Assembly: GCF_028551275.1 (NCBI RefSeq)
Contig: NZ_CP117025.1
Span: 611,001-675,000, forward strand
DNA from: Sphingomonas hankookensis
GTDB taxonomy: Bacteria > Pseudomonadota > Alphaproteobacteria > Sphingomonadales > Sphingomonadaceae
Reading direction: 5' to 3'
Length of the DNA: 64,000 nt
Under the pieces are notes generated by a model. The model had not been told where the DNA came from. It saw only the letters and a list, made by a program, of their open reading frames with translations, and did no database searches. A program made the translations under genes and the position numbers. This document shows positions 1 to 64,000 of this stretch, piece after piece. How positions within the stretch are numbered: position 1 is the first letter of the stretch; each line of letters starts with the position of its first letter.

Positions 1-190
1 TATAGCTGGCCCATTCGACCAGTTGCACCCGCGCCATCGGATTGCCGACCGCGATGCCGCCGGTCGGCAGCATCGTGACGCTGTTGGTCCAGTTGCGCGC
101 GGTCGCCGCCTTGGCCGGGGCCTGCGCCTTGGCCGGGGGCATCCCGAACAGCGCGAGGATGAACGAACAGAGCAGGATGAGGATACGCAT
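1..190 (-). CDS. DsbA-like thioredoxin-fold secreted protein (N-terminal part only)
   Basis: Only the first 63 codons lie in the window; the gene continues beyond the left edge. The start ATG (190-188) overlaps the TGA stop of the upstream DUF721 gene by one base (TGATG), so the two are probably translationally coupled. Residues 1 to about 22 form a signal peptide (RILILLCSFILALFG core, then PPAKAQA). The last visible residues, GNPMARVQLVEWASY, match the beta strand that comes just before the CxxC active site in DsbA-family oxidoreductases. From family knowledge this would be a periplasmic thiol-disulfide protein. The CxxC itself is outside the window, so the call rests on the strand motif, the signal peptide and the neighbourhood. 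Confidence 0.7.
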   Translation of the reverse strand, partial: MRILILLCSFILALFGMPPAKAQAPAKAATARNWTNSVTMLPTGGIAVGNPMARVQLVEWASY

Positions 191-723
191 CAGCGGACCT
201 TGCCGAGGATCGGAATGGCGGGGGGCGGCGGGGCGGCGACCGCACCGGCGAGTGCGGCAAGCACCTCGCGCAGCTCGGGATCGGCGATGTCGCGCAGGCT
301 TTCGTGCATTTCGGCCGGGACCGGCGGCGGTTCACGGCGCGGCGGCACCGGGCGGCGCGGGCGGACCTCGCCGTGCCGGAACTGGAGCCGGGCGACCGCC
401 GGATAGCCGAAGAAGCGATTCACCCGCTCGACGATTTCGGGCGCGATATGCTGCATCATCGTGCCATGCGCGCCCGATACGATCAGCGTCAGCGTTCCGT
501 CGGCGCGCTTGCCCGGCGGGAAGCGGATCGATTCGGGGGCGGACACGCGGGCGAAGCGTTCGCCGACGATCTCGCCCCAGCGGCTCACCACCGCCGACTG
601 GACGAAACCGAACTTGCGGAACGCCGCGCCGCCGATATCGGGCAGCAATTCGGCCACGGGCCGCGCACCGCCACGCCGGCGGGGTTCGGGAATCGTCGCA
701 TGGGGGCGGGGGCGCGTCGTCAT
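190..723 (-). CDS. DUF721 (DciA-like) protein
   Basis: A 177-residue protein when started at the ATG at 723 (sequence MTTRPRPHATIPEPRRRGG). The frame stays open further upstream, but that part would overlap mutY. The core RPVAELLPDIGGAAFRKFG followed by VSRWGEIVGERFA is the typical DUF721 beginning (the W..IVG motif), and SGAHGTMMQHIAPEIVERVN fits the KH-like half. The family is related to DciA, which interacts with the replicative helicase; that role is not shown here. The C-terminal third is proline- and arginine-rich. An alternative start at 732 is possible. It is divergent from mutY with only about 30 bases between starts, so both promoters must overlap coding sequence. Confidence 0.8.
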   Translation of the reverse strand: MTTRPRPHATIPEPRRRGGARPVAELLPDIGGAAFRKFGFVQSAVVSRWGEIVGERFARVSAPESIRFPPGKRADGTLTLIVSGAHGTMMQHIAPEIVERVNRFFGYPAVARLQFRHGEVRPRRPVPPRREPPPVPAEMHESLRDIADPELREVLAALAGAVAAPPPPAIPILGKVR

Positions 724-751
724 TGTCGGCATCCCATGCCATAGAGCCGAC

Positions 752-1783
752 GTGGACGCCAAGCATCTCTCTGTCGCCGAACGGTTGCTCGACTGGTATG
801 ATCGCAACCATCGTTCCCTGCCGTGGCGCAGCCCGCCCGGAACGGCAGCGCCCGATCCGTACCGCGTGTGGCTATCGGAGGTGATGCTCCAGCAGACGCA
901 GGTGGCGAGCGTGCGGCCCTATTTCGAGGCGTGGACCGCGCGCTGGCCGTCGTTCGCGGCGCTGGCGGCGGCGGACGATGCCGATGTCATGGCGGCATGG
1001 GCGGGGCTGGGCTATTATGCCCGCGCCCGCAACCTGCTGGCCTGCGCGCGGGTCGTCGCGGCGCGGGGCGGGCTGCCCGACACCGAAAGCGATCTGCGCA
1101 AGCTGCCGGGGATCGGCGACTATACGGCGGCGGCGATCGCGGCGATCGCCTTTGGCCGGCGGGCGGTGGTGGTCGATGCCAATGTCGAGCGGGTCGTGTC
1201 GCGCTTGTTCGCGGTTGCGGAGCCCTTGCCCGGTGCCCGCCCGGCGATCCGCGCGGGCACCGATACGATCACGCCGGACGCCCGCGCGGGCGATTTCGCG
1301 CAGGCGATGATGGACCTGGGGTCGATGGTCTGCACCGCCCGCTCGCCGCGCTGCCTGCTCTGCCCCCTGCGCGACGATTGCGCGGCCTATGCGATGGGCA
1401 CGCCCGACGCCTTTCCGGTCAAGGCTGTGAAGAAGGCGAAGCCGCAGCGATTCGGCACGCTGTTCTGGGCGGAACGGGACGGGCGGGTGCTGCTGGTGCG
1501 GCGGCCGGACAAGGGGATGCTGGGCGGTATGCGCGCGCTGCCGACCGGGCCGTGGAGCGATAGCGATCCGGGCGCCGAAGGCGCGCCGTTCGCCGCCGAC
1601 TGGCGCGCCATCGGTCTGGTCCGCCATGGTTTTACCCATTTCGATCTTGCCTGCACCGTCATGGTGGCGGATGCAGTCGACGACACCGCGCAGGGCGAAT
1701 GGTGGCCGGTCGCGGACCTTGAAGCCGCCGGCATGCCGACGCTGTTCGCGCGGGCGATAACGGCTGTGGAGGGAATGCGATGA
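752..1783 (+). CDS. mutY: A/G-specific adenine DNA glycosylase MutY
   Basis: Removes adenine mispaired with 8-oxoguanine or guanine in base-excision repair. Starting at the GTG at 752 (VDAKHLSVAERLL) gives 343 residues, the usual MutY length; no ATG lies closer than 461. Visible features are the catalytic Glu43 in SEVMLQQTQ, the helix-hairpin-helix LPGIGDYTA near 118-126 and the catalytic Asp142 in VVVDANVERV. The 4Fe-4S cluster ligands are Cys194, Cys201, Cys204 and Cys210 (C-X6-C-X2-C-X5-C). The C-terminal part is the NUDIX-like 8-oxoG recognition domain. The stop overlaps the next start as ATGA at 1780, so it is coupled to the downstream hydrolase. Confidence 0.96.
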   Translation: MDAKHLSVAERLLDWYDRNHRSLPWRSPPGTAAPDPYRVWLSEVMLQQTQVASVRPYFEAWTARWPSFAALAAADDADVMAAWAGLGYYARARNLLACARVVAARGGLPDTESDLRKLPGIGDYTAAAIAAIAFGRRAVVVDANVERVVSRLFAVAEPLPGARPAIRAGTDTITPDARAGDFAQAMMDLGSMVCTARSPRCLLCPLRDDCAAYAMGTPDAFPVKAVKKAKPQRFGTLFWAERDGRVLLVRRPDKGMLGGMRALPTGPWSDSDPGAEGAPFAADWRAIGLVRHGFTHFDLACTVMVADAVDDTAQGEWWPVADLEAAGMPTLFARAITAVEGMR

Positions 1784-3111
1784 GGGGTGAGAACCGGGTC
1801 CGAAATATGCTGGCGCTGACCGGCGCGCTGTTGCTGGTGCAGCCGGCGGTGGCTTGGGCACAGGCCGCTCCGCCGCGCGCGCCCGCCCGCCCGGCGGTCC
1901 GTGCACTGCCCGCAACCGACGGGATGGTCCGCAGCTATGTCGCGCAGAAGAAGGCGCCGGGCATGGTGGTGATCGTCGGCGGGCCGGACTGGACCAGCGC
2001 GCATGCCGCCGGCCGGGTCGCCACCGACGCCAATGCCGCGTCGGCCAATGTCGATACGCTGTGGCGCGTCTATTCGATGACCAAGCCGATCACCGGCATG
2101 GCGGCGATGATGCTGGTCGAGGACGGCAAGCTGAAGCTCGACCAGCCGATCAGCGACTTCATCCCCGGCTTCAAGTCGATGAAGGTGCTGACCGACCCCG
2201 ACAAGAGCCTCGCCAGCCGGCCGGCGACCACGCCGATCACCGTGCGCCATCTGCTGACCCACACCGCCGGCCTTGGCTACAGCATCGTGACCAAGGGGCC
2301 GTTGCTCAAGGAATATGAGCGGTTGGGCATCGTGCCGGCAGCGGTCAACGCGCAGGCCGAGGTCGCGATGGCGCAGGCACGGCCGAAATCGCTGGAGGAA
2401 TTCGCCAACCGCGTCGCCACCCTGCCGCTGATCGCCGAACCGGGGACGAAGTGGAGCTATTCGATCGGGCTGGACGTACTGGGTCGGGTGATCGAGGTGG
2501 CTTCGGGCATGTCGTTCGAGCGGTTCTTGCAGACGCGGATGTTCGGTCCGCTGGGCATGACGTCGACCTATTGGACGGTCCCGGCGGCGCAGAAGGGGCG
2601 GTTGGTCACCAACTATGCCTGGGCCGGCGACAATCTGGTGCCGGTCGATCCGGGCGCCACGTCGGTCTGGCTGTCGCCGCCGAGCTTCCCCTATGGCGGA
2701 GCGGGTCTCGTCATGTCGGCGGCGGATTACGACCGGTTTCTTCACATGCTCCAGAATGGCGGCACGTTGAACGGCAAGCGGGTGATGAAACCGGCCACGG
2801 TGGCGCTGGGCATGTCGAACCTGTTGCCGGCCGGCGTGACCTTTGGCGGGGTCGACGGGGCTACCGGTGGGCAGGCGGGGCCGAAAATGGGCTTTGGCGC
2901 GGGCGGTTCGGTGTATCTGGAAACGCTGCCCGGACGGCCGGGCAAGGGCACCTATGGCTGGGGCGGGGCGGCCGGCACGGTCGCGTTCGTCGATCCGGTG
3001 CGGCAGGTGCGCGGGACCCTCATGGTCAATTACTTCCCGGCGGACAAATGGCCGCTGCGCGACGATCTGGTGAAGGCATTGGCCAGCGATCTTGCCGGGC
3101 CGGTGCGATGA
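1780..3111 (+). CDS. Secreted serine hydrolase, beta-lactamase class C / esterase family
   Basis: A 443-residue protein with a signal peptide (MLALTGALLLVQPAVAWAQA starts at residue 10; the ATG at 1807 is an alternative start). The SxxK nucleophile motif is SMTK in WRVYSMTKPITGM, and a YxN-like tyrosine lies in KWSYSIGLDVLGRV. HLLTHTAGLGY is the usual segment of this family after the SxxK. Family members include esterases, D-aminopeptidases and penicillin-binding-like enzymes, so the substrate cannot be read from sequence. A beta-lactamase activity is not implied. It sits between mutY and nudC in a run of ATGA overlaps. Confidence 0.85.
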   Translation: MRGENRVRNMLALTGALLLVQPAVAWAQAAPPRAPARPAVRALPATDGMVRSYVAQKKAPGMVVIVGGPDWTSAHAAGRVATDANAASANVDTLWRVYSMTKPITGMAAMMLVEDGKLKLDQPISDFIPGFKSMKVLTDPDKSLASRPATTPITVRHLLTHTAGLGYSIVTKGPLLKEYERLGIVPAAVNAQAEVAMAQARPKSLEEFANRVATLPLIAEPGTKWSYSIGLDVLGRVIEVASGMSFERFLQTRMFGPLGMTSTYWTVPAAQKGRLVTNYAWAGDNLVPVDPGATSVWLSPPSFPYGGAGLVMSAADYDRFLHMLQNGGTLNGKRVMKPATVALGMSNLLPAGVTFGGVDGATGGQAGPKMGFGAGGSVYLETLPGRPGKGTYGWGGAAGTVAFVDPVRQVRGTLMVNYFPADKWPLRDDLVKALASDLAGPVR

Positions 3112-3962
3112 TCGGCTTTACCGGCGTGGCGCTGGTCCGTGCCGACAATGAGCGCGACGATCCGGCCGCATTCGCCCGGTGCCTGGCCGATCCGGCGGCG
3201 CGGCTGCTGGTGCTGACCGGATTGGAGCCGCCGGTGGCGGAGGACGGGGCGCTGCAGCTGGCTGCGATGGACCCGGCGCGCCGCGATGCGCTGCTGCTCG
3301 GCTATCTGGAGGGCGCGCCGCTGTTCGTGGCGGGCGAGGGCGACGGCAGCGCGCCGGCTATGCGGTCGCCCGCGCTGATGGCCGCGCTGGCGGAGATGCC
3401 GGCGGCTGACGTCGCGCTCTACGGCATCGCGCGCAGCCTGGTCGACTGGCATTCGCGGCATGGTTTCTGTGCGCGGTGCGGCCATGCGAGCGTCGTCGCG
3501 CGTGGCGGTTGGGCGCGGTCGTGTCCGGGATGCGGCGCGCTGCATTTTCCGCGGACCGACCCGGTGGTCATCATGGCGGTCGAGCATGACGACCGCGTGC
3601 TGCTGGGTCGCCAGCCGAGCTGGCCGGCAGGACGCTATTCGGCGCTGGCCGGATTCGTCGAGGTCGGGGAATCAATCGAGGAAGCGGTCGCGCGCGAGGT
3701 GCTGGAGGAAGCGGGTGTCGCGGTTGCCGGCGTGCGCTATGTCGCCAGCCAGCCCTGGCCGTTTCCGTCGCAGCTGATGATCGCGTGCATCGCGACGGCG
3801 GCGGACGATGCACTCCGGATCGATGCGACCGAGCTGGAGGACGCGTTCTGGGCGACGCGGGACGAGGTTCGCGCGGCGCTGGCCGGGGATACGACGCGGT
3901 TCATCGCGCCGCCGGGCCATGCGATTGCGCGGAGTCTGTTGATGGCGTGGGTGGTGGGGTGA
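3108..3962 (+). CDS. nudC: NADH pyrophosphatase NudC
   Basis: Nudix hydrolase that cleaves NADH to NMNH and AMP; family members also remove NAD caps from RNA. The start at 3108 overlaps the upstream stop (ATGA) and gives 284 residues. Visible are a zinc ribbon (CARCG about residue 122, then CPGCG), the Nudix box GFVEVGESIEEAVAREVLEE followed by AGV, and the NudC-specific SQPWPFPSQLM segment just after it. The reading frame is open far upstream inside the previous gene, which is an artefact of base composition. Confidence 0.95.
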   Translation: MIGFTGVALVRADNERDDPAAFARCLADPAARLLVLTGLEPPVAEDGALQLAAMDPARRDALLLGYLEGAPLFVAGEGDGSAPAMRSPALMAALAEMPAADVALYGIARSLVDWHSRHGFCARCGHASVVARGGWARSCPGCGALHFPRTDPVVIMAVEHDDRVLLGRQPSWPAGRYSALAGFVEVGESIEEAVAREVLEEAGVAVAGVRYVASQPWPFPSQLMIACIATAADDALRIDATELEDAFWATRDEVRAALAGDTTRFIAPPGHAIARSLLMAWVVG

Positions 3963-3986
3963 CTTAAGCCCCCTTCACCTCGCCGC

Positions 3987-4107
3987 CGTTTGCTTCGAGC
4001 GCAGGTTCGAGCTTGTCGAGAACCGAAGTCGAGAAGGGGTTGCCCCAAGCAATAGGTTCTCGACGGACGCTTCTCGACAGGCTCGAAGCTGCTCGAACCG
4101 AACGGGG
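3987..4107. repeat. Intergenic repeat family A, copy 1
   Basis: An imperfect inverted repeat built from the words TTCGAGC, CTTGTCGAGAA and TTCTCGACAGGCTCGAAGC. The same arrangement recurs at 13169-13290 and 45757-45879, with a half copy at 53007-53058. It lies between the convergent genes nudC and pheA, where a transcript could fold into a long hairpin and act as a bidirectional terminator. Family-level repetition is seen directly; the function is inferred. Confidence 0.8.
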
Positions 4108-4123
4108 TGCGCAGAGGGAAATT

Positions 4124-5014
4124 CTACCCCCGCTCCCTTGCCCGCCCGTAGCTCCCCAGCAACCGCACCCATTTGCTGTGGAACCGCAGTTCGTCGAGCG
4201 CGCGGTCGACATGCGGCTCGCCCGGCCGTCCTTCGATGTCGCAGAAGAACTCCGTCGCGGCGAAGGTGCCGCCGCGCTGGTAGCTTTCCAGCTTCGTCAT
4301 GTTGACGCCGTTGGTCGCGAAGCCGCCCATCGCCTTGTAGAGCGCGGCGGGTAGGTTCTTCACCTCGAACACCAAAGTCGTCATGCACGGCCCCTCGGGC
4401 AGTTCGGGCGGCGCGGCGCGGGCGAGGACGACGAAGCGGGTCGTATTATGGTCGGCATCGGCAATGTCGTCGGCCAGCAGTTGCAGCCCGTACAGCTCGG
4501 CTGCCGCCGGGGGGGCGAGTGCCGCCACCGTCGGGTCGCCGATCGCCGCGACCGATGCCGCCGCACCCGCGGTGTCGGGATGCGCTACCGGCTCGATCCC
4601 GCGCGCGCTCAGCCAGTGGCGGCATTGGCCCAGCGCCTGTTCGTGGCTCATCGCCTGACGAATGCCCTCGACCGGGCCCAGACCCATCAGCGCATGGCGA
4701 ATCGGCAGGAAATGTTCGCCGGTGATGACCAGCCCGGATTCGGGCAGCAGGAAATGCATGTCCGCCACGCGCCCATGCAGCGAATTTTCGATCGGGATGA
4801 TCGCGCAGTCCGCCTGTCCGACACGCACCGCATCGATCGCATCGGCAAAGCCGAAACAGGGCAGCGGCAGGCCGTCGGGAAACGCCTGTGTCAGCGCGAC
4901 ATGCGAATTGGCGCCGGGTGCGCCCTGAAAGGCGACGGTGCGATTCGGGTCGCGCGCGGCGGCTTCGATCATCTGCGCCACCAGCGGGCGCGCGGGTGCG
5001 GCGTATTTCTGCAT
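4124..5014 (-). CDS. pheA: Prephenate dehydratase
   Basis: Converts prephenate to phenylpyruvate in phenylalanine biosynthesis. The 296-residue protein opens the catalytic domain with TVAFQGAPGANSHVA and contains the TTRFVVL signature near residue 195. The C-terminal ACT regulatory domain follows (TTLVFEVKNLPAALYKAM, then NMTKLESYQRGG with the ESxx phenylalanine-binding motif). There is no chorismate mutase domain, so it is the monofunctional form. Start chosen at the ATG at 5014; no strong ribosome site precedes it. It is divergent from the cytochrome c gene. Confidence 0.95.
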   Translation of the reverse strand: MQKYAAPARPLVAQMIEAAARDPNRTVAFQGAPGANSHVALTQAFPDGLPLPCFGFADAIDAVRVGQADCAIIPIENSLHGRVADMHFLLPESGLVITGEHFLPIRHALMGLGPVEGIRQAMSHEQALGQCRHWLSARGIEPVAHPDTAGAAASVAAIGDPTVAALAPPAAAELYGLQLLADDIADADHNTTRFVVLARAAPPELPEGPCMTTLVFEVKNLPAALYKAMGGFATNGVNMTKLESYQRGGTFAATEFFCDIEGRPGEPHVDRALDELRFHSKWVRLLGSYGRARERG

Positions 5015-5130
5015 GGGGTGCGGCGATTATCGGTCGCGGGGGCAGGCGGCAACCCTGTCTTGCCAGTATCGGATGCCGCCTCTAAGCATGGCCCCAAACA
5101 GAACCACATTTAGGTGAGACGGCTCAGGGC

Positions 5131-5811
5131 ATGGACGACCGGACGAACACCATCGCAGGTTGGGTATTGGCCGGTTGCGCCGCTGCCCTCGGACTTTCCA
5201 TCGCCAGCGGCATGGTGTTTCACTCCGGTCCGCCGGAAAAGCCGGGCTATCCGGTCGAGGGCGCCGCCGAAGCCGGGGGTGGCGCTGCCGCCGCCGTGCC
5301 GATCGCCACGCTGCTCGCCACCGCCGACGTCGCCAAGGGCGCGGAAGTGTTCAAGAAATGCGCCGCCTGCCACACGGTGAACCAGGGCGGGGCCAACGGC
5401 ATCGGTCCGAACCTGTGGGGCGTGCTGGGCAAGAAGCACGGCCATATTCCGGGATTCGCCTATTCGAGCGCGCTGACCGGTATCCCGGGCAACTGGGACT
5501 TCGATTCGATGAATGCGTGGCTGACGTCCCCGCGCAAATATGCGCCGGGCACCAAGATGACCTTTGCGGGTCTGGGCAGCGCCGAGGACCGGGCGAACGT
5601 CATCGCCTATCTCAATTCGCAGGGATCGAACCTGCCGCTGCCGGCCGCTCCCGCCGCGGGTGCCGAGGCGGCGCCGGCCGAGGCGGAGGGCAATGTCGCG
5701 GAGGGGGCTCCGGCCAACACCGCCGACGTCGTCAACGCCGCGACCCCGGCATCGGGCGCGCCGTCGGTCGATCCGGCCGCGGCGGAACAGGCGGCGAAGA
5801 AGGGCCAGTAA
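5131..5811 (+). CDS. Membrane-anchored class I cytochrome c
   Basis: A 226-residue protein. Residues about 9-30 are a hydrophobic membrane anchor (GWVLAGCAAALGLSIASG), followed by a flexible Ala/Gly linker. The haem-binding CAACH is at 77-81, and the axial Met is in PGTKMTFAGL. The GIGPNLWGVLG and NVIAYLNSQ segments match the CycM/cytochrome c550 family, which passes electrons between the bc1 complex and terminal oxidases. The last 50 residues are an Ala-, Glu- and Pro-rich tail without a fold I recognise. Spacing to pheA (116 bases) leaves room for divergent promoters. Confidence 0.92.
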   Translation: MDDRTNTIAGWVLAGCAAALGLSIASGMVFHSGPPEKPGYPVEGAAEAGGGAAAAVPIATLLATADVAKGAEVFKKCAACHTVNQGGANGIGPNLWGVLGKKHGHIPGFAYSSALTGIPGNWDFDSMNAWLTSPRKYAPGTKMTFAGLGSAEDRANVIAYLNSQGSNLPLPAAPAAGAEAAPAEAEGNVAEGAPANTADVVNAATPASGAPSVDPAAAEQAAKKGQ

Positions 5812-5822
5812 CGGCCCGGCTT

Positions 5823-6108
5823 CGGAAAGAAGAATGGGGGTCACGCGGAGGCGCGAAGGGGTTGCGGTTGGTGCCGCCCTCCAGTGTTCCCGCTGGCTCG
5901 AATAGAAGAAGAAATTGGTTCGCGCAGAGGCGCAGAGAGGTTGCGTTTGCTGCCACCTTGCGCTCGATCGGTAGACCGTCGCGCCCGCTTCGGCTTAAGA
6001 TGAGGCCGCTGGCGCGGATGAGGACGCGGCAAACGCAACCTCTCTGCGCCTCTGCGCCTCTGCGCGAAATCTAATCTTCTTCTTCGCGTCTCCGCGCCTC
6101 CGCGTGAA
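5823..6108. repeat. Nested long inverted repeat in a 349-base gene-free stretch
   Basis: No gene is supported between 5812 and 6160. The stretch has two nested inverted repeats. The inner arms are GCGCAGAGGCGCAGAGAGG (about 5921-5939) and its complement around 6040-6058, extended by GTTGCGTTTGC on the inside. The outer arms contain CACGCGGAGGCGCGAAG near 5840 and TTCGCGTCTCCGCGCCTCCG near 6083. Words of the form GCAGAGGCGCAGAG are typical of dispersed repeats in GC-rich genomes. A transcript would fold into a very long hairpin. Confidence 0.75.
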
Positions 6109-6160
6109 AACCACCTGCTACTCGCTTACGCCATTACGTGGACCAACCGTCCGGCCACAC

Positions 6161-6844
6161 TCAGACCGACACCGGTTCCAGCCCGAGCAACCGCGCCACC
6201 TCGTCGAAGCCATGCGCGATCTCGGTCACGCCGAGCGCGCGCAGGCGGTCGTCATGGCCGACGCCGCAATGGGACCCGGCGCACAGCCCGATCACGCGGG
6301 CGCCGGATGCAACGGCGCCGGTGACACCGACCGGCGAATCCTCGAGGATCGCGCAGTCCTCGATCGCGACGCCGAGCTGCTTCGCCCCGTACCGATAGAG
6401 GTCGGGCGCGGGCTTGCCGTTCGCGACATGCTCCTTGCCGCTGTAGATATGGTCGCCGAACGCGTCGCGGATGCCGAGATGGTCCAGATGCGTCGCGATC
6501 CATTGGGTCGTGCTGGACGACACGATCGCGCGCGGCAGGTCGGCGGGGAGCGACCGGACGAAGGCGACCGCCCCGGCCACCGCCTCGACCCCCTCTGCCA
6601 GCACGCGGGCATCCTCGATGGCGCGCGCGTCCCAGAAGCCGTCGGGCACCGGGCCGCCGACCCATTTCTCGATCGCCTGGGTGAAGTGGTCGCCCGACAG
6701 GCCCATGAAATTGGCCATGGAATCGGCGGCGCTGGTCGGATGGCCCGCCTGGGTCAGGAAGTCAGCGATCTGGCGGTTGCCGGCAAATTCGCTTTCCAGC
6801 AGCACGCCGTCAAAGTCGAACAACAGGGCTTTCGGACGGGTCAT
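6161..6844 (-). CDS. HAD-superfamily phosphatase (beta-phosphoglucomutase-like)
   Basis: A 227-residue hydrolase when started at the second of two adjacent ATGs (6844), which has AAAGGA at better spacing than the first (6847). HAD motif I is LLFDFDGVLLESE with the DxD nucleophile, motif II is the Ser in IVSSSTTQW, motif III is a Lys in KPAPDLYRYGAKQLG, and motif IV is ILEDSPVGVTGAVASG. The cap domain lies between motifs I and II. Such enzymes dephosphorylate small sugar phosphates, and the substrate here is unknown. It follows yggS after about 10 bases and is probably co-transcribed with it. Confidence 0.88.
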   Translation of the reverse strand: MTRPKALLFDFDGVLLESEFAGNRQIADFLTQAGHPTSAADSMANFMGLSGDHFTQAIEKWVGGPVPDGFWDARAIEDARVLAEGVEAVAGAVAFVRSLPADLPRAIVSSSTTQWIATHLDHLGIRDAFGDHIYSGKEHVANGKPAPDLYRYGAKQLGVAIEDCAILEDSPVGVTGAVASGARVIGLCAGSHCGVGHDDRLRALGVTEIAHGFDEVARLLGLEPVSV

Positions 6845-6854
6845 CATCGTTCCT

Positions 6855-7520
6855 TTACTGGCCCCGCGCGCCGAACAGGGCGGAGCCGATGCGGACATGG
6901 GTCGCGCCGAGCGTCACGGCGGTTTCGAAATCGTCGGACATGCCCATGCTGAGGCCGGTGAGGCCATGGTCGCGGGCGAGCTTGGCGGTCAGCGCGAAAT
7001 AGGGCGCGGCGTCGAGGCCGGCGGGCGGCACGCACATGAGCCCGGCGACGGGAAGCCCGGCGGCCTTCGCCTCGGCCAGCAGCGCGGGCAGGTCCGACAG
7101 CGCGCAGCCGCCCTTTTGCGGTTCGTCACCGATATCGACCTGGAGGAAACAGGCGGGCGCGCGGCCGGTCTTGTCGATCGCCTTGGCCAGCGCGGCGACC
7201 AGCGAGGGGCGGTCGACCGAATGGATCGCGTCGAACAGGCGGACGGCATCCTCGGCCTTGTTCGACTGGAGCTGACCGACCAGATGCAGTTCGATGCCGG
7301 GCGTAAGCTCCTGCAATGCCGGCCATTTGCCTTGCGCTTCCTGTACCCGGTTTTCGCCGAACACGCGCTGTCCGGCGTCGATCAGCGGCTGGATCGCGGC
7401 GGCGTCATGGGTCTTGCTGACGGCGATCAGCGTCGTCGCGCCGCGGGGGCGGCGGGCGATCGATTCGGCATGGGCGATCCGGTCGCGAACGAGGCCGAGC
7501 GGGGTGTCGGTTTTGGTCAT
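6855..7520 (-). CDS. yggS: YggS/PROSC-family PLP homeostasis protein
   Basis: Pyridoxal-phosphate-binding protein without known catalytic activity that balances vitamin B6 and amino-acid pools. The start at 7520 (MTKTDTPLGLVRDR) gives 221 residues. An upstream ATG at 7544 would overlap the divergent gene. The PLP lysine is in LIAVSKTHD. FGENRVQEA, HLVGQLQSNK, LSMGMSDDFETAV and VRIGSALFGAR are all family signatures. Starts of this gene and the divergent thiamine-type gene lie about 22 bases apart. Confidence 0.95.
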   Translation of the reverse strand: MTKTDTPLGLVRDRIAHAESIARRPRGATTLIAVSKTHDAAAIQPLIDAGQRVFGENRVQEAQGKWPALQELTPGIELHLVGQLQSNKAEDAVRLFDAIHSVDRPSLVAALAKAIDKTGRAPACFLQVDIGDEPQKGGCALSDLPALLAEAKAAGLPVAGLMCVPPAGLDAAPYFALTAKLARDHGLTGLSMGMSDDFETAVTLGATHVRIGSALFGARGQ

Positions 7521-7542
7521 CGCGCGCGCTATAGAGGCCGCC

Positions 7543-8073
7543 ATGCGCCGCCGCCACCCTTTGCCGACCCGCTGGCTGATGACCGATGAACGGTTGGGCG
7601 AGGCATTGCCGGCGATGGTGGCGAAGTTGCCGCGGGGGAGTGGTGTCGTGTTCCGGCATTATGCCACACCCGAAGGGGAACGGCGGCGGAAGTTTACACA
7701 GGTGCGGCGGATCGCGCGGGCGCGGGGGCTGGTGCTGCTGGTGGCGGGGCCGCCGCTGCGGGGTGGCGATGGGGTGCACGGAAGAAAGGCGTGCAAGACC
7801 AAGGGGTTGGCGACGCGGCCGGTGCATTCGATGCGTGAACGCATCGCCGCCGAGCGGGCGGGGGTCGATGGCATCTTCGTTTCGCCCGTCTTTCCCACCC
7901 GGTCGCATCCCGGTGCGCGGGCGCTGGGGCGGGTGCGGTTCCAGCGGCTGATCGTGGGTGCGCGCGTGCCGGTCATCGCGCTGGGCGGGATGACGGCGGC
8001 ACGGGCGCGGACGCTGAAGGGGATTGCCGGCTGGGCGGCGATCGATGCCTGGGGGTCGTTGCCCCCGGCTTGA
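7543..8073 (+). CDS. Thiamine-phosphate-synthase-like (ThiE/TenI fold) protein
   Basis: A 176-residue TIM-barrel protein. The C-terminal half, GVDGIFVSPVFPTRSHPG followed by ARVPVIALGGM, is the phosphate-binding part of thiamine monophosphate synthase. PTRWLMTDERLG near the N-terminus is typical of the family in sphingomonads. It is shorter than E. coli ThiE (about 211 residues) and the pyrimidine-binding N-terminal segments are weak, so it may be a TenI-like or a divergent enzyme. The last codons and the TGA stop lie inside a copy of repeat family B, which may have replaced the original end. Confidence 0.7.
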   Translation: MRRRHPLPTRWLMTDERLGEALPAMVAKLPRGSGVVFRHYATPEGERRRKFTQVRRIARARGLVLLVAGPPLRGGDGVHGRKACKTKGLATRPVHSMRERIAAERAGVDGIFVSPVFPTRSHPGARALGRVRFQRLIVGARVPVIALGGMTAARARTLKGIAGWAAIDAWGSLPPA

Positions 8074-8126
8074 TCCGGGGGGGGGGCGAAGAAGAAGCGG
8101 GACCCCGGGTCGAGCCCGGGGTGACG
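8059..8126. repeat. Intergenic repeat family B, copy 1
   Basis: Contains GCTTGATCCGGGG, a run of GAAGAAGAAGCGGGACCC and GGGTCGAGCCCGGGGTGAC, the same words as at 11513, 16074, 18378 and 60647 with a short form at 48493. The two ends are complementary, so the element can form a hairpin. It overlaps the 3' end of the preceding gene by about 15 bases and supplies its stop codon. It lies between convergent genes, consistent with a terminator-like role. Confidence 0.8.
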
Positions 8127-8147
8127 ATGGGAGGGAGATAGGTCGCG

Positions 8148-10262
8148 TCAGAACTTCGCGCGTAGTTCGGCGAAGACGGTGCGCGGGTCGCCGGGGAAGT
8201 GGCCGGTCTGTGCCGAGAAGCCCGAGGCGGCGTACACCGTGTCGAAGAGGTTATCGACCCGGAGCATCAGTTCGGCAAAGCCCAGCTGCTGCGTGATCGA
8301 CGCGTCGAAGATGGTGTAGGGCCGGACCGTCTGTCCGGCGAGGCTGATGCGGCGCGAGACATGTTCGCCGCCGAACGCAAGGGCGGTCCGGATCACCGGC
8401 AGCTGATAGCGGGTCCAGAAGCCGAGCTTGTGCGCAGGGGCATTGGCGAAGCGGGTGCCGACCGCGTTGGTGATCGCCTGTCCCGGCGCGGTGGCGGTGA
8501 TCCGCGCGTCATTATACCCATAGTTGGCGAGCAGCACCCAGTTGCGGGTGAGGTCGGTGGTCAGGTCGAGTTCGACCCCCTTGCTGGTCACCTGCCCGAT
8601 CGGGCGCAGCTGATCGACGCCATTGACCGGGGGCAACGCGGGATCGACCTGCAGGATGTTTTCGCGGACGATGCGGTACAGCGCGGCATTCGCCTGCAAC
8701 CGGCCGTCGAACAGGAGCGATTTGACGCCGCCTTCCCACTGGTTGCCGGTGACCGGCGCGAACGGGCCGCCGGCGTCGGTCGCCTGCGACGCGCTGGCCT
8801 GCGGTTCGAATCCCTGCGACCAGCTGACATAGAGCGACAGGTCGGTGCGTGGCTGATAGATCGCGCCGCCGCGGAAGGTGACGTCGCTGTCGGCATAGCG
8901 CGAGCGGGCGGTGACGCGGTTGCCGGTGGCGACGGTCACGCCATCGTCGAACCGGTCGTAGCGCAGCCCGCCGACCAGCAGAAACTGCTCGGTCAGCGAA
9001 ATCTGATCCTGCGCATAAAAGCCATAGCGGGTCGAGCGGGTGTCGGTGACGGTGAAGGGCAGCGCCATCGCCCGCGTGGCATCCCCGTCCGAGCGGCCAT
9101 AGACCGGGCGGCTGAGGCTCAAGGGCAGCACGCCGCTGCGCAGGATGCGCGAGCGCAGGATATTCGTTTCGCGAAACCAGTCGCCGCCGAACTGGAACCG
9201 GTGCTCCATGCCGAGCAATGTCGTGGTCGCGGTCGCATTGGCGGCGAAGGACAGGCCGTCGACCGGGCGGACCTGATCGCGGAATTCGCGCAGCACCAGA
9301 TCGGGGTTGGCGGCGTTGCGCCCGCGCGGCTCGTGATATTTCTGCCGCTCGGTCGCCTTGAAGTAGCGGGCGCCGACATCGAACGTGATCGCGTCGCCGA
9401 TCGCGGTCGCATAGCGCGCCTGGGTCGCGGTCGAGGTCAGGTGGAGGAAATCGCTCTTTTCATTGGCGTTCCAGCGGATCGAGCCGAGGAAGCGCCCGCT
9501 ATCGTCGACCAGCACCCCGCGCAGCCGGTTGGCGCGCAGATAATTGTCATAGGTCGTGACCTGCACCGTCAGCAGCCCGCCGGGATTGGTGCGGATCGAC
9601 AGGCCGGCATCGCCGATCAGCGACTTGTTCAGCGTGTTGAAGCGATAGGGCCGCATCGCTTCGTAGAAGCCGCCGAGGCGGTAGCTGACCACGCCATCGG
9701 CATCGATCCGGTCGGTCGCCTCCGCCGAGATGCCGAACCGGTCGTAATTGCCGGCAGTGACGACGGTGCGCAGCGCGGCGCGGTCCGACGGCGTCTTCGA
9801 CACGTAATTGATGATGCCGCCGGGCGATCCTGGGCCGAAGAACAGCCCGGCAGGACCCTTGAGCACCTCGACCCGGTCGATGTTGAACAGTTGCGGGACC
9901 GAAAAGCCGATGAACGGATTGCCGCGCTGTCCGTCGTAGAAGGACTGGTCCTGGCGGAAGCCGCGAAAGGTGACGCCGGCATAGCTGAATGCGCTGACGC
10001 CCGAGATATTGCGATAGATGTCGGTCGCGTCGCGCGCGCCCTGATCGACGAACAGGTCGGCATTGATGACCTGCAGCGCCTGCGGAATGTCGAGCGGGTC
10101 CTGTGCCGATTTGCCAACGGTGGTGACGAGCGTGCGGTAGAGTTGCTGGGCGCGGCCCTGCACGATGATCTCGTCATCGGCGGGCGGGTCTGCGCGGTCC
10201 TGTGCCAGTGCCGGAACCGAAACCATGGCCGCGCCCGCGACCGACATCCAAAACCGCTTCAC
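8148..10262 (-). CDS. TonB-dependent siderophore receptor
   Basis: Outer-membrane gated barrel that imports ferric siderophores. The GTG at 10262, after a GGGGGTG ribosome site, gives 704 residues with a signal peptide (VKRFWMSVAGAAMVSVPALAQ). The frame stays open another 400 codons upstream, but that part is antisense to the AI-2E gene and has no family features. The plug domain follows: IPQALQVINADLF, DIYRNISGVSAF, VEVLKGPAGLFFGPGSPGG and IINYVSKTP. The rest is barrel strands ending in the terminal aromatic residue (AELRAKF). The iron-siderophore subtype is inferred from the plug motifs. Confidence 0.92.
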   Translation of the reverse strand: MKRFWMSVAGAAMVSVPALAQDRADPPADDEIIVQGRAQQLYRTLVTTVGKSAQDPLDIPQALQVINADLFVDQGARDATDIYRNISGVSAFSYAGVTFRGFRQDQSFYDGQRGNPFIGFSVPQLFNIDRVEVLKGPAGLFFGPGSPGGIINYVSKTPSDRAALRTVVTAGNYDRFGISAEATDRIDADGVVSYRLGGFYEAMRPYRFNTLNKSLIGDAGLSIRTNPGGLLTVQVTTYDNYLRANRLRGVLVDDSGRFLGSIRWNANEKSDFLHLTSTATQARYATAIGDAITFDVGARYFKATERQKYHEPRGRNAANPDLVLREFRDQVRPVDGLSFAANATATTTLLGMEHRFQFGGDWFRETNILRSRILRSGVLPLSLSRPVYGRSDGDATRAMALPFTVTDTRSTRYGFYAQDQISLTEQFLLVGGLRYDRFDDGVTVATGNRVTARSRYADSDVTFRGGAIYQPRTDLSLYVSWSQGFEPQASASQATDAGGPFAPVTGNQWEGGVKSLLFDGRLQANAALYRIVRENILQVDPALPPVNGVDQLRPIGQVTSKGVELDLTTDLTRNWVLLANYGYNDARITATAPGQAITNAVGTRFANAPAHKLGFWTRYQLPVIRTALAFGGEHVSRRISLAGQTVRPYTIFDASITQQLGFAELMLRVDNLFDTVYAASGFSAQTGHFPGDPRTVFAELRAKF

Positions 10263-10286
10263 ACCACCCCCGATGTATTGATGCAA

Positions 10287-10304
10287 TTCGCTCGCATTAG
10301 CGAA
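10287..10304. promoter_or_regulatory. Palindrome upstream of the siderophore receptor
   Basis: TTCGCT, six bases, AGCGAA: an exact six-base inverted repeat located 25-42 bases upstream of the receptor's GTG start. The position fits an operator or promoter element for this gene. The regulator is not identified by sequence. Confidence 0.4.
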
Positions 10305-10327
10305 CGAACATGGAGGATGCAATCCAA

Positions 10328-10344
10328 TTGCGAACGATCCGCAA
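10328..10344. promoter_or_regulatory. Fur-like box upstream of the siderophore receptor
   Basis: TTGCGAACGATCCGCAA has five-base inverted arms (TTGCG, CGCAA) and resembles the TGCGAATNATTCGCA type of box described for alphaproteobacterial Fur. It lies about 65 bases upstream of the receptor start and about 80 upstream of the AI-2E gene. Iron control of the receptor would be expected. This is a visual match only. Confidence 0.4.
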
Positions 10345-10424
10345 AAAGGATGACATTGTAACGCAGCCGAACCGGAACGCGGCGGCGTTCCGACCGTTGG
10401 AGGGCGCATAAGGGGAAAAGCGGG

Positions 10425-11495
10425 ATGGCCGACAACGATACGCAGCGCGCGACGCCCGGTTACGGCCGGGTCGCGGCGATGACGGTGATGGTACTGGCGA
10501 TCGTTGGCGCGGCGTGGCTGTTGGTCAGCATGATGCGGCTGGTGCTGCTGGTGTTCGCCGCGACGACGATCGCGGTGCTGTTCAGCGCGGTGGCCAACCG
10601 GATCGAGCGATGGACGCGGCTGCCGCGCGGGCTGGCGCTGGCGCTGTCGGTCATCCTGCTGCTCGGTACGGTGATCGGCATCTTCTATGCGTTCGGCGCG
10701 CAGCTGGCGCAGCAGTTCGACACGATCCAGGAACAGATCCCGGCGGCATTCCAGGCGGTGCAGCGTCAGCTCGACAGCTGGGGACTGGGCGAGCCGTCGC
10801 GCGAATTGCTGACGCAGGGCAGCAGCGACCTGTCGACGATCATGTCGCGCGCGGGCGGCTATGCCCTGTCGATCGGGTCGGGGCTGTCGGATGCGGTGCT
10901 GGTGCTGGTCGGGGCGATTTTCCTGGCGGCCGATCCCGAACTCTATCGCCGGGGGCTGGTGACGCTGGTGCCGCCCAAGGCCGAGGGCGTCGCGCGCAAG
11001 GCGGTGGACGACGCCGCCGGCGGCCTGCGCGGATGGATGAAGGGCGAGGCGGTGGCGATCATCGTCGTCGCGGTGCTGACCGGGGCGGGGCTGTCGCTGC
11101 TGGGCGTGCCGGCCGCGATCGGGCTGGGGCTGATCGCCGGGTTGATGGACATCGTGCCGTTCGTCGGGCCGATCATCGCCGGCGTGCCCGCCGTGCTGCT
11201 GGCCTTTACCCAGTCGCCGTCGACCGCGTTGTGGACGATCGTGCTGTTCCTGATCGTCCAGCAGATCCAGGGCAATATCCTGCAACCCATCGTCCAGAAA
11301 CATGCGGTCGACGTGCCGCCCGCCGTGTTGCTGTTCTCGGTCATCGGCATGGGGCTGTTGTTCGGGTTCATCGGCGTGCTGCTGGCGGCGCCGCTGACGA
11401 TCGTCGTGTTCGTGCTGGTGCAGCGGATTTACGTGCAGGCGCTGCTGGGGCGGGACATTACCGTGGCGACGGACAAGGTGAAGGAGGAGGAGTGA
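10425..11495 (+). CDS. AI-2E family transporter (PerM/YdiK-like membrane protein)
   Basis: A 356-residue inner-membrane protein preceded by an AAGGGGAAAAGCGGG ribosome site. It has two N-terminal membrane helices (residues about 14-55), a third near 65-85, and an amphipathic soluble region (FDTIQEQIPAAFQAVQRQ). Five C-terminal helices follow, including the family segment MDIVPFVGPIIAGVPAVLLA and QQIQGNILQPIVQ. Family members include TqsA (AI-2 export) and sodium/proton antiporters, so the real substrate is open. It is divergent from the receptor. Confidence 0.9.
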   Translation: MADNDTQRATPGYGRVAAMTVMVLAIVGAAWLLVSMMRLVLLVFAATTIAVLFSAVANRIERWTRLPRGLALALSVILLLGTVIGIFYAFGAQLAQQFDTIQEQIPAAFQAVQRQLDSWGLGEPSRELLTQGSSDLSTIMSRAGGYALSIGSGLSDAVLVLVGAIFLAADPELYRRGLVTLVPPKAEGVARKAVDDAAGGLRGWMKGEAVAIIVVAVLTGAGLSLLGVPAAIGLGLIAGLMDIVPFVGPIIAGVPAVLLAFTQSPSTALWTIVLFLIVQQIQGNILQPIVQKHAVDVPPAVLLFSVIGMGLLFGFIGVLLAAPLTIVVFVLVQRIYVQALLGRDITVATDKVKEEE

Positions 11496-11512
11496 GCGCT
11501 CCGCTCCCAAGC

Positions 11513-11583
11513 TGACTTGATCCCGGGTCCCGCTTTTCGTGCCGTCGAGAAGAAGCGGGACCCCGGGTCAAGCCCGGGGTGAC
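11513..11583. repeat. Intergenic repeat family B, copy 2
   Basis: GACTTGATCCCGGGTCCCGC on the left and GCGGGACCCCGGGTCAAGCC plus GGGGTGAC on the right form a near-perfect inverted repeat around a short variable loop. It lies between the convergent AI-2E and crtB genes. Confidence 0.85.
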
Positions 11584-11590
11584 GGGTGGG

Positions 11591-12517
11591 TCAGGCGGGG
11601 CGCGTCCACAGTACCGGGTCGCGCGGGGTATCCGGCGCGGGGCGCCAGCGGGCCGCCACGAAGGCGCGGGCGATGGCGGCGATCTTTTCGCCTTTCGATG
11701 TGCTCTGCCGCTGGTCCCATGCGGCGGGGCCGGCGGCGGCGACTTTCCGGGCGATGCCGCCATAGATGTCGGCGGCGGCGAGCACCGCCCAGGCCGAGCG
11801 CCATGGCAGGCGGGCGGCACCGACGCGGGCGCTGTCTTCGTGGGAAGCCGCGCGCGCGGCCATGCGGCGGGCGAGGATCGCGACCCGGTCGGGCGTCGCC
11901 ATCGGATCGGCGGGGTCGATGCCCTGTTCGGCCAGCCAGTCGCGCGGCAGATAGCAGCGGCCGGCGTCGGCATCCTCGCGCACGTCGCGGGCGATATTGG
12001 CGAGCTGAAAGGCGAGGCCGAGATCGCAGGCGCGGTCGAGCGTGTCCTGTTCGTGCGCGGGCACGCCCATCACCACCGCCATCAGCCCGCCGACCGCGCC
12101 GGCGACGTGATAGCAATATCGGTACAGGTCGGCTTCGCTTACCGGCTGCCAGCCATCGGCGTCGAGCTGGAACCCGTCGATCACGTCGTACACGAGGGCA
12201 TGCGGCAGGCCGACCTCGGCTGCGACCACGCCCAGCGCGTCGAAGGCGGGATCGCCGGTCGGCTGCCCGGCCAGCGCCTGCGCGGTGCGCGCGCGGATCA
12301 GGGTCAGGCGTTCCTGCGCATCGTCGAGCCGCTGCATGCCATGGCCCATGTCCTGCCCGTCGGCCAGGTCGTCGCAGGCGCGGCACCACGCATAGAGCAG
12401 CCAGGCGCGTTCGCGGGTGACGGGATCGAACAGCTTGCTCGCCGCCGCGAAACTCTTGGAGCCGCGCGCGATCGTGTCGCGAGCATGCGCGACGAGCGCT
12501 GCGCGGGGCGGGATCAA
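11591..12517 (-). CDS. crtB: Phytoene synthase CrtB
   Basis: Condenses two geranylgeranyl diphosphates to phytoene, the first committed carotenoid step. Started at the TTG at 12517, it has 308 residues (LIPPRAALVAHARDTIARGS). That TTG overlaps the TGA of the LOG gene as TTGA and has AAGGA just upstream. The substrate-binding Asp motif DDLAD is at about 49-53, YCYHVAGAVGGLM in the middle, and the second Asp-rich motif is QLANIARDVREDADAGR. The frame is open further upstream inside the LOG gene, but that part carries no synthase features. It is transcribed with the LOG gene and possibly crtY-crtI. Confidence 0.94.
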   Translation of the reverse strand: MIPPRAALVAHARDTIARGSKSFAAASKLFDPVTRERAWLLYAWCRACDDLADGQDMGHGMQRLDDAQERLTLIRARTAQALAGQPTGDPAFDALGVVAAEVGLPHALVYDVIDGFQLDADGWQPVSEADLYRYCYHVAGAVGGLMAVVMGVPAHEQDTLDRACDLGLAFQLANIARDVREDADAGRCYLPRDWLAEQGIDPADPMATPDRVAILARRMAARAASHEDSARVGAARLPWRSAWAVLAAADIYGGIARKVAAAGPAAWDQRQSTSKGEKIAAIARAFVAARWRPAPDTPRDPVLWTRPA

Positions 12518-13095
12518 AGGTCCTTGCTGCTCATATGGATGATCGCCTGCACCGGCGTGTGCGCCGCCATCTTGCCCAGCAGCGCGTCGAGCGTGTCGGC
12601 GACCAGCAATATGTCGCGGTGCATCGGGCGCATGAAGCCGACCTCGGCCATCTTCGCGACGAAGGCGATCAGATGGTCGTAGAAGCCGGCGACGTTGAGC
12701 AATCCGACCGGCTTGGTGTGATAGCCGAGCTGTGCCCAGCTCATCGCCTCCCACAATTCGTCCATCGTGCCGGTGCCGCCGGGGATGGTGACGAAGCCGT
12801 CGGACAGGTCGGTGAACGCCTGTTTGCGCTGATGCATCGTGTCGACGACGTGCAGTTCGGTGAGGCCCTTGTGCGCGGCCTCTGCCTTCACCAGCGCGGT
12901 CGGGATCACGCCGATCACCTCGCCACCCGCCTCGATCGCGCCATCGGCGACCGCGCCCATCAGGCCGAGCTTGCCGCCGCCATAGACGACGCCGATGCCG
13001 CGCTCCGCCAGCGCACGGCCGACGGCGCGGGCGGAGTCGATATAGACAGGGTCGGCGGGGGTCGCGGACCCGCAATAGATGGCCAGGCGCTTCAT
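12514..13095 (-). CDS. LOG-family protein (TIGR00730-type Rossmann fold)
   Basis: A 193-residue protein started at the ATG at 13095 (MKRLAIYCGSATPADP). The LOG signature PGGTGTMDE is at about residue 98, with the preceding VVDTMHQRKQAF segment, and a Rossmann GGGKLGLMGAVA near 45. Bacterial LOG proteins hydrolyse nucleoside monophosphates at the N-glycosidic bond (the cytokinin-activating reaction). Older annotations as lysine decarboxylase are not supported. It overlaps crtB by four bases, so translation of crtB probably depends on it. Confidence 0.93.
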   Translation of the reverse strand: MKRLAIYCGSATPADPVYIDSARAVGRALAERGIGVVYGGGKLGLMGAVADGAIEAGGEVIGVIPTALVKAEAAHKGLTELHVVDTMHQRKQAFTDLSDGFVTIPGGTGTMDELWEAMSWAQLGYHTKPVGLLNVAGFYDHLIAFVAKMAEVGFMRPMHRDILLVADTLDALLGKMAAHTPVQAIIHMSSKDL

Positions 13096-13168
13096 GGGGG
13101 TGGGAGGTAGGCGATTGGCGGGTGGGGGGCAAGCGGGTGACGTTGCCCCTACCTGCCCAATACCCAAT

Positions 13169-13290
13169 CCGTTTGCTTCGAGCGCAGGTTCGAGCCTTGT
13201 CGAGAACCGAAGTCGAGAAGGGGGTGCCTCAAACGGGGCGTTCTCGACGGGCGCTTCTCGACAAGCTCGAAGCTGCTCGAACCAAACGGT
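13169..13290. repeat. Intergenic repeat family A, copy 2
   Basis: Nearly the same layout as copy 1: GTTTGCTTCGAGCGCAGGTT at the left, GTCGAGAACCGAAGTCGAGAA in the middle, and TTCTCGACAAGCTCGAAGC plus TGCTCGAACCAAACGG at the right. The two ends (CCGTTTG/CAAACGG) are complementary. It lies between the LOG gene and crtI, both on the minus strand, so it may separate two transcripts of the carotenoid cluster. The rest of the 226-base gap shows nothing. Confidence 0.85.
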
Positions 13291-13321
13291 TGGGGTTGGG
13301 GTTGGGCGCGGGAGAGGGCGT

Positions 13322-14800
13322 TCAGTCCTCGCCCCCCAGCATCAGCCCAGCCGTCGCCTTGGCGCTTCCCACGACCCCGGGAATCCCCGCGCCCGGATGG
13401 GTGCCGGCCCCGACCACATACAGATTCGGGATATCGTCATCGCGGTTGTGCGCGCGGAAATAGGCGCTCTGGGTCAGGATCGGCTCCAGCGAGAAGGCCG
13501 ATCCCTGATAGGCGTTCAGGTCGTGGGTGAAGTCGCTCGGCATATAGCTGAACTTCGTCACGATCCGGTCGTGAATGTCGGGGATCAGGCGGCGGCCGAC
13601 TTCATCGAGAATGCGCTTTTCGAGGATCGGGCCGATCTGGTCCCAGTCGACCGGGAACTTGCCAGTGTGCGGCACCGGGCACAGCGCGTAGAAGGTCGAA
13701 TGCCCCTCCGGCGCCATCGACGGGTCGGTGACGGTCGGATGGTGGAGATAGAGCGAGAAGTCCTCGCTCAGCACGCCATGGTCGTAAATGTCGGCGAGCA
13801 GCCCCTTATAGCGCGGGCCGAACAGGATCATGTGGTGGGGGATGCCCGGCCATGTGCCCTTGATGCCGAAATGGACGACGAACAGCGACGGCGAGAAGCG
13901 CTTCTTCTCCAGCCGCTGCACCTTGCGCTGCGCGCTGCGCGAACCGGACAGCAGGTCCTTGTAGCTGTGCATCAGGTCGGCATTGGTCGCGACCATGTCG
14001 GCGCCGATCACCACGCCGCCCTTCGTCGTCACCCCCGTCGCGCGGTCGCCGAGCGTGTCGATGCTCTTGACCGGATCGCCGAGCATCAACGTGCCGCCGA
14101 GCTTTTCGAACAGGCGGACCATGCCGGCGACCAGCTTGTTGGTCCCCCCTTGCGCGAACCACACGCCGCCGTCGCGCTCCAGCTTGTGGATCAGCGCATA
14201 GATGCTGCTGGTCTTCATCGGATCGCCGCCGACCAGCAGGGTGTGGAACGACAGCGCTTGGCGCAACTTGTCGTTCTTCACGAACGACGACACGATCGAA
14301 TAGACCGAGCGCCACGCCTGGTACTTCGCCAGCGCCGGCGCGGCCTTGATCATCGAGGCGAAGTCGAGGAACGGCACGTGGCCGAGCTTCACATAGCCTT
14401 CCTCGTACACCCCCGCCGAATATTCGAGGAAGCGGGCATAGCCGGCGAGATCGCCCGGATCGAGCTTGGCGATTTCGGAGCGCAGCAGCGTGTCGTCGTT
14501 GGTGTAGTCGAAATTGGTGCCGTCGGGCCAGTTGAGCCGGTAGAAGGGCGACACCGGTTCCAGCGTCACGTCCTCGGCCATGTCGCGGCCGGTCAGCTGC
14601 CAGAGTTCCTGCAACGCCTCGGGGGCGGTGATGACCGTCGGGCCGGCGTCGAAGACGAAGCCGTCGCGCTCCCAATAATAGGCGCGGCCGCCGGGCTTGT
14701 CGCGCCCCTCGACCAACGTCGTCTGCACGCCCGCCGACTGCAGCCGGATGGCGAGCGCGAGGCCGCCGAACCCTGCGCCGATAACGACTGCCGTCTTCAC
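13322..14800 (-). CDS. crtI: Phytoene desaturase CrtI
   Basis: FAD-dependent enzyme that turns phytoene into lycopene. The GTG at 14800 with GGAGACAGGG upstream gives 492 residues, the family length. The dinucleotide-binding motif is VIGAGFGGLALAIRL (about 5-19), then PGGRAYYWERDGFVFDAGPT. The C-terminal CrtI-type signature is GAGTHPGAGIPGVVGSAK. The start overlaps the crtY stop (GTGA), so crtY and crtI are coupled. Confidence 0.96.
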   Translation of the reverse strand: MKTAVVIGAGFGGLALAIRLQSAGVQTTLVEGRDKPGGRAYYWERDGFVFDAGPTVITAPEALQELWQLTGRDMAEDVTLEPVSPFYRLNWPDGTNFDYTNDDTLLRSEIAKLDPGDLAGYARFLEYSAGVYEEGYVKLGHVPFLDFASMIKAAPALAKYQAWRSVYSIVSSFVKNDKLRQALSFHTLLVGGDPMKTSSIYALIHKLERDGGVWFAQGGTNKLVAGMVRLFEKLGGTLMLGDPVKSIDTLGDRATGVTTKGGVVIGADMVATNADLMHSYKDLLSGSRSAQRKVQRLEKKRFSPSLFVVHFGIKGTWPGIPHHMILFGPRYKGLLADIYDHGVLSEDFSLYLHHPTVTDPSMAPEGHSTFYALCPVPHTGKFPVDWDQIGPILEKRILDEVGRRLIPDIHDRIVTKFSYMPSDFTHDLNAYQGSAFSLEPILTQSAYFRAHNRDDDIPNLYVVGAGTHPGAGIPGVVGSAKATAGLMLGGED

Positions 14801-15960
14801 CCCTGTCTCCCCATCAACGCCTGCACCGCGCGCCCGATCGGCACCGGCGGTTTCCCGATCAGCACCCGGGCCTGATCGAACAAATTCGATTGCCCGGCAT
14901 AGAAGCGTCCGATCAGCGCCGCGTCCAGCCGGTAGAAGCGTTCGAGCACGCGGTAGCGTTCCACAGGGTCCGCCGCGCGGAACAACATTGTCGCAAGCAT
15001 CCGGTAGAAGCCGCGCTTTTTCCACAGCGACGCCGCATAATCATGGGTCAGCGTGTGGAGCGCTCCGCCCGACCAGTCCGAACTGTCGGCGACCAGCTGC
15101 GCCAGACGTACGGCGTCGGGCAGCGAATAGCCGGTCAGCGGATGGAACAGCCCGGCGCGCATCCCGCCCTTTGCCACGCGATTGCCGCCAGAACGCCAAT
15201 ATTCCTCGAAATCGCCGCCCATCGCGACCGGGAGCACGCCGGTTTCGCTGCGCCCGACGGTGGCCGCGTCCCAGCCCTTTGCGGCGGCATAGGCGGCGAT
15301 GCGTCCCGCCAGCACCTGCGTGTCGAGGTCGGGGGTGTCGCTATAATATGTGTCCTCGACGAACAGCGTCGAGGCATCGAACGGCAGGGTGTAGAGGAAG
15401 CGATAGCCGTCGATCTGCTCGACCGATCCGTCCATCACGATCGGGCGTTCGACGCCGTGGGGATAGGCGGTGTGCAACTCCATCCCCATGAACTTCTGCC
15501 AGCCGAGGTCGAGATGCGACAGGTCGCCGGGGCCGCGACAGTCGATCACCCCCTGCGCCTCCACCCGGTCGCCGTCCGCCAGCACGACGGCGGTCGGACT
15601 GGCTCCCAGCACCCGCGCCGACGCCATCAGCGTTTCACTTGGCAGCGTATCGCGCAGCACCGTGTCGAGCCGTTCGGACGTGATCGAATAATAGGTGGTG
15701 TCGAGGGTGCGGGCATGCGCCGGAAAGGCGATGTCGTAGCCGCGCCAGCCATGGGCGACGAGCGGCGCCACCAGTGCGCGCTGTTCGGTCGCGACGTCGC
15801 TGCCGAAGAACGACCAGACATGGTTGCCGCCGAAGTGCGCCGCCCCCTCGATCAGGCGGATGCGCGCATCGGGCCGCCGCTTCGCCGCCGCCAGCGCGAT
15901 GAGGGCGCCGGACAATCCCCCGCCGACGATGGCGAGGTCGCATTGATGGATGGTTGGCAT
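14797..15960 (-). CDS. crtY: Lycopene beta-cyclase CrtY
   Basis: Cyclises both ends of lycopene to beta-carotene. The 387-residue protein has the N-terminal NAD(P)/FAD motif IVGGGLSGALIALAAA, SFFGSDV, the FLEET-like segment LFVEDTYYS (about 215-223), and GMRAGLFHPLTGYSLPDAV near 285-303, all typical of bacterial CrtY. It is the first gene of a minus-strand crtY-crtI pair joined by a GTGA overlap. The ATG at 15960 is at the beginning of a 288-base gap. Confidence 0.95.
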   Translation of the reverse strand: MPTIHQCDLAIVGGGLSGALIALAAAKRRPDARIRLIEGAAHFGGNHVWSFFGSDVATEQRALVAPLVAHGWRGYDIAFPAHARTLDTTYYSITSERLDTVLRDTLPSETLMASARVLGASPTAVVLADGDRVEAQGVIDCRGPGDLSHLDLGWQKFMGMELHTAYPHGVERPIVMDGSVEQIDGYRFLYTLPFDASTLFVEDTYYSDTPDLDTQVLAGRIAAYAAAKGWDAATVGRSETGVLPVAMGGDFEEYWRSGGNRVAKGGMRAGLFHPLTGYSLPDAVRLAQLVADSSDWSGGALHTLTHDYAASLWKKRGFYRMLATMLFRAADPVERYRVLERFYRLDAALIGRFYAGQSNLFDQARVLIGKPPVPIGRAVQALMGRQG

Positions 15961-16073
15961 GGGGGGGCAGTAGGGGAGCGAAGTCGCGGTAGCAACGGCG
16001 GAAAGCCGGCTTGCCCGATGGGGTGGGGCTTCAGCGTGCGGCAGCCGCTGTCGATAGTCGGTGTGATTTCCTC

Positions 16074-16162
16074 GTCACCCCGGGCTTGACCCCGGGGTCC
16101 CGCTTCTTCTTCTACAGCCGGCCGAGCGAGAAGCGGGACCCCAGGGTCAAGCCCGGGGTGAC
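16074..16162. repeat. Intergenic repeat family B, copy 3
   Basis: The most complete copy: GTCACCCCGGGCTTGACC, then TCCCGCTTCTTCTTC, a loop, and AGAAGCGGGACC with GGTCAAGCCCGGGGTGAC. It lies between the divergent crtY and the hydroxylase gene, so here it cannot be a simple transcription terminator. The remaining bases of this 288-base gap show no gene. Confidence 0.9.
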
Positions 16163-16248
16163 GGTGGGGTTGCGGAGGGCGATCGCTTCCCACAGGCGGG
16201 GAGGATCTAAGCCTGTCCTCCCCGCCCACAATCCGCTACAGGGCCCCC

Positions 16249-17052
16249 ATGTCGATCCCGCTGGCTATCCTGTTGTCCGCCGTGGCGATGACGCTGATCG
16301 TGGGCGTGCGCTATCTGCTTGCCTCGGCCGGTTTCGCCTTTGCCACGCGCGTGCGGCATCCGGGGCTGTATCGCGGCCTCGATCCGCAGATCGCCAAGGA
16401 GATTCGCTGGTCGCTGCTGTCCGCTGCCATTTACGGCATCCCCGCCGGCATCGTCGCCTGGGGGTGGCAGCATCGCGGCTGGACGGCGATCTACCGTGAC
16501 GTCGACGCGTACCCGTTATGGTATCTGCCGCTGTCGGTGCTGCTCTATCTCTTTGCGCACGACACCTGGTTCTATTGGACCCATCGCTGGATGCACCGGC
16601 CGAAATGGTTTCGCATCGCCCATGCCGTCCACCATGCCAGCCGCCCGCCGACCGCGTGGGCGGCGATGGCGTTTCACCCCATCGAGGCGCTGACCGGTGC
16701 TGTGGTAATTCCGCTACTCGTCTTCGTCATTCCGATTCATATCGGTGCACTGGCATTGGTGCTGACGACCATGACGGTTATGGGCGTCACCAACCACATG
16801 GGATGGGAAATGTTCCCCCGGTTCATGTGGGCGGGGCGATTGGGGGGCTGGCTGATTACCGCCAGCCATCATCAGAGGCATCATGAACGCTATGGCTGCA
16901 ATTTCGGGCTCTATTTCCGCTTCTGGGACCGGCTGTGCGGCACCGATGGCGGGCTTGGCGACTTCGAAAAAGAGCGCGCGCGCGCGGCGCGTCGCGCTGG
17001 CGGTGCTGGCGCTGGCGCTGTTGCCGGGGGCGATGCCGACCGGCACGCTTGA
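16249..17052 (+). CDS. Sterol desaturase / fatty-acid hydroxylase superfamily membrane protein
   Basis: A 267-residue di-iron membrane hydroxylase. Histidine clusters are H104, H112 and H116 (HDTWFYWTHRWMH), H125, H128 and H129 (HAVHH), a lone His in NHMGWEMFP, and SHHQRHHERYG near 208. Membrane helices lie near 5-25, 55-72, 90-103 and 140-180. This superfamily includes the CrtZ-type carotenoid hydroxylases, but this protein is longer and belongs to the sterol-desaturase branch. A role in modifying the carotenoid made next door is an inference. The last 35 residues are Ala/Gly/Arg-rich and lie over the start of the next gene in another frame. Confidence 0.85.
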   Translation: MSIPLAILLSAVAMTLIVGVRYLLASAGFAFATRVRHPGLYRGLDPQIAKEIRWSLLSAAIYGIPAGIVAWGWQHRGWTAIYRDVDAYPLWYLPLSVLLYLFAHDTWFYWTHRWMHRPKWFRIAHAVHHASRPPTAWAAMAFHPIEALTGAVVIPLLVFVIPIHIGALALVLTTMTVMGVTNHMGWEMFPRFMWAGRLGGWLITASHHQRHHERYGCNFGLYFRFWDRLCGTDGGLGDFEKERARAARRAGGAGAGAVAGGDADRHA

Positions 17053-17407
17053 CGTCCGGGTCAGCGACCTGCGTTCGACCAAGGGCGTGATCCGCCTCTG
17101 CCTGACCGCCGACCCCAAGAATTTTCCCGGCTGCACCGACGACCGCAACGCCGTCACCCGCACCTTCGCCGCCAATGCCGGCGGCGTGCGGATCGCGGGG
17201 CTGGGACGCGGCGACTATGCCGTGTCGGTGATCCATGACGAAAACAACAATGCGAAGCTCGACACCTTTGCCGGCATCCCGCGCGAAGGTTTCGGCTTTT
17301 CGCGCAATCCGGCGATCCGCTTCGGTCCGCCCAAGTTCAGCGCGGCGGAATTCCCGCTGGCGGGTGATGTAACCATGCAACAGGTACGGATTCGCTATCT
17401 GCTATAG
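16946..17407 (+). CDS. DUF2141 secreted protein
   Basis: A 153-residue protein started at the ATG at 16946 (MAGLATSKKSARARR, then VALAVLALALLPGAMP as a signal peptide). The mature part has the DUF2141 pattern: LDVRVSDLRSTKGVIRLCLT, YAVSVIHDENNNAKLDTF and GIPREGFGFSRNP. The function of the family is unknown. It overlaps the upstream hydroxylase by 107 bases in a different frame, and the two are plainly coupled. Confidence 0.85.
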   Translation: MAGLATSKKSARARRVALAVLALALLPGAMPTGTLDVRVSDLRSTKGVIRLCLTADPKNFPGCTDDRNAVTRTFAANAGGVRIAGLGRGDYAVSVIHDENNNAKLDTFAGIPREGFGFSRNPAIRFGPPKFSAAEFPLAGDVTMQQVRIRYLL

Positions 17408-17474
17408 TAGAAAGGACGGACCGAAGTCGGCAACGTAGCGTTACGCGGCTGTAATATTTGCCGGAGCTACGCCC

Positions 17475-18347
17475 TTGCGCGCCATTTTCGCCGCCGTCCT
17501 GACTGCCGCCGCCGCTGTTGCCGCCCCCGCCTTTGCGCAGGAAGCGGCCGGGCCGGCGGTGCCCGCCTCCGCCATGCCGAACGACGATACCGGCGGCGAT
17601 TTCTATGTCGTCGGGATCGGCGCGGCGGTGCTGCCCGATTATGAAGGGTCGGACGATTACGGCTTCACGCCGGTCCCCGCCGCCACCGGCCGGGTATCGG
17701 GGTTCAATTTCCTGCTGGCCGGCAACCGCGCCAGCGTCGACCTGATCCGCGACGGGGTCGGCCCGACCTGGGATTTCCAGGCGGGGCCGATCGCGGTGGT
17801 GAGCCTGAACCGCAACACGACCAAGGGCATCGACGATGCGCAGGTCCGTGCGCTGGGCAAGGTCGGCACCGCGATCGAACTGGGCGGTTATGTCGGCATC
17901 GGCAAGACCGGGGTCATCACCTCGCAGTTCGACCGGCTGTCGGCGTCGATCAGCTATCGCAAGGACGTGGCGGGCGGGCATGGCTCGACCGTGCTGGCAC
18001 CGACCGTGACCTATGTCACGCCGCTCAGCCTCAAGGCGATTGCCGGCATCTTCGTATCGGGCGAGCGCGTCGGCGAAGGCTATGCCGACAATTATTTCTC
18101 GATCACCCCGTCCCAGTCGTTCGCCAGCGGCCTGCCGGTCTACAATGCGCGGGGCGGGTGGAAGAACTGGACGCTCGGCGCGATCGGCGGCCATTCGATC
18201 AGCGGCGACCTGCGCTCGGGCTGGCAGCTGTTCGGCACGGTCGTCTATCGCAAGCTGCTCAACGACTTTGCCGACAGCCCGATCGTGGCGCGCAACGGGT
18301 CGAGCAACCAGTGGCTGGGCGCGGTGGGTGTGGCCTATAGCTTTTGA
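17475..18347 (+). CDS. MipA/OmpV family outer-membrane protein
   Basis: A 290-residue barrel with a signal peptide (AIFAAVLTAAAAVAAPAFAQ). The start is a TTG at 17475 with CCGGAG eight bases upstream. GDFYVVGIGAAVLPDYEGSD is the classic MipA/OmpV beginning, and the chain ends with an aromatic residue (VGVAYSF) as barrels do. Family members link murein enzymes to the outer membrane or respond to osmotic change; the exact role is unknown. It is 67 bases after the DUF2141 gene and may be in the same transcript. Confidence 0.9.
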   Translation: MRAIFAAVLTAAAAVAAPAFAQEAAGPAVPASAMPNDDTGGDFYVVGIGAAVLPDYEGSDDYGFTPVPAATGRVSGFNFLLAGNRASVDLIRDGVGPTWDFQAGPIAVVSLNRNTTKGIDDAQVRALGKVGTAIELGGYVGIGKTGVITSQFDRLSASISYRKDVAGGHGSTVLAPTVTYVTPLSLKAIAGIFVSGERVGEGYADNYFSITPSQSFASGLPVYNARGGWKNWTLGAIGGHSISGDLRSGWQLFGTVVYRKLLNDFADSPIVARNGSSNQWLGAVGVAYSF

Positions 18348-18377
18348 GGCAATGAGGGACCGATAGAACCCAGCTTC

Positions 18378-18460
18378 GTCACCCCGGACTTGATCCGGGG
18401 TCCCGCTTACTTTGCAACCGGGCAAGAGGAAGCGGGACCCCGGCTCAAGGCCGGGGTGAC
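18378..18460. repeat. Intergenic repeat family B, copy 4
   Basis: GTCACCCCGGACTTGATCC and CGGGGTCCCGCTTAC on the left, GGAAGCGGGACCCCGGCTCA and GGCCGGGGTGAC on the right. It lies between the convergent MipA-like gene and ppk2. Confidence 0.85.
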
Positions 18461-18479
18461 GGTGTATATGGGCTGAGCG

Positions 18480-19250
18480 TCAGCACGCCAGCCGGCCGTC
18501 GGTGATGGCGCTTTGGTCGAACAGGAACAGGATCTTCGGATCAGGCAGATCCTGTTCGTGGGCGATGGCGTCCGGGGCGATGCGGGCGACGACATGGGCG
18601 AGGGCGGCGATGCGGGCAGGCTTCTTGTGGTCGGCGCGGATGCAATGCCAGGGCGACAGCGCGGTGTGGGTGCGCGAGAGCATGCGGTCGCGCGCCGCGG
18701 AATAATCGTCCCACCGCTCCTGCGCCACCGCGTCGAGGTCCGAGACCTTGAGCTGCTTCAACGGATCGGTCCGCCGCGCGTCGAGCCGGGCCTTCTGCTC
18801 CTCGCGCGAGATGTCGAGCCAGAGTTTGACCAGGCGAATGCCGCTTTCGATCAGCATCCGTTCGAAATCGGGGGCGTCGCGCAGGAAGGATTCCTGTTCG
18901 GTCGCGGTCGAAAAGCCCATGACCGTCTCGACGCCCGCGCGATTATACCATGACCGGTTGAGGATCACGATCTCGCCCGCCGCCGGCAGATGCGCGACAT
19001 AGCGCTGGAAATACCATTGCGAGCGTTCGCGGTCGGACGGCTTGGGCAGCGCGACGATGCGGGTCGAGCGGGTCGAGAGATGCTCGACCATCCGCTTGAT
19101 CGTGCCGTCCTTGCCCGCGCCGTCGCGGCCTTCGAGCAGGATCACCACACGTTCGCCGCTCTTGGCTGCCGCGAGCTGGGTCTCCACCAGCGCCAGCTGC
19201 AACGCGTGCAGCCGCGATTCATAGACGTGCTTCTTCATCGCGCGCAGCAT
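18480..19250 (-). CDS. ppk2: Polyphosphate kinase 2 (PPK2)
   Basis: Transfers phosphate between polyphosphate and nucleotides. It has 256 residues when started at 19250; the ATG at 19238 (MKKHVYESRL) is an alternative. Walker A is LEGRDGAGKDGTIKR (about 39-53), Walker B is IVILNRSWYNRAGVE, and the lid is DPLKQLKVSDLDAVAQERW. A single-domain PPK2 of this size could be class I or III, and substrate choice (ADP, GDP or AMP) cannot be decided by eye. It is the last gene of the minus-strand locus that begins with the sigma factor at 28998, 38 bases after its neighbour. Confidence 0.93.
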   Translation of the reverse strand: MLRAMKKHVYESRLHALQLALVETQLAAAKSGERVVILLEGRDGAGKDGTIKRMVEHLSTRSTRIVALPKPSDRERSQWYFQRYVAHLPAAGEIVILNRSWYNRAGVETVMGFSTATEQESFLRDAPDFERMLIESGIRLVKLWLDISREEQKARLDARRTDPLKQLKVSDLDAVAQERWDDYSAARDRMLSRTHTALSPWHCIRADHKKPARIAALAHVVARIAPDAIAHEQDLPDPKILFLFDQSAITDGRLAC

Positions 19251-19288
19251 GACATGCGCGCCGTGCCGCCGAAAGCGGTTTGGCGCGC

Positions 19289-19903
19289 TCAGGCGGGGCG
19301 AACCGGCTGGCGCAGGATCGTGCGCAGCCGGGCGGGCGCGGTCCTGCGCGGGTCGCTCAGGTAGATTTCATGGTGCGGCCCGGCGAAGGTGAGGTTTAGG
19401 GCGGGCATGACCGTGTCGTGCAGGCGGTGCAGGACCGGTCCCTCTTCGTCATAGCTGCCGATGTGCAGAATCTGGAGCGAACGCCCTTCGGCCAGGGGTT
19501 CGAAGCGCAGCGAGGGCGGGCGGTCGTCGCGCTTTGCCAGCATCTTCGCGACCGCTTGCTCGAACAGGGCCGGTGTTACGAAGTCGGGCGCCATGATCAT
19601 GACCGTCCAGTGCCAGCGGTCCTTTTCGCGGCGGACGAAGCTGCCCGGATCGTCCGACCACCACAGCGCCTCCAGCGGCGGCACGACATAGTCGCGGCTG
19701 AGCGTCGCCTTTGCGGCGAACTTCATCGCATAGCTGACGCCGTAGAGCCATTCGACGGCAGTGCGATAGGCGGCGGCGGTGTTCGGATCGCCCGCACCGT
19801 CGACCTTCACGAACGTCATGGGCGGGACGACGATATCGGCGAAATCGCGTGTCGGCGGGTGGTAGAGGTCGCGAAACTGTCGCTTCAGATCGATCTTTTC
19901 CAT
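19289..19903 (-). CDS. GyrI-like small-molecule-binding domain protein
   Basis: A 204-residue protein started at the ATG at 19903 with an AGGAGC ribosome site. VVPPMTFVKVDGAGDPNTAAAY and RWHWTVMIMAPDFVT, then LQILHIGSYDEEGPVLHRLH and HEIYLSDPRRTAPARL, match the single-domain GyrI-like/SRPBCC-type ligand-binding proteins. Some relatives bind or hydrolyse hydrophobic small molecules. The HHEIYLSDP ending is typical of the family. It sits between the cytoplasmic hydrolase and ppk2 with short gaps, and its ligand is unknown. Confidence 0.82.
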   Translation of the reverse strand: MEKIDLKRQFRDLYHPPTRDFADIVVPPMTFVKVDGAGDPNTAAAYRTAVEWLYGVSYAMKFAAKATLSRDYVVPPLEALWWSDDPGSFVRREKDRWHWTVMIMAPDFVTPALFEQAVAKMLAKRDDRPPSLRFEPLAEGRSLQILHIGSYDEEGPVLHRLHDTVMPALNLTFAGPHHEIYLSDPRRTAPARLRTILRQPVRPA

Positions 19904-19920
19904 GGGTGCTCCTTCGGAGT

Positions 19921-20799
19921 TCACAGGCGATGTTCGACCAGGAAGAGGCCCAGTTCGACGCGGAAGCGGTCCTGCGCCTCGATCTGCGCCAGATGGCCGC
20001 AATCGGGCACGATCACGAGGCGCGCACGCGGCATCTGGGCGGCGGCGCGACGCGAATCGGCGGGGGCGACCAGGCGGTCGTTCGCGCCGTGGAAGAACAG
20101 GGTGGGGGCCGGGATCGACCCGACGCGGTCGCTCAGGTCGTTTCGCAGGTGGGTGGGCGCGAGCGACGCCTGGTTATAGCGCAGATAGGCGATGCCCGCC
20201 TGGTCGCGGGCCGCTTCCCGGACGAAGCGTTCTGCGATCCCGGGCGGCAGGGTCGCGGGATCGGCCACCATGCGGCGGATGAGCTGCCCGACATGGCGGT
20301 TGCCCCAGCGCACCAGCGGCAACAGCAGCGCGTCGGGCAACTGCGCCGCCGCCCATGCCAGCAGCTGCACGGCAGGATTGCGGACCCGCGGCGCAAGGCC
20401 GCCGGGCGCGACGAGGACGAGACCCGCGACCCGATCGGGCGAGCGCAGCGCGAGGTTCAGCGCGACATCGCCGCCCATCGACACCCCGGCGACGATGACG
20501 CGATCGACCCCGACGCGATCGAGTGCATCGCCGACGATATCCGCCATCGCCGCCGCGCTGCCCACCGGGTCGAGCGACAGGCTGGCGCCGAAGCCCGGCA
20601 GGTCGGGCGCGACGACCATCCGGTCGGCGGACAGGGGCCCGATCAGCCGCGCCCAGGCGATCGCGGCCCGGTCCATGCCGCCGCCATGGATCAGGACGAT
20701 CGGCAGGCGTGGACCAGCCTGTCCGGCGACGATGACGCCAACGGCACCGGCCCGCGTCGGCACGCGCCGGATCGGCAGCGAGCACGCGTCGCCGATCAT
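19921..20799 (-). CDS. Alpha/beta hydrolase (cytoplasmic)
   Basis: A 292-residue alpha/beta hydrolase started at the ATG at 20799 after GGTGAG. The oxyanion segment is VLIHGGGMDR, the nucleophile elbow GVSMGGD (Ser about 120), the acid is likely the Asp in FHGANDRLVAP, and the His is in DCGHLAQIEAQ. No signal peptide is visible, in contrast to the three hydrolases just upstream. The order suggests it processes a product brought in by the system. The exact reaction is unknown. Confidence 0.88.
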   Translation of the reverse strand: MIGDACSLPIRRVPTRAGAVGVIVAGQAGPRLPIVLIHGGGMDRAAIAWARLIGPLSADRMVVAPDLPGFGASLSLDPVGSAAAMADIVGDALDRVGVDRVIVAGVSMGGDVALNLALRSPDRVAGLVLVAPGGLAPRVRNPAVQLLAWAAAQLPDALLLPLVRWGNRHVGQLIRRMVADPATLPPGIAERFVREAARDQAGIAYLRYNQASLAPTHLRNDLSDRVGSIPAPTLFFHGANDRLVAPADSRRAAAQMPRARLVIVPDCGHLAQIEAQDRFRVELGLFLVEHRL

Positions 20800-20853
20800 C
20801 GTCGGCTCACCGGTTCGGCGCACCGACCGCGAGGCGGTGCGCCTGACGGATCA

Positions 20854-22203
20854 TCAGCGCAGCGTCGCATCGGGCTTGCGGCCCTGTTCGACCCATCCGC
20901 GCAGCGCGTTCCACGCGGCCAGCGTCTGCGTCTTGTCGAAGCCGCAATGGGTATAGCCCTCGATCCCGCCGATGGGCAGCAGGGCGCGGGTCGCAGGGAC
21001 GGTGAACTGGGTGAGCTTCGCGGTCCGCCCCGCCTTTGCCACCGCGGCGGCGAGCATCGCTTCCTGCGCATAGGGCACGAGCGAATCGATGCGGTTGTGG
21101 ATCGTCACCAACGGCGCGCCGATCCGGCCGGTGGCGGTGCGCCATTCGCGCAGATAGGCGAGCGCGCGCGGTGCCGCCGTCACCCGCTGGATATCGCGGT
21201 TCAGCGCGGCATTCTCCTCCGCCGACAGCGACGATGCGCGATAGGTTTTGCCGACATTGCCATGGAACCATCCACCGGCGGTCGCGGCCATGTCCTCGGC
21301 ACCCAGCGCGGCGGTGACCAGCGGATAGGCGAGCGAGGCAGCGTCATAGTCGAAGCCGCCGATCTCGGTGACGGCGCGCACGATCCGCGCCTCGCGGCCG
21401 TTCGGGTCCTTTTGTGCAGCGGTCCATAGCGCCAGCGGCGGCATGCCGACCTTGGCGATCTGACCGAAGACATAGGCCTGCGCGGCGGCATCGGGCGTGC
21501 CGGCGGGCGGCAGCGGCGAGACCGCGTCGCGGCGGACGTCGGCATTGCCGGGCAGCGCATAGGGCGTGCCCCGGGTCAGCACGGCATAGGCGAGGCGCAT
21601 GTCGATCAGCCGGCCGAGGATATCCTGCCAGCTGGCGACGACGCCGCAGCGCGCGAACCCGCCGGCGAACGCGGTCGGATAGCGTTCGAGCAGCGTGACC
21701 ACGATCCCGCCGCCCATCGAATCACCCATCGCATAGATGCGCTTGCCGCCCATCTGCGCCAGCAGGTCGCGCAGCCGGGCGGTGGCTTTCGTGCCCGCTT
21801 CGACGCCCAGCCCCGCCTTGGCATAGGCGCTGTGGCCGACGGCATAGCCCTGGCGATAGGCTTCGCCGAGCGCGCCGGTGCCCGGTCCCTTGTCGACCGG
21901 ATCGGGGGATACCGCGACCGGGGTGCCGGGGGTCGAATAGCCATGGGCGTAGAGCAGGCCGTCGCCCGACCACCCCTTGGGAAAGGCCAGCGCGAACTGG
22001 TTGCCGTCGAGCCGGCCGTTGATCGTCACGCCGCCGTCGGCGCGGGGCGTCGCGGTGACGTCGACGGCGCCCAGCCGCGTCGCCTGTGCCGTGAGCGTCT
22101 GCTGCCGCGCGGCGGGTGCGTCCTGCGCGGCGGCGGGCGGAATCGGGGCGGCCGCGAGCGCAGCACCGGCGAGGAGCAGGGACATCAGGGGAAAGGCGCG
22201 CAT
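20854..22203 (-). CDS. Secreted alpha/beta hydrolase, paralogue of the 23269-24609 protein
   Basis: A 449-residue protein with a signal peptide (MRAFPLMSLLLAGAALAAAPIPPAAAQ). The probable catalytic Ser is in YAMGDSMGGGIVV (about 165), the Asp in HNRIDSLVPYAQE and the His in IEGYTHCGFDKTQ. These match the same three positions in its neighbour, and the two share the overall layout (NPNGREARI versus NPQGPEARI, RGTPYALPG versus AGTPYALPG). I do not recognise a named enzyme family beyond alpha/beta hydrolase. It follows the middle esterase by 16 bases. Confidence 0.82.
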   Translation of the reverse strand: MRAFPLMSLLLAGAALAAAPIPPAAAQDAPAARQQTLTAQATRLGAVDVTATPRADGGVTINGRLDGNQFALAFPKGWSGDGLLYAHGYSTPGTPVAVSPDPVDKGPGTGALGEAYRQGYAVGHSAYAKAGLGVEAGTKATARLRDLLAQMGGKRIYAMGDSMGGGIVVTLLERYPTAFAGGFARCGVVASWQDILGRLIDMRLAYAVLTRGTPYALPGNADVRRDAVSPLPPAGTPDAAAQAYVFGQIAKVGMPPLALWTAAQKDPNGREARIVRAVTEIGGFDYDAASLAYPLVTAALGAEDMAATAGGWFHGNVGKTYRASSLSAEENAALNRDIQRVTAAPRALAYLREWRTATGRIGAPLVTIHNRIDSLVPYAQEAMLAAAVAKAGRTAKLTQFTVPATRALLPIGGIEGYTHCGFDKTQTLAAWNALRGWVEQGRKPDATLR

Positions 22204-22219
22204 CGGGCGTACTCCGTGT

Positions 22220-23272
22220 TTAACGAGGGCGGCGGCCGAGATGCCGGTCGAAGAAGCGGGCGACCAGGCGAAAGGCTTCGGTCGATTCGGGCATGTCGGG
22301 CCACATGAAGAAAGCGTGGGGCAGGCCGTCGAACAGTTGCAACTCGCTCGCCACGCCGGCAGCGGTCAGGCGGCGATGGGCGAGGGTCAGCGCGCTGACC
22401 GCGAAGTCGCGTCCGCCCGCCAGCAGCAGCGTCGGCGGCATCGCGTGGGTTTCGGTGTCCGAGCGCAGCGGATAGGCGGCAGGGTCGTCAGCCGCCACGC
22501 CCGCCATATAGGGGGTCGGCAAGGTCGCGGGCAGAACGGGCGTCGGCAACGCCTCTTCCCCGGTCATCGGCCCGGCCCAATGGGGGCTGTCGCCCGAATA
22601 GGGCGCGCCGGTGCCGCAAAAGGTCCCGATCGCGCCGGGGCGGGGCAGTCCGATGCGGCGGAGCCATGCGGTCGCCTGCGCGGTGATGACGCCGCCCGCC
22701 GAACAGCCATAGATGCCGATATTTTCCGGCCGATGCGTTTTGAGCAGGGCGCGATAGATCGCCGCCACATCCTGCGACGCCGCCGGATAGCGATGTTCGG
22801 GCGCCAGCCGATAGTCGAGCGTGACGACCCGCACCCGCATCGTCGCCGCGATCGGGATCGCCTCGACCAGCGCGCCGCTGCCCGATCCCCAGAGAAAGGC
22901 ACCGCCATGGACGTTGATAAGCACGCGACCGGCATTGCCGGGGGCGATGCCGGCCACCGGATCGACGATGGTGACGGGGACGCCCGCGATACGCTCCCGC
23001 CGTTCGCGCGTAGCGAAATGGCGGCGCATCTCGGCGCGGCGGCGGTCGTTCCATTGCTGGTAGAAGGCGCGTTGCTGCGCGAGGTCGCCGGCAATGGTCT
23101 TGGGCGCGGTTTCCGCCTGCATCCGCACCAGCACCGTGCGCGCCTCGTCGCTCAGCTGGCTGGACGGGGGCAGGGTGAAGGCGGGCACCGCCACCGATTG
23201 CGCCATCGCCGGTGCGCTCCCCAAGCCGATCAGGGCGATCGTCAAGTCGACAAGGAAGCGGTGCAGGGTCAT
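22220..23272 (-). CDS. Secreted HSL-type esterase/lipase (alpha/beta hydrolase 3)
   Basis: A 350-residue esterase started at the ATG at 23272, which overlaps the upstream stop (ATGA). Residues 1-25 are a signal peptide (FLVDLTIALIGLGSAPAMAQ). The HSL-family oxyanion motif HGGAF is in LINVHGGAFLWGSG, the nucleophile elbow is GCSAGGV, the Asp is in AGGRDFAVSA and the His in DGLPHAFFMW. DYRLAPEHRYPAA is a further signature. HSL-type esterases cut short acyl esters. It lies between the two paralogous hydrolases. Confidence 0.9.
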   Translation of the reverse strand: MTLHRFLVDLTIALIGLGSAPAMAQSVAVPAFTLPPSSQLSDEARTVLVRMQAETAPKTIAGDLAQQRAFYQQWNDRRRAEMRRHFATRERRERIAGVPVTIVDPVAGIAPGNAGRVLINVHGGAFLWGSGSGALVEAIPIAATMRVRVVTLDYRLAPEHRYPAASQDVAAIYRALLKTHRPENIGIYGCSAGGVITAQATAWLRRIGLPRPGAIGTFCGTGAPYSGDSPHWAGPMTGEEALPTPVLPATLPTPYMAGVAADDPAAYPLRSDTETHAMPPTLLLAGGRDFAVSALTLAHRRLTAAGVASELQLFDGLPHAFFMWPDMPESTEAFRLVARFFDRHLGRRPR

Positions 23273-24609
23273 CGTACCGCATCCGCCGCGGGCCGGCGCC
23301 CGGTGCGGACCCAGCTGCGCATCGCATCGAACGCGGCGATGTTCTGCGCGGGCGTGAACCCGCAATGGGTATAGCCGGTCAGCCCGCCGGGCAGCGGGAT
23401 CGTCGTCGGCGGCACCGCATATTGCGCCAGCCGCGCGCTGTTGCCGGCGGCGGCGGCGATCCGGCCCAGCCCCTGCGTCTGCGCGAACGGCACCAGCGAA
23501 TCGATCGTCTGGTGGACGGTGACCAGCGGGATACGGAACCGGCCCGTCGCCTCATGCCAGCGCCGGGCATAGGCGACCGCGCGCGGATCGGCATCATAGC
23601 GCTGCATCCGGCGGTTGAAGTCCGCCGCCTGCGCCGCATCCATTTCAGGCGGGGCATAGACGGTGTCGCGGTTGCCGATCGGCAGGCCGCCCATCGTCGC
23701 ACGGATATCGTCCATACCGAGCGCGGCGGACGAGATCGGTGCGCCCAGCGCCGCCGGGTCGGGCGCGAAGCCGCCGATCGCCGCCATCTGCCGGATGATG
23801 CGCGCTTCCGGTCCCTGCGGGTTCGCCTTCGCGGCGAGGAACAGCGCGAGGATCGGCGACAGCAGCTTCATCTTCTGCGCTTCGCGAAACGCCTCACCCG
23901 ATGTCGGATCGCCGGGGGGCGGCACGATCGGCAGCGCCGAGCGGGTCAGGTCCTTGCCGCCCGGCAACGCATAGGGCGTACCGGCGGTCAGCACGTCATA
24001 GGCGCCGCGCATGTCGGCCAGTTGCCGGAACATCGTCAGCCACCCCTGCGTCACGCCGCACATCGCGACCGCGCCGGAAAAGGCGTTGGGGTGGTTCTCG
24101 ATCAGCGACAGGACGATGTTGCCGCCCATCGACCCGCCTACCGCGTAGAAGCGCTTCGCCCCCAGCTTCGCCGCCAATGCGCGCAGCCGCATGGTGTTGC
24201 GGGTCGCCGTTTCGGTCGCGATGCCGTTCTTGTCGACCGCGGCGATGCCGCTGGCGATCCCCTGCGCATAGAGATGCTTGAACAGCCCGCCGCCGGGGTC
24301 CTTGGCCAACGGATCGGTGGGTACGCTGGGCGGCGTGCCCGGCAGAGCATAGCCCTGTCCGAACAGCACCGTCTCGCCGGTCCAGTTCGACGGGATCGTC
24401 AGGACGAAGCGGCGTCCCTCGACGCTGCCGTGCAGGATCATGCCGCCGCCGGGTGCCGCCGTCGCGGCGAGGGCGGTGGCGCCGGCCGCGCGTGCCTTTG
24501 CCTGCAAGGCAGTCTGGGCAGCGGTCGGCTGGAAGGTGGGTGGTGCCTGCCGGGCAATGCCGGTGCCGGCCAGCAGGGCGACGGGAAGGAGGATCGCGTG
24601 GCGCATCAT
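23269..24609 (-). CDS. Secreted alpha/beta hydrolase, paralogue of the 20854-22203 protein
   Basis: A 446-residue protein with a signal peptide (MMRHAILLPVALLAGTGIARQ); GAGGGGAG precedes the start, eleven bases after the receptor's stop. The likely Ser is in YAVGGSMGGNIVLSL, the Asp in HQTIDSLVPFAQT and the His in LTGYTHCGFTPAQ. GDPTSG and TAGTPYALPGGKDLTRS follow the same order as in the paralogue. The pair probably arose by duplication before or after the esterase between them was inserted. The substrate is unknown. Confidence 0.82.
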   Translation of the reverse strand: MMRHAILLPVALLAGTGIARQAPPTFQPTAAQTALQAKARAAGATALAATAAPGGGMILHGSVEGRRFVLTIPSNWTGETVLFGQGYALPGTPPSVPTDPLAKDPGGGLFKHLYAQGIASGIAAVDKNGIATETATRNTMRLRALAAKLGAKRFYAVGGSMGGNIVLSLIENHPNAFSGAVAMCGVTQGWLTMFRQLADMRGAYDVLTAGTPYALPGGKDLTRSALPIVPPPGDPTSGEAFREAQKMKLLSPILALFLAAKANPQGPEARIIRQMAAIGGFAPDPAALGAPISSAALGMDDIRATMGGLPIGNRDTVYAPPEMDAAQAADFNRRMQRYDADPRAVAYARRWHEATGRFRIPLVTVHQTIDSLVPFAQTQGLGRIAAAAGNSARLAQYAVPPTTIPLPGGLTGYTHCGFTPAQNIAAFDAMRSWVRTGRRPAADAVR

Positions 24610-24620
24610 GGCCGCTCCCC

Positions 24621-27383
24621 TCAGAAGCGATAGCGGAGCTGGACGCCATATTGCGCCGGCTCGCCATAGATCGAGCCGATAAAGCCCGAATTATTGTAGC
24701 TGGGATTGGCGGTCACGCGGTACGCCCGGTCGAGGATGTTGGTGCCGTAGAAGGCGAGGTCGAGCGGGAAGCCGCGCACTTCGCGCCAGTCGAGCCGGAC
24801 GTTGAGCAGGCCGTAGCCGGCGATGGTGTCGAACGGCTGCGCCTCCGGCGTGACGCGCTGGCTGGTCTGGTACGACCAGTTGCCGCTCAGCTGCAACGTC
24901 CCCTCCTGTTCCGGAATCGGCAGGTCGAGGCTGGCGGTCAGATTGTACTTGTGCTTCGGCACGAACGAGAACGGCGTGCCGGCCAGGTCGCGGCTCGGCT
25001 GCGCGGCGGTCAGCGCCTGCGGGATCGCGGGGATCGCGATCGTGTCATATTGCAGATACTTGGCCGAGTTGTACGAATAGGTCGCGCCGAGCGTCACGCC
25101 CTTGACCGGGACCAGCATGCCTTCGAACTCCAGTCCCATCACCCGCGCGCGCTGGGCATTGGTCAGGATGTCCGAACCGGCGATCGCCGCGCGCTGGATC
25201 ACCTGGATATCGTTGTACCAGGTATAGAAGGCGGCGAGGTTGGTGCGAGCGCGCACGTCGCCGAAGGTCCAGTCGCGCTTCAGCCCGACTTCGGCATCGG
25301 TCACCTGTTCGGGCTTCACCGCGAACAGCGGGTGGTCTTCGCCCAAAAACAGCGACACGATCGGGTTGCTCGCCCCAGACTTGTAGCCCCGCCGCGAGAC
25401 GGCATAGAGCAGGGTCTGCGGATCGGCCTGCCAGTCGAGGCCCAGCTGCCAGGTCGGCCCGTTGCTGGTGCCGCGGAAGGTCGCAGCGGTGCAGTTCGGG
25501 TATTTGAGCGTGGGCACGCGCCCGGCCGCGACCGCCCGGTATGCGTCATAGACGCACAGCCCGGCGTTCAGCCCGACGATCTGCGCCGCCTGTGCCGGGT
25601 TGATGATGCCGAGCGCGGCGAGCCGGTTGAAGACCTGATAGCTTGCCGGATCCTGATAGCTCTGGATATCACCGCCGAATTCGTCCCACGTCCAGCGAAA
25701 GCCGGCGGTGGCGGTCAGCGTCGGCACGATCTTGTACTGGACCTGCGCATAGGCCGCCTTGCTGTGCCCGTCGACATGGGCGCTCGGTTGCAGGGTCAGC
25801 GCGGGGACGAGCGGGCTGGTGAGGCCGAGCGCCGCCTGCAACGGCTGCGGAATCAGCAGCGGGCCGCCGCCGAGGATACCGCCGGCCTGCAACGGGTTGA
25901 CCGTCGCAAAGGTGAGCGGCGCGGGGGTCTTCTGGTCGAGGAAGAAGCCGCCTGCCTGTACGCGGAGCGTGCCGTTGTCGTAGCGGGCCTGCACCTCTTC
26001 GGTGATGGTGCGCAAATTGTTGTTCCAGCTGCCCGGATAGGCGCCGAGCAGGTCGGCGATCGGCAGCGTCGTCGAATCGCGATCGGTGGCGCTGGTCGAG
26101 CGGGTGCGGGCGTAGCTGAAGATGTTCTTGAGCGTGAAGGTATCGCTGACGCGCCATTCGGTGTTGTTGAGGACGAGGAAGTTCTTGGCCTTCTCGAACG
26201 TGGGCACGCTCAGCGCCGTCCGGCGGACGCCGCGCGCCTGCTGCGCGGCGAGATAGGGTTGCAGGAGCGCGGCATAGGGGCGGGCGGGATTGACCGCGAG
26301 CAGGATGCTGCCGCCGCCATTTTCGTCCACTTCCTGATAGCTGACGGCGGTATAGTTGCTGATCGTCGCCGACGGATCGAACTGGATGCCGAGGCGCAGG
26401 CTGAAATTGTTGCGGTTGAGATAGTCGCGGCCGGTCACGACGTCGCGGACATAGCCTTCGCGCTGGTCCAGTTGTCCCGCGACGCGGATCGCGAGCATGT
26501 CGTCGACGATCGGCACGTTCAGCGCACCCTGCACGCTCTTGCGCTCAAGGTTGCCGATCGTGCCGTCGACATAGCCTTCGACCCGGTTCATCCGTGGCCG
26601 CTGCGGCTCCAGCAGGACGGCACCACCGGTCGTGTTGCGCCCGAACAGCGTGCCCTGCGGCCCTTTGAGCACCTGGAGCGAGGCGAGGTCGTAGAAATTG
26701 CCCGGGCCGCTGACGCTGGTGGGCACTTCGGCGAAATAGCCGACCACGCCCGGACCGCTGCCCGCCCCCGGACCGCCGGTGCCGCCCATGCCGCGGATGG
26801 TATAGGTTTCCTGGTTGCGCGCGACATCGCCGACCACCGATAGCGACGGGGTGAAATTCTGCAGGTCGGTGCCGTTGTTGATCCCCTTTTCCCGGATCGC
26901 ATCCTGCGAGAAGGCGGTGATCGCGACGGGCACGCGCTGGCCGCGTTCGGCGGTGCGCCGCGCGGTGACGACGATGTCGCCGATGCTGTCATCCTCCTGC
27001 GCAGGTGCCGCGGTCGGTTCCGCCACCGGTGCGACCGCCGCCGTGCGATCCGCGACCGGCATCCGCGTCACGGCGATCGCGCCGCTGCGATCGCGATGCA
27101 GGACGAGACCCGACCCGCCGACGACCGCCCGTAACGCCGCCATCGCGTCCAGCTTTCCGCGAACCCCGCGCGAGCGCAGCGCATCGACTTCGTCGCTGCG
27201 ATAGAGCACCGGCGTACCCGCCTGGCGCGACCAGGCATCGAGCGCCGCCCGCATCGAACCGGGCGCAATGCTGTAGGTGCGGACCCGGTTTACAGTTTCC
27301 GTTCGCGCCTGCGCCCATGAAGGCGTTGTCGCGCAGTTACTTGCCAGTGCTGCCGCTACCAGGAACCGATGCTTTCCGGTCAT
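24621..27383 (-). CDS. STN-domain TonB-dependent receptor (transducer type)
   Basis: A 920-residue outer-membrane receptor started at the ATG at 27383, behind the strong ribosome site GGAGGGGG. After the signal peptide comes an STN domain (YSIAPGSMRAALDAWSRQ, VLYRSDEVDAL, LRAVVGGSGLVLHRD, residues about 40-110), which in FecA-like receptors contacts the periplasmic anti-sigma factor. A TonB-box-like DIVVTARR then leads into the plug (GTDLQNFTPSLSV, YTIRGMG, LQVLKGPQGTLFGRNTTGG). The barrel ends in an aromatic residue (VQLRYRF). With the FecI and FecR genes upstream it probably reports its own substrate. Confidence 0.93.
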   Translation of the reverse strand: MTGKHRFLVAAALASNCATTPSWAQARTETVNRVRTYSIAPGSMRAALDAWSRQAGTPVLYRSDEVDALRSRGVRGKLDAMAALRAVVGGSGLVLHRDRSGAIAVTRMPVADRTAAVAPVAEPTAAPAQEDDSIGDIVVTARRTAERGQRVPVAITAFSQDAIREKGINNGTDLQNFTPSLSVVGDVARNQETYTIRGMGGTGGPGAGSGPGVVGYFAEVPTSVSGPGNFYDLASLQVLKGPQGTLFGRNTTGGAVLLEPQRPRMNRVEGYVDGTIGNLERKSVQGALNVPIVDDMLAIRVAGQLDQREGYVRDVVTGRDYLNRNNFSLRLGIQFDPSATISNYTAVSYQEVDENGGGSILLAVNPARPYAALLQPYLAAQQARGVRRTALSVPTFEKAKNFLVLNNTEWRVSDTFTLKNIFSYARTRSTSATDRDSTTLPIADLLGAYPGSWNNNLRTITEEVQARYDNGTLRVQAGGFFLDQKTPAPLTFATVNPLQAGGILGGGPLLIPQPLQAALGLTSPLVPALTLQPSAHVDGHSKAAYAQVQYKIVPTLTATAGFRWTWDEFGGDIQSYQDPASYQVFNRLAALGIINPAQAAQIVGLNAGLCVYDAYRAVAAGRVPTLKYPNCTAATFRGTSNGPTWQLGLDWQADPQTLLYAVSRRGYKSGASNPIVSLFLGEDHPLFAVKPEQVTDAEVGLKRDWTFGDVRARTNLAAFYTWYNDIQVIQRAAIAGSDILTNAQRARVMGLEFEGMLVPVKGVTLGATYSYNSAKYLQYDTIAIPAIPQALTAAQPSRDLAGTPFSFVPKHKYNLTASLDLPIPEQEGTLQLSGNWSYQTSQRVTPEAQPFDTIAGYGLLNVRLDWREVRGFPLDLAFYGTNILDRAYRVTANPSYNNSGFIGSIYGEPAQYGVQLRYRF

Positions 27384-27428
27384 ATTCCCCCTCCGATACT
27401 GCACGGCCTCTTCGGGCCTTCTGCAATG

Positions 27429-27443
27429 CTAGACGGACGGCAG
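27429..27443 (-). promoter_or_regulatory. Shared motif upstream of the receptor (possible ECF promoter)
   Basis: On the minus strand CTGCCGTCCGTCTAG, 46 bases before the receptor's start. A 13-of-15 match, CTGCCGTCCGACTGG, lies 41 bases before the sigma-factor gene at 29039-29053. The equal position before two genes of the same system suggests an element recognised by the sigma factor itself. The full minus-35/minus-10 arrangement could not be established. Confidence 0.35.
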
Positions 27444-27466
27444 GCGGAAAGTCGTAACGCGACCGA

Positions 27467-28435
27467 TCAGGAATCTATCGTGATCGCATCGACGTCTTCG
27501 CGCACCGTCAGTCCGAACCCGGCGTGCAGCAGTCGTGCGAATGCATCGATGTCGGTCGCCTCGAACGTGCCGCCGATCCGGATCTGCGCCGCGCGTGCAT
27601 CGGCGATCCGGATCTGCCGGCGGTTATAGCGGTTGAACTCGGCGGCGGCCTCGCCCAGCGTCGTCCGGTCGAAGGTCAGCATCCCCTGCCGCCATGACAG
27701 CGCCGCCTCCACCCGCGCCGGCGATCGGTCGGTCAGCAGCATCGACGTGCCGCGCGCGATGGCGACATTGCCGGCGGTGATGACCGCCGCCCGCCCCCGC
27801 TCGCCACCGGCGGCATCCTCCACTCGGACCCGGCCCTCGACGACGGCGACGGTGACCGTGCGACCATCGCGCCGTACCGAAAACCGGGTGCCAAGCACCG
27901 TCACCATCCGGTCGCCTGCGTGGATGACGAAGGGATGGCTGCTGTCGTGGGCCACATCGAAATAGGCCTCGCCGCGATCGAGCCAGACGGCGCGCCGACC
28001 CCCGTCGATCGCGGTGCGCAGCGTGCTGGCGGTATTGAGCGTCACCGCGCTGCCATCGGGCAGGCGCAGCGCGCGATGTTCGCCGATGGTGGTGGCGAAG
28101 CGGCGCAGCAGCGGCGGATCGCGCCGGAGCAGGTCCGGCAGCGCGATCGCGGCGAACAGGCAGAGCAGCACCAGACTGGCCGCCAGCGCCTGCAGCGCCC
28201 GGCTGTTCAGAAGGGCGACGCGGCGGGGCACCGGTTCGACCGGGGTGCTTCGCATGGCGGCTAGCCGCGCGGTCGCGTCCCAACCGGCCTCGAGCCGCCA
28301 CAGCGCGGCCTTGTGCGCATCGCTTTCGTCCAGCCAGGCCGCCAGCGCGGTATCGTCCGCCGCGCTCCATTCGGGCTGGTCGCGCCGCACCAGCCACGCG
28401 GCGGCACGCGCTTCGATCTCGGGGCGGGCGGTCAT
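27467..28435 (-). CDS. FecR-type anti-sigma factor / sigma regulator
   Basis: A 322-residue protein. Residues 1-60 are a cytoplasmic FecR N-terminal domain (AAAWLVRRDQPEWSAADDTA, LAAWLDESDAHKAALWRLE). One membrane helix follows at about 82-100 (LQALAASLVLLCLFAAIALP), then the periplasmic FecR domain (LPDGSAVTLNTASTL, RGEAYFDVAHDSSHPFVIHA, VLGTRFSVRRD). The C-terminal STN-like DUF4974 region carries EFNRYNRRQIRIAD. It holds the sigma factor inactive until the receptor signals. The start overlaps the sigma gene's stop (ATGA). Confidence 0.94.
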   Translation of the reverse strand: MTARPEIEARAAAWLVRRDQPEWSAADDTALAAWLDESDAHKAALWRLEAGWDATARLAAMRSTPVEPVPRRVALLNSRALQALAASLVLLCLFAAIALPDLLRRDPPLLRRFATTIGEHRALRLPDGSAVTLNTASTLRTAIDGGRRAVWLDRGEAYFDVAHDSSHPFVIHAGDRMVTVLGTRFSVRRDGRTVTVAVVEGRVRVEDAAGGERGRAAVITAGNVAIARGTSMLLTDRSPARVEAALSWRQGMLTFDRTTLGEAAAEFNRYNRRQIRIADARAAQIRIGGTFEATDIDAFARLLHAGFGLTVREDVDAITIDS

Positions 28436-28998
28436 GGCGTCCGCTTCCGTCGCGGGGCCAGCCCCGGCGTGCGGTCGATCCGCGCCGTGCCGCCCAGCAT
28501 GAAATTGGCGAGCGCGCGCAGGCCGAGCGTCAGCTGGCGCTCGACGGTGTGGTGGCCCACCCCCAGCCGGGCGGCGGTTTCGCGGATGTTCAGCCCCTCG
28601 ACCCGCCGCAGCCGGACGACCTCGCGGCAGCGCGGCGGCAGCTGGTCCAGCCCCGCCATCGCCCGGCGCAGCTCGTCGCGGGCGCCCAGCGCACGATCCG
28701 CCTCGGTCAGGTCGGGCACGTTCAGCTCGTCGAGATCGGCCATCTGTTCGAACGACACCACCTTCGCCCGGCGCGCCCGATCGATCAGCAGGTTGCGGGC
28801 GATGGTCAGGACGAACGGCCGCGTGTTCAACGGAATCCCCCGGCGCGCGGCACCGACCGCATGTTCGTACACCTCCTGCCGAAGGTCGATCACGTCATCC
28901 CGCGCCCGGCAATGGCGCGCCAGATAGCGTTCGAGGTCGCGCTCCAGCGGAAGCACGTCCGCGACGAACCAGCGTTTGAGGACATCATCGTCGATCAT
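28432..28998 (-). CDS. ECF sigma factor, FecI type
   Basis: A 188-residue sigma factor started at the ATG at 28998 (MIDDDVLKRWFVADVLPLE). A TTG ten codons upstream is an alternative. Region 2 is DDVIDLRQEVYEHAVGA and PFVLTIARNLLIDRARR; region 4 is LPPRCREVVRLRRVEGLNIR with ETAARLGVGHHTVERQL. It is coupled to the FecR gene and heads the uptake/hydrolase locus. Confidence 0.94.
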   Translation of the reverse strand: MIDDDVLKRWFVADVLPLERDLERYLARHCRARDDVIDLRQEVYEHAVGAARRGIPLNTRPFVLTIARNLLIDRARRAKVVSFEQMADLDELNVPDLTEADRALGARDELRRAMAGLDQLPPRCREVVRLRRVEGLNIRETAARLGVGHHTVERQLTLGLRALANFMLGGTARIDRTPGLAPRRKRTP

Positions 28999-29038
28999 CA
29001 GAGGGTAATGACGAATGACACGCGCCAACCCGTAACGT

Positions 29039-29053
29039 CCAGTCGGACGGCAG
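29039..29053 (-). promoter_or_regulatory. Shared motif upstream of the sigma factor gene
   Basis: CTGCCGTCCGACTGG on the minus strand, 41 bases before the sigma-factor start. It matches the motif at 27429-27443 in 13 of 15 positions. See that entry. Confidence 0.35.
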
Positions 29054-29112
29054 ATCGATGGAATCGAAAGATATTCACCCGGACGGGCGACCGGCCCGCA
29101 GACAAGTGCCTG

Positions 29113-29139
29113 CGGGGACCGTCGTTCCGACGATCCCCG
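29113..29139 (-). terminator. Displaced tRNA-Leu terminator hairpin (left island end)
   Basis: CGGGGACCGTCG, three bases, CGACGATCCCCG: a 12-base stem. Its one mismatch becomes a U-G pair in a minus-strand transcript, the direction of the tRNA. The same hairpin in a diverged form follows the intact tRNA at 35213-35248. No T-run is present. Confidence 0.55.
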
Positions 29140-29166
29140 AAGCTGTTTCGACGCTATGCGAAGAAA

Positions 29167-29183
29167 TGGTGCCCAGAAGAGGA
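29167..29183. other. attL-like copy of the tRNA-Leu 3' end
   Basis: TGGTGCCCAGAAGAGGA is identical to the 3' end (CCA included, read on the minus strand) of tRNA-Leu(CAG) at 35271-35287. The preceding 60 bases are also similar between the two places. This is the displaced 3' end left by insertion of an integrative element at the tRNA. The intact tRNA is at the other boundary next to the integrase remnant. Confidence 0.75.
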
Positions 29184-29405
29184 GCGAGCGGGGGCGAGCG
29201 GGTGGCTTCCACCTCGACCGGGGAGTTTTCTCCTACCTTTTCAGTGTCAGCGGGTTCGAGTCCCAGAAGAGCACTCGAATCGTGAGCGACCGTAGCAGGA
29301 CCATCGTCAGGAGCGCCGCAGGATGCGTTGCCGGTGGGAATGACGCCTTGGGGCATCTCGTCCGCCTTGATGTCGTGATGGTGCTCCACGGGGCTTTGTG
29401 ACGGC

Positions 29406-30002
29406 TTACGCGGCATGGGCCATCGCGGTCTTGATGCGGTGAACGGTTCCGACACCGACGCGGAGCTTCTTGGCCGTCTTGTTGATGCTCAGGCCACCGC
29501 TGAGCAGTCGTTCGATGTGGCGCTGCTTATCGACGTCGAGGCGGGGGCGACCGCCTTTCTTGGTCGAGCGGGCCAGCCCCGACTTCACCCGCTCGGAGAT
29601 CATGGCGCGCTCGAACTCGGCGAACACGCCCATCATGCCGAACATCGCGCGGCCCGATGGCGTGCTGGTGTCGATAGCTTGGACGTGGAGGTAGAGATCG
29701 ACGCTTCGGGCATCGAGGTCGCCGAGGATGGAGACGAGATGCTGGAGGGACCGACCGAGGCGGCAGATGCTCCATGATGCCACCATGTCGAACTCACGAC
29801 GGGCGATGCCCTTGAGCATGGCGTCAAGGCCGGGTCGTTGATCTCGTCCTTTGGCACCTGAGATGCCTTCGTCGGCGAAGGTGGCGACGATGTCCCAACC
29901 GAGCCGTTCACCGGCGAGGCGAAGGTCACGGAGTTGGTTCTCGACGGTCTGTTGTCCGTCAGCGGTGGAGACGCGGGTGTAGAGGGCGACGCGCTTGGGC
30001 AT
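29406..30002 (-). CDS. Serine recombinase of the resolvase/invertase family
   Basis: A 198-residue protein. The catalytic Ser is in ALYTRVSTADGQQ (about residue 12), with DEGISGAKGRDQRPGLDAML, the arginine-bearing CRLGRSLQHLV and the long E-helix FGMMGVFAEFERAMISERV. A short C-terminal helix-turn-helix follows (GGLSINKTAKKLRVGVGTVHRI). The size is that of small resolvases and invertases, and all catalytic residues seem present. It is the only recombinase in the island that looks intact. Confidence 0.93.
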   Translation of the reverse strand: MPKRVALYTRVSTADGQQTVENQLRDLRLAGERLGWDIVATFADEGISGAKGRDQRPGLDAMLKGIARREFDMVASWSICRLGRSLQHLVSILGDLDARSVDLYLHVQAIDTSTPSGRAMFGMMGVFAEFERAMISERVKSGLARSTKKGGRPRLDVDKQRHIERLLSGGLSINKTAKKLRVGVGTVHRIKTAMAHAA

Positions 30003-30022
30003 GGCGCGAGACTCTCACGGAT

Positions 30023-30051
30023 ACCAAAATCGTCAAGAAAATGGTTTTGGT
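30023..30051. promoter_or_regulatory. Inverted repeat between the recombinase and the divergent gene
   Basis: ACCAAAA, 15 bases, TTTTGGT. It lies 20 bases upstream of the recombinase start and just before the ATG of the divergent gene at 30058. Small resolvases often bind sites in front of their own gene, so this could be a recombination half-site or an operator. It is AT-rich against a GC-rich background. Confidence 0.4.
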
Positions 30052-30057
30052 GTGGGC

Positions 30058-30567
30058 ATGGTTGCCCGCTCCGATTCCCAAACGCAGTTCATCGCCGAAT
30101 ACCGGTTCAAGTTTCCTCATCCGTGGAATCGCCCGATAACGACTGTTGCCGCCGGTCACTTGACGCTTGATGTCCGCGTCAACGGGGGCAATTTTGATGC
30201 AGAATACGTCGGTGCGTTCGACGGCACCGATCTGGTCGCGGTGATGAACACATGGGGACCGGAAGGCCCACTGCCTTACCGGCATATCGGCAAAACCATT
30301 GTTGCTCCGGCATATCAGGGCCACGGCATCACTCGACAGATCATCGAATGGTGGGTGACGTCGCGCAACGAGTGCCTCGCCTCGGACGAGAACCAGACCC
30401 ACGATGGCGCGAGGGTCTGGGAATCGATGATCATGCGTGCGCCCCGGCTCCGGTTCTACCTATGGCACCCCGACGGAACCGAGATCGAGTTGATCGTCGA
30501 TGAGGGCCGGATCGTTCCCGACCCGTGGTCCGATCCTCACACTCGGCTGCTCGCCCGTCCCCGGTGA
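30058..30567 (+). CDS. Hypothetical island protein, possibly GNAT-like
   Basis: A 169-residue protein when started at the ATG at 30058; the frame is open to 29995, but that would overlap the recombinase. I do not recognise the family with certainty. KTIVAPAYQGHGITRQIIEWW resembles the acyl-CoA-loop region of GNAT acetyltransferases. LASDENQTHDGARVWESM resembles a segment seen in phage and plasmid acetyltransferase-like proteins. Codon use is less GC-biased than in the flanking core genes. Confidence 0.6.
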   Translation: MVARSDSQTQFIAEYRFKFPHPWNRPITTVAAGHLTLDVRVNGGNFDAEYVGAFDGTDLVAVMNTWGPEGPLPYRHIGKTIVAPAYQGHGITRQIIEWWVTSRNECLASDENQTHDGARVWESMIMRAPRLRFYLWHPDGTEIELIVDEGRIVPDPWSDPHTRLLARPR

Positions 30568-30692
30568 CGGGACGTCCCATTCCAAATCCATCCGTTTGTC
30601 GAACAGGCCTCACGACCATCGTCGAGTGACGGTTTTCTGCGGATCAGAGAGGGTCGCCGGGAGAGGGGTTTTCGGAACGGGCGAGGAGTAGG

Positions 30693-30908
30693 TCAGGAGG
30701 ACGGTCGATAAGGCCGATAACCTCGCGCCATGCGCTTCTTGAGCAGCGCCTCGACAGCGGAGGGTGACAGGGTGGGATTGTTGCGCTGAATATCCGCCCG
30801 GTGTCGATCCTTTATCGCGCCGAAGTGAGTGTCAGTCTCGCCGTGATCATTGATGATGTAGGGTTGGTTCGCGCGCTTAATCGTGCTGTAGTCAAATCGT
30901 TTTGCCAT
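30693..30908 (-). CDS. Small hypothetical island protein
   Basis: A 71-residue protein started at the ATG at 30908 (MAKRFDYSTIKRANQPYIIN); GGAG is present but only one base from the start. It is polar and basic, with a short helical stretch LSPSAVEALLKKRMARGY at the end. No family recognised. It follows the 211-residue protein on the same strand after 34 bases and is probably transcribed with it. Confidence 0.45.
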   Translation of the reverse strand: MAKRFDYSTIKRANQPYIINDHGETDTHFGAIKDRHRADIQRNNPTLSPSAVEALLKKRMARGYRPYRPSS

Positions 30909-30942
30909 GCTCCGATAATACCATCGGGTCAGCAGAGCCGCA

Positions 30943-31578
30943 TTATTCACGTGGAATGCGTTTTGGAGTCCAAGTCTCCAGATCAACTAAACGCAACGTC
31001 TGTCTCTCACCCAGATAGTCCGTCACCAGCACGCCGGATCGCGTTCGTTCTCGAACGCTGAATATAGCTCCCGCTCTCTCGTCTTCTGATGCAACACGGA
31101 GCCTAACCCAGTCCAACGGACGTGGGGGTCGAACTACCGCCGCCATCCAAACCCCGTGCTCGTTTTCCCGCTCGGTCAACAGTCGCAAGGTGCCGAAAAG
31201 GTCCGTTTGAAACGGTAGCTTCATGGGTTCACGAAACGGCTGTGGAAGCAGCGACTCGCGTAGCTTCTTCGGCGTTGAATCATGAGCCTTGAAGACACGC
31301 TGAAGAGTCTGCGCGCTCCACAACGTGCCACGAGAAGTGCGTCGGCCCAAATCATTTAGAGCGTCGGCGAACTCTGCCAGCGTCTTTGGCGGCGTCACTA
31401 ACTCGACCGGAGCTATTTTTCGTTCCGCCGGGTCATAGGCGACCCGTTTAAGTCCCGACGCCAAAGCGACCACGACAGCCCACGTCTCGCCCGCAACCTC
31501 CTTTGAGCGAGCCGCGCGCACGGCCGAGGCACGATTCAATCCCTCGCGAAAACTGGGTTCTGGAACGGGGCTGGGCAC
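30943..31578 (-). CDS. Hypothetical island protein with a recombinase-like motif
   Basis: A 211-residue protein of unknown function. TLAEFADALNDLGRRTSRGT followed by LWSAQTLQRVF (about 66-96) closely resembles the recombinase-domain motif found after the catalytic domain in large serine recombinases (ALNARGI.T.RGG.W...TV). No resolvase catalytic domain is present, however. The C-terminal half (GTLRLLTERENEHGVWMAAV, VLVTDYLGERQTLRLVDLE) is a beta-rich region I cannot place. Base composition is lower in GC than the core genes. Confidence 0.6.
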   Translation of the reverse strand: MPSPVPEPSFREGLNRASAVRAARSKEVAGETWAVVVALASGLKRVAYDPAERKIAPVELVTPPKTLAEFADALNDLGRRTSRGTLWSAQTLQRVFKAHDSTPKKLRESLLPQPFREPMKLPFQTDLFGTLRLLTERENEHGVWMAAVVRPPRPLDWVRLRVASEDERAGAIFSVRERTRSGVLVTDYLGERQTLRLVDLETWTPKRIPRE

Positions 31579-31733
31579 TCACATTCGATAGCACCCGAGA
31601 ACAAGCACGTCCACCAAATGCGAAAAAACCGACAGTTTCGCTAACACCCCGACGGTCCCGTCGCGTAGCAGCGACCTCGGATGGCCATCCAGCCGCTGCA
31701 TCGCCGCGGAAGTCTGCTCACCGAGCAGGCGAC
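31579..31733. other. Gene-free stretch before the hairpin run
   Basis: Together with the following hairpins this makes a 345-base interval up to the IS. I see no open frame with coding features. It should contain the promoter for the minus-strand protein starting at 31578 and for the plus-strand transcript through the hairpins. Confidence 0.4.
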
Positions 31734-31851
31734 TGATCCTTCGGGATCACCAAGCGGAGAAGCCCCCACGCGGGGAAGCTCCAACCACCGACCTTCGGGT
31801 CGAACGTCAATCGCCCCTCAAGGAGGGGCATCGAACCAAGGGTAGCTACCC
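31734..31851 (+). ncRNA. Five consecutive hairpins: candidate structured leader RNA
   Basis: Stems in order are: TGATCC-TTCG-GGATCA (31734-31749); CCCC-ACGC-GGGG (31764-31775); CGACC-TTCG-GGTCG (31789-31802); GCCCCTC-AAG-GAGGGGC (31813-31829); and GGGTAGCTACCC (31840-31851). Two have C(UUCG)G tetraloops, a mark of real RNA hairpins. AGGACTGAG and an ATG follow at 31868. The arrangement looks like a 5' leader or a small RNA in the plus direction. The RNA class is not recognised. Confidence 0.45.
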
Positions 31852-31867
31852 GCTTCGCAGGACTGAG

Positions 31868-31923
31868 ATGACCATGACGACAACGACCAAACCGAAGCAC
31901 AGGATTGCAGCATCAGGCTGGTG
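31868..31923 (+). pseudogene. Start of a reading frame cut off by the IS element
   Basis: ATG at 31868 preceded by AGGACTGAG. It encodes MTMTTTTKPKHRIAASGW before running into the IS21-like left end at 31924, where the frame stops after another 13 codons. The matching 3' part is not found beyond the right end of the IS, so the rest was lost. Eighteen residues are too few to assign a family. Confidence 0.45.
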
Positions 31924-32018
31924 TGTGGATCGGCGTGGAAAAGGGACCCCGGTAGCGGGGTGATCGGCGTCGAAAAGGGACCCCTCATCCCGTTGGTCTA
32001 GGCTGTTCGCTTGGCGGT

Positions 32019-33551
32019 GTGTCAGGCGGCGAGATCGGGATGCTGGTATTGGAGACGGTGTTGAGGATCCGGCGCGAGCACGCGTCGGGGAAGGCCATCA
32101 AGGCGATAGCGCGGGACCTGCACCTGTCGCGCAAGGTGGTGCGCAAGGCGATCCGGGCGCCGGAAGCGGACATGGGGTATCGGCGGGAGGTACAGCCGCT
32201 GCCGAAGCTGGGGCCATTTCAGGCGCGACTGGATGCGTTGCTGGAGGAAGATGAGGCACGGCCGCGGCGCGAGAAGCTGCGCCTCACGCGCATCCACGAC
32301 CTGCTGCTGCGCGAGGGGTTCGACGGCTCGTACGACGCGGTGCGGCGTTATGCGGCCCGCTGGCGCCGGGCGCGACGTCGCGATGTGATGAATGCGCCGG
32401 CGTTCATCCCGCTGCTGTTCCGGCCGGGCGAGGCTTACCAGTTCGACTGGAGCCACGAGGACGTGGAGATTTCGGGCAAGCCGATGCGGGTAAAGGTCGC
32501 GCATGTCCGGCTATGCGCGTCGCGGGCAATGTATGTGCGAGCCTATCCCCGCGAGACACAGGAGATGCTGTTCGACGCGCATGCGCGGGCGTTTGCCTTC
32601 TTCGGAGGTGTGCCGACGCGCGGCATCTACGACAACATGAAGACGGCGGTCACGAGCGTGTTCACGGGCAAGGAGCGTGTCTTCAACCGGCGCTTCCTGG
32701 TCATGGCCAACCATTACATGGTCGAGCCGACCGCCTGCTCGCCGGCGTCGGGCTGGGAGAAAGGTCAGGTCGAGAACCAGGTGCAAACCGCACGCGGCCG
32801 CTTCTTCCAGCCACGCCTGCGATTTACCAGCCTCGAGGAGCTGAACGGTTGGCTGGAGGCCGAGTGTCGGCGCTGGACAGAGTTGCACCAGCATCCCGAG
32901 CAGAAGGAACTGACGGTTGCTCAGGCCTGGGCTGCCGAGCGCAGCGTGCTCCAGCCTGTTGTCGCACCCTTCGACGGCTTTCATGAGAGCGAGCATGCGG
33001 TAAGCGGCACATGCCTCATCAGCTTCGACCGCAACCGCTACTCCGTTTCTGCCAGGGTGGTGCGACGTGCCGTTCAGGTCCGCGCCTATGCCGACCGCAT
33101 CGTCGTGCGCTGCGACGGGGAAGTCGTCGCCGACCATCCCCGGTTTTTCGGCCGGGACCGGACCATCTACGACCCGTGGCATTATCTGCCGGTGTTGGCG
33201 ACCAAGCCGGGCGCCCTGCGGAACGGCGCGCCGTTCCAGGGCTGGGAGCTGCCGCCTGCGCTGGCACGACTGCGGCGCAAGCTTGGCGTCGGTGACGATG
33301 CCGACCGGCGGTTCGTGCGGGTGCTGGCCGCGGTGCTCGACGACGGACTCGAGGCGGTGGAAGCGGCCGTGCGCGAAGCATTGCTGGCCGGCGTCGCCAG
33401 CGACGACGTCATCGTCAACATCCTGGCCCGCCGGCGCGAACCGCCGCGACCGCTGACTATTGTCACGCCAGAAGATCTGGCGCTGCGCCATCCGCCCCGC
33501 GCCGACTGCAACCGCTATGACAGCCTGCGAGGCCTCCATGCAGCGGCATGA
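32019..33551 (+). CDS. istA: IS21-family transposase IstA
   Basis: A 510-residue DDE transposase; the ATG at 32040 ([17 protein letters not shown]) is an alternative start. The N-terminal helix-turn-helix is [19 protein letters not shown]. The integrase core begins with [16 protein letters not shown] (first catalytic Asp), then [10 protein letters not shown] (second Asp), with the Glu in [12 protein letters not shown]. It appears intact. Confidence 0.95.
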
Positions 33552-34266
33552 GATGATGACGGCCATGACCGAGTTGGGGCTGAAGGGCATGGCTGGCGCT
33601 TTCGACGAGGCGGTCACTACCGGTCTCCAGCGCAAGCGCACGACCATGGAGGTCCTGACCGACCTGCTGCGTGCCGAGGCGACGCACCGCCATGCAGCCT
33701 CGGTCCGTTACCGGATGTCGGCCGCCAGGTTGCCCGCGGTGAAGGACCTCGACGCCTTCGTCTTCGGCGACACTCCCATCAACGAGGGACTGGTGCGCTC
33801 GCTGTACAGCGGCTCGTTTCTTCCGGGCCGACGCAACGTCGTGCTGGTCGGTGGAACGGGTACCGGCAAGACGCATCTCGCCACCGCCATCACCGCCAAT
33901 GTGGTACGAGCCGGCGCCCGCGGACGCTACTTCAACACAGTGGACCTGGTGAACCGACTCGAGGAGGAAACGCGCCTTGGCAAGGCCGGCACGCTGGCGG
34001 CCCAGCTCTCGCGCCTCGACCTCGTGGTGCTCGACGAGCTTGGCTACCTGCCGTTTGCACGCTCGGGCGGTCAAATGCTCTTCCACCTCGTCAGCAAGCT
34101 CTACGAGCAGACCTCCGTCATCGTCACCACGAACCTCGCCTTTGGCGAGTGGCCGACCGTCTTTGGCGACCCCAAGATGACCACCGCACTGCTCGACCGT
34201 ATTACCCACCATTGCGACATCGTCGAAACCGGCAACGACAGCTGGCGCTTCAAACATCGAAGCTGA
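33538..34266 (+). CDS. istB: IS21-family helper ATPase IstB
   Basis: A 242-residue AAA+ ATPase of the DnaC/IstB group. The start at 33538 overlaps istA by 14 bases; an ATG at 33553 is also possible. Walker A is [16 protein letters not shown], Walker B is [14 protein letters not shown], and sensor 1 is [13 protein letters not shown]. It selects target DNA for IstA. It appears intact. Confidence 0.95.
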
Positions 34267-34292
34267 CGCCCAGGACCACCGGCAGAGAACGC

Positions 34293-34351
34293 TTCGCGCT
34301 GGTTGCGCCTCCGGTCGGGCTACGCCCGCCCTACGCCGCAACCAGCGCGAA
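34293..34351. repeat. 15-base inverted repeat downstream of istB inside the IS
   Basis: TTCGCGCTGGTTGCG at 34293-34307 and its exact complement CGCAACCAGCGCGAA at 34337-34351. The position after istB and before the terminal repeats suggests a transcription terminator of the element, though no T-run follows. Confidence 0.6.
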
Positions 34352-34440
34352 CGGTGCACCCGTCATACCCGTAACGCTGCTCGACGAAGGGGGTCCCTTT
34401 TGGACGCCGATAGGGGGTCCCTTTTGGACGCCGATTGACA

Positions 34441-35103
34441 TGCCGGATTACGAGCGAGCAGTTCCTCATCGACCGCCCAGTTCAGGAAGCTGCTCATGTT
34501 CGACATCAGCGAATTGGCGTGCGCCGCGCTGATGATCTTGATGCCGCCGCGCAAACGCGCGCGATCTGCCGCCTCGCGCGGCGAGAGCTTCGGGAAGATT
34601 TTGCTCGCGTTGGCGGGTAGGAATCGGAGAACGTCGAGCATGTCGCGACAGTGCGCACGCGAGATCGACGAGACAGCGACTGCCCCACCGATCACCGCGA
34701 TGGCGAGCCTGCGGCTTGTTTCATACGCCTCTCGCGTGTTGGTGGTCCAAGCGCGGGTCGGATCGTCGATGTAGCTGCGATAAGCCTCGCCAAGCGTGAG
34801 CAGTTTATCAGGCTGGGCATTTGTGCTGGGTGGCGGCGCGGTCTCAAGCGCATGCTCGGCAAGATCGTCTTTTAACGATTGGATCAGCGTCACATCGACC
34901 GGCAAACCTGCCATCGCACGCGCGTGCTCTATTTCCATCTCGATGCGTGCGATGACGCTTGGCAAACGGCGCATGGCGATGGCGAGGCTGTCCGTCCGCA
35001 GCGAGCGCCAAATTTCGAGCCGATTCAGAAGCCGCTGAGCGTCAACTGGGACAGTGTGGCGATAGTAAAGTTTTCGCCCCCGTCGAGCCACGCCCTTGGG
35101 CAA
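34441..35103 (-). pseudogene. Tyrosine-recombinase integrase, N-terminal remnant
   Basis: The frame reads GVARRGRKLYYRHTVPVDA as a DUF6538-like N-terminal arm domain. It continues with TLGEAYRSYIDDPTRAWTTN (core-binding domain) and SMSSFLNWAVDEELLARNPA, the usual end of the SAM-like domain just before the catalytic part. It then enters the IS at 34440. The catalytic domain with the R...HxxR...Y residues is absent, both here and left of the IS. The start is uncertain (TTG 35103 or GTG 35091). Next to tRNA-Leu and reading away from it, it is the former island integrase. Confidence 0.8.
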
Positions 35104-35104
35104 A

Positions 35105-35208
35105 TCCCGTAGCAGCTTCCCGTAGCAGCCGGGGCTGTCAGAACGGACGGTTTTCCGGGACTTTCGGCCTGACGATGGGCCACGTTCCCGTAGCAGTTTG
35201 TCGTAGCA
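35105..35208. repeat. Direct repeats TCCCGTAGCAG near the island end
   Basis: TCCCGTAGCAG occurs at 35105-35115, 35118-35128 and 35186-35196, with a partial TCGTAGCA at 35201-35208, all in the same orientation. They lie between the integrase start and the tRNA, where integrases of this type have arm-binding sites. The repeated residues C-Y-x-K-L-L-R in the upstream open frame are a by-product of these repeats, not protein sequence. Confidence 0.6.
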
Positions 35209-35212
35209 AACC

Positions 35213-35248
35213 CTCTCGGGGGACCGTCTTTCCAACGATCCCCGAGAG
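35213..35248 (-). terminator. Terminator of tRNA-Leu(CAG)
   Basis: On the minus strand CTCTCGGGGATCGT, a seven-base loop, then ACGGTCCCCCGAGAG followed by GGTTTG. It begins about 23 bases after the tRNA CCA end. A diverged copy is at the other boundary of the island (29113-29139), so this one came in with the element. Confidence 0.65.
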
Positions 35249-35270
35249 ATTTCAACGCTGTAGGAAGCGA

Positions 35271-35357
35271 TGGTGCCCAGAAGAGGACTCGAACCTCCAC
35301 GACCTTGCGATCGCCAGCACCTGAAGCTGGTGCGTCTACCAATTCCGCCATCTGGGC
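35271..35357 (-). tRNA. tRNA-Leu(CAG)
   Basis: An 87-base gene, CCA encoded. The acceptor GCCCAGA pairs with TCTGGGC. The D-arm is GGCGGAATTGGTAGACGC, the anticodon arm is CCAGC-TTCAGGT-GCTGG with anticodon CAG, and a long variable arm precedes GGAGG-TTCGAGT-CCTCT (T-arm). The whole closely follows E. coli tRNA-Leu(CAG). Its 3' 17 bases are repeated at 29167-29183, the integration site of the island. Confidence 0.97.
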
Positions 35358-35373
35358 ACGGGGTAGGAGGGCG

Positions 35374-35402
35374 CCTCTACGGGGGGTGCGGCGGGGTGTC
35401 AA
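35374..35402 (-). promoter_or_regulatory. Promoter of tRNA-Leu(CAG)
   Basis: On the minus strand TTGACA (35402-35397), 17 bases, TAGAGG (35379-35374), then a GC-rich discriminator. Transcription would start about ten bases before the tRNA 5' end. The minus-35 is a consensus match; the minus-10 is weak but GC-rich start regions are usual for stable RNA genes. Confidence 0.5.
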
Positions 35403-35493
35403 CAACTTGTTTCGAGAATTTTAGGTTGTCCTTGCCGTTTTGCTGCAGGAGCGGCATGGGGCCTTGGCGTAGAGACAGGCAAGGGCGGACTCG

Positions 35494-36438
35494 ATGAAGA
35501 ACCAGTTGGTGACGCTGTTCGGCGGCGGCGGCTTTGTCGGCCGCTATGTCGTGCAGGAATTGTTGAAGGCGGGTGCACGCGTCCGCATCGCGCAGCGCGA
35601 TCCGCGTCAGGCGCTGTACCTGCGCACGCAGGGCGGGCTGGGGCAGACGCAGTTCGTCGCCGCCGACCTGTCGCGGCCGGAGACGGTCGTGCGGGCGGTC
35701 GCCGGATCGGATGCGGTCGTGAACCTGGTCGGTATCCTCGAGGGCGATTTCGACAAGGTGCATGTTGCGGGCGCGCGCACCGTGGCGGAAGCCGCCGCTG
35801 CGGCGGGCGTGAAGGCCTTCGTGCAGATTTCGGCGATCGGCGCCGATCCGGCCTCGCCCTCGGCCTATGGCCGGTCGAAGGCGGCGGGCGAGCAGGCGGT
35901 GCTGGCCGCCTTTCCGACCGCGACCATCCTGCGTCCGTCGATCGTGTTCGGGCGCGAGGATGGCTTCGTCAATCGCTTCGCCGGGATGATTTCGGGCGCG
36001 CCGGCGCTGATCGGGCGTCCACTGGTGCCGGTGATGGCCGCGGCAACCAAGTTCCAGCCGATCTATGTCGTCGATCTGGCGCAGGTGGTGGTCAAGGCGC
36101 TGGCCGAACCGGAGCGCTTCGGTGGACAGACCTATGCGATCGGCGGGCCGGACGTGATCTCGATGGGCGACCTCAACCGCTGGATCGCGGGTGCGATCGG
36201 GCGCGATGTCCGCTTCCTCGAAATTCCCAACGATCTGGGCGGAGCGATCGCGGCGATGCCGTTCACCCCGATCAGCAAGGATCAATGGGCGATGCTGTCG
36301 CGCGACAATGTCGTCGGTGACGGGGTGCCGGGGATCGAGGCGTTCGGCGTGCGGCCGGTGCCACTGGCGACGGTCGCGCCCGATTGGCTGGTCGTCTATC
36401 GCAAGAATGGCCGCTTCAACAAGGTCGCCCGCGCGTGA
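35494..36438 (+). CDS. NDUFA9-like NAD(P)-binding protein (atypical SDR)
   Basis: A 314-residue Rossmann protein. VTLFGGGGFVGRYVVQELL is the dinucleotide-binding start, then DAVVNLVGIL, ISAIGADPASPSAYGRSKAAGE (YxxxK) and TILRPSIVFGREDGFVNRFA. This is the branch related to the complex I subunit NDUFA9. In bacteria its role in respiration or quinone metabolism is not settled. Its stop overlaps the uppP start (GTGA). Confidence 0.9.
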   Translation: MKNQLVTLFGGGGFVGRYVVQELLKAGARVRIAQRDPRQALYLRTQGGLGQTQFVAADLSRPETVVRAVAGSDAVVNLVGILEGDFDKVHVAGARTVAEAAAAAGVKAFVQISAIGADPASPSAYGRSKAAGEQAVLAAFPTATILRPSIVFGREDGFVNRFAGMISGAPALIGRPLVPVMAAATKFQPIYVVDLAQVVVKALAEPERFGGQTYAIGGPDVISMGDLNRWIAGAIGRDVRFLEIPNDLGGAIAAMPFTPISKDQWAMLSRDNVVGDGVPGIEAFGVRPVPLATVAPDWLVVYRKNGRFNKVARA

Positions 36439-37283
36439 ACCCTGCAACCGCGTGGCTGGAAGCCACGATCCTCGGCATCATCCAGGGACTGACCGAGTTC
36501 CTGCCGGTGTCGTCCAGCGCGCATCTGCGCATCGCCGGGGCGTTCCTGCCATCGGGCACCGATCCGGGGGCGGCGTTCACCGCCATCATCCAGATCGGGA
36601 CCGAAGCGGCGGTGCTGCTGTATTTCCGCAAGGATATCTGGCGGATCGCGACGGCGTGGCTGGGCCAGTTCTTCGGCGGCCGGCAGGATGCGGTCGCGCG
36701 CGACGATGCACGGATGGGCTGGCTGGTGATCGTCGGCACGCTGCCGATCGTCGTGCTGGGGCTGTTGTTCAAGGACGCGATCGAGACGTCGCTGCGCAAT
36801 CTGTGGTTCACCGCGTTCAGCCTGATCGGCTTCGGCATCCTGCTGGGCATCGCCGATCTGGTCGGGCGACGGCGGCTGGGCCTCGACCGGCTGCGCTGGG
36901 GCAGCGGCATCGTGTTCGGCTTTGCACAGGCGATGGCGTTGCTGCCGGGCGTGTCGCGGTCGGGCGGCACGATCACCGCCGGGCTGTTCATGGGCTTCAC
37001 CCGCGAGGCGGCGGCGCGCTACTCGTTCCTGCTCGCCATTCCGGCGGTGCTGGCGTCGGGGCTATACCAGCTGTTCAAGACCTGGGGACAGTTCGGCCCC
37101 TATGGTCCGGGGCCGACCCTGCTGGCGACGGTCATCTCGTTCGTCGTGGGATATGCATCGATCGTCGGATTCCTGAAGCTCGTGTCGACGCGGGGCTATA
37201 TGGCGTTCGTGGTCTACCGCGTGCTGCTGGGCGGGGCGTTGATTATGCTGTTGTCGCAAGGACGTATCCCCGCAGTGGGATAG
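36435..37283 (+). CDS. uppP: Undecaprenyl-diphosphatase UppP (BacA)
   Basis: Dephosphorylates undecaprenyl diphosphate for reuse in peptidoglycan synthesis. The GTG at 36435 overlaps the upstream stop and gives 282 residues. ILGIIQGLTEFLPVSSSAHL (with the E..PVSSS..H active-site motif) is near the N-terminus, and LLPGVSRSGGTITAGLFMG is the second signature. Eight membrane helices are visible. Confidence 0.96.
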   Translation: MNPATAWLEATILGIIQGLTEFLPVSSSAHLRIAGAFLPSGTDPGAAFTAIIQIGTEAAVLLYFRKDIWRIATAWLGQFFGGRQDAVARDDARMGWLVIVGTLPIVVLGLLFKDAIETSLRNLWFTAFSLIGFGILLGIADLVGRRRLGLDRLRWGSGIVFGFAQAMALLPGVSRSGGTITAGLFMGFTREAAARYSFLLAIPAVLASGLYQLFKTWGQFGPYGPGPTLLATVISFVVGYASIVGFLKLVSTRGYMAFVVYRVLLGGALIMLLSQGRIPAVG

Positions 37284-37434
37284 GTCCGATACGGCCATAA
37301 AAGCCGTTGTTGCGATTGGTTCTTGAAAAACTGCTATTCAACACGCAGCAATAAGGTCATCATAGCTTACCTATCGACTGATTATTGCGTGACTCAGCGG
37401 TCAAAACATGCTTTCCGAAAGGTCGGAGGGCATT
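37284..37434 (+). promoter_or_regulatory. Leader region before the glutamate synthase operon
   Basis: A 151-base gap, AT-richer than its surroundings, that must hold the promoter for gltD-DUF2059-gltB. TTCTTGAAAAACTG at 37321 could contain a minus-35 (TTGAAA), but no convincing minus-10 was found at standard spacing. The ribosome site GGAGGGC is seven bases before the gltD ATG. No riboswitch was recognised. Confidence 0.35.
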
Positions 37435-38880
37435 ATGGCCGAGCAAGCAATGTTGAAGTTCGTTTCGCGTCCGCAGTCCTATCCTGCGAAGCGCGAACCC
37501 GAATTGCGGGCGGAAGATTTCCGCGAGATCGCGGAGCGCTATGCCCCGCCGACCGCCGAGGATCAGGCGGGGCGCTGCTCGCAATGCGGCGTCCCTTATT
37601 GCTCGGTGCATTGCCCGCTGCACAACCATATCCCCGACTGGCTACGCCTGACGGCCGAGGGGCGGTTGCAGGAGGCCTATCAGCTGTCGAATAGCACCTC
37701 GACCATGCCCGAGATCTGTGGCCGCATCTGTCCGCAGGACCGGCTTTGCGAGGGCAATTGCGTCATCGAGTTTTCGGGCCATGGCGCGGTCACCATCGGG
37801 TCGGTCGAAAAGTTCATCACCGATACCGCGTGGGAAAAGGGCTGGGTCGAACCGGTCGCGGTCGGCCCGGCGCGTGGCCAGTCGGTCGGCATCGTCGGCG
37901 CAGGCCCGGCGGGGCTGGCGGCGGCGGAATGGCTGCGCAACCTCGGTTATGACGTCCATGTCTATGACCGCTACGATCGCGCCGGCGGGCTGCTGACCTA
38001 TGGCATTCCGGGCTTCAAGCTGGAAAAGCCGGTGGTGATGCGCCGGGTCGAGCGGCTGAAAGAAGGCGGCATCGTCTTTCACGAAGGGTTCGAGGTCGGC
38101 CGCGATGCGAAGCTTGACGAGCTTCGCCAGAAGCATGACGCGATCCTGATCGCGACCGGCGTGTACAAGCCCCGCGCGATCAAGGCACCGGGCGTCGGCA
38201 GCGGCGGTGTGGTCGATGCGCTCGATTACCTGACCGCGTCGAACAAGGTCGGCTTCGGCGATCAGGTGGCTGCCTATGACGACGGGTCGCTGAATGCGGC
38301 GGGCAAGAATGTCGTCGTGGTCGGCGGCGGCGATACCGCGATGGATTGCGTTCGTACTGCGATCCGCCAAGGCGCCAAGTCGGTGAAGTGCCTCTATCGC
38401 CGCGACCGCGCCAACATGCCCGGCTCGCAGCGTGAGGTCGCCAATGCCGAGGAAGAGGGCGTCGAGTTCGTCTGGCTCTCTGCCCCCGCTGCGTTCGACG
38501 AACGTGAGGGCCAAGTGGTGCAGGTCCGCGCGACCGGCATGCGGTTGGGCGCGCCCGACGCCTCGGGGCGACGTGCGCCGGAGGCCGATCCGGGCAACGA
38601 GTTCGTGCTCGACGCCGATCTGGTGGTGAAGGCGCTGGGCTTCGATGCCGAGGATCTGCCGACGCTGTTCGATGCCCCCGAACTGGGCGTGACCCGCTGG
38701 GGCACGGTGCGCGTCGACGGCAAGTCGATGATGACGTCGTTGGACGGGGTGTTCGCGGCCGGCGACATCGTGCGCGGTGCATCGCTGGTGGTATGGGCGA
38801 TCCGCGACGGCCGCGACGTGACCGAGCGGATGCACGCGTACCTGAAGGCGAAGGCTAAGGCTGCGAAGGTGGCGGCATGA
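37435..38880 (+). CDS. gltD: Glutamate synthase small subunit GltD
   Basis: Feeds electrons from NADPH to the large subunit. The ATG at 37435, after GGAGGGC, gives 481 residues. Two N-terminal 4Fe-4S motifs are visible: CSQCGVPYCSVHCPLHN, and CGRICPQDRLCEGNC. The FAD motif is VGIVGAGPAGLAAAEWL and the NADPH motif VVVVGGGDTAMDC. The final GVFAAGDIVRGASLVVWAI is typical. It ends in an ATGA overlap with the next gene. Confidence 0.97.
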   Translation: MAEQAMLKFVSRPQSYPAKREPELRAEDFREIAERYAPPTAEDQAGRCSQCGVPYCSVHCPLHNHIPDWLRLTAEGRLQEAYQLSNSTSTMPEICGRICPQDRLCEGNCVIEFSGHGAVTIGSVEKFITDTAWEKGWVEPVAVGPARGQSVGIVGAGPAGLAAAEWLRNLGYDVHVYDRYDRAGGLLTYGIPGFKLEKPVVMRRVERLKEGGIVFHEGFEVGRDAKLDELRQKHDAILIATGVYKPRAIKAPGVGSGGVVDALDYLTASNKVGFGDQVAAYDDGSLNAAGKNVVVVGGGDTAMDCVRTAIRQGAKSVKCLYRRDRANMPGSQREVANAEEEGVEFVWLSAPAAFDEREGQVVQVRATGMRLGAPDASGRRAPEADPGNEFVLDADLVVKALGFDAEDLPTLFDAPELGVTRWGTVRVDGKSMMTSLDGVFAAGDIVRGASLVVWAIRDGRDVTERMHAYLKAKAKAAKVAA

Positions 38881-39472
38881 AGGCGCTGATCCTCGCAGCC
38901 TCGCTGTTGGGTGCCACGCCGGCGCTGGCCCAGACACCGGCCGCCCCCGCTGCCGTACAACCGATCGATCCGGCGCGCCTAGCGCTGGCGGAAAAGTCGG
39001 TCGCGGTGCTGGTGCCGCAGGGCGTCTATATGCGGCTGATGCGGCAGCAGTTTCCGGCGATGATGGATGCCATGCTCGCGAACATGGAAACGGCGGTGCC
39101 CGGCGGTCGGGCCAAGGCGCGGGCCGCCGATCCGGCGTTCGATGAACGGATGCGGATCATGACGCGCGTCATGGGCGAGGAACTGGGCCCGCTGATGGGG
39201 CGGATGGAACCGTCGCTGCGCACCGGCATGGCCCGTGCGCTGGCCAAGCGGTTCGACGCGCGGCAATTGAACGACCTGAACGCCTTTTTCGCCACGCCTT
39301 CGGGTCAGGCGTTCGGCGAGCAGTTCATATCGCTGTTCGCCGACCCGGAAATCATGGGCGAAATGATGAAGGCGATGCCGATGATGCTGCAGGAAATGCC
39401 GGGCATCATGAAGAAGGTGGAGGCCGCGACCGCGCATCTGCCGAAGCCTCCTAAGCCGAAGGGCGAGAACGA

Positions 39473-39476
<4 letters not shown>
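38877..39476 (+). CDS. DUF2059-like secreted protein
   Basis: A 199-residue protein with a signal peptide (MKALILAASLLGATPALAQ). The rest is a Met-rich helical domain (LMRQQFPAMMDAMLANME). LNDLNAFFATPSGQAFGEQ is the best-conserved segment of DUF2059. The C-terminus is Lys/Pro-rich. Its function is unknown. It is inserted between gltD and gltB with four-base overlaps on both sides, so it is made together with the enzyme. Confidence 0.85.
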
Positions 39477-44002
<4,526 letters not shown>

Positions 44003-44020
44003 TTGGTGGTCCCGGGCCGG

Positions 44021-44422
44021 TCAGCCGGCCCGGGACGCCATCCGCAGCGGTGTCTGCGGGGACAGCAGCCATGCCTCCGCTTCCTCGATATCGGCGAAAT
44101 ATTGCGTGTCGCGACCATGCGCGGCGCGGCGGATCTGCATCGCGGCCAGCGAGCGGCCGACGACGAACGCGATCCGGCGCGAGACGGTGCGCGGATCGGC
44201 AAGCAACTGGCGGAAGGCGGCGACGCTGTCGGCGGCCTGGATATCCATCGCGCGGATATCGACCAGCGTCAGATGCTCGTTGGGACGCGTCCGCAACGCG
44301 AGGAGTTCGCGATCGCGCGCAGCGGCGAACCGCGCGATGTCCGCCGGTTCGAAAAAGCCCGCCATGGTGATGTGCATCAGCGCATGCGGGATGTCGTTGC
44401 GGATCGAGAAGGTCGCTTCCAT
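44021..44422 (-). CDS. STAS/SpoIIAA-like protein
   Basis: A 133-residue protein started at the ATG at 44422 (MEATFSIRNDIPHALMHITM). AGFFEPADIARFAAARDREL, LTLVDIRAMDIQAADSVAAF and RRIAFVVGRSLAAMQIRR follow the alternating strand/helix order of the SpoIIAA-like fold. DTQYFADIEEAEAWL is the usual ending of these proteins. The role is unknown. It is convergent with gltB, and the ribosome site is weak. Confidence 0.65.
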   Translation of the reverse strand: MEATFSIRNDIPHALMHITMAGFFEPADIARFAAARDRELLALRTRPNEHLTLVDIRAMDIQAADSVAAFRQLLADPRTVSRRIAFVVGRSLAAMQIRRAAHGRDTQYFADIEEAEAWLLSPQTPLRMASRAG

Positions 44423-44457
44423 GCCGTTGGCTGTAGGGCAAAAAACTTGCCAGCAGG

Positions 44458-45021
44458 TTAGCTTGCCACCCGCACGGTCCTCCGCCGGATCGCCAGCCAG
44501 CCGAACGCGCCATAGACCGCCAGCGCCGGCCAGCCGCCATCGGTCGCGAAGAGATAGGCGATCCCGACCATCGCCAGTGCCGCGGCGGTGACGAGGGCAA
44601 GGCGGATCGGGAGCGCCGCCGCCAGCAGGACCGCGCCGGCCAGCGTCGCGGCCAGCGCTTGCATCCCCAGCCACGCATAGGAACCGGTGGCGCCGAGCGA
44701 ACCGACGCCCGGCAGCTTGACCGTCGCGAAGCCGCGCATCGCATTGGGGAAGGTATCGGCGGCGAGGTGCAGGCCGATGCCGATCGCGAGGCCGGCCATG
44801 ACCGGGCGCCAGCGCGTGGCGAACAGGGCGAGGGCAAGCGGCAGCAGCGAATGGGTCAGGCCGCTACGATGGCCGAGCGGCAGCAGCAGGTCGAGATCGG
44901 GCAGGGTCGTGCCGGAAAGTCCTGCACAGACGACTGCCACCGCCTGAACCGCCGGGCGCGGCGAGCGGTCGGCGAGCAGGATCGCCACGACCAACCAGAC
45001 CAGACTGCCGAGCAACCCCAC
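44458..45021 (-). CDS. YdjM-like inner-membrane metal-dependent hydrolase family protein
   Basis: A 187-residue membrane protein started at the GTG at 45021, which has GGAAGGGG upstream and avoids overlap with the divergent GST. The family pattern is LPDLDLLLPLGHRSGLTHSL (Asp, then His-Arg-x-x-x-Thr-His) and GIGLHLAADTF. Five to six helices are visible. Annotated as putative metal-dependent hydrolases, these proteins have no firm function. Confidence 0.8.
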   Translation of the reverse strand: MGLLGSLVWLVVAILLADRSPRPAVQAVAVVCAGLSGTTLPDLDLLLPLGHRSGLTHSLLPLALALFATRWRPVMAGLAIGIGLHLAADTFPNAMRGFATVKLPGVGSLGATGSYAWLGMQALAATLAGAVLLAAALPIRLALVTAAALAMVGIAYLFATDGGWPALAVYGAFGWLAIRRRTVRVAS

Positions 45022-45066
45022 ACGAATCCCCTTCCGCCCGGCCAGCCTGCGGCCTAACACGGACCC

Positions 45067-45738
45067 ATGTGGCAGCTCCTGCAATTCCCGCTATGTCCTT
45101 TCTCGCGGAAAGTCCGCCTGCTGCTGGCGGAAAAGAGCATCGGCTATCAGCCGGTGCGCGAATCGCCCTGGGCGCGGCGCGACGAGTTCCTGCACATCAA
45201 TCCGGCCGGGCAGACCCCGGTGATGATCGATGACGAAGCCGGCATCCGGCTGATCGATTCGATGGCGATCTGCGAATATATCGAGGAGACGGGCGACAAG
45301 CCCGCCATGCTGAACGGCAGCGCCGCCGACCGCGCCGAACAGCGGCGGCTGGTGACGTGGTTCGACACGCAATTCTATCGCGAGATCACAGGTCCCTTGC
45401 TGATGGAGCGGATGGAGAAGCGCATCGTCCACCGCCAGACGCCCGATACGCGGGTACTGCGCGAGGCGATGAAGGCGGCGGTCGAGCATCTCGACTATAT
45501 CGATTATCTGCTCGACCATCGGCAGTGGATCGGCGGCGCGACGATGAGCCTCGCCGACCTGGCGGCGGCGGCGCAGATTTCGATCGCCGATTATCTGGGC
45601 GGGATCGATTTCAAGACGCACGACCTGGCGAAGCGCTGGTATGTCGGCATGAAGAGCCGCCCGAGCTTTCGCCCGCTGCTGGCCGAGCGGATGGAAGGCG
45701 TGCCGCCGCCGGCGGATTATGAGAAATTGGACGTTTAG
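45067..45738 (+). CDS. Glutathione S-transferase family protein
   Basis: A 223-residue protein. The N-terminal thioredoxin fold has FPLCPFSRKVRLLLAEK with Cys as the possible catalytic residue, PAGQTPVMIDD and LIDSMAICEYIEE (glutathione-binding Ser). The C-terminal helical domain includes ATMSLADLAAAAQI. It resembles GSTs of the zeta/beta-like group; the substrate is unknown. Its start is 45 bases from the divergent YdjM-like gene. Confidence 0.9.
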   Translation: MWQLLQFPLCPFSRKVRLLLAEKSIGYQPVRESPWARRDEFLHINPAGQTPVMIDDEAGIRLIDSMAICEYIEETGDKPAMLNGSAADRAEQRRLVTWFDTQFYREITGPLLMERMEKRIVHRQTPDTRVLREAMKAAVEHLDYIDYLLDHRQWIGGATMSLADLAAAAQISIADYLGGIDFKTHDLAKRWYVGMKSRPSFRPLLAERMEGVPPPADYEKLDV

Positions 45739-45756
45739 GACGACCTTTCCAAATCC

Positions 45757-45879
45757 CCCGTTGGGTTCGAGCAGCTTCGAGCTTGTCGAGAAGCGTCCGT
45801 CGAGAACGCCTGTCCAGCGGAACCCCGTTCTCGATACGCGCTCTCGACAGGCTCGATCGCTACTCGAACCACACGGGCT
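45757..45879. repeat. Intergenic repeat family A, copy 3
   Basis: Same words as copies 1 and 2 but in reverse order: CCCGTTGGGTTCGAGCAGCT, TCGAGCTTGTCGAGAAGCG, then CTCTCGACAGGCTCGATCGC and CTCGAACCACACGGG. It lies between the convergent GST and rpoN genes. Confidence 0.8.
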
Positions 45880-46032
45880 TGAATGATTTGAAGCATTTAG
45901 CGGCAACGCCGGTTCCAAAGTTCACTAAGTTCACACTCGTGCGCGTTTTACGGCGTGCGTGACCTTGCCCGGTAAAAGGACGCGAATGGACGGTGGGAAA
46001 GAGCGCCGGCCATCATGGCGACGCTGCCCCGT
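45880..46032. other. Gene-free remainder before rpoN
   Basis: With the repeat before it, this makes a 305-base interval without a gene. It contains a small direct repeat AAGTTCAC (two copies near 45915). No HPF/RaiA gene, often found after rpoN, is present here. Confidence 0.4.
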
Positions 46033-46047
46033 GTAGGAAAGTCCTAC
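46033..46047 (-). terminator. Small hairpin over the rpoN stop codon
   Basis: GTAGGA-AAG-TCCTAC, an exact six-base stem that includes the TAG stop of rpoN (46046-46044). There is no T-run, so terminator function is doubtful; it could slow ribosomes or protect the mRNA end. Confidence 0.3.
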
Positions 46048-47534
46048 CCGCCCAGCGCCTTTTGCCGGCGGCGCTGGACCGACGACCCTAGCCCGATCGC
46101 CTCGCGATATTTGGCGACCGTCCGCCTGGCGATATCGAAGCCCTTGGCGTTCAGCAGTTCGACCAGCGTGTCGTCGGACAGGATCTTCTTGGGGTCCTCG
46201 TTCGCGATCAGGGTGCGGATCGCGTCCTTGACCGCAAGTGCCGACACCGCCTCGCCGCCATCGGCCGACTGGATGGCGGAGGTGAAGAAATATTTCAGCT
46301 CGAACAGCCCGCGCGGGCAGGAAAGATATTTGTTCGAGGTCACCCGGCTGACGGTCGATTCGTGCATCTCGATCGCTTCGGCCACCTTGGCGAGGGTCAG
46401 CGGGCGGAGATGGGCGACGCCCTGGCGGAAGAACGCCTCCTGCTGCTTCACGATCTCGGTCGCGACCTTCAGGATGGTGCGCTGCCGCTGGTCGAGCGCC
46501 TTTACCAGCCAGTTGGCGCTGGCGAGGCAGTCGGACAGCCATGCTTTCGACGATTTGTCGCCATTGGCGCTGAGTTCGGCGAAATAGCCGCGATTGACGA
46601 GGACGCGCGGGAGGGTGGCGCCGTTGATCTCCACCGCCCAGCCGTCCTTGCGCGGCGCGACGATCAGGTCGGGGACGACCGATTGGGTGCGCTCTCCGCC
46701 GAACCGGCAGCCGGGTTTGGGATCATAGCCGCGCAGTTCGCGGATCATGTCGGCGAGGTCTTCGTCGTCGACCTCACAGATGCGGCGCAGCTGCGGCAGG
46801 GCACCGCGCGCGACGAGATCGAGATTGTCGATCAGCCGCGCCATGCAGGGATCGTAGCGGTCGACCTCCTTCGCCTGGATCGTCAGGCATTCGGCGAGGC
46901 TGCGCGCGCCGACGCCGCTGGGGTCGAAGGTCTGGACGATGCCCAGCACCGCTTCGACGCGGGCGAGCGGGATGCCGAGGCGATGGGCGATGTCGAGCAG
47001 CGAGCCGGTGAGATAGCCGCATTCGTCGATCTGGTCGATGATCGCGCTGGCGATGAACAGGTCGGCACCGGCGACACAGGTCCCGGCCTGTTGCAGCAGA
47101 TGGTCGGCGAGCGAGACGTCGTCGCTGGCGAAGGTGTCGAAGTCGGGGCCTTCGTCGAACCCGCCACCCCCGGTCGCGGCGAGGCCGAGGCCCCCGTCGA
47201 GCGAGCCGACCCCGTCCGACGGGCTGTCATGGTGGAAGGTGTCGCCCAGATCGAGATCGAGCGATTCGCCGCTCGCCGCGCCGATGCCGAGCAGTTCGTC
47301 CGACCCGGCGGGTTCGCTGGCGGTCGCGACGGGTTCGGCGGCGTCGAAGGCGGGGCCGTCATCGTCGCTGCCGCCGCCGCCGGAATCGAGCAGCGGGTTT
47401 TTTTCGATCTCTTCGGCGATGAACCCCTCAATCTCCAGATTCGACAGCGCGAGCAGGCGGATCGCCTGCTGCAGCTGCGGCGTCATCACCAGCGATTGCG
47501 ACTGGCGCAGGTCGAGGCGAGGGGCGAGGCTCAT
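46044..47534 (-). CDS. rpoN: RNA polymerase sigma-54 factor RpoN
   Basis: Alternative sigma factor that needs enhancer-binding ATPases. The 496-residue protein has the glutamine-rich region I (RLDLRQSQSLVMTPQLQQAI, then RLLALSNLEIEGFI). An acidic region II follows, with a core-binding domain (VQTFDPSGVGARSLAECL), a helix-turn-helix (TLAKVAEAIEMHESTVSRVT) and the C-terminal RpoN box (ARRTVAKYREAIGL). It starts six bases after lptB ends, so it is in the lpt transcript. Confidence 0.97.
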   Translation of the reverse strand: MSLAPRLDLRQSQSLVMTPQLQQAIRLLALSNLEIEGFIAEEIEKNPLLDSGGGGSDDDGPAFDAAEPVATASEPAGSDELLGIGAASGESLDLDLGDTFHHDSPSDGVGSLDGGLGLAATGGGGFDEGPDFDTFASDDVSLADHLLQQAGTCVAGADLFIASAIIDQIDECGYLTGSLLDIAHRLGIPLARVEAVLGIVQTFDPSGVGARSLAECLTIQAKEVDRYDPCMARLIDNLDLVARGALPQLRRICEVDDEDLADMIRELRGYDPKPGCRFGGERTQSVVPDLIVAPRKDGWAVEINGATLPRVLVNRGYFAELSANGDKSSKAWLSDCLASANWLVKALDQRQRTILKVATEIVKQQEAFFRQGVAHLRPLTLAKVAEAIEMHESTVSRVTSNKYLSCPRGLFELKYFFTSAIQSADGGEAVSALAVKDAIRTLIANEDPKKILSDDTLVELLNAKGFDIARRTVAKYREAIGLGSSVQRRRQKALGG

Positions 47535-47539
47535 GGCGG

Positions 47540-48325
47540 TTAGAGTTCGAAGCCTTCGCCGAGATAGAGGCGGCGGACATTGGCGTCGGCGACCAGTTCG
47601 GCGGGCGACCCGGCGAACAGCACGCGGCCGTCATAGATGATGTAGGCGCGATCGACGATTTCGAGCGTCTCGCGGACATTATGGTCGGTGATCAGCACGC
47701 CGATGCCGCGCGACTTGAGCTGGATGACGAGGTCGCGAATGTCGGCGATCGAGATCGGGTCGATGCCGGCGAACGGTTCGTCGAGCAGGATGATCGTCGG
47801 GTTCGCCGCCAGCGCACGGGCGATTTCGGCGCGGCGCCGCTCACCGCCCGACAGCGCCATGGCGGAGGCTGCGCGCAGGCGGGTGAGGCCGAATTCGTCG
47901 AGCAGCTGTTCGAGCCGCTCGGCGCGCGCCGCCTTGTCCGGCTCGGCCAGTTCGAGGACGGCGAGGATGTTCTTTTCGACCGACAGGCCGCGAAAGATCG
48001 AGGTTTCCTGCGGGAGATAGCCCAGCCCGAGGATCGCGCGGCGATACATCGGCAGCGCGGTGATATCCTCACCGTCGAGCAGGATGCGGCCGGCATCGGG
48101 CTTCACCAGGCCCATGGCGGAATAGAAGCTGGTGGTCTTGCCCGCGCCATTGGGGCCTAGCAGGCCGACGACCTCGCCCCGCCCGACCGACATCGACACG
48201 TCGGACAGCACGACGCGCTTGTCATAGGATTTGGCGATCGACACGACCGACAGCCCGCGGTCCGAGGGGACTTCCGCAAACGGGCGGGCTTCGGTGGCGG
48301 GGGTCAGCAGGGTGGTGTCGGGCAT
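47540..48325 (-). CDS. lptB: LPS export ABC transporter ATPase LptB
   Basis: Powers transport of lipopolysaccharide from the inner membrane. The ATG at 48325 gives 261 residues, with an N-terminal extension of about 25 residues before the ABC domain. Walker A is LLGPNGAGKTTSFYS, the Q-loop LGYLPQETSIF, the signature LSGGERRRAEIARAL, Walker B IILLDEPFAGID, and the switch His is in VLITDHNVRETLE. Located with lptA and lptC as usual. Confidence 0.97.
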   Translation of the reverse strand: MPDTTLLTPATEARPFAEVPSDRGLSVVSIAKSYDKRVVLSDVSMSVGRGEVVGLLGPNGAGKTTSFYSAMGLVKPDAGRILLDGEDITALPMYRRAILGLGYLPQETSIFRGLSVEKNILAVLELAEPDKAARAERLEQLLDEFGLTRLRAASAMALSGGERRRAEIARALAANPTIILLDEPFAGIDPISIADIRDLVIQLKSRGIGVLITDHNVRETLEIVDRAYIIYDGRVLFAGSPAELVADANVRRLYLGEGFEL

Positions 48326-48492
48326 CGGCAACGTCCTGATCGCATGGCGATGGTTACCGCGACGTTATCGCCGCGACTTTGGCAGGATTATTGCATGGAC
48401 AGCGAGGGGAAGGGAAGGTCTGTTCGGTGGTTCGGGCGCGATATGCGGTCAGTTCGTGCCGGTTTTCGGCGATACCGTCGCACCGTTATTCC

Positions 48493-48519
48493 GTCACCCC
48501 GGGTCAAGCCCAGGGTGAC
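48493..48519. repeat. Intergenic repeat family B, short form
   Basis: GTCACCCCGGGTCAAGCCCA with GGGTGAC: only the outer arms of family B. It is between lptA and lptB, which are on the same strand, so it could tune the lptA/lptB ratio. The other bases of this 213-base gap show nothing. Confidence 0.7.
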
Positions 48520-48538
48520 GTGGTTTTGCTGTCCGACG

Positions 48539-49081
48539 TCAATTCCGCTTCGGCACCGAGAATCGGCCGGTGACCCGTCCGCCGCTCTGCTGCACGCCGC
48601 CGCCGGGTGCCGCGCTGCTGCCGACGCCCGATCCGTCGATGGTCGCGCGGCCGGTGTCGAGGTCGATCGACAGGCGCCCGCCGTTCAGCGTGTTGGCGCC
48701 CTGCGTCAGCCGCACGCCGCCGATCATCGTCACCACGCGGCGGTTGATGTCATACACGGCAAAGCGCGACCGTGCGGTCTGGTCCGGGCGGGTCAGCACG
48801 ACATTGCCGGTGGCGTCGATCCGCGTCGCCTGTGGCGAACCGTCGGTGATCTGTCCGCTATAGGCGATGACGACGCGGTCGGCGTTCAGCGTCATGGTCG
48901 ACTGGCGGAACACCGCGCCACCGGTGAACACGGCGCGCTGCTGCTTGTCCTGCAGTTCGATGGCGTTGGCCGATACGTCGATCGGTGCGTTCGAATCATG
49001 CCGGGTCTGTGCCGGCGCCGACCCCGCGACCGCGAGGAGGGCGATGGTGGCGGCAAGGCCCGGTAGCGCATAGCGAATCAT
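48539..49081 (-). CDS. lptA: LPS transport periplasmic protein LptA
   Basis: Periplasmic bridge protein carrying LPS to the outer membrane. The 180-residue protein has a signal peptide (LAATIALLAVAGSAPAQ). An OstA/LptA domain follows: PIDVSANAIELQDKQQRAV, FTGGAVFRQSTMTLNADRV and ATGNVVLTRPDQTARS. It follows lptC after six bases. Confidence 0.94.
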   Translation of the reverse strand: MIRYALPGLAATIALLAVAGSAPAQTRHDSNAPIDVSANAIELQDKQQRAVFTGGAVFRQSTMTLNADRVVIAYSGQITDGSPQATRIDATGNVVLTRPDQTARSRFAVYDINRRVVTMIGGVRLTQGANTLNGGRLSIDLDTGRATIDGSGVGSSAAPGGGVQQSGGRVTGRFSVPKRN

Positions 49082-49087
49082 GGGCGA

Positions 49088-49726
49088 CTATTTCGTGCGT
49101 GCCGGGTCGATGCGCAAGCGGGCATTGCCGGTGAGGCGCACGGTGCGCGCCTCCAGATCGGCGTCGAGCCGGTCGCCGCTGAAATTGCCCATCGACGTGG
49201 TGCCGGTGACTGCGCCGCCGCTGCGCAGCCGGCGGGTCTTCAGGTCGACGGTGGCGTTGGTGGTGTCGAGCGAATAGCCGTTGGCGGCGCGGAACTGGAT
49301 CGGGCCCAGCACATCGACCTGTTCGGAGCGCATGTCATAGCGGCCGCGCGGCGCGGTCAGGCGGGCGGGGCCGTCGGGCAGGCGGATGCCGGCGGCCAGT
49401 TCCTGCATCTGGACCACCGGTTCGGCCGAGCTTTTCTGCACCGCCGATCCGGCGTCGAGGACGAAGGGCTGGCCCTTGGCATCCTGTCCGCGATATTCGG
49501 CGGCGCGCAGGCGCATGCGTTCCTGCGCGACATCGACCTTGTTCTTGTCGAGCACGAAGCTGGTGTCGCCGCGCATGAACAAAGGCGCCATCACCAGGAA
49601 CGCCGCCAGCACGCCGATGGCGATCGGCAGCGCGACCATCAGCGTCGCGATCAGCCGGTCATGCGCGCTGCCGGGCGCGGCGCGGCGTTGCCGGCGCGTT
49701 CGTTCCTGGCGGGCGATTTCCGACAT
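49088..49726 (-). CDS. lptC: LPS export protein LptC
   Basis: Inner-membrane anchor that hands LPS from LptBFG to LptA. It has 212 residues, one membrane helix at about 25-47 (LIATLMVALPIAIGVLAAFL) and a beta-jellyroll part (LTAPRGRYDMRSEQVDVLGP, GYSLDTTNATVDLKTRRL). It is nine bases after the RNase D gene. Confidence 0.92.
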   Translation of the reverse strand: MSEIARQERTRRQRRAAPGSAHDRLIATLMVALPIAIGVLAAFLVMAPLFMRGDTSFVLDKNKVDVAQERMRLRAAEYRGQDAKGQPFVLDAGSAVQKSSAEPVVQMQELAAGIRLPDGPARLTAPRGRYDMRSEQVDVLGPIQFRAANGYSLDTTNATVDLKTRRLRSGGAVTGTTSMGNFSGDRLDADLEARTVRLTGNARLRIDPARTK

Positions 49727-49735
49727 GGCCGTCCC

Positions 49736-50356
49736 TTACATATGCGCGAAGATGTCGATTTCCGGCCAGCCGGCGATATCCAGCCGCGCGCGATGCGGCA
49801 GGAAGTCGAAGCACGCCTGCGCCAGATCGGTCCGCCCTTCGCGGGCGAGGCGCTTGACCAGTTCCTCGCGCAGCGCATGGAGGAAGCGCACGTCCGAGGC
49901 CGCATAGTCACGCTGCGCCTCCGAGAGGACCGGGCCGCCCCAGTCGGACGATTGCTGCTGCTTGGAAATGTCCTGGCCCAGCAGTTCGCGGACCAGCTCC
50001 TTCAGCCCGTGGCGGTCGGTATAGGTCCGCACCAGTCGCGACGCGATCTTGGTGCAGAACACCGGCGCGGCGACGACGCCCAGATAATATTCGATCGCGG
50101 CGAGGTCGAACCGGCCGAAATGATAGAGCTTGACCCGGCTCGTATCGGCCAGCACCGCCTTCAGGCTCGGCGCGGCATAGCTGCTGCCGGGGTTGAAGCG
50201 GACGAGATGCTGGTCCTCGCCGCCGTCCGACAGCTGGACGACGCACAGCCGGTCGCGCGGGGTGATGAGGCCCATCGTCTCGGTATCGACGGCGATGTCG
50301 GCGCCGGGGGCAAAGACGCCCTCGGGCAGGTCTTCTTCGTGGAAATAGACGGTCAT
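49736..50356 (-). CDS. rnd: RNase D-like 3'-5' exonuclease
   Basis: A 206-residue DEDD exonuclease. Exo I is IAVDTETMGL, Exo II KLYHFGRFDLAAIEYYL and Exo III YAASDVRFLHAL (DEDDy tyrosine). It has no HRDC domains, so it is the short form common in alphaproteobacteria. Processing of tRNA 3' ends is the family role. First gene of the rnd-lptC-lptA-lptB-rpoN run. Confidence 0.93.
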   Translation of the reverse strand: MTVYFHEEDLPEGVFAPGADIAVDTETMGLITPRDRLCVVQLSDGGEDQHLVRFNPGSSYAAPSLKAVLADTSRVKLYHFGRFDLAAIEYYLGVVAAPVFCTKIASRLVRTYTDRHGLKELVRELLGQDISKQQQSSDWGGPVLSEAQRDYAASDVRFLHALREELVKRLAREGRTDLAQACFDFLPHRARLDIAGWPEIDIFAHM

Positions 50357-50426
50357 AGGTCGCGCCTAGCGGTTGGAGAGGCGTTTGAAAATGCGCCGAA
50401 GCGCATTTTGCGGTGCCGGCACCGTC

Positions 50427-51242
50427 TTAACGAACAGCCTCGCGCTCGATGGCTTCGCGCGCGAGACGCTTTTTCGTCTTGGACCGGCGCGAGACGATGT
50501 TGAGCGTCTCGACCCCCGCGGAAAAGGCCATGGCGGCATAGATATAGCCCTTGGGCACATGCACGCCGAAGCCGTCGGCGATCAGCACCGCACCGATCAT
50601 CAGCAGGAAGCCCAATGCCAGCATGACCACGGTCGGGTTGGCGTTGATGAAGCGCGCCAGCGGATCGGCGGCGACCAGCATGATCGCGACCGTCACGATC
50701 ACCGCGGCCATCATGATCGGCACCTCGTCGGTCATGCCGACCGCGGTCAGGATCGAATCGATCGAGAACACCATGTCGAGCGCGACGATCTGCGCGATGG
50801 CCGATCCGAACGACACGGCGGCCTTGCCCTGCTTGTCGAGCGCTTCGCCGGTCGGTTCGTCGTCCATCGTGTGATGGATTTCCTTGGTCGCCTTCCACAC
50901 CAGGAACAGCCCGCCCGCGATCAGGATCAGGTCGCGCCACGAAAAGGCGGTTTCGAAGCTCGGCTTGCCATAGCCGTCGACCGCTCCGGTGATGCCAAGG
51001 TCGAACACCGGGTTCGTCAGCGACACGATGAACGCGATCATCGACAGCAGCGCCAGCCGCATGACCAGCGCGAGGCCGATGCCGACTCGGCGGGCGGTCT
51101 GTTGCTGGTGCGGCGGCAGCTTGTTCGAGAGAATCGAGATGAAGATGAGGTTGTCGATACCCAGCACGACCTCCAGCACGACCAGGGTCAGGAAGGCGGC
51201 CCAGGCGGCCGGGTCGGTCAGAAGTGCCAAAATGGTATCCAT
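50427..51242 (-). CDS. TerC family integral membrane protein
   Basis: A 271-residue protein started at the ATG at 51242; an in-frame GTG at 51269 is possible. [19 protein letters not shown] and [19 protein letters not shown] are the two TerC signatures, with the Asp residues that bind metal in Alx/MntX-like exporters. [19 protein letters not shown] is the cytoplasmic loop. It likely exports manganese or helps load metalloproteins; tellurium resistance is not implied. Confidence 0.92.
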
Positions 51243-51449
51243 GGGGCGAATCTGTGCCGGTTTCGCCACAATTGTACAAGGTTCGGGACGACGGGAAGCA
51301 TTGCTGCGGCGAAATTGGTTTGGGCCTGCGGTGTTTTAGGCTATGGCAGGGGAGTGGCACCCGGTTTGGCGGTGCCCGGACACCTGCGTTTTTCGCTCGA
51401 CGCTTGGGTTTACGATGAAGTTGGGCGAACCGGGAAGACGAACAGGGCA

Positions 51450-52307
51450 ATGAGTTTCGATCGAGGACGGCGCGGCGAGCGCGGTGGGCGCGGCAGGGAC
51501 AAGCGCGACGGTTTTGGTGACGACAGCTACGGCGGCGGCGGCTTCGGTGGCGGCGGCTTCGGCGGTGACCGTGGCGGTTTCGGTGGCGGCGGCTTCGGCG
51601 GTGGCGATCGTGGCGGCTTCGGTGGCGGCTATGGCGGCGGCGACCGTGGTGGTTTCGGCGGCGGTGATCGCGGCGGCTTCGGCGGCGGTGATCGCGGCGG
51701 CTTCGGCGGCGGCGGTGGCGGCTTCCGTGGCGGCGGCGGCGGCTTTGGTGGTGGCGGCGGCGGTGGCCGCGGCATGCCGCCGCAGGTCGTCGGCGAAGCG
51801 ACCGGCGTGGTCAAGTTCTTCAACGCGCAGAAGGGCTTCGGCTTCGTGGTCCGCGATGACGGCGGCGAAGACGTGTTCGTGCACATCTCGGCGGTCGAGC
51901 AGGCGGGCCTCAGCGCCCTTGCCGAAGGCCAGCCGATGGGCTTCACCCTTGTCGATCGTGGCGGCCGCATCTCGGCGACCGACCTCAAGATCGACGGCGA
52001 ACCCCTGCCGGTCACCGGCGGCGGCGCCCCGCGCGAACCGCGCGAAGGCGGCCCGCGTGGCGGCGGCATGGGCGGCCCGCAGCGGCAGCTGACCGGCGAG
52101 CGCGCGAGCGGCGTCGTGAAGTTCTTCAACGCGATGAAGGGCTTCGGCTTCATCCAGCGCGACGATGGCCAGCCGGACGCGTTCGTCCATATCTCGGCCG
52201 TCGAGCGCGCGGGTCTGCCGACGCTCAACGAAGGCGACCGGCTCGAATTCGAGCTGGAAGTCGATCGTCGCGGCAAGCACGCAGCGGTGAACCTCAACAA
52301 GCTGTGA
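51450..52307 (+). CDS. Glycine-rich tandem cold-shock domain protein
   Basis: A 285-residue protein started at the ATG at 51450. Residues 1 to about 110 are a disordered Gly/Arg/Phe region made of GGFGG and DRGGFGG repeats. Two cold-shock domains follow: TGVVKFFNAQKGFGFVVRDD with DVFVHISAVEQ, and SGVVKFFNAMKGFGFIQRDD with AFVHISAVERAG. The RNP1 and RNP2 motifs are intact in both. A Pro/Gly/Arg linker joins them. It is expected to bind single-stranded RNA, and the repeats may help it self-associate. It has a long 5' gap and a strong terminator. Confidence 0.93.
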   Translation: MSFDRGRRGERGGRGRDKRDGFGDDSYGGGGFGGGGFGGDRGGFGGGGFGGGDRGGFGGGYGGGDRGGFGGGDRGGFGGGDRGGFGGGGGGFRGGGGGFGGGGGGGRGMPPQVVGEATGVVKFFNAQKGFGFVVRDDGGEDVFVHISAVEQAGLSALAEGQPMGFTLVDRGGRISATDLKIDGEPLPVTGGGAPREPREGGPRGGGMGGPQRQLTGERASGVVKFFNAMKGFGFIQRDDGQPDAFVHISAVERAGLPTLNEGDRLEFELEVDRRGKHAAVNLNKL

Positions 52308-52330
52308 GGTTCTCGCTTCGGCGATGAATT

Positions 52331-52367
52331 GGGGGCCGGCTGTCCGATGGGATAGCCGGCCCCTTTT
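52331..52367 (+). terminator. Rho-independent terminator after the cold-shock gene
   Basis: GGGGGCCGGCT, a 12-base loop, AGCCGGCCCC, then TTTT. It begins 24 bases after the stop codon. One of two clear intrinsic terminators in the window. Confidence 0.9.
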
Positions 52368-52625
52368 CGTTTGGGTGGCTGGGAACGTCTTGTTCGTGTG
52401 CCGGTGCCGTGCCGCTGCTGGTAAGCCCGGACGATCGTGCCGCCTGGTTCCTGCGCTGGCGGGCGGAGCGAGAATGGGACGCGTGGATCCGCTGTCCGCT
52501 CGATGCGCCGAACGCGCTGTCCGGACCAGCCATCGGTTGGATCGCCGCTCACGTGAGGATAGGATGCCGCGGCGTACGGGCAGGAGCATCGGTCGCCGGC
52601 TGTACCGCGGCCTTTTATCGAGAGG
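52368..52625. other. Gene-free stretch before the VOC gene
   Basis: A 258-base interval. One frame reads SPDDRAAWFLRWRAEREWDA from about 52420, which looks mildly protein-like. It has no recognisable family, no ribosome site, and continues as a shadow of the next gene, so no gene is called. Confidence 0.4.
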
Positions 52626-52631
52626 ATGACG

Positions 52632-52988
52632 ATGGACCGGGCCACGCCCAACCTGCCGTCGCGCGATTTTGCGGTGACGTCGGACTTTTATGCCAAGCTG
52701 GGATTCGAGGAGGCGTGGCGCGATGCGGGGTGGATGATCCTCACGCGGGGCGACTTGCAGCTGGAATTCTTCGCGTGGCCGGACTTCGACCCGACGACCA
52801 GCGGCTATGGCAGCTGTCTGCGCCTGGATGACGTCGATGCTTTTTATGCGGTGGTGAAGGCGGCGGGGGTGCCCGAACAGGCGACCGGCTTTCCCCGATT
52901 GCAGCCGCCGGTGCCGCAGAACGGACTGCGGATCGGCGCGTTGCTCGATCCCGATTGTTCGCTGTTGCGCCTGATCGGGGAGATTTGA
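52632..52988 (+). CDS. VOC-family (bleomycin-resistance-like) protein
   Basis: A 118-residue protein; the ATG at 52632 has GAGAGG six bases upstream, better placed than the ATG at 52626. ATPNLPSRDFAVTSDFYAKL and GWMILTRGDLQLEFF, then CLRLDDVDAFYAVVKAAGVP and GLRIGALLDPDCSLLRL, match the bleomycin-binding-protein-like group of the vicinal-oxygen-chelate fold. Drug binding is not shown. It is followed by a half repeat A. Confidence 0.85.
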   Translation: MDRATPNLPSRDFAVTSDFYAKLGFEEAWRDAGWMILTRGDLQLEFFAWPDFDPTTSGYGSCLRLDDVDAFYAVVKAAGVPEQATGFPRLQPPVPQNGLRIGALLDPDCSLLRLIGEI

Positions 52989-53006
52989 GCGGGCCGTTGC
53001 GACGGG

Positions 53007-53058
53007 GCTCTCGACGGACACTTCTCGACAGGCTCGAAGCTGCTCGAACCGAACGGGG
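53007..53058. repeat. Intergenic repeat family A, half copy
   Basis: Holds only the right half: CTCTCGACGGACACTTCTCG, ACAGGCTCGAAGC and TGCTCGAACCGAACGGGG. It lies between the convergent VOC and small membrane protein genes. Confidence 0.75.
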
Positions 53059-53074
53059 TGTGGCTGGAAGGGGT

Positions 53075-53509
53075 TCAGCGTCGTGGATAGCCAAGCCGAT
53101 GGGCGATCCGGCCTGCACAGAGGCCGGTAACGCAGTAGCCGATAAAGTCGAGCGGTTCGTCGAACCAGCGGGCTCCCGGATCGCCGACGATCGCCATGAC
53201 CGCACCGATCAGGGCGCCGGCGATCAGCCCGAAACGCAGCGCGTCGCGTTGGCGCTGTCGCTCCGACCGTATCGCAAAGTCCCATAGCGGCAGCCCGAGC
53301 ATCAGGCAGATCGGCACGGCGATGAACGATCCGAAGACGATCCCGAACAGCCCCAACCGGATCAGTCCGGGAAGGCGGCCGTCGACAACCGGTCGATGGT
53401 CGATGACCTCGCGCAGTCCCCAGGCGGTAACCAGTATGGCAACGGCCGCAATGGCCGCCACGGTGACCGATGCGATACGTCGGCAGATCGACGGCGCGGC
53501 GACGCTCAC
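53075..53509 (-). CDS. Small membrane protein of unknown function
   Basis: A 144-residue protein started at the GTG at 53509, which overlaps the desaturase stop (GTGA). About four hydrophobic segments are visible (IASVTVAAIAAVAILVTAWG, LFGIVFGSFIAVPICLMLGL, FGLIAGALIGAVMAIVG and LDFIGYCVTGLCAG). No family recognised. The coupling to the desaturase suggests a shared role in the membrane. Confidence 0.65.
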   Translation of the reverse strand: MSVAAPSICRRIASVTVAAIAAVAILVTAWGLREVIDHRPVVDGRLPGLIRLGLFGIVFGSFIAVPICLMLGLPLWDFAIRSERQRQRDALRFGLIAGALIGAVMAIVGDPGARWFDEPLDFIGYCVTGLCAGRIAHRLGYPRR

Positions 53510-54432
53510 GCGATCCTTTCCACCACCGTTGCGCCGTGCACTCGCCGCAACCCGGCGCGAGGCGGCAGGTCGGCCGGTTCGTTCAGCGCGCTGACCCAGC
53601 CGACGCGCCGCAGCGCCAGCAACAGCCACCAGCCCGGATCATGCTGACCCGGCAGGACACCCAGCCTCACCGATTCGGGAAAGGCATGGTGGTTGCCGTG
53701 CCACGCTTCGCCAAAGGTAATGAGCGCGGCGACGGGAAGGTCGTGGCCCTGTACCCCCGCGCCGTCGATCACCCAGCCCTGCGGCCCGGTCCGGTGGGTG
53801 ATGTGGCCGACCAGCCAGTGGCCGGTGACGCCGACCGCGACTCGGGCGGCCACGCCCCACACCAGCCACGGCATCCCGCCAACGGCGAAGAACAGCAGCG
53901 CCCAGGGGAGTTGCTGCGCCATCCAGCTCGCCTCCAGCCAGCGCAGGAACCGGTCGTCACGCAGGCGGGCTTCGGGGACGAAGCACGGCGGATGGTCTAG
54001 GTCGAGCCGGCAATGCATTTGCCACCACGCATCCTGCAGCATCGGCGCGCGATGGGCGTGGAGCGGGTGGCATTCGGGCTGACGTTGCGCCCAGTCGCGC
54101 ATGTCGTGCAGCCGGACCATGCCCAGCGGCCCGGCCATGCCGACCAAGGTACCGAGATAGACCAGCAGCCGTTCCAGCCACAGCGGTGCGACGAAGCTGC
54201 GGTGGATCAGCAACCGGTGCAGCCCGACCGAATGGCCGGCACACAGCGTTACCGCGCTGGTGCCGAGGAACAGCAGCACGCTGCCGAAGGTGGTGTGGAA
54301 CGGGACAAGGGTGAGCGCGGCGAGCGTCATGCCGCCGATCCACAACGATCGTCCGGGCGCCCAGCGGACCCGCCCGTGTACGGCGCAGCTGGTTTCGGTA
54401 GCCTTCATCCGCAACGTCGAGCAATCAGCCAT
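53506..54432 (-). CDS. Fatty-acid / acyl-CoA desaturase family protein
   Basis: A 308-residue membrane di-iron protein with AAGGG upstream of the ATG at 54432. The first His box is GHSVGLHRLLIHRSF and the third is EAWHGNHHAFPES. The usual second box (HRxHH) is replaced by LHDMRDWAQRQPECHPLHAH, so the metal ligands there are not standard. Four helices are visible. It is divergent from an ArsR-type regulator with an operator-like palindrome between them. Whether it is an active desaturase is open. Confidence 0.8.
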   Translation of the reverse strand: MADCSTLRMKATETSCAVHGRVRWAPGRSLWIGGMTLAALTLVPFHTTFGSVLLFLGTSAVTLCAGHSVGLHRLLIHRSFVAPLWLERLLVYLGTLVGMAGPLGMVRLHDMRDWAQRQPECHPLHAHRAPMLQDAWWQMHCRLDLDHPPCFVPEARLRDDRFLRWLEASWMAQQLPWALLFFAVGGMPWLVWGVAARVAVGVTGHWLVGHITHRTGPQGWVIDGAGVQGHDLPVAALITFGEAWHGNHHAFPESVRLGVLPGQHDPGWWLLLALRRVGWVSALNEPADLPPRAGLRRVHGATVVERIA

Positions 54433-54441
54433 AACAGAGCC

Positions 54442-54475
54442 CTTCGATAATTAGGAAATAACCTAAATAACGAAG
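54442..54475. promoter_or_regulatory. Operator-like palindrome between desaturase and ArsR genes
   Basis: CTTCG, four bases, TTAGG, six bases, CCTAA, four bases, CGAAG: two nested inverted arms around one centre, AT-rich in a GC-rich region. It lies directly between two divergent starts. It is the natural binding site for the ArsR-type dimer encoded next to it, controlling both genes. Confidence 0.65.
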
Positions 54476-54516
54476 CATATTTGTCAAGCCGGTGCTCCAC
54501 GCCTATCTATCGCTTC

Positions 54517-54837
54517 ATGCAGCGCGTGTTCGAAGCATTGGCGTCGGTCCCCCGGCGCAAGATCCTCGCCTATCTGGCGCATGCCGAATTGAGCGCGGGC
54601 GAGATTGCGGCGCGGTTCGACATGTCGAAACCGTCGATCTCGCAGCATCTCTCGATCCTAGAATCGGCCGGACTGGTCAGCAGCGAGAAGCGCGGGCAGT
54701 TCGTCTATTATCGGCTGGTACCCGACAATCTGACCAACACGCTGAACGGTTTCGTGCAGGAAGTCTGTCCGGTTGCCCGCCCGCTCAAGCGCGAAAGTGC
54801 GGCTCGGCGGGACGGCGGGAACCCCGACGCGGCCTGA
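54517..54837 (+). CDS. ArsR/SmtB-type winged-helix repressor
   Basis: A 106-residue regulator started at the ATG at 54517 (MQRVFEALASVPRRKILAYL); a TTG at 54481 would give 12 more residues but has no ribosome site. The recognition region is LSAGEIAARFDMSKPSISQHLSI (split by the turn), and the wing is VSSEKRGQFVYYRLV. No cysteine metal site of the ArsR alpha-3 type (CxC) is visible, so it probably senses something other than arsenite. It is divergent from the desaturase. Confidence 0.9.
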   Translation: MQRVFEALASVPRRKILAYLAHAELSAGEIAARFDMSKPSISQHLSILESAGLVSSEKRGQFVYYRLVPDNLTNTLNGFVQEVCPVARPLKRESAARRDGGNPDAA

Positions 54838-54875
54838 GCGCGTTGCACGCGCGACGACATGCGAAGGGATTGCCG

Positions 54876-55826
54876 ATGGGAATGCTGCAAAACGGGGTGT
54901 GGACCAATGATACGCCGGTCGCGCCGACCGATGCGTCGGGCAATTTCCAGCGGGCGGAGAGCGGGTTTCGCGACTGGCTGACGCGCGACGGGGCGCCGGG
55001 GCCGGATGGACAGACCGGCGTTCCGGCGGCGGCGGATCGCTATCACCTCTATGTCAGCCTTGCCTGTCCCTGGGCGCATCGCACGCTGGTCGTCCGGGCG
55101 CTCAAAGGGCTGGAGGCGATGCTGCCGGTGACGGTCGTCGGGCCGGTGATGGGCGCGCAGGGGTGGAGCTTTGCCGGGGCATTCGGCGGGACCGGCGATC
55201 CGGTCAATGGCGTGGATCACCTGCACCAGCTTTATGCCATGGCCGGTCCGGACATGACCGGGAAGGTCACCGTGCCGGTGCTGTGGGACATGCAGGAGCG
55301 GCGCATCGTGAACAACGAATCGTCGGAGATCATCCGGATGCTGAACACCGCGTTCGACGATGTGGGTGCCAGGCCGGGCGACTTCTATCCCGCTGAACTG
55401 CGCGACGAGATCGATGCGGTGAACGAGCGGGTCTATGCGACGGTCAATAACGGCGTGTACCGCGCGGGCTTCGCGACGACGCAAGGCGCCTATGACGAAG
55501 CGGTCCATGCGCTGTTCGCATCGCTCGATTGGCTGGAGGATCGGTTGACGGGCGAATGGCTGGTCGGCGAGCGGCTGACCGAGGCGGATATCCGGCTGTT
55601 CACGACACTGGTGCGCTTCGATCCCGTGTATCACGGGCATTTCAAGTGCAATATCCGACGGCTGGTCGATTATCCGCGGCTGCGCGCGCTGGCCGAACGT
55701 ATCGCCGCGCTGCCAGGCGTCGCCGACACGATCGACCTCGACCAGATCAAGACGCACTATTATCGCAGCCACAAGGATATCAATCCGACCGGCATCGTGC
55801 CGGCCGGCCCGGCGGTGCCGTTCTGA
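54876..55826 (+). CDS. Glutathionyl-hydroquinone reductase-like GST
   Basis: A 316-residue xi-class GST started at the ATG at 54876. The active-site Cys is in VSLACPWAHRTLVVRALKG. VPVLWDMQERRIVNNESSEI, LTGEWLVGERLTEADIRLF and VYHGHFKCNIRRLVDYP are family signatures. The enzyme reduces glutathionyl-hydroquinones, which protects against quinones. It is 38 bases after the ArsR gene. Confidence 0.95.
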   Translation: MGMLQNGVWTNDTPVAPTDASGNFQRAESGFRDWLTRDGAPGPDGQTGVPAAADRYHLYVSLACPWAHRTLVVRALKGLEAMLPVTVVGPVMGAQGWSFAGAFGGTGDPVNGVDHLHQLYAMAGPDMTGKVTVPVLWDMQERRIVNNESSEIIRMLNTAFDDVGARPGDFYPAELRDEIDAVNERVYATVNNGVYRAGFATTQGAYDEAVHALFASLDWLEDRLTGEWLVGERLTEADIRLFTTLVRFDPVYHGHFKCNIRRLVDYPRLRALAERIAALPGVADTIDLDQIKTHYYRSHKDINPTGIVPAGPAVPF

Positions 55827-55863
55827 ACGGTTCAGGTACGCGCAAGGAGGAGGCGAGAAAGAC

Positions 55864-56670
55864 ATGCGCATGATCCGCTGGACACTGCCGCTGGGCCTTG
55901 CGCTCGCCACCACCGCCGTCGTGGCCCAGACCGGCGCGCCCCCCGCCGCGCATGTACCGGTCCCGGTCGAGGGCATCTCGGCACGGATCGTCGCACGCTA
56001 TCCGCATGATCGCGCCGCCTTCACGCAGGGGCTGGTGTGGCATGACGGCAGCCTGTTCGAGAGTACCGGCCAGCCCGGCGTGTCGGACGTGCGGCGGGTG
56101 CGGCTGAACGACGGCAAGGTGCTAGCGCGCACGAAGCTGCCGGGATTGCAGTTCGGCGAGGGGCTGGCGGTCGATGGCAAACAGCTGGTCAGCATCACCT
56201 GGCAGGACGGGATCGCGCACCGTTGGGACGCACGCACGCTCAAGTCGGTCGGGCGGGCGCGCTATCCGGGCGAGGGATGGGGGCTGGCGAACGACGGGAC
56301 CTCGCTGATCCTGTCGGACGGGACGCCGACCTTGCGGTTCATGGACCCCAAGACGTTCAAGGAGAAGCGGCGGGTGACGATCACCGCCAATGGCCGCCCG
56401 GTGCACAACCTCAACGAGCTGGAGATGATCGACGGCAAGCTGTGGGGCAATATCTGGCACCGCGACTATATCGTGCGGATCGATCCGGCGACCGGCGAGG
56501 TCGACGGGCTGGTCAACCTGGCGCCGCTGCGCGCGGAGCTGGGACCGCTCGATCCGGAGGCGGTGCTGAACGGGATTGCGTGGGATGCGGCGGGGAAGCG
56601 TTTGTTCGTGACCGGGAAATGGTGGCCGACCTTGTTCGAGATTGCGTTAGAGCCGGTGCCGCAGGGTTGA
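55864..56670 (+). CDS. Glutaminyl-peptide cyclotransferase
   Basis: Forms N-terminal pyroglutamate. The 268-residue protein has a signal peptide (IRWTLPLGLALATTAVVAQ), so it is periplasmic. It is a five-bladed propeller of the plant/bacterial QC type: YPHDRAAFTQGLVWHDGSLF with ESTGQPGVSDVR, FGEGLAVDGKQLVSITWQDG, EGWGLANDGTSLILSDGT and LNELEMIDGKLWGNIWHRDY. It is 37 bases after the GST and probably co-transcribed. Confidence 0.95.
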   Translation: MRMIRWTLPLGLALATTAVVAQTGAPPAAHVPVPVEGISARIVARYPHDRAAFTQGLVWHDGSLFESTGQPGVSDVRRVRLNDGKVLARTKLPGLQFGEGLAVDGKQLVSITWQDGIAHRWDARTLKSVGRARYPGEGWGLANDGTSLILSDGTPTLRFMDPKTFKEKRRVTITANGRPVHNLNELEMIDGKLWGNIWHRDYIVRIDPATGEVDGLVNLAPLRAELGPLDPEAVLNGIAWDAAGKRLFVTGKWWPTLFEIALEPVPQG

Positions 56671-56672
56671 GC

Positions 56673-56757
56673 GTATCCCCGCGCACGCGGGGATCCAGGG
56701 TCGCATGCGCTGACGTGGGTTCCGCTTGGCTCTGGACCCCCGCCTGCGCGGGGGTAC
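56673..56757. repeat. Intergenic inverted repeat (third repeat type)
   Basis: GTATCCCCGCGCACGCGGGG and ATCCAGGG on the left, CTGGACCCCCGCCTGCGCGG and GGGTAC on the right. Each side is itself a hairpin, and the outer ends are complementary. It lies between the convergent cyclotransferase and DNA ligase genes. Confidence 0.8.
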
Positions 56758-56776
56758 GGTTTCGTCTGTGGGTGAG

Positions 56777-58390
56777 TTAGCTCACCCATTTCAACAGCGT
56801 CGCGATATGGTCGGCCTCCGCCGCCGGCTTGTCGAGCCGGATGCGGCTGATGCGGGGGAAGCGCATTGCGACGCCCGATTTGTGGCGTTTGGACGCGTGG
56901 ATCGAATCGAACGCGACCTCGAACACCAGGGTCTTTTCCACCTCACGCACCGGGCCGAAGCGGTTGATCGTGTGCTGGCGGACGAAGCGGTCGAGGTCCT
57001 TCAGCTCGGCATCGGTGAAGCCGGAGTAGGCCTTGCCGACCGGCAGCAGCTCGCCGCCTTGCGCAGGGTCGGCGGTCCAGCAGCCGAAGGTATAGTCGGA
57101 ATAGAAGGACGATCGCTTGCCGCTGCCGCGCTGCGCGTACATCAGCACGCAATCGGCGACGAGCGGATCGCGCTTCCATTTATACCACAGCCCGACCCGA
57201 CGGCCGGCGACATAGGGGGAGTCGCGGCGTTTCAGCATGACGCCCTCGATCGCCGAATCGCGCGCGCGACTGCGGATGTTGGCCAGTTCGGCGAAGTCGG
57301 CGGCGTCGATCAGACGGGAGAGGTCGAAAGTCGTCGGGTCGAGGCGGGGGACGAAGGTTTCGAGCCGGGCGCGGCGTTCGTGCCAGGGCCGTTCGCGCAG
57401 GTCCTCGGCACCGTCGAACAGGATGTCGTAGAGGCGGACGAAGGCGGGATAGTCGGCCAGCATCGCCTTCGACACGAGTTTCCGCCCCAGCCGCTGTTGC
57501 AGCGCGTTGAAGCTGGCCGCGCCGGTGTCGTCGGCGTGGAGCGCATCGCCTTGGCCTTGCCCCCGCACCAGCAACTCGCCATCGAGGACGCCTGGAGTGC
57601 GGAACGCGGCGGCGACTTCGGGAAAGGCGGCGGTGATGTCGTCGCCGGCGCGGCTGTAGAGTCGGGTTTCGCCGCCGACATGGACCAGCTGCACCCGGAT
57701 GCCGTCCCATTTCCATTCGGCGGCATAGTCGGCAAGGTCGACCACGCCGTCGTCGAGCGGATGGGCGAGCATGAACGGGCGGAACACCGGCAGGTCGGCG
57801 GCATGCGGCTGTTCGGCGCGACCCTCCGCCCAGTCGAACAGTTCGGTGTAAGGCGGGGCGAGGCCGTGCCACACCTCCTCCACCGCATCGACGTCGAGAC
57901 CGAACGCCTGCGCCAGCGCGGTCTTGGCGAGGCGGGCGGACACGCCGACGCGCAGGCCACCGGTGGCGAGCTTGAGCAGGGCAAAACGTTCGTCCGACTC
58001 GAGCCGGTCGAGCATGGCGGCCAGCGCGCGCGGCGCGTCGGAGCGCGACAGGCTGCGCAGCCGGGTGACGACGGTATCGAGCGTCAGCGGATCGGCATCG
58101 GTCACGCTGCCCGGCGGCGGTTCGGGCCAGAGCAGCGCGACGGTTTCCGCCGTGTCGCCGACGAAGTCGCGACTCATCGCGAACAGCACCGGATCGGTCC
58201 GTTCGGTGATGAGCGCGCGGATCGCGGCGGACTTGACCGCCGGCAGGTCAAGGTCGCCGGTCAGCGCGGCGATCGCCCAACCCCGGTCGGGGTCGGGCGT
58301 CTCGCGCAGATACGTGCCGATCAACGCCAGCTTGGCGTTGCGCGACCGGGTATAGATCAACCGGTCGAGCAGATCGGCAAAGGCGCGCAT
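56777..58390 (-). CDS. ATP-dependent DNA ligase (cisplatin-damage-response type)
   Basis: A 537-residue ligase started at the ATG at 58390 (MRAFADLLDRLIYTRSRNAK). The adenylated Lys is in YAAEWKWDGIRVQLV (KxDG). Further motifs are GVLDGELLVRG (III), FVRLYDILFDG (IIIa), EGVMLKRRDSPY (IV) and LWYKWKRDP (V). It has an N-terminal helical DNA-binding domain and an OB-fold. Its usual partners, a ligase-associated exonuclease and a DEXH helicase, are not next to it. Confidence 0.95.
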   Translation of the reverse strand: MRAFADLLDRLIYTRSRNAKLALIGTYLRETPDPDRGWAIAALTGDLDLPAVKSAAIRALITERTDPVLFAMSRDFVGDTAETVALLWPEPPPGSVTDADPLTLDTVVTRLRSLSRSDAPRALAAMLDRLESDERFALLKLATGGLRVGVSARLAKTALAQAFGLDVDAVEEVWHGLAPPYTELFDWAEGRAEQPHAADLPVFRPFMLAHPLDDGVVDLADYAAEWKWDGIRVQLVHVGGETRLYSRAGDDITAAFPEVAAAFRTPGVLDGELLVRGQGQGDALHADDTGAASFNALQQRLGRKLVSKAMLADYPAFVRLYDILFDGAEDLRERPWHERRARLETFVPRLDPTTFDLSRLIDAADFAELANIRSRARDSAIEGVMLKRRDSPYVAGRRVGLWYKWKRDPLVADCVLMYAQRGSGKRSSFYSDYTFGCWTADPAQGGELLPVGKAYSGFTDAELKDLDRFVRQHTINRFGPVREVEKTLVFEVAFDSIHASKRHKSGVAMRFPRISRIRLDKPAAEADHIATLLKWVS

Positions 58391-58401
58391 CGCTGGCGGC
58401 T

Positions 58402-58587
58402 TCAGTCGATCGCGTTCTTCACGCCCTTGCCGGCGAGCAGACCCAGCACGAGCAATATGGCGAAGATGGCGATGGCGACGAAGAACAGGATCTTGGCGAT
58501 GCCGACGAACGCACCACCGACGCCGCCGAAGCCCAAGGCGCCCAGCACCAGACCCAGTACCAGGAAGATGACGGCCCATTTCAACAT
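58402..58587 (-). CDS. DUF1328 small membrane protein
   Basis: A 61-residue protein started at the ATG at 58587 after GGAGC. Two hydrophobic segments ([20 protein letters not shown] and [20 protein letters not shown]) match DUF1328 (YtjA). Often found near stress genes; function unknown. It lies between the ligase and dps. Confidence 0.9.
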
Positions 58588-58727
58588 GTCGGTGCTCCGG
58601 CTTGACGGGGGGCAGGATCGCCCTGTTCCCAGAAGCGCGTGGGGGGCAGGTGCGGTTCCGGATGCGACAAAAAGCCCGCCGGTGCGGATGGCACCGGCGG
58701 GCCCTGGCATGGTCCGGCGGGAAGGGA

Positions 58728-59219
58728 TCAGCCCTTGCGCGCGGCTTCGAACAGGAACCAGGCGCGCTCTTCGGCTTCGTCGATCCAGTCGTCGGCGAGG
58801 CTGCTGGTGGCGGTGTCGCCGGCATCCTCGGCGGCTTCGCGGGCTTCGCGCAGGCGTTCGACCAGCTTGAGATTGTCGTCGCGCAGCTCGGCGAGCATGT
58901 CGTCGGGCTTCACGAAATCCTTGTCATTGTCCTTGATCGCGGTGCGGCGCGAAATGTCGCCGATCGAGCGCAGCGTGGTGTTGCCGGTCTTGCGCACGCG
59001 CTCGGCAATGACGTCGGTTACCGCGAGGATCTGCGACGCCTGATCGTCGAGCATCAGGTGATAGTCGCGGAAATGCGGGCCGAAGACGTGCCAGTGGAAA
59101 TTCTTGGTCTTGAGATAGAGGGTGAAGCAGTCGGCCAGGGCGGCGTTCAAGCCATCGGCGACGCTGGCGACCTTGTTGTTGGGGAGGTCGGTCGGCGTGT
59201 CGAGCGCGGGGTTGGTCAC
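58728..59219 (-). CDS. dps: Dps-family DNA-binding ferritin-like protein
   Basis: Oxidises and stores iron and protects DNA in starvation or oxidative stress. The 163-residue protein has the Dps ferroxidase signature [20 protein letters not shown] (His and His/Asp/Glu) followed by [18 protein letters not shown]. The C-terminal helices contain [13 protein letters not shown]. Little N-terminal Lys-rich tail is present. Confidence 0.95.
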
Positions 59220-59326
59220 GGGATTTTCTCCGGCTGGATATGATTCGGTTCAGCAACGATTGCGGTGCCGAATCTTTCCCGCGCTGTCGGTTCAAAAAAA
59301 TCGGTCGGCCTGATCGACCGGCTGGA

Positions 59327-59887
59327 TCACAGCAGGCGGAGCGCGCCAAGGCCGATGATCGCGCCGCTCAGCAACAGCAGTCCCGCCACGACCGGCCGGA
59401 TCACGCGGAACGGCAATTGTTGCCAGCCGCGTTCGCCCAGCGTCGCGGCGGCGCTGCACAGGGCGATGGTCGCCAGCGTCGCGCCGATGGTGCCCGCCAC
59501 CGGATCGGGCGTGCGGGCGACCAGCGCGAAGACGAGGAACTGGGCACGGTCGCCCAGCGCCAGGATGCCGATCCCGAGGAAGCCGGTCAGCCAGCCGGGC
59601 AGCCGCCAATGATCGAGTCGGTCCTTGATCCGCGCCGGGAACAGCGCCGCCCCGCCCGCCGAGAGCAAGGCGAGCGCCAGCAACAGACTGCGCGCATTGG
59701 GGGTGAGATAGGGCGCGACCAGCATGCCGCCGACCGCCGCCAGCGCGAAGCCGATCGCCTGCGCGACGAGGCCGGCGGTGGTCGCCGCCGATCCGTGCCG
59801 GTCGGCGAGGATCGCGCTCAACAGTGCCGGACGATCGCCGACTCCCGCCAGCAGGACCGCGACCAGCGCGGGAACGAGCGGGTCCAT
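59327..59887 (-). CDS. TMEM165/GDT1-like (UPF0016) membrane protein
   Basis: A 186-residue protein of six helices. The two family repeats appear as LLAGVGDRPALLSAIL near the N-terminus and GILALGDRAQFLVFALV near residue 110. The usual ExGD(K/R)(T/S) motif has lost its Glu in both copies (AGVGDR, LALGDR). Relatives transport manganese or calcium. With the acidic residue missing, transport activity is uncertain. Confidence 0.75.
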   Translation of the reverse strand: MDPLVPALVAVLLAGVGDRPALLSAILADRHGSAATTAGLVAQAIGFALAAVGGMLVAPYLTPNARSLLLALALLSAGGAALFPARIKDRLDHWRLPGWLTGFLGIGILALGDRAQFLVFALVARTPDPVAGTIGATLATIALCSAAATLGERGWQQLPFRVIRPVVAGLLLLSGAIIGLGALRLL

Positions 59888-59899
59888 GCGTGTCGTGGT

Positions 59900-60184
59900 T
59901 CAGCCGGCGAGGCGTACCGAACAGGCGGCGGCATAGGCCTGCGCCGTCGCGACGTCGCTGCGCCCGCAGCGAACCGCGTCGCGGGCCAGCGCCGTCCATT
60001 CCTGCAGCGAGGCACGCTCGCCGCGCGCGATGGCGGCATCGACCAGCGCGAGGACCGACAGCGCCGGCAGGCTCGATTCGGCGGTGGCGATGGCGCGAAT
60101 CGCCTCGATCTCGGCATAGGGATGGGTCGCGCCGCCCCGGGTCATCGCCCGTTCCGCATCGATATGCACCGACTCGATCCGCAT
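59900..60184 (-). CDS. Conserved-looking hypothetical protein
   Basis: A 94-residue protein started at the ATG at 60184, with AAGGAGACGGC upstream. It reads RIESVHIDAERAMTRGGATH, then YAEIEAIRAIATAESSLPAL and AIARGERASLQEWTALARDA, a small helical protein. No family recognised. It ends 12 bases before the TMEM165-like gene and is probably co-transcribed with it. Confidence 0.65.
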   Translation of the reverse strand: MRIESVHIDAERAMTRGGATHPYAEIEAIRAIATAESSLPALSVLALVDAAIARGERASLQEWTALARDAVRCGRSDVATAQAYAAACSVRLAG

Positions 60185-60367
60185 TGCCGTCTCCTTCATC
60201 CTCTTGAATCCCAACCTGCAATGCAGAGGTTACGTTCCGATGAAGGCGTCCAGCCTTGACTCGGGCGCGCGATTGCCGCATGCGCCCCCAACTTGCAGCA
60301 GCCCGCGTCGTGGCGGGTCGCTTTCCATTGTCATTTGCGGGCGTCATGCCCAAGGGGTTTTTGGGTC

Positions 60368-60535
60368 ATGGCAAAGCCGACCACCGTCAAGATCAAGCTC
60401 GTCAGCTCGGCCGATACCGGCTTCTTCTATGTCACCAAGAAGAACCCGCGCAACCAGACCGAGAAGCTGACCTTCCGCAAGTACGACCCGGTCGTGCGCA
60501 AGCATGTCGAGTTCAAGGAAGCGAAGATCAAGTAA
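60368..60535 (+). CDS. rpmG: 50S ribosomal protein L33
   Basis: A 55-residue ribosomal protein: [20 protein letters not shown] then [20 protein letters not shown]. This is the cysteine-free form of L33, which does not bind zinc. The promoter must lie in the 183 bases after the divergent gene. A strong terminator follows. Confidence 0.97.
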
Positions 60536-60572
60536 GCGCGTCCGGCCCGCAGCCGGGCCGATTCGTTTCGCG

Positions 60573-60608
60573 AAAACCCGCCGGGGGCTGAGGCTCCCGG
60601 CGGGTTTT
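60573..60608 (+). terminator. Rho-independent terminator after rpmG
   Basis: AAAACCCGCCGGG, a ten-base loop, CCCGGCGGGTTTT. Symmetrical A and T runs would let it work in both directions. It begins 37 bases after the rpmG stop. Confidence 0.92.
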
Positions 60609-60646
60609 GCGTTTTGGGGCGGTTGCGATTTTGGTCCTTCCCTATC

Positions 60647-60734
60647 GTCACCCCGGGCTTGACCCGGGGTCCCGCTTCTTCTTCTTCTTCTGGCGTCGGA
60701 GAGAAGCGGGACCCCGGGGCAAGCCCGGGGTGAC
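60647..60734. repeat. Intergenic repeat family B, copy 5
   Basis: GTCACCCCGGGCTTGACC, GGTCCCGCTTCTTCTTCTTC, a loop, GAGAAGCGGGACC and GGGGCAAGCCCGGGGTGAC. It lies between rpmG and the convergent small membrane protein. Confidence 0.9.
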
Positions 60735-60810
60735 GCGGGATGGGCGCGCGAACTGCGCGCCACGAAGCGCTTATGGACTCCTGCCTTCGCGAAAGTGACC
60801 AACCGGACGC

Positions 60811-61113
60811 CTACTCCCGCGGATCCCGCCCCGGATCGCGCTCGGCATTGAACGAATCGACCGCGGCGTCATGACCGGAGCCGTTGCTCAGGAACACCAG
60901 CGCCATCAGCACACCGCCCAGCATCACCGATCCGCCGACCCCACCCAGCGTCGCGGCGGCGATGATCCAGTTCATCGACCCGATCCACCACCAGATGCCG
61001 CCCAGCGCGACCAGTGCGGCGACGATCGACACGCCACCCATGATCTTGAGCAGCCAGCGAAACCGCGCCCACGCGAACGCGGCATAGTCGGGGTCGTCCA
61101 GATCGTTCGCCAT
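60811..61113 (-). CDS. Small two-helix membrane protein
   Basis: A 100-residue protein. Residues about 24-45 (MGGVSIVAALVALGGIWWWI) and 50-78 (WIIAAATLGGVGGSVMLGGV) are membrane helices. The N-terminus (DDPDYAAFAWARFRWLLKIM) is typical of a conserved sphingomonad protein of unknown function. The C-terminus is Asp/Arg-rich. Confidence 0.7.
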   Translation of the reverse strand: MANDLDDPDYAAFAWARFRWLLKIMGGVSIVAALVALGGIWWWIGSMNWIIAAATLGGVGGSVMLGGVLMALVFLSNGSGHDAAVDSFNAERDPGRDPRE

Positions 61114-61197
61114 GGCTTTTCATTGGGCGCGAAGCGTGGAATTCTCAACCCCATGGACGCGATGCGGGAGGGAACCGCCGCGCAGGAGGAGAGGGCG

Positions 61198-61620
61198 ATG
61201 ACGATCGCGGCGATTTCGGGCGGGCGGGACGTGGTGTCGGTCGGGGCCGACATGCCGGTGCGCGAGGTGGTGGCGTTGCTGACGCAGCATCGCATCGGCG
61301 CGGTGCCGGTGCTGGTCGACAATCGGGTCGCCGGCATCTTTTCGGAACGCGACGTGGTGCACGCGCTGGTCGAGGTCGGTGCGGACGTGCTCGAAATGGC
61401 GGTCGGCGAACGGATGAGCAGCCCGGTGGTGACCGTGCCACCCTCCGCATCGATCCTCGGCGCATTGTCGCTGATGACGCAGCGACGCATCCGTCACCTG
61501 CCGGTGGTCGAGCGCGACGCGCTGGTCGGGTTCGTGTCGATCGGCGATCTGGTCAAGCATCGCATCGACGGGATCGAGGCGGAGGCGAACGCGATGCGCG
61601 CCTATATCCAGCAGGCGTAA
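61198..61620 (+). CDS. CBS-domain pair protein
   Basis: A 140-residue protein started at the ATG at 61198, which has AGGAGGAGAGG upstream; a longer form from 61153 is possible. CBS 1 is MPVREVVALLTQHRIGAVPV with GIFSERDVV; CBS 2 is SASILGALSLMTQRRIRHLP with GFVSIGDLVKHRI. Such proteins bind adenine nucleotides and regulate partners. The partner is unknown. Confidence 0.92.
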   Translation: MTIAAISGGRDVVSVGADMPVREVVALLTQHRIGAVPVLVDNRVAGIFSERDVVHALVEVGADVLEMAVGERMSSPVVTVPPSASILGALSLMTQRRIRHLPVVERDALVGFVSIGDLVKHRIDGIEAEANAMRAYIQQA

Positions 61621-61665
61621 GTGCGCGTTGACCGGCGGTTAAGGCGGCAGCGATAGAGCGGCATC

Positions 61666-62619
61666 ATGGCAACTCCCTCGCTCGCCGAACATCTCAACTG
61701 GCACGTCAAGCAATGGCTGCACCGCCGGCTGGCACGGCGCGTGCTCGCCACCCCGCCGATCGCGACGGGCGACGATGGCGTGATCCTGTTCTCGATGATC
61801 GGGACGGCGGTGCTGCTGCCCTATCTGGTCGCGGTGAAGTCGCTGCTGCAACGGCTCGGGCGCGGGCGGGTGGTCATCCTCGACGACGGGACGCTGACCG
61901 CCGCCGACCATGCGGTGCTGGCGCATCATCTGAACCGTCCGCGCATCATCGCGATCGGTGATGTCGATACCGGGCCGTGTCCGCGCGGCGGGACATGGGA
62001 GCGGTTGCTGACCATCCTCGACCTGCGCAGCCGTGCCTATGTGATCCAGGTCGATTCGGACACGGTGACGCTGGGCGACCTGCACGAGGTGCGCGCGGCG
62101 ATCGATGCCGGGCGTGATTTTACGTTGCGCGGCGAGGCGAGCGCCGAACGCCGCACCGCGTCAGAGCTGGCGCGCGATCGGGCCGGCGTCGATCCGCGCG
62201 CGGCGGGGCTGCATGTGCAGGACGCGGCGGAGGCGGCGATCGGATCGGTAGAACTGCCGGGGCATGGGCCGCTCCATTATGTGCGCGGCTGTTCGGGCTT
62301 TGCCGGTTTTGCGCCGGGCGGGCCGGGGCGCGAAATGGCCGAAGGTTTCTCGCTGGCGATGGACGCGGCGATCGGCCGGGCGAGCTGGTCGCGCTGGGGC
62401 AGCGAGCAGGTGACGTCGAACTTCGTCGTCGCCAATGGCCGCGATCCGCTGCTGCTGCCGTACGACCGGTATCTGAACTTCTGGAATGCGGCGCTGTTCG
62501 GACGGGCGACATTCGCGACCGATCCGGCGTTCGTCCACTTCATCGGCACCTATCGCTTCCATGGCGACGCCTATCTGGCGGCGACTCGTACCGCGATCGA
62601 ACGGCTCAGGACCGCCTGA
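61666..62619 (+). CDS. Probable glycosyltransferase-like protein (GT-A type)
   Basis: A 317-residue protein. It has the layout of a GT-A fold: ILFSMIGTAVLLPYLVAVKS, a nucleotide-binding-like GRVVILDDGTL, and YVIQVDSDTVTLGDL with a DSD motif where the metal-binding DxD would be. WGSEQVTSNFVVAN, LLLPYDRYLNFWN and FVHFIGTYRFHGDAYL follow. I do not recognise a named family. It overlaps the end of the polysaccharide flippase by 14 bases in a convergent direction, which hints at a surface-glycan locus to the right. Confidence 0.6.
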   Translation: MATPSLAEHLNWHVKQWLHRRLARRVLATPPIATGDDGVILFSMIGTAVLLPYLVAVKSLLQRLGRGRVVILDDGTLTAADHAVLAHHLNRPRIIAIGDVDTGPCPRGGTWERLLTILDLRSRAYVIQVDSDTVTLGDLHEVRAAIDAGRDFTLRGEASAERRTASELARDRAGVDPRAAGLHVQDAAEAAIGSVELPGHGPLHYVRGCSGFAGFAPGGPGREMAEGFSLAMDAAIGRASWSRWGSEQVTSNFVVANGRDPLLLPYDRYLNFWNAALFGRATFATDPAFVHFIGTYRFHGDAYLAATRTAIERLRTA

Positions 62620-64000
62620 GCATCGCCCAGGCGTCGAGCACCGCGCTGCGGGCGAAGAGCCACAGGCTGCCGGCATAGACCGCGCCGCCGACCACCACCG
62701 GCAGCGCCAGCATCGGCACCGGCGACAGCGGCCCGGCGGCATGGACGGCCAGGGTTACGGCACCCGCCATCGCCGCCCCTGCGCCGAACGCCGGCGCCAC
62801 CGCGCGGGCGAAGGCTCCCACCGACAACCCGATGACCGGCAGCGCCCGCGCGGCGACGATCGCCAGCAGGATCGGATGCGCGACGATCCACGCTCCGGCC
62901 ACGCCCTCGATCCCGAACCGCGCGCCGATCAGGAAGGCGATCGGCAGGACGATCGCACCGATCGCGGTCGTGCCGGCGGTGGTGCCGGGCTTGCCCATCG
63001 CGTCGACTGCCGGAGGGAAAAGCGCTTGCAGCGTCATGAACGGCATGGCGATGCCGAGCAGGGTCACCAGCGGCGCGGCCTCCGCCCATTGCGGCCCAAG
63101 CGCGATCGCCACCGCCGGTCCGGCGGTCACCGCCAGGCCAATGAAGAAGGGTACTGCGACCAGCATCAGCACCCGCACCGACCGGACGAACCCGTTCGCG
63201 ACCGCCGCCGGATCGTCGCGCATCCGGGCATAGGCGGAGAAGGCGACCTCGTTGATCGGCGGCACGACCTTGTTGGTGAAGATCTGGGTCAGGAACAGCG
63301 CGGTGGTGTAGATACCGACCGCATGCGCGTCGAAGAAGCGCCCGGCAACGAGGATATCGGCCTGGCTCTGGGCGAAGCTCAGCAAACTCGCGCCCGCCAC
63401 GATCCCGCCATAGCGGGCGAGATGGCCCGCACCGCGAAAGTCGAAGCTCGGCCACATCCAGGCACGGGCGGCGATCATCAGCCCGATCGCACGCGTCGCG
63501 AACAGGGTGGCGGGCGCCAGCACCAGCGTCCACACGCCAAGGCCGGCATAGGCCCCTCCGATCGCCGCCAGCGCTCCGGCGAGCGACGACAGCAGATTGA
63601 CCTGCGCCTGCCGATGGAAATCCATCCGCCGCGCCAGTAGCGCGTAGGCAAAGGAGCTGAACGGCGTGGTGAGGTACAGAAGGGCCTGCACCCGCAACAG
63701 GTCGGCGACGAACGGCTCGCGATAATAGGCGGCGGCCAGCGGGGCGAGGGCGAACTGCACGCCGCCCAGCACGATGTTGAGCAGCAGCAGCATCCCGAAC
63801 ACCTGCCGCTCCTCGCGACGCGAGACATTGCCATGCTGAATCAGCGCATTGGCTAGGCCATGGCCGTTGAGCATGTTGAGCAGCAACAGCACGACCCCGG
63901 TCATCGCGACCAGTCCATAGTCGCCCGGCGTCAGCAGCCGGATGACGAGGAAGGTCGACGCCCACGACACGATCTGCCCGACAATCTGGCTTCCCGAACG
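62606..64000 (-). CDS. Wzx-like polysaccharide flippase (N-terminus beyond the right edge)
   Basis: At least 464 residues; the frame continues to the last base of the window (GSQIVGQIVSWASTFLVIRL), so the first codons are missing. An internal ATG at 63970 should not be taken as the start. VSWASTFLVIRLLTPGDYGL is the typical N-terminal helix of the polysaccharide-transport MOP group. About 12 to 14 helices follow (FSSFAYALLARRMDFHRQAQ and TTALFLTQIFTNKVVPPINE in the loops). It moves lipid-linked glycan units across the inner membrane. Confidence 0.9.
   Translation of the reverse strand, partial: RSGSQIVGQIVSWASTFLVIRLLTPGDYGLVAMTGVVLLLLNMLNGHGLANALIQHGNVSRREERQVFGMLLLLNIVLGGVQFALAPLAAAYYREPFVADLLRVQALLYLTTPFSSFAYALLARRMDFHRQAQVNLLSSLAGALAAIGGAYAGLGVWTLVLAPATLFATRAIGLMIAARAWMWPSFDFRGAGHLARYGGIVAGASLLSFAQSQADILVAGRFFDAHAVGIYTTALFLTQIFTNKVVPPINEVAFSAYARMRDDPAAVANGFVRSVRVLMLVAVPFFIGLAVTAGPAVAIALGPQWAEAAPLVTLLGIAMPFMTLQALFPPAVDAMGKPGTTAGTTAIGAIVLPIAFLIGARFGIEGVAGAWIVAHPILLAIVAARALPVIGLSVGAFARAVAPAFGAGAAMAGAVTLAVHAAGPLSPVPMLALPVVVGGAVYAGSLWLFARSAVLDAWAMLRRS

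What the first reader, a model, noticed from the sequence alone, without database searches (positions are those of the whole stretch)
18480..29053. Nine-gene sigma/anti-sigma/TonB-receptor locus with three secreted hydrolases: candidate uptake-and-cleavage system for an unknown ester
Directly seen: FecI-type sigma, FecR, STN-domain receptor, three signal-peptide-bearing alpha/beta hydrolases, a cytoplasmic alpha/beta hydrolase, a GyrI-like ligand-binding protein and PPK2, all on one strand with gaps of -4 to about 83 bases. Known: FecA/FecR/FecI systems sense their own substrate through the STN domain. Inferred: the receptor imports or senses a compound whose ester bonds are cut by the periplasmic hydrolases, with products finished in the cytoplasm. 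The layout resembles polysaccharide utilisation loci but with esterases instead of glycosidases. I know of no described system with this composition.
Basis: partly seen in the sequence, partly recalled or inferred. Interest (0 to 1): 0.72.

Follow-up and report, generated by a model that had tools for sequence, protein, structure and literature searches.

The report
Sugar-ester uptake locus, stripped down
A Sphingomonas chromosome carries a surface-sensing gene set that most likely imports an ester-decorated sugar and strips off its acyl groups; its relatives in other species still carry the sugar-cutting enzymes that this copy lacks, which points to the kind of food molecule involved.

Summary
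The nine genes are there, but they are not one unit. The conserved unit is six genes: ECF sigma (fecI), anti-sigma (fecR), an STN-bearing TonB receptor and three secreted alpha/beta hydrolases (hydA, HSL, hydB). abhC, gyrI and ppk2 lie beside it in none of the 30 other receptor loci examined. Receptor and hydA/hydB occur in the same 3 of 396 genomes of the order, adjacent each time. In 29 of 31 loci the esterases sit with a GH1 beta-glucosidase, in 16 also a trehalase. Only the window type and S. paucimobilis L014 lack GH1; L014 keeps a stub of it. So 'esterases instead of glycosidases' is a reduced form of a locus for acylated saccharides. A two-part promoter, GTTACG-N17-CGTC, lies before fecI and the receptor gene; a refined form, drawn from these two sites, has no other perfect copy in the genome. 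In other species FecI/FecR plus STN is replaced by LacI, an STN-less receptor and an MFS transporter, apparently several times. The substrate is unproven; the boldest reading is acylated trehalose glycolipids. New variant of a known kind (TonB carbohydrate-utilisation loci).

The parts
29009..29036 (-). ECF-type promoter of fecI (GTTACG, 17-base gap, CGTC)
   Evidence: pattern before fecI in 13 of 15 FecI loci with that stretch held; by conservation only, not by transcription
28432..28998 (-). fecI, ECF sigma factor (listed ORF starts at 29028; ATG 28998 preferred because the promoter pattern spans 29009-29036)
27467..28435 (-). fecR, anti-sigma/sigma regulator; overlaps the fecI end by 4 bases
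   Evidence: PF04773 4.6e-23
27431..27458 (-). ECF-type promoter of the receptor operon
   Evidence: before the receptor in 10 of 16 FecI loci by the strict pattern, 14 of 16 by a looser one
24621..27383 (-). TonB-dependent receptor with N-terminal STN signalling domain
23269..24609 (-). hydA, secreted alpha/beta hydrolase; S160, D370, H415; invariant C184 and C416
22220..23272 (-). HSL, secreted GCSAG-motif hormone-sensitive-lipase-family esterase (listed ORF from 23365)
   Evidence: (PMGL2 E 1.4e-139)
23269..23272 (-). ATGA overlap of hydA stop and HSL start: the place where 29 of 31 receptor loci have a GH1 beta-glucosidase gene after the first hydrolase or receptor
20854..22203 (-). hydB, secreted paralogue of hydA (47%)
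19921..20823 (-). abhC, alpha/beta hydrolase without an evident signal peptide; co-directional neighbour, not part of the conserved unit
   Evidence: 1 of 61 genomes at E 1e-20 (the own genome only)
19289..19903 (-). GyrI-like protein; neighbour, not part of the conserved unit
   Evidence: 4 of 61 genomes with own; the other three (G011, G023, G054) have no hydA match
18480..19250 (-). PPK2 polyphosphate kinase; neighbour, not part of the conserved unit
   Evidence: 21 of 61 genomes with own; in G033, which has the module, PPK2 lies over 1.6 Mb away

Best explanation
A dedicated, surface-signalled import-and-deacylation locus for an acylated saccharide or glycoside, and a reduced member of a family of carbohydrate-ester utilisation loci. 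An acylated sugar binds the receptor; its STN domain signals through FecR to FecI; FecI switches on its own gene and the receptor-hydA-HSL-hydB operon through two matching promoters. The imported ester is deacylated in the periplasm by three (elsewhere up to four) esterases. In most relatives the freed saccharide is then cut by GH1 and in part by GH42, GH3 or trehalase, and in some the acid is activated by an acyl-CoA ligase. In this genome GH1 and the ligase are gone from the locus, so the released sugar must be handled by unlinked enzymes or only the acyl part is used. Shown from sequence: gene content, co-occurrence, promoter pair as a conserved pattern, absence of GH1 with a stub in a relative, regulator swap. 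Inferred: sugar-ester substrate, order of steps, sensing by STN, cell location of the enzymes, operon structure.
For: Among 31 receptor loci: GH1 29, HSL 29, second HSL 18, trehalase 16, second GH1 14, MFS 11, GH42 7, GH3 6, acyl-CoA ligase 8 (two of them, L028 and L042, only 35% and 27% like the reference); module genes on one strand in 30. Motifs kept (matches covering at least 75%): GH1 29 of 29, second GH1 14 of 14, HSL 30 of 30, hydA/hydB 65 of 65, trehalase signatures 15 and 16 of 16, second HSL 17 and 18 of 18. Receptor and hydA in the same 3 of 396 genomes. GH1 stub in L014: 26 of the first 27 bases of the GH1 gene follow hydA. Promoter pattern: 27 of 28 loose matches in 16 FecI loci lie at fecI or the receptor gene, against 2 matches in 12 other loci, neither at a module gene start. 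STN in 16 of 16 FecI/FecR loci and none found in 10 LacI loci; LacI loci have MFS and trehalase in 10 of 10, FecI loci in 0 and 3 of 16. No Fur-box-like site beyond the background's 95% point. Ligase nearest to fatty-acid-activating enzymes. A hydA relative in Solimonas sits with GH2, an MFS_2 sugar transporter, an HSL-like esterase and a beta-lactamase-fold protein.
Confidence: 0.68

Rival explanations
1. Hydroxycinnamate, gallate or other aromatic-acyl glucosides: the tannase-like hydrolases remove aromatic acids, GH1 removes glucose.
For: The hydA model's best Foldseek matches are feruloyl esterases and MHETase (E 5e-10 to about 1e-8); hydB touches the Tannase profile weakly (E 3.5e-4, under its cut-off).
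Against: No aromatic catabolic family among the recurrent module genes (flanking genes were not all scanned); the ligase of the loci is nearest to fatty-acid activators; trehalase in 16 of 31 loci is unexplained.
Confidence: 0.13
2. Iron uptake: a glycosylated ester siderophore (salmochelin-like, recalled) is imported, hydrolysed and deglycosylated, as FecI/FecR/STN receptors usually serve iron.
For: Receptor has weak similarity to siderophore receptors (TIGR01783 77.8 bits, cut-off 223.5); FecI/FecR/STN architecture.
Against: No Fur-box-like site in the window (low power) or before fecI beyond the background's 95% point (1 of 15 and 3 of 15 loci just reach it for the two forms tried); LacI, MFS, trehalase, GH42/GH3 in relatives; no iron-specific family among the recurrent module genes.
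Confidence: 0.07
3. After losing GH1 and the ligase, this lineage's locus serves a different, non-sugar ester (short-chain lipid or polyester fragment).
For: GH1 absent in L012 and L014; PMGL2, a relative of HSL, was assayed with p-nitrophenyl butyrate (PMC6986724, passages).
Against: The receptor is still 93-95% identical to those of loci with GH1 (L013, L015), so the imported compound is probably the same.
Confidence: 0.1

Closest known systems
CUT loci (carbohydrate utilisation with TonB receptor), e.g. the sucrose locus suxA-C/suxR of Xanthomonas campestris (PMC1790865, passages seen)
   Same: TonB receptor plus degradative enzymes plus regulator in one locus; LacI and MFS in the LacI-type relatives
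   Different: Up to four esterases beside the glycosidases; FecI/FecR/STN regulation in the window; no transporter and no glycosidase in the window copy
FecI/FecR/FecA cell-surface signalling
   Same: ECF sigma, FecR, STN-bearing receptor, sigma-type promoter before the receptor gene
   Different: No clear Fur box; fecI carries the same promoter pattern (self-activation inferred); hydrolases follow the receptor; LacI variants in relatives
Tannase/feruloyl esterase/MHETase family (PF07519), compared with hydA/hydB
   Same: Best Foldseek matches; Ser-Asp-His with a Cys straight after the His
   Different: No Pfam match for hydA, hydB under cut-off; the residue before the catalytic Ser is not Cys in any of 122 near or 17 distant rows; the CS-D-HC motif is recalled
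GCSAG-motif hormone-sensitive-lipase-family esterases (PMGL2, 6qin)
   Same: HSL is a member by curated cut-off
   Different: PMGL2 comes from a metagenome library (abstract) and no natural substrate was seen in the passages; here the gene is tied to a receptor

Membership tests
FecI/FecR/receptor cell-surface signalling | ECF sigma and FecR genes beside the receptor | tested here: met
FecI/FecR/receptor cell-surface signalling | N-terminal STN domain on the receptor | tested here: met
   (2a02, 2m5j); Pfam E 0.0016, below its cut-off; 16 of 16 FecI loci have it (15, L026)
FecI/FecR/receptor cell-surface signalling | sigma-dependent promoter before the receptor gene | tested here: inconclusive
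   conserved two-part pattern; no transcription or binding data
FecI/FecR iron systems | Fur box before fecI | tested here: not met
   (consensus forms partly from recall; low power in a high-GC genome)
CUT locus | TonB receptor with substrate-degrading enzymes in one locus | tested here: met
CUT locus | inner-membrane sugar transporter in the locus | tested here: not met
   none among the nine genes and in 0 of 16 FecI loci; 11 of 31 loci in all (10 LacI and L039)
CUT locus | locus needed for growth on a carbohydrate | not testable with these tools
   needs mutants
Bacteroidetes-type PUL | SusD-like protein beside the receptor | tested here: not met
   no SusD family among the Pfam hits of the nine genes
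Tannase family PF07519 (hydA/hydB) | profile match over the curated cut-off | tested here: not met
   none for hydA at E 0.001; 20.0 bits against 29.8 for hydB
Tannase family PF07519 (hydA/hydB) | Cys next to the catalytic Ser (CS-D-HC, recalled) | tested here: not met
   position 159 is G 79, D 14, A 10, S 10, T 7, I 1, gap 1 of 122; C184 and C416 in 122 of 122 and in 17 of 17 distant rows from 15 loci
GCSAG HSL esterases (HSL) | NF058650 over cut-off | tested here: met
   516.8 bits, cut-off 410

The most novel reading that the evidence does not exclude
The family of loci scavenges acylated trehalose-type glycolipids, such as beta-glucosylated acyl-trehaloses of actinobacteria (structures recalled): esterases free the acyl chains, GH1/GH3/GH42 remove beta-linked sugars, trehalase splits the core, the ligase activates the fatty acid. 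It would be a dedicated TonB system for bacterial glycolipids, with a modular swap between surface sensing (STN-FecR-FecI) and cytoplasmic sensing (LacI plus MFS) within one substrate locus.
Probability: 0.15. Interest if true: 0.78.

Novelty: new variant of a known kind. Interest (0 to 1): 0.54.

Why it matters
It names a concrete unsolved substrate question and makes it testable: a rare, patchily distributed locus whose fuller relatives tell which chemistry to try (acylated beta-glucosides and trehaloses). It also offers a natural experiment on regulation: the same receptor barrel has its signalling domain where FecI/FecR stand beside it and lacks it where LacI does, and the LacI versions carry an inner-membrane transporter. 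The sigma factor may have a nearly private promoter, useful as a sensor part. The hydA/hydB family is a secreted hydrolase family without a solved relative by sequence.

Tried and rejected
Nine-gene unit: rejected, the last three genes do not travel with the rest. GH1, trehalase or ligase merely moved elsewhere in the genome: the genome's GH1 is 46% and its trehalase 55% identical to locus references and its best ligase match 38%, so no clear orthologue of GH1 or ligase; trehalase undecided. Plasmid origin: no receptor match in 72,556 plasmid records at E 1e-100. Sigma-70-type promoters: none in 17300-29500, where 1.1 are expected by chance. Leader hairpin before the receptor ATG: suggestive single folds in some of 14 loci against plain shuffles, but the alignment gave no consensus structure; left open. 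Sequence search of solved structures with hydA gave no credible relative (best E 0.0099). Ligase motif: my first pattern was miswritten and matched 0 of 9, a second one 2 of 10; a wider one matches 9 of 10, all but L042.

Literature: ten searches of the open-access library with terms on acylated glycosides, trehalose lipids, acylsugars, LipA, FecI/LacI receptor loci, PMGL2. Four gave no paper; in the others I saw listings and opened three papers for passages (PMC1790865, PMC6986724, PMC4403928). No listing named a described system of this composition; the library is partial. PMC4403928 was opened for the M. kansasii glycolipid core, but the passages gave no structure.

L020-L022 have identical receptors and count three times among the 10 LacI loci. 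L025, L029, L039, L044 and L045 have no FecI/FecR pair or LacI recognised; L029 and L039 are cut by contig ends, and L044 has a TetR-type gene there instead. L059, a short match, was left out of the table. One search gives two hydrolases in 27 loci, but L051's pair is two pieces of one gene, so 26. Absence of STN in LacI loci rests on similarity and on the short N terminus (41-63 residues before the plug part), not on Pfam. Strict promoter pattern: 13 of 15 at fecI, 10 of 16 at the receptor; L016 and L026 lack it at the receptor even in loose form, L026 and L042 at fecI; L040's fecI upstream is not held; one site (L013:3047) lies away from the module. In one search five further genomes showed only weak hydA matches (E 3e-13 to 6e-5).
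Full report
What is there. The window lies in contig 1 of a 3.95-Mb genome. All nine proteins are 100% identical to those of L012, deposited as Sphingomonas hankookensis CN3. Nine minus-strand genes match the finding. With corrected starts: fecI 28432-28998, fecR 27467-28435, STN receptor 24621-27383, hydA 23269-24609, HSL 22220-23272, hydB 20854-22203, abhC 19921-20823, gyrI 19289-19903, ppk2 18480-19250.

The conserved unit is smaller. A scan of the genome-contig collection with patterns from an alignment of 21 hydA/hydB relatives gave 56 loci. Of the 40 nearer ones taken further (L012-L051) plus G033 (L073), 31 carry a receptor of at least 49% identity beside the hydrolases. Hydrolases of the hydA type are in all 31 by construction, two or more in 26 (27, less L051, whose pair is one broken gene); HSL in 29; module genes point one way in 30 of 31. 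abhC, gyrI and ppk2 are found only in L012. In whole genomes sampled without that selection, receptor (E up to 1e-150) and hydA (E up to 1e-80) are found in the same 3 of 396 genomes of the order; in another sample of 61 relatives only the own genome and G033 have strong hydA matches. So the locus is rare and coherent. gyrI is in 4 of 61, ppk2 in 21 of 61 and abhC in 1 of 61 genomes, own included; in three relatives with ppk2 neither abhC nor gyrI was found in the fetched flanks, and in one with gyrI no ppk2.

The missing glycosidases. In 29 of the 31 loci a GH1 beta-glucosidase gene is present, directly after hydA in loci such as L013 and L015; 14 have a second GH1, 16 a GH37 trehalase, 7 GH42, 6 GH3, 8 an acyl-CoA ligase (two of the eight ligases are only 27-35% like the reference). 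GH1 catalytic motifs are intact in 29 of 29 and trehalase signatures in 15 and 16 of 16. Only L012 and S. paucimobilis NBRC 13935 (L014) lack GH1. L014 keeps 26 of the first 27 bases of the GH1 gene after hydA, and in the window the HSL start uses the same ATGA overlap with the hydA stop that GH1 uses in L013 and L015. So the window copy is a reduced one. L013, L014, L016 and L049 have the ligase straight after hydB; the window has abhC there.

Regulation. After fecR and before fecI, FecI-type loci share GTTACG, 17 bases, CGTC. The strict pattern stands before fecI in 13 of 15 loci with that stretch held and before the receptor in 10 of 16; a looser form (one of two bases free in the first box, gap 16-18) in 14 of 16; 2 matches, neither at a module gene start, occur in 12 loci with other or no regulators. 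In the window a refined pattern, drawn from its two sites, matches only these (27431-27458 and 29009-29036) even at two mismatches, 0.21 expected. In the whole genome they are the only perfect matches; with one mismatch there is one more, and the backward control has two. I infer a dedicated sigma factor that activates its own gene and the receptor operon.

Regulator swap. STN is found in 16 of 16 FecI/FecR loci (15 by similarity to the window's STN, L026 by Pfam, E 2.5e-5) and not in 10 of 10 LacI loci, whose receptors have only 41-63 residues before the plug part. On a quick receptor tree the two-state label needs 4 changes; starred branches force at least 3 for the LacI group. All 10 LacI loci have an MFS transporter and trehalase; FecI loci have 0 and 3 of 16. 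This fits the logic that LacI must sense a sugar inside the cell, so its locus brings an inner-membrane transporter, while STN-FecR-FecI senses at the surface. That logic is inference.

Substrate. Up to four esterases, beta-glycosidases, trehalase and a fatty-acid-type ligase point to acyl groups on a beta-glucosyl and perhaps trehalose-containing saccharide. The hydA family outside the module again meets sugar genes: in Solimonas L046 an MFS_2 sugar transporter, GH2 and a beta-lactamase-fold protein; in L032, L036 and L041 two DUF2961 proteins, a TonB receptor and altronate dehydratase nearby, though convergent to the hydrolase. In Pseudoxanthomonas L033 it stands with an HSL and a ligase but no receptor was recognised. 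No Fur-type site stands out.

Known or new. The kind is known: TonB-receptor carbohydrate utilisation loci (CUT; PMC1790865, passages) and FecI/FecR surface signalling. The composition, esterase-heavy with a regulator that changes together with the receptor's STN domain, did not appear in the listings of ten searches of a partial open-access library. I rate it a new variant of a known kind.

Noticed in passing
window 29406-33551: Serine resolvase (29406-30002, minus) and a transposase gene with Mu-transpos_C_2 and rve domains (IS21-like, recalled; 32019-33551) lie just upstream of fecI, with GC down to 0.59 at 30001-32000; fits a locus that was carried in.
   Followed up: partly
window 13322-17407: Downstream flank has an amine-oxidase-family gene, lycopene cyclase, a fatty-acid-hydroxylase-family gene (carotenoid genes, names recalled) and a DUF2141 protein.
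   Followed up: partly
L074 (G000:C1:2315000-2325000): The same genome has a second sugar-type locus with a GH1 (46% to the locus GH1), a TonB receptor (28%) and a GH3-like gene (32%).
   Followed up: partly
L052-L067: Distant hydA relatives, mostly 25-37% identical in the best segment, in Chloroflexota and Deinococcales keep the Ser, Asp, His and both Cys; their contexts were not studied.
   Followed up: no
L032, L036, L041: hydA relatives near a TPR-sulfotransferase, a TonB receptor, a permease and two DUF2961 (GH172-type, recalled) proteins in Phenylobacterium and related MAGs; perhaps a furanoside-ester locus.
   Followed up: partly
window 27384-27430 and the same place in other FecI loci: Possible small hairpin in the receptor mRNA leader between promoter and ribosome site (L042: 0 of 300 plain shuffles as stable; most others weaker; no consensus from the alignment).
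   Followed up: partly
window 28998-29013: The fecI promoter's CGTC ends 11 bases before the preferred ATG, so the fecI message may be nearly leaderless.
   Followed up: no
L051 (Sphingopyxis sp. PET50): HSL and the hydA-type gene each appear in two pieces, so this copy of the locus looks decayed.
   Followed up: no
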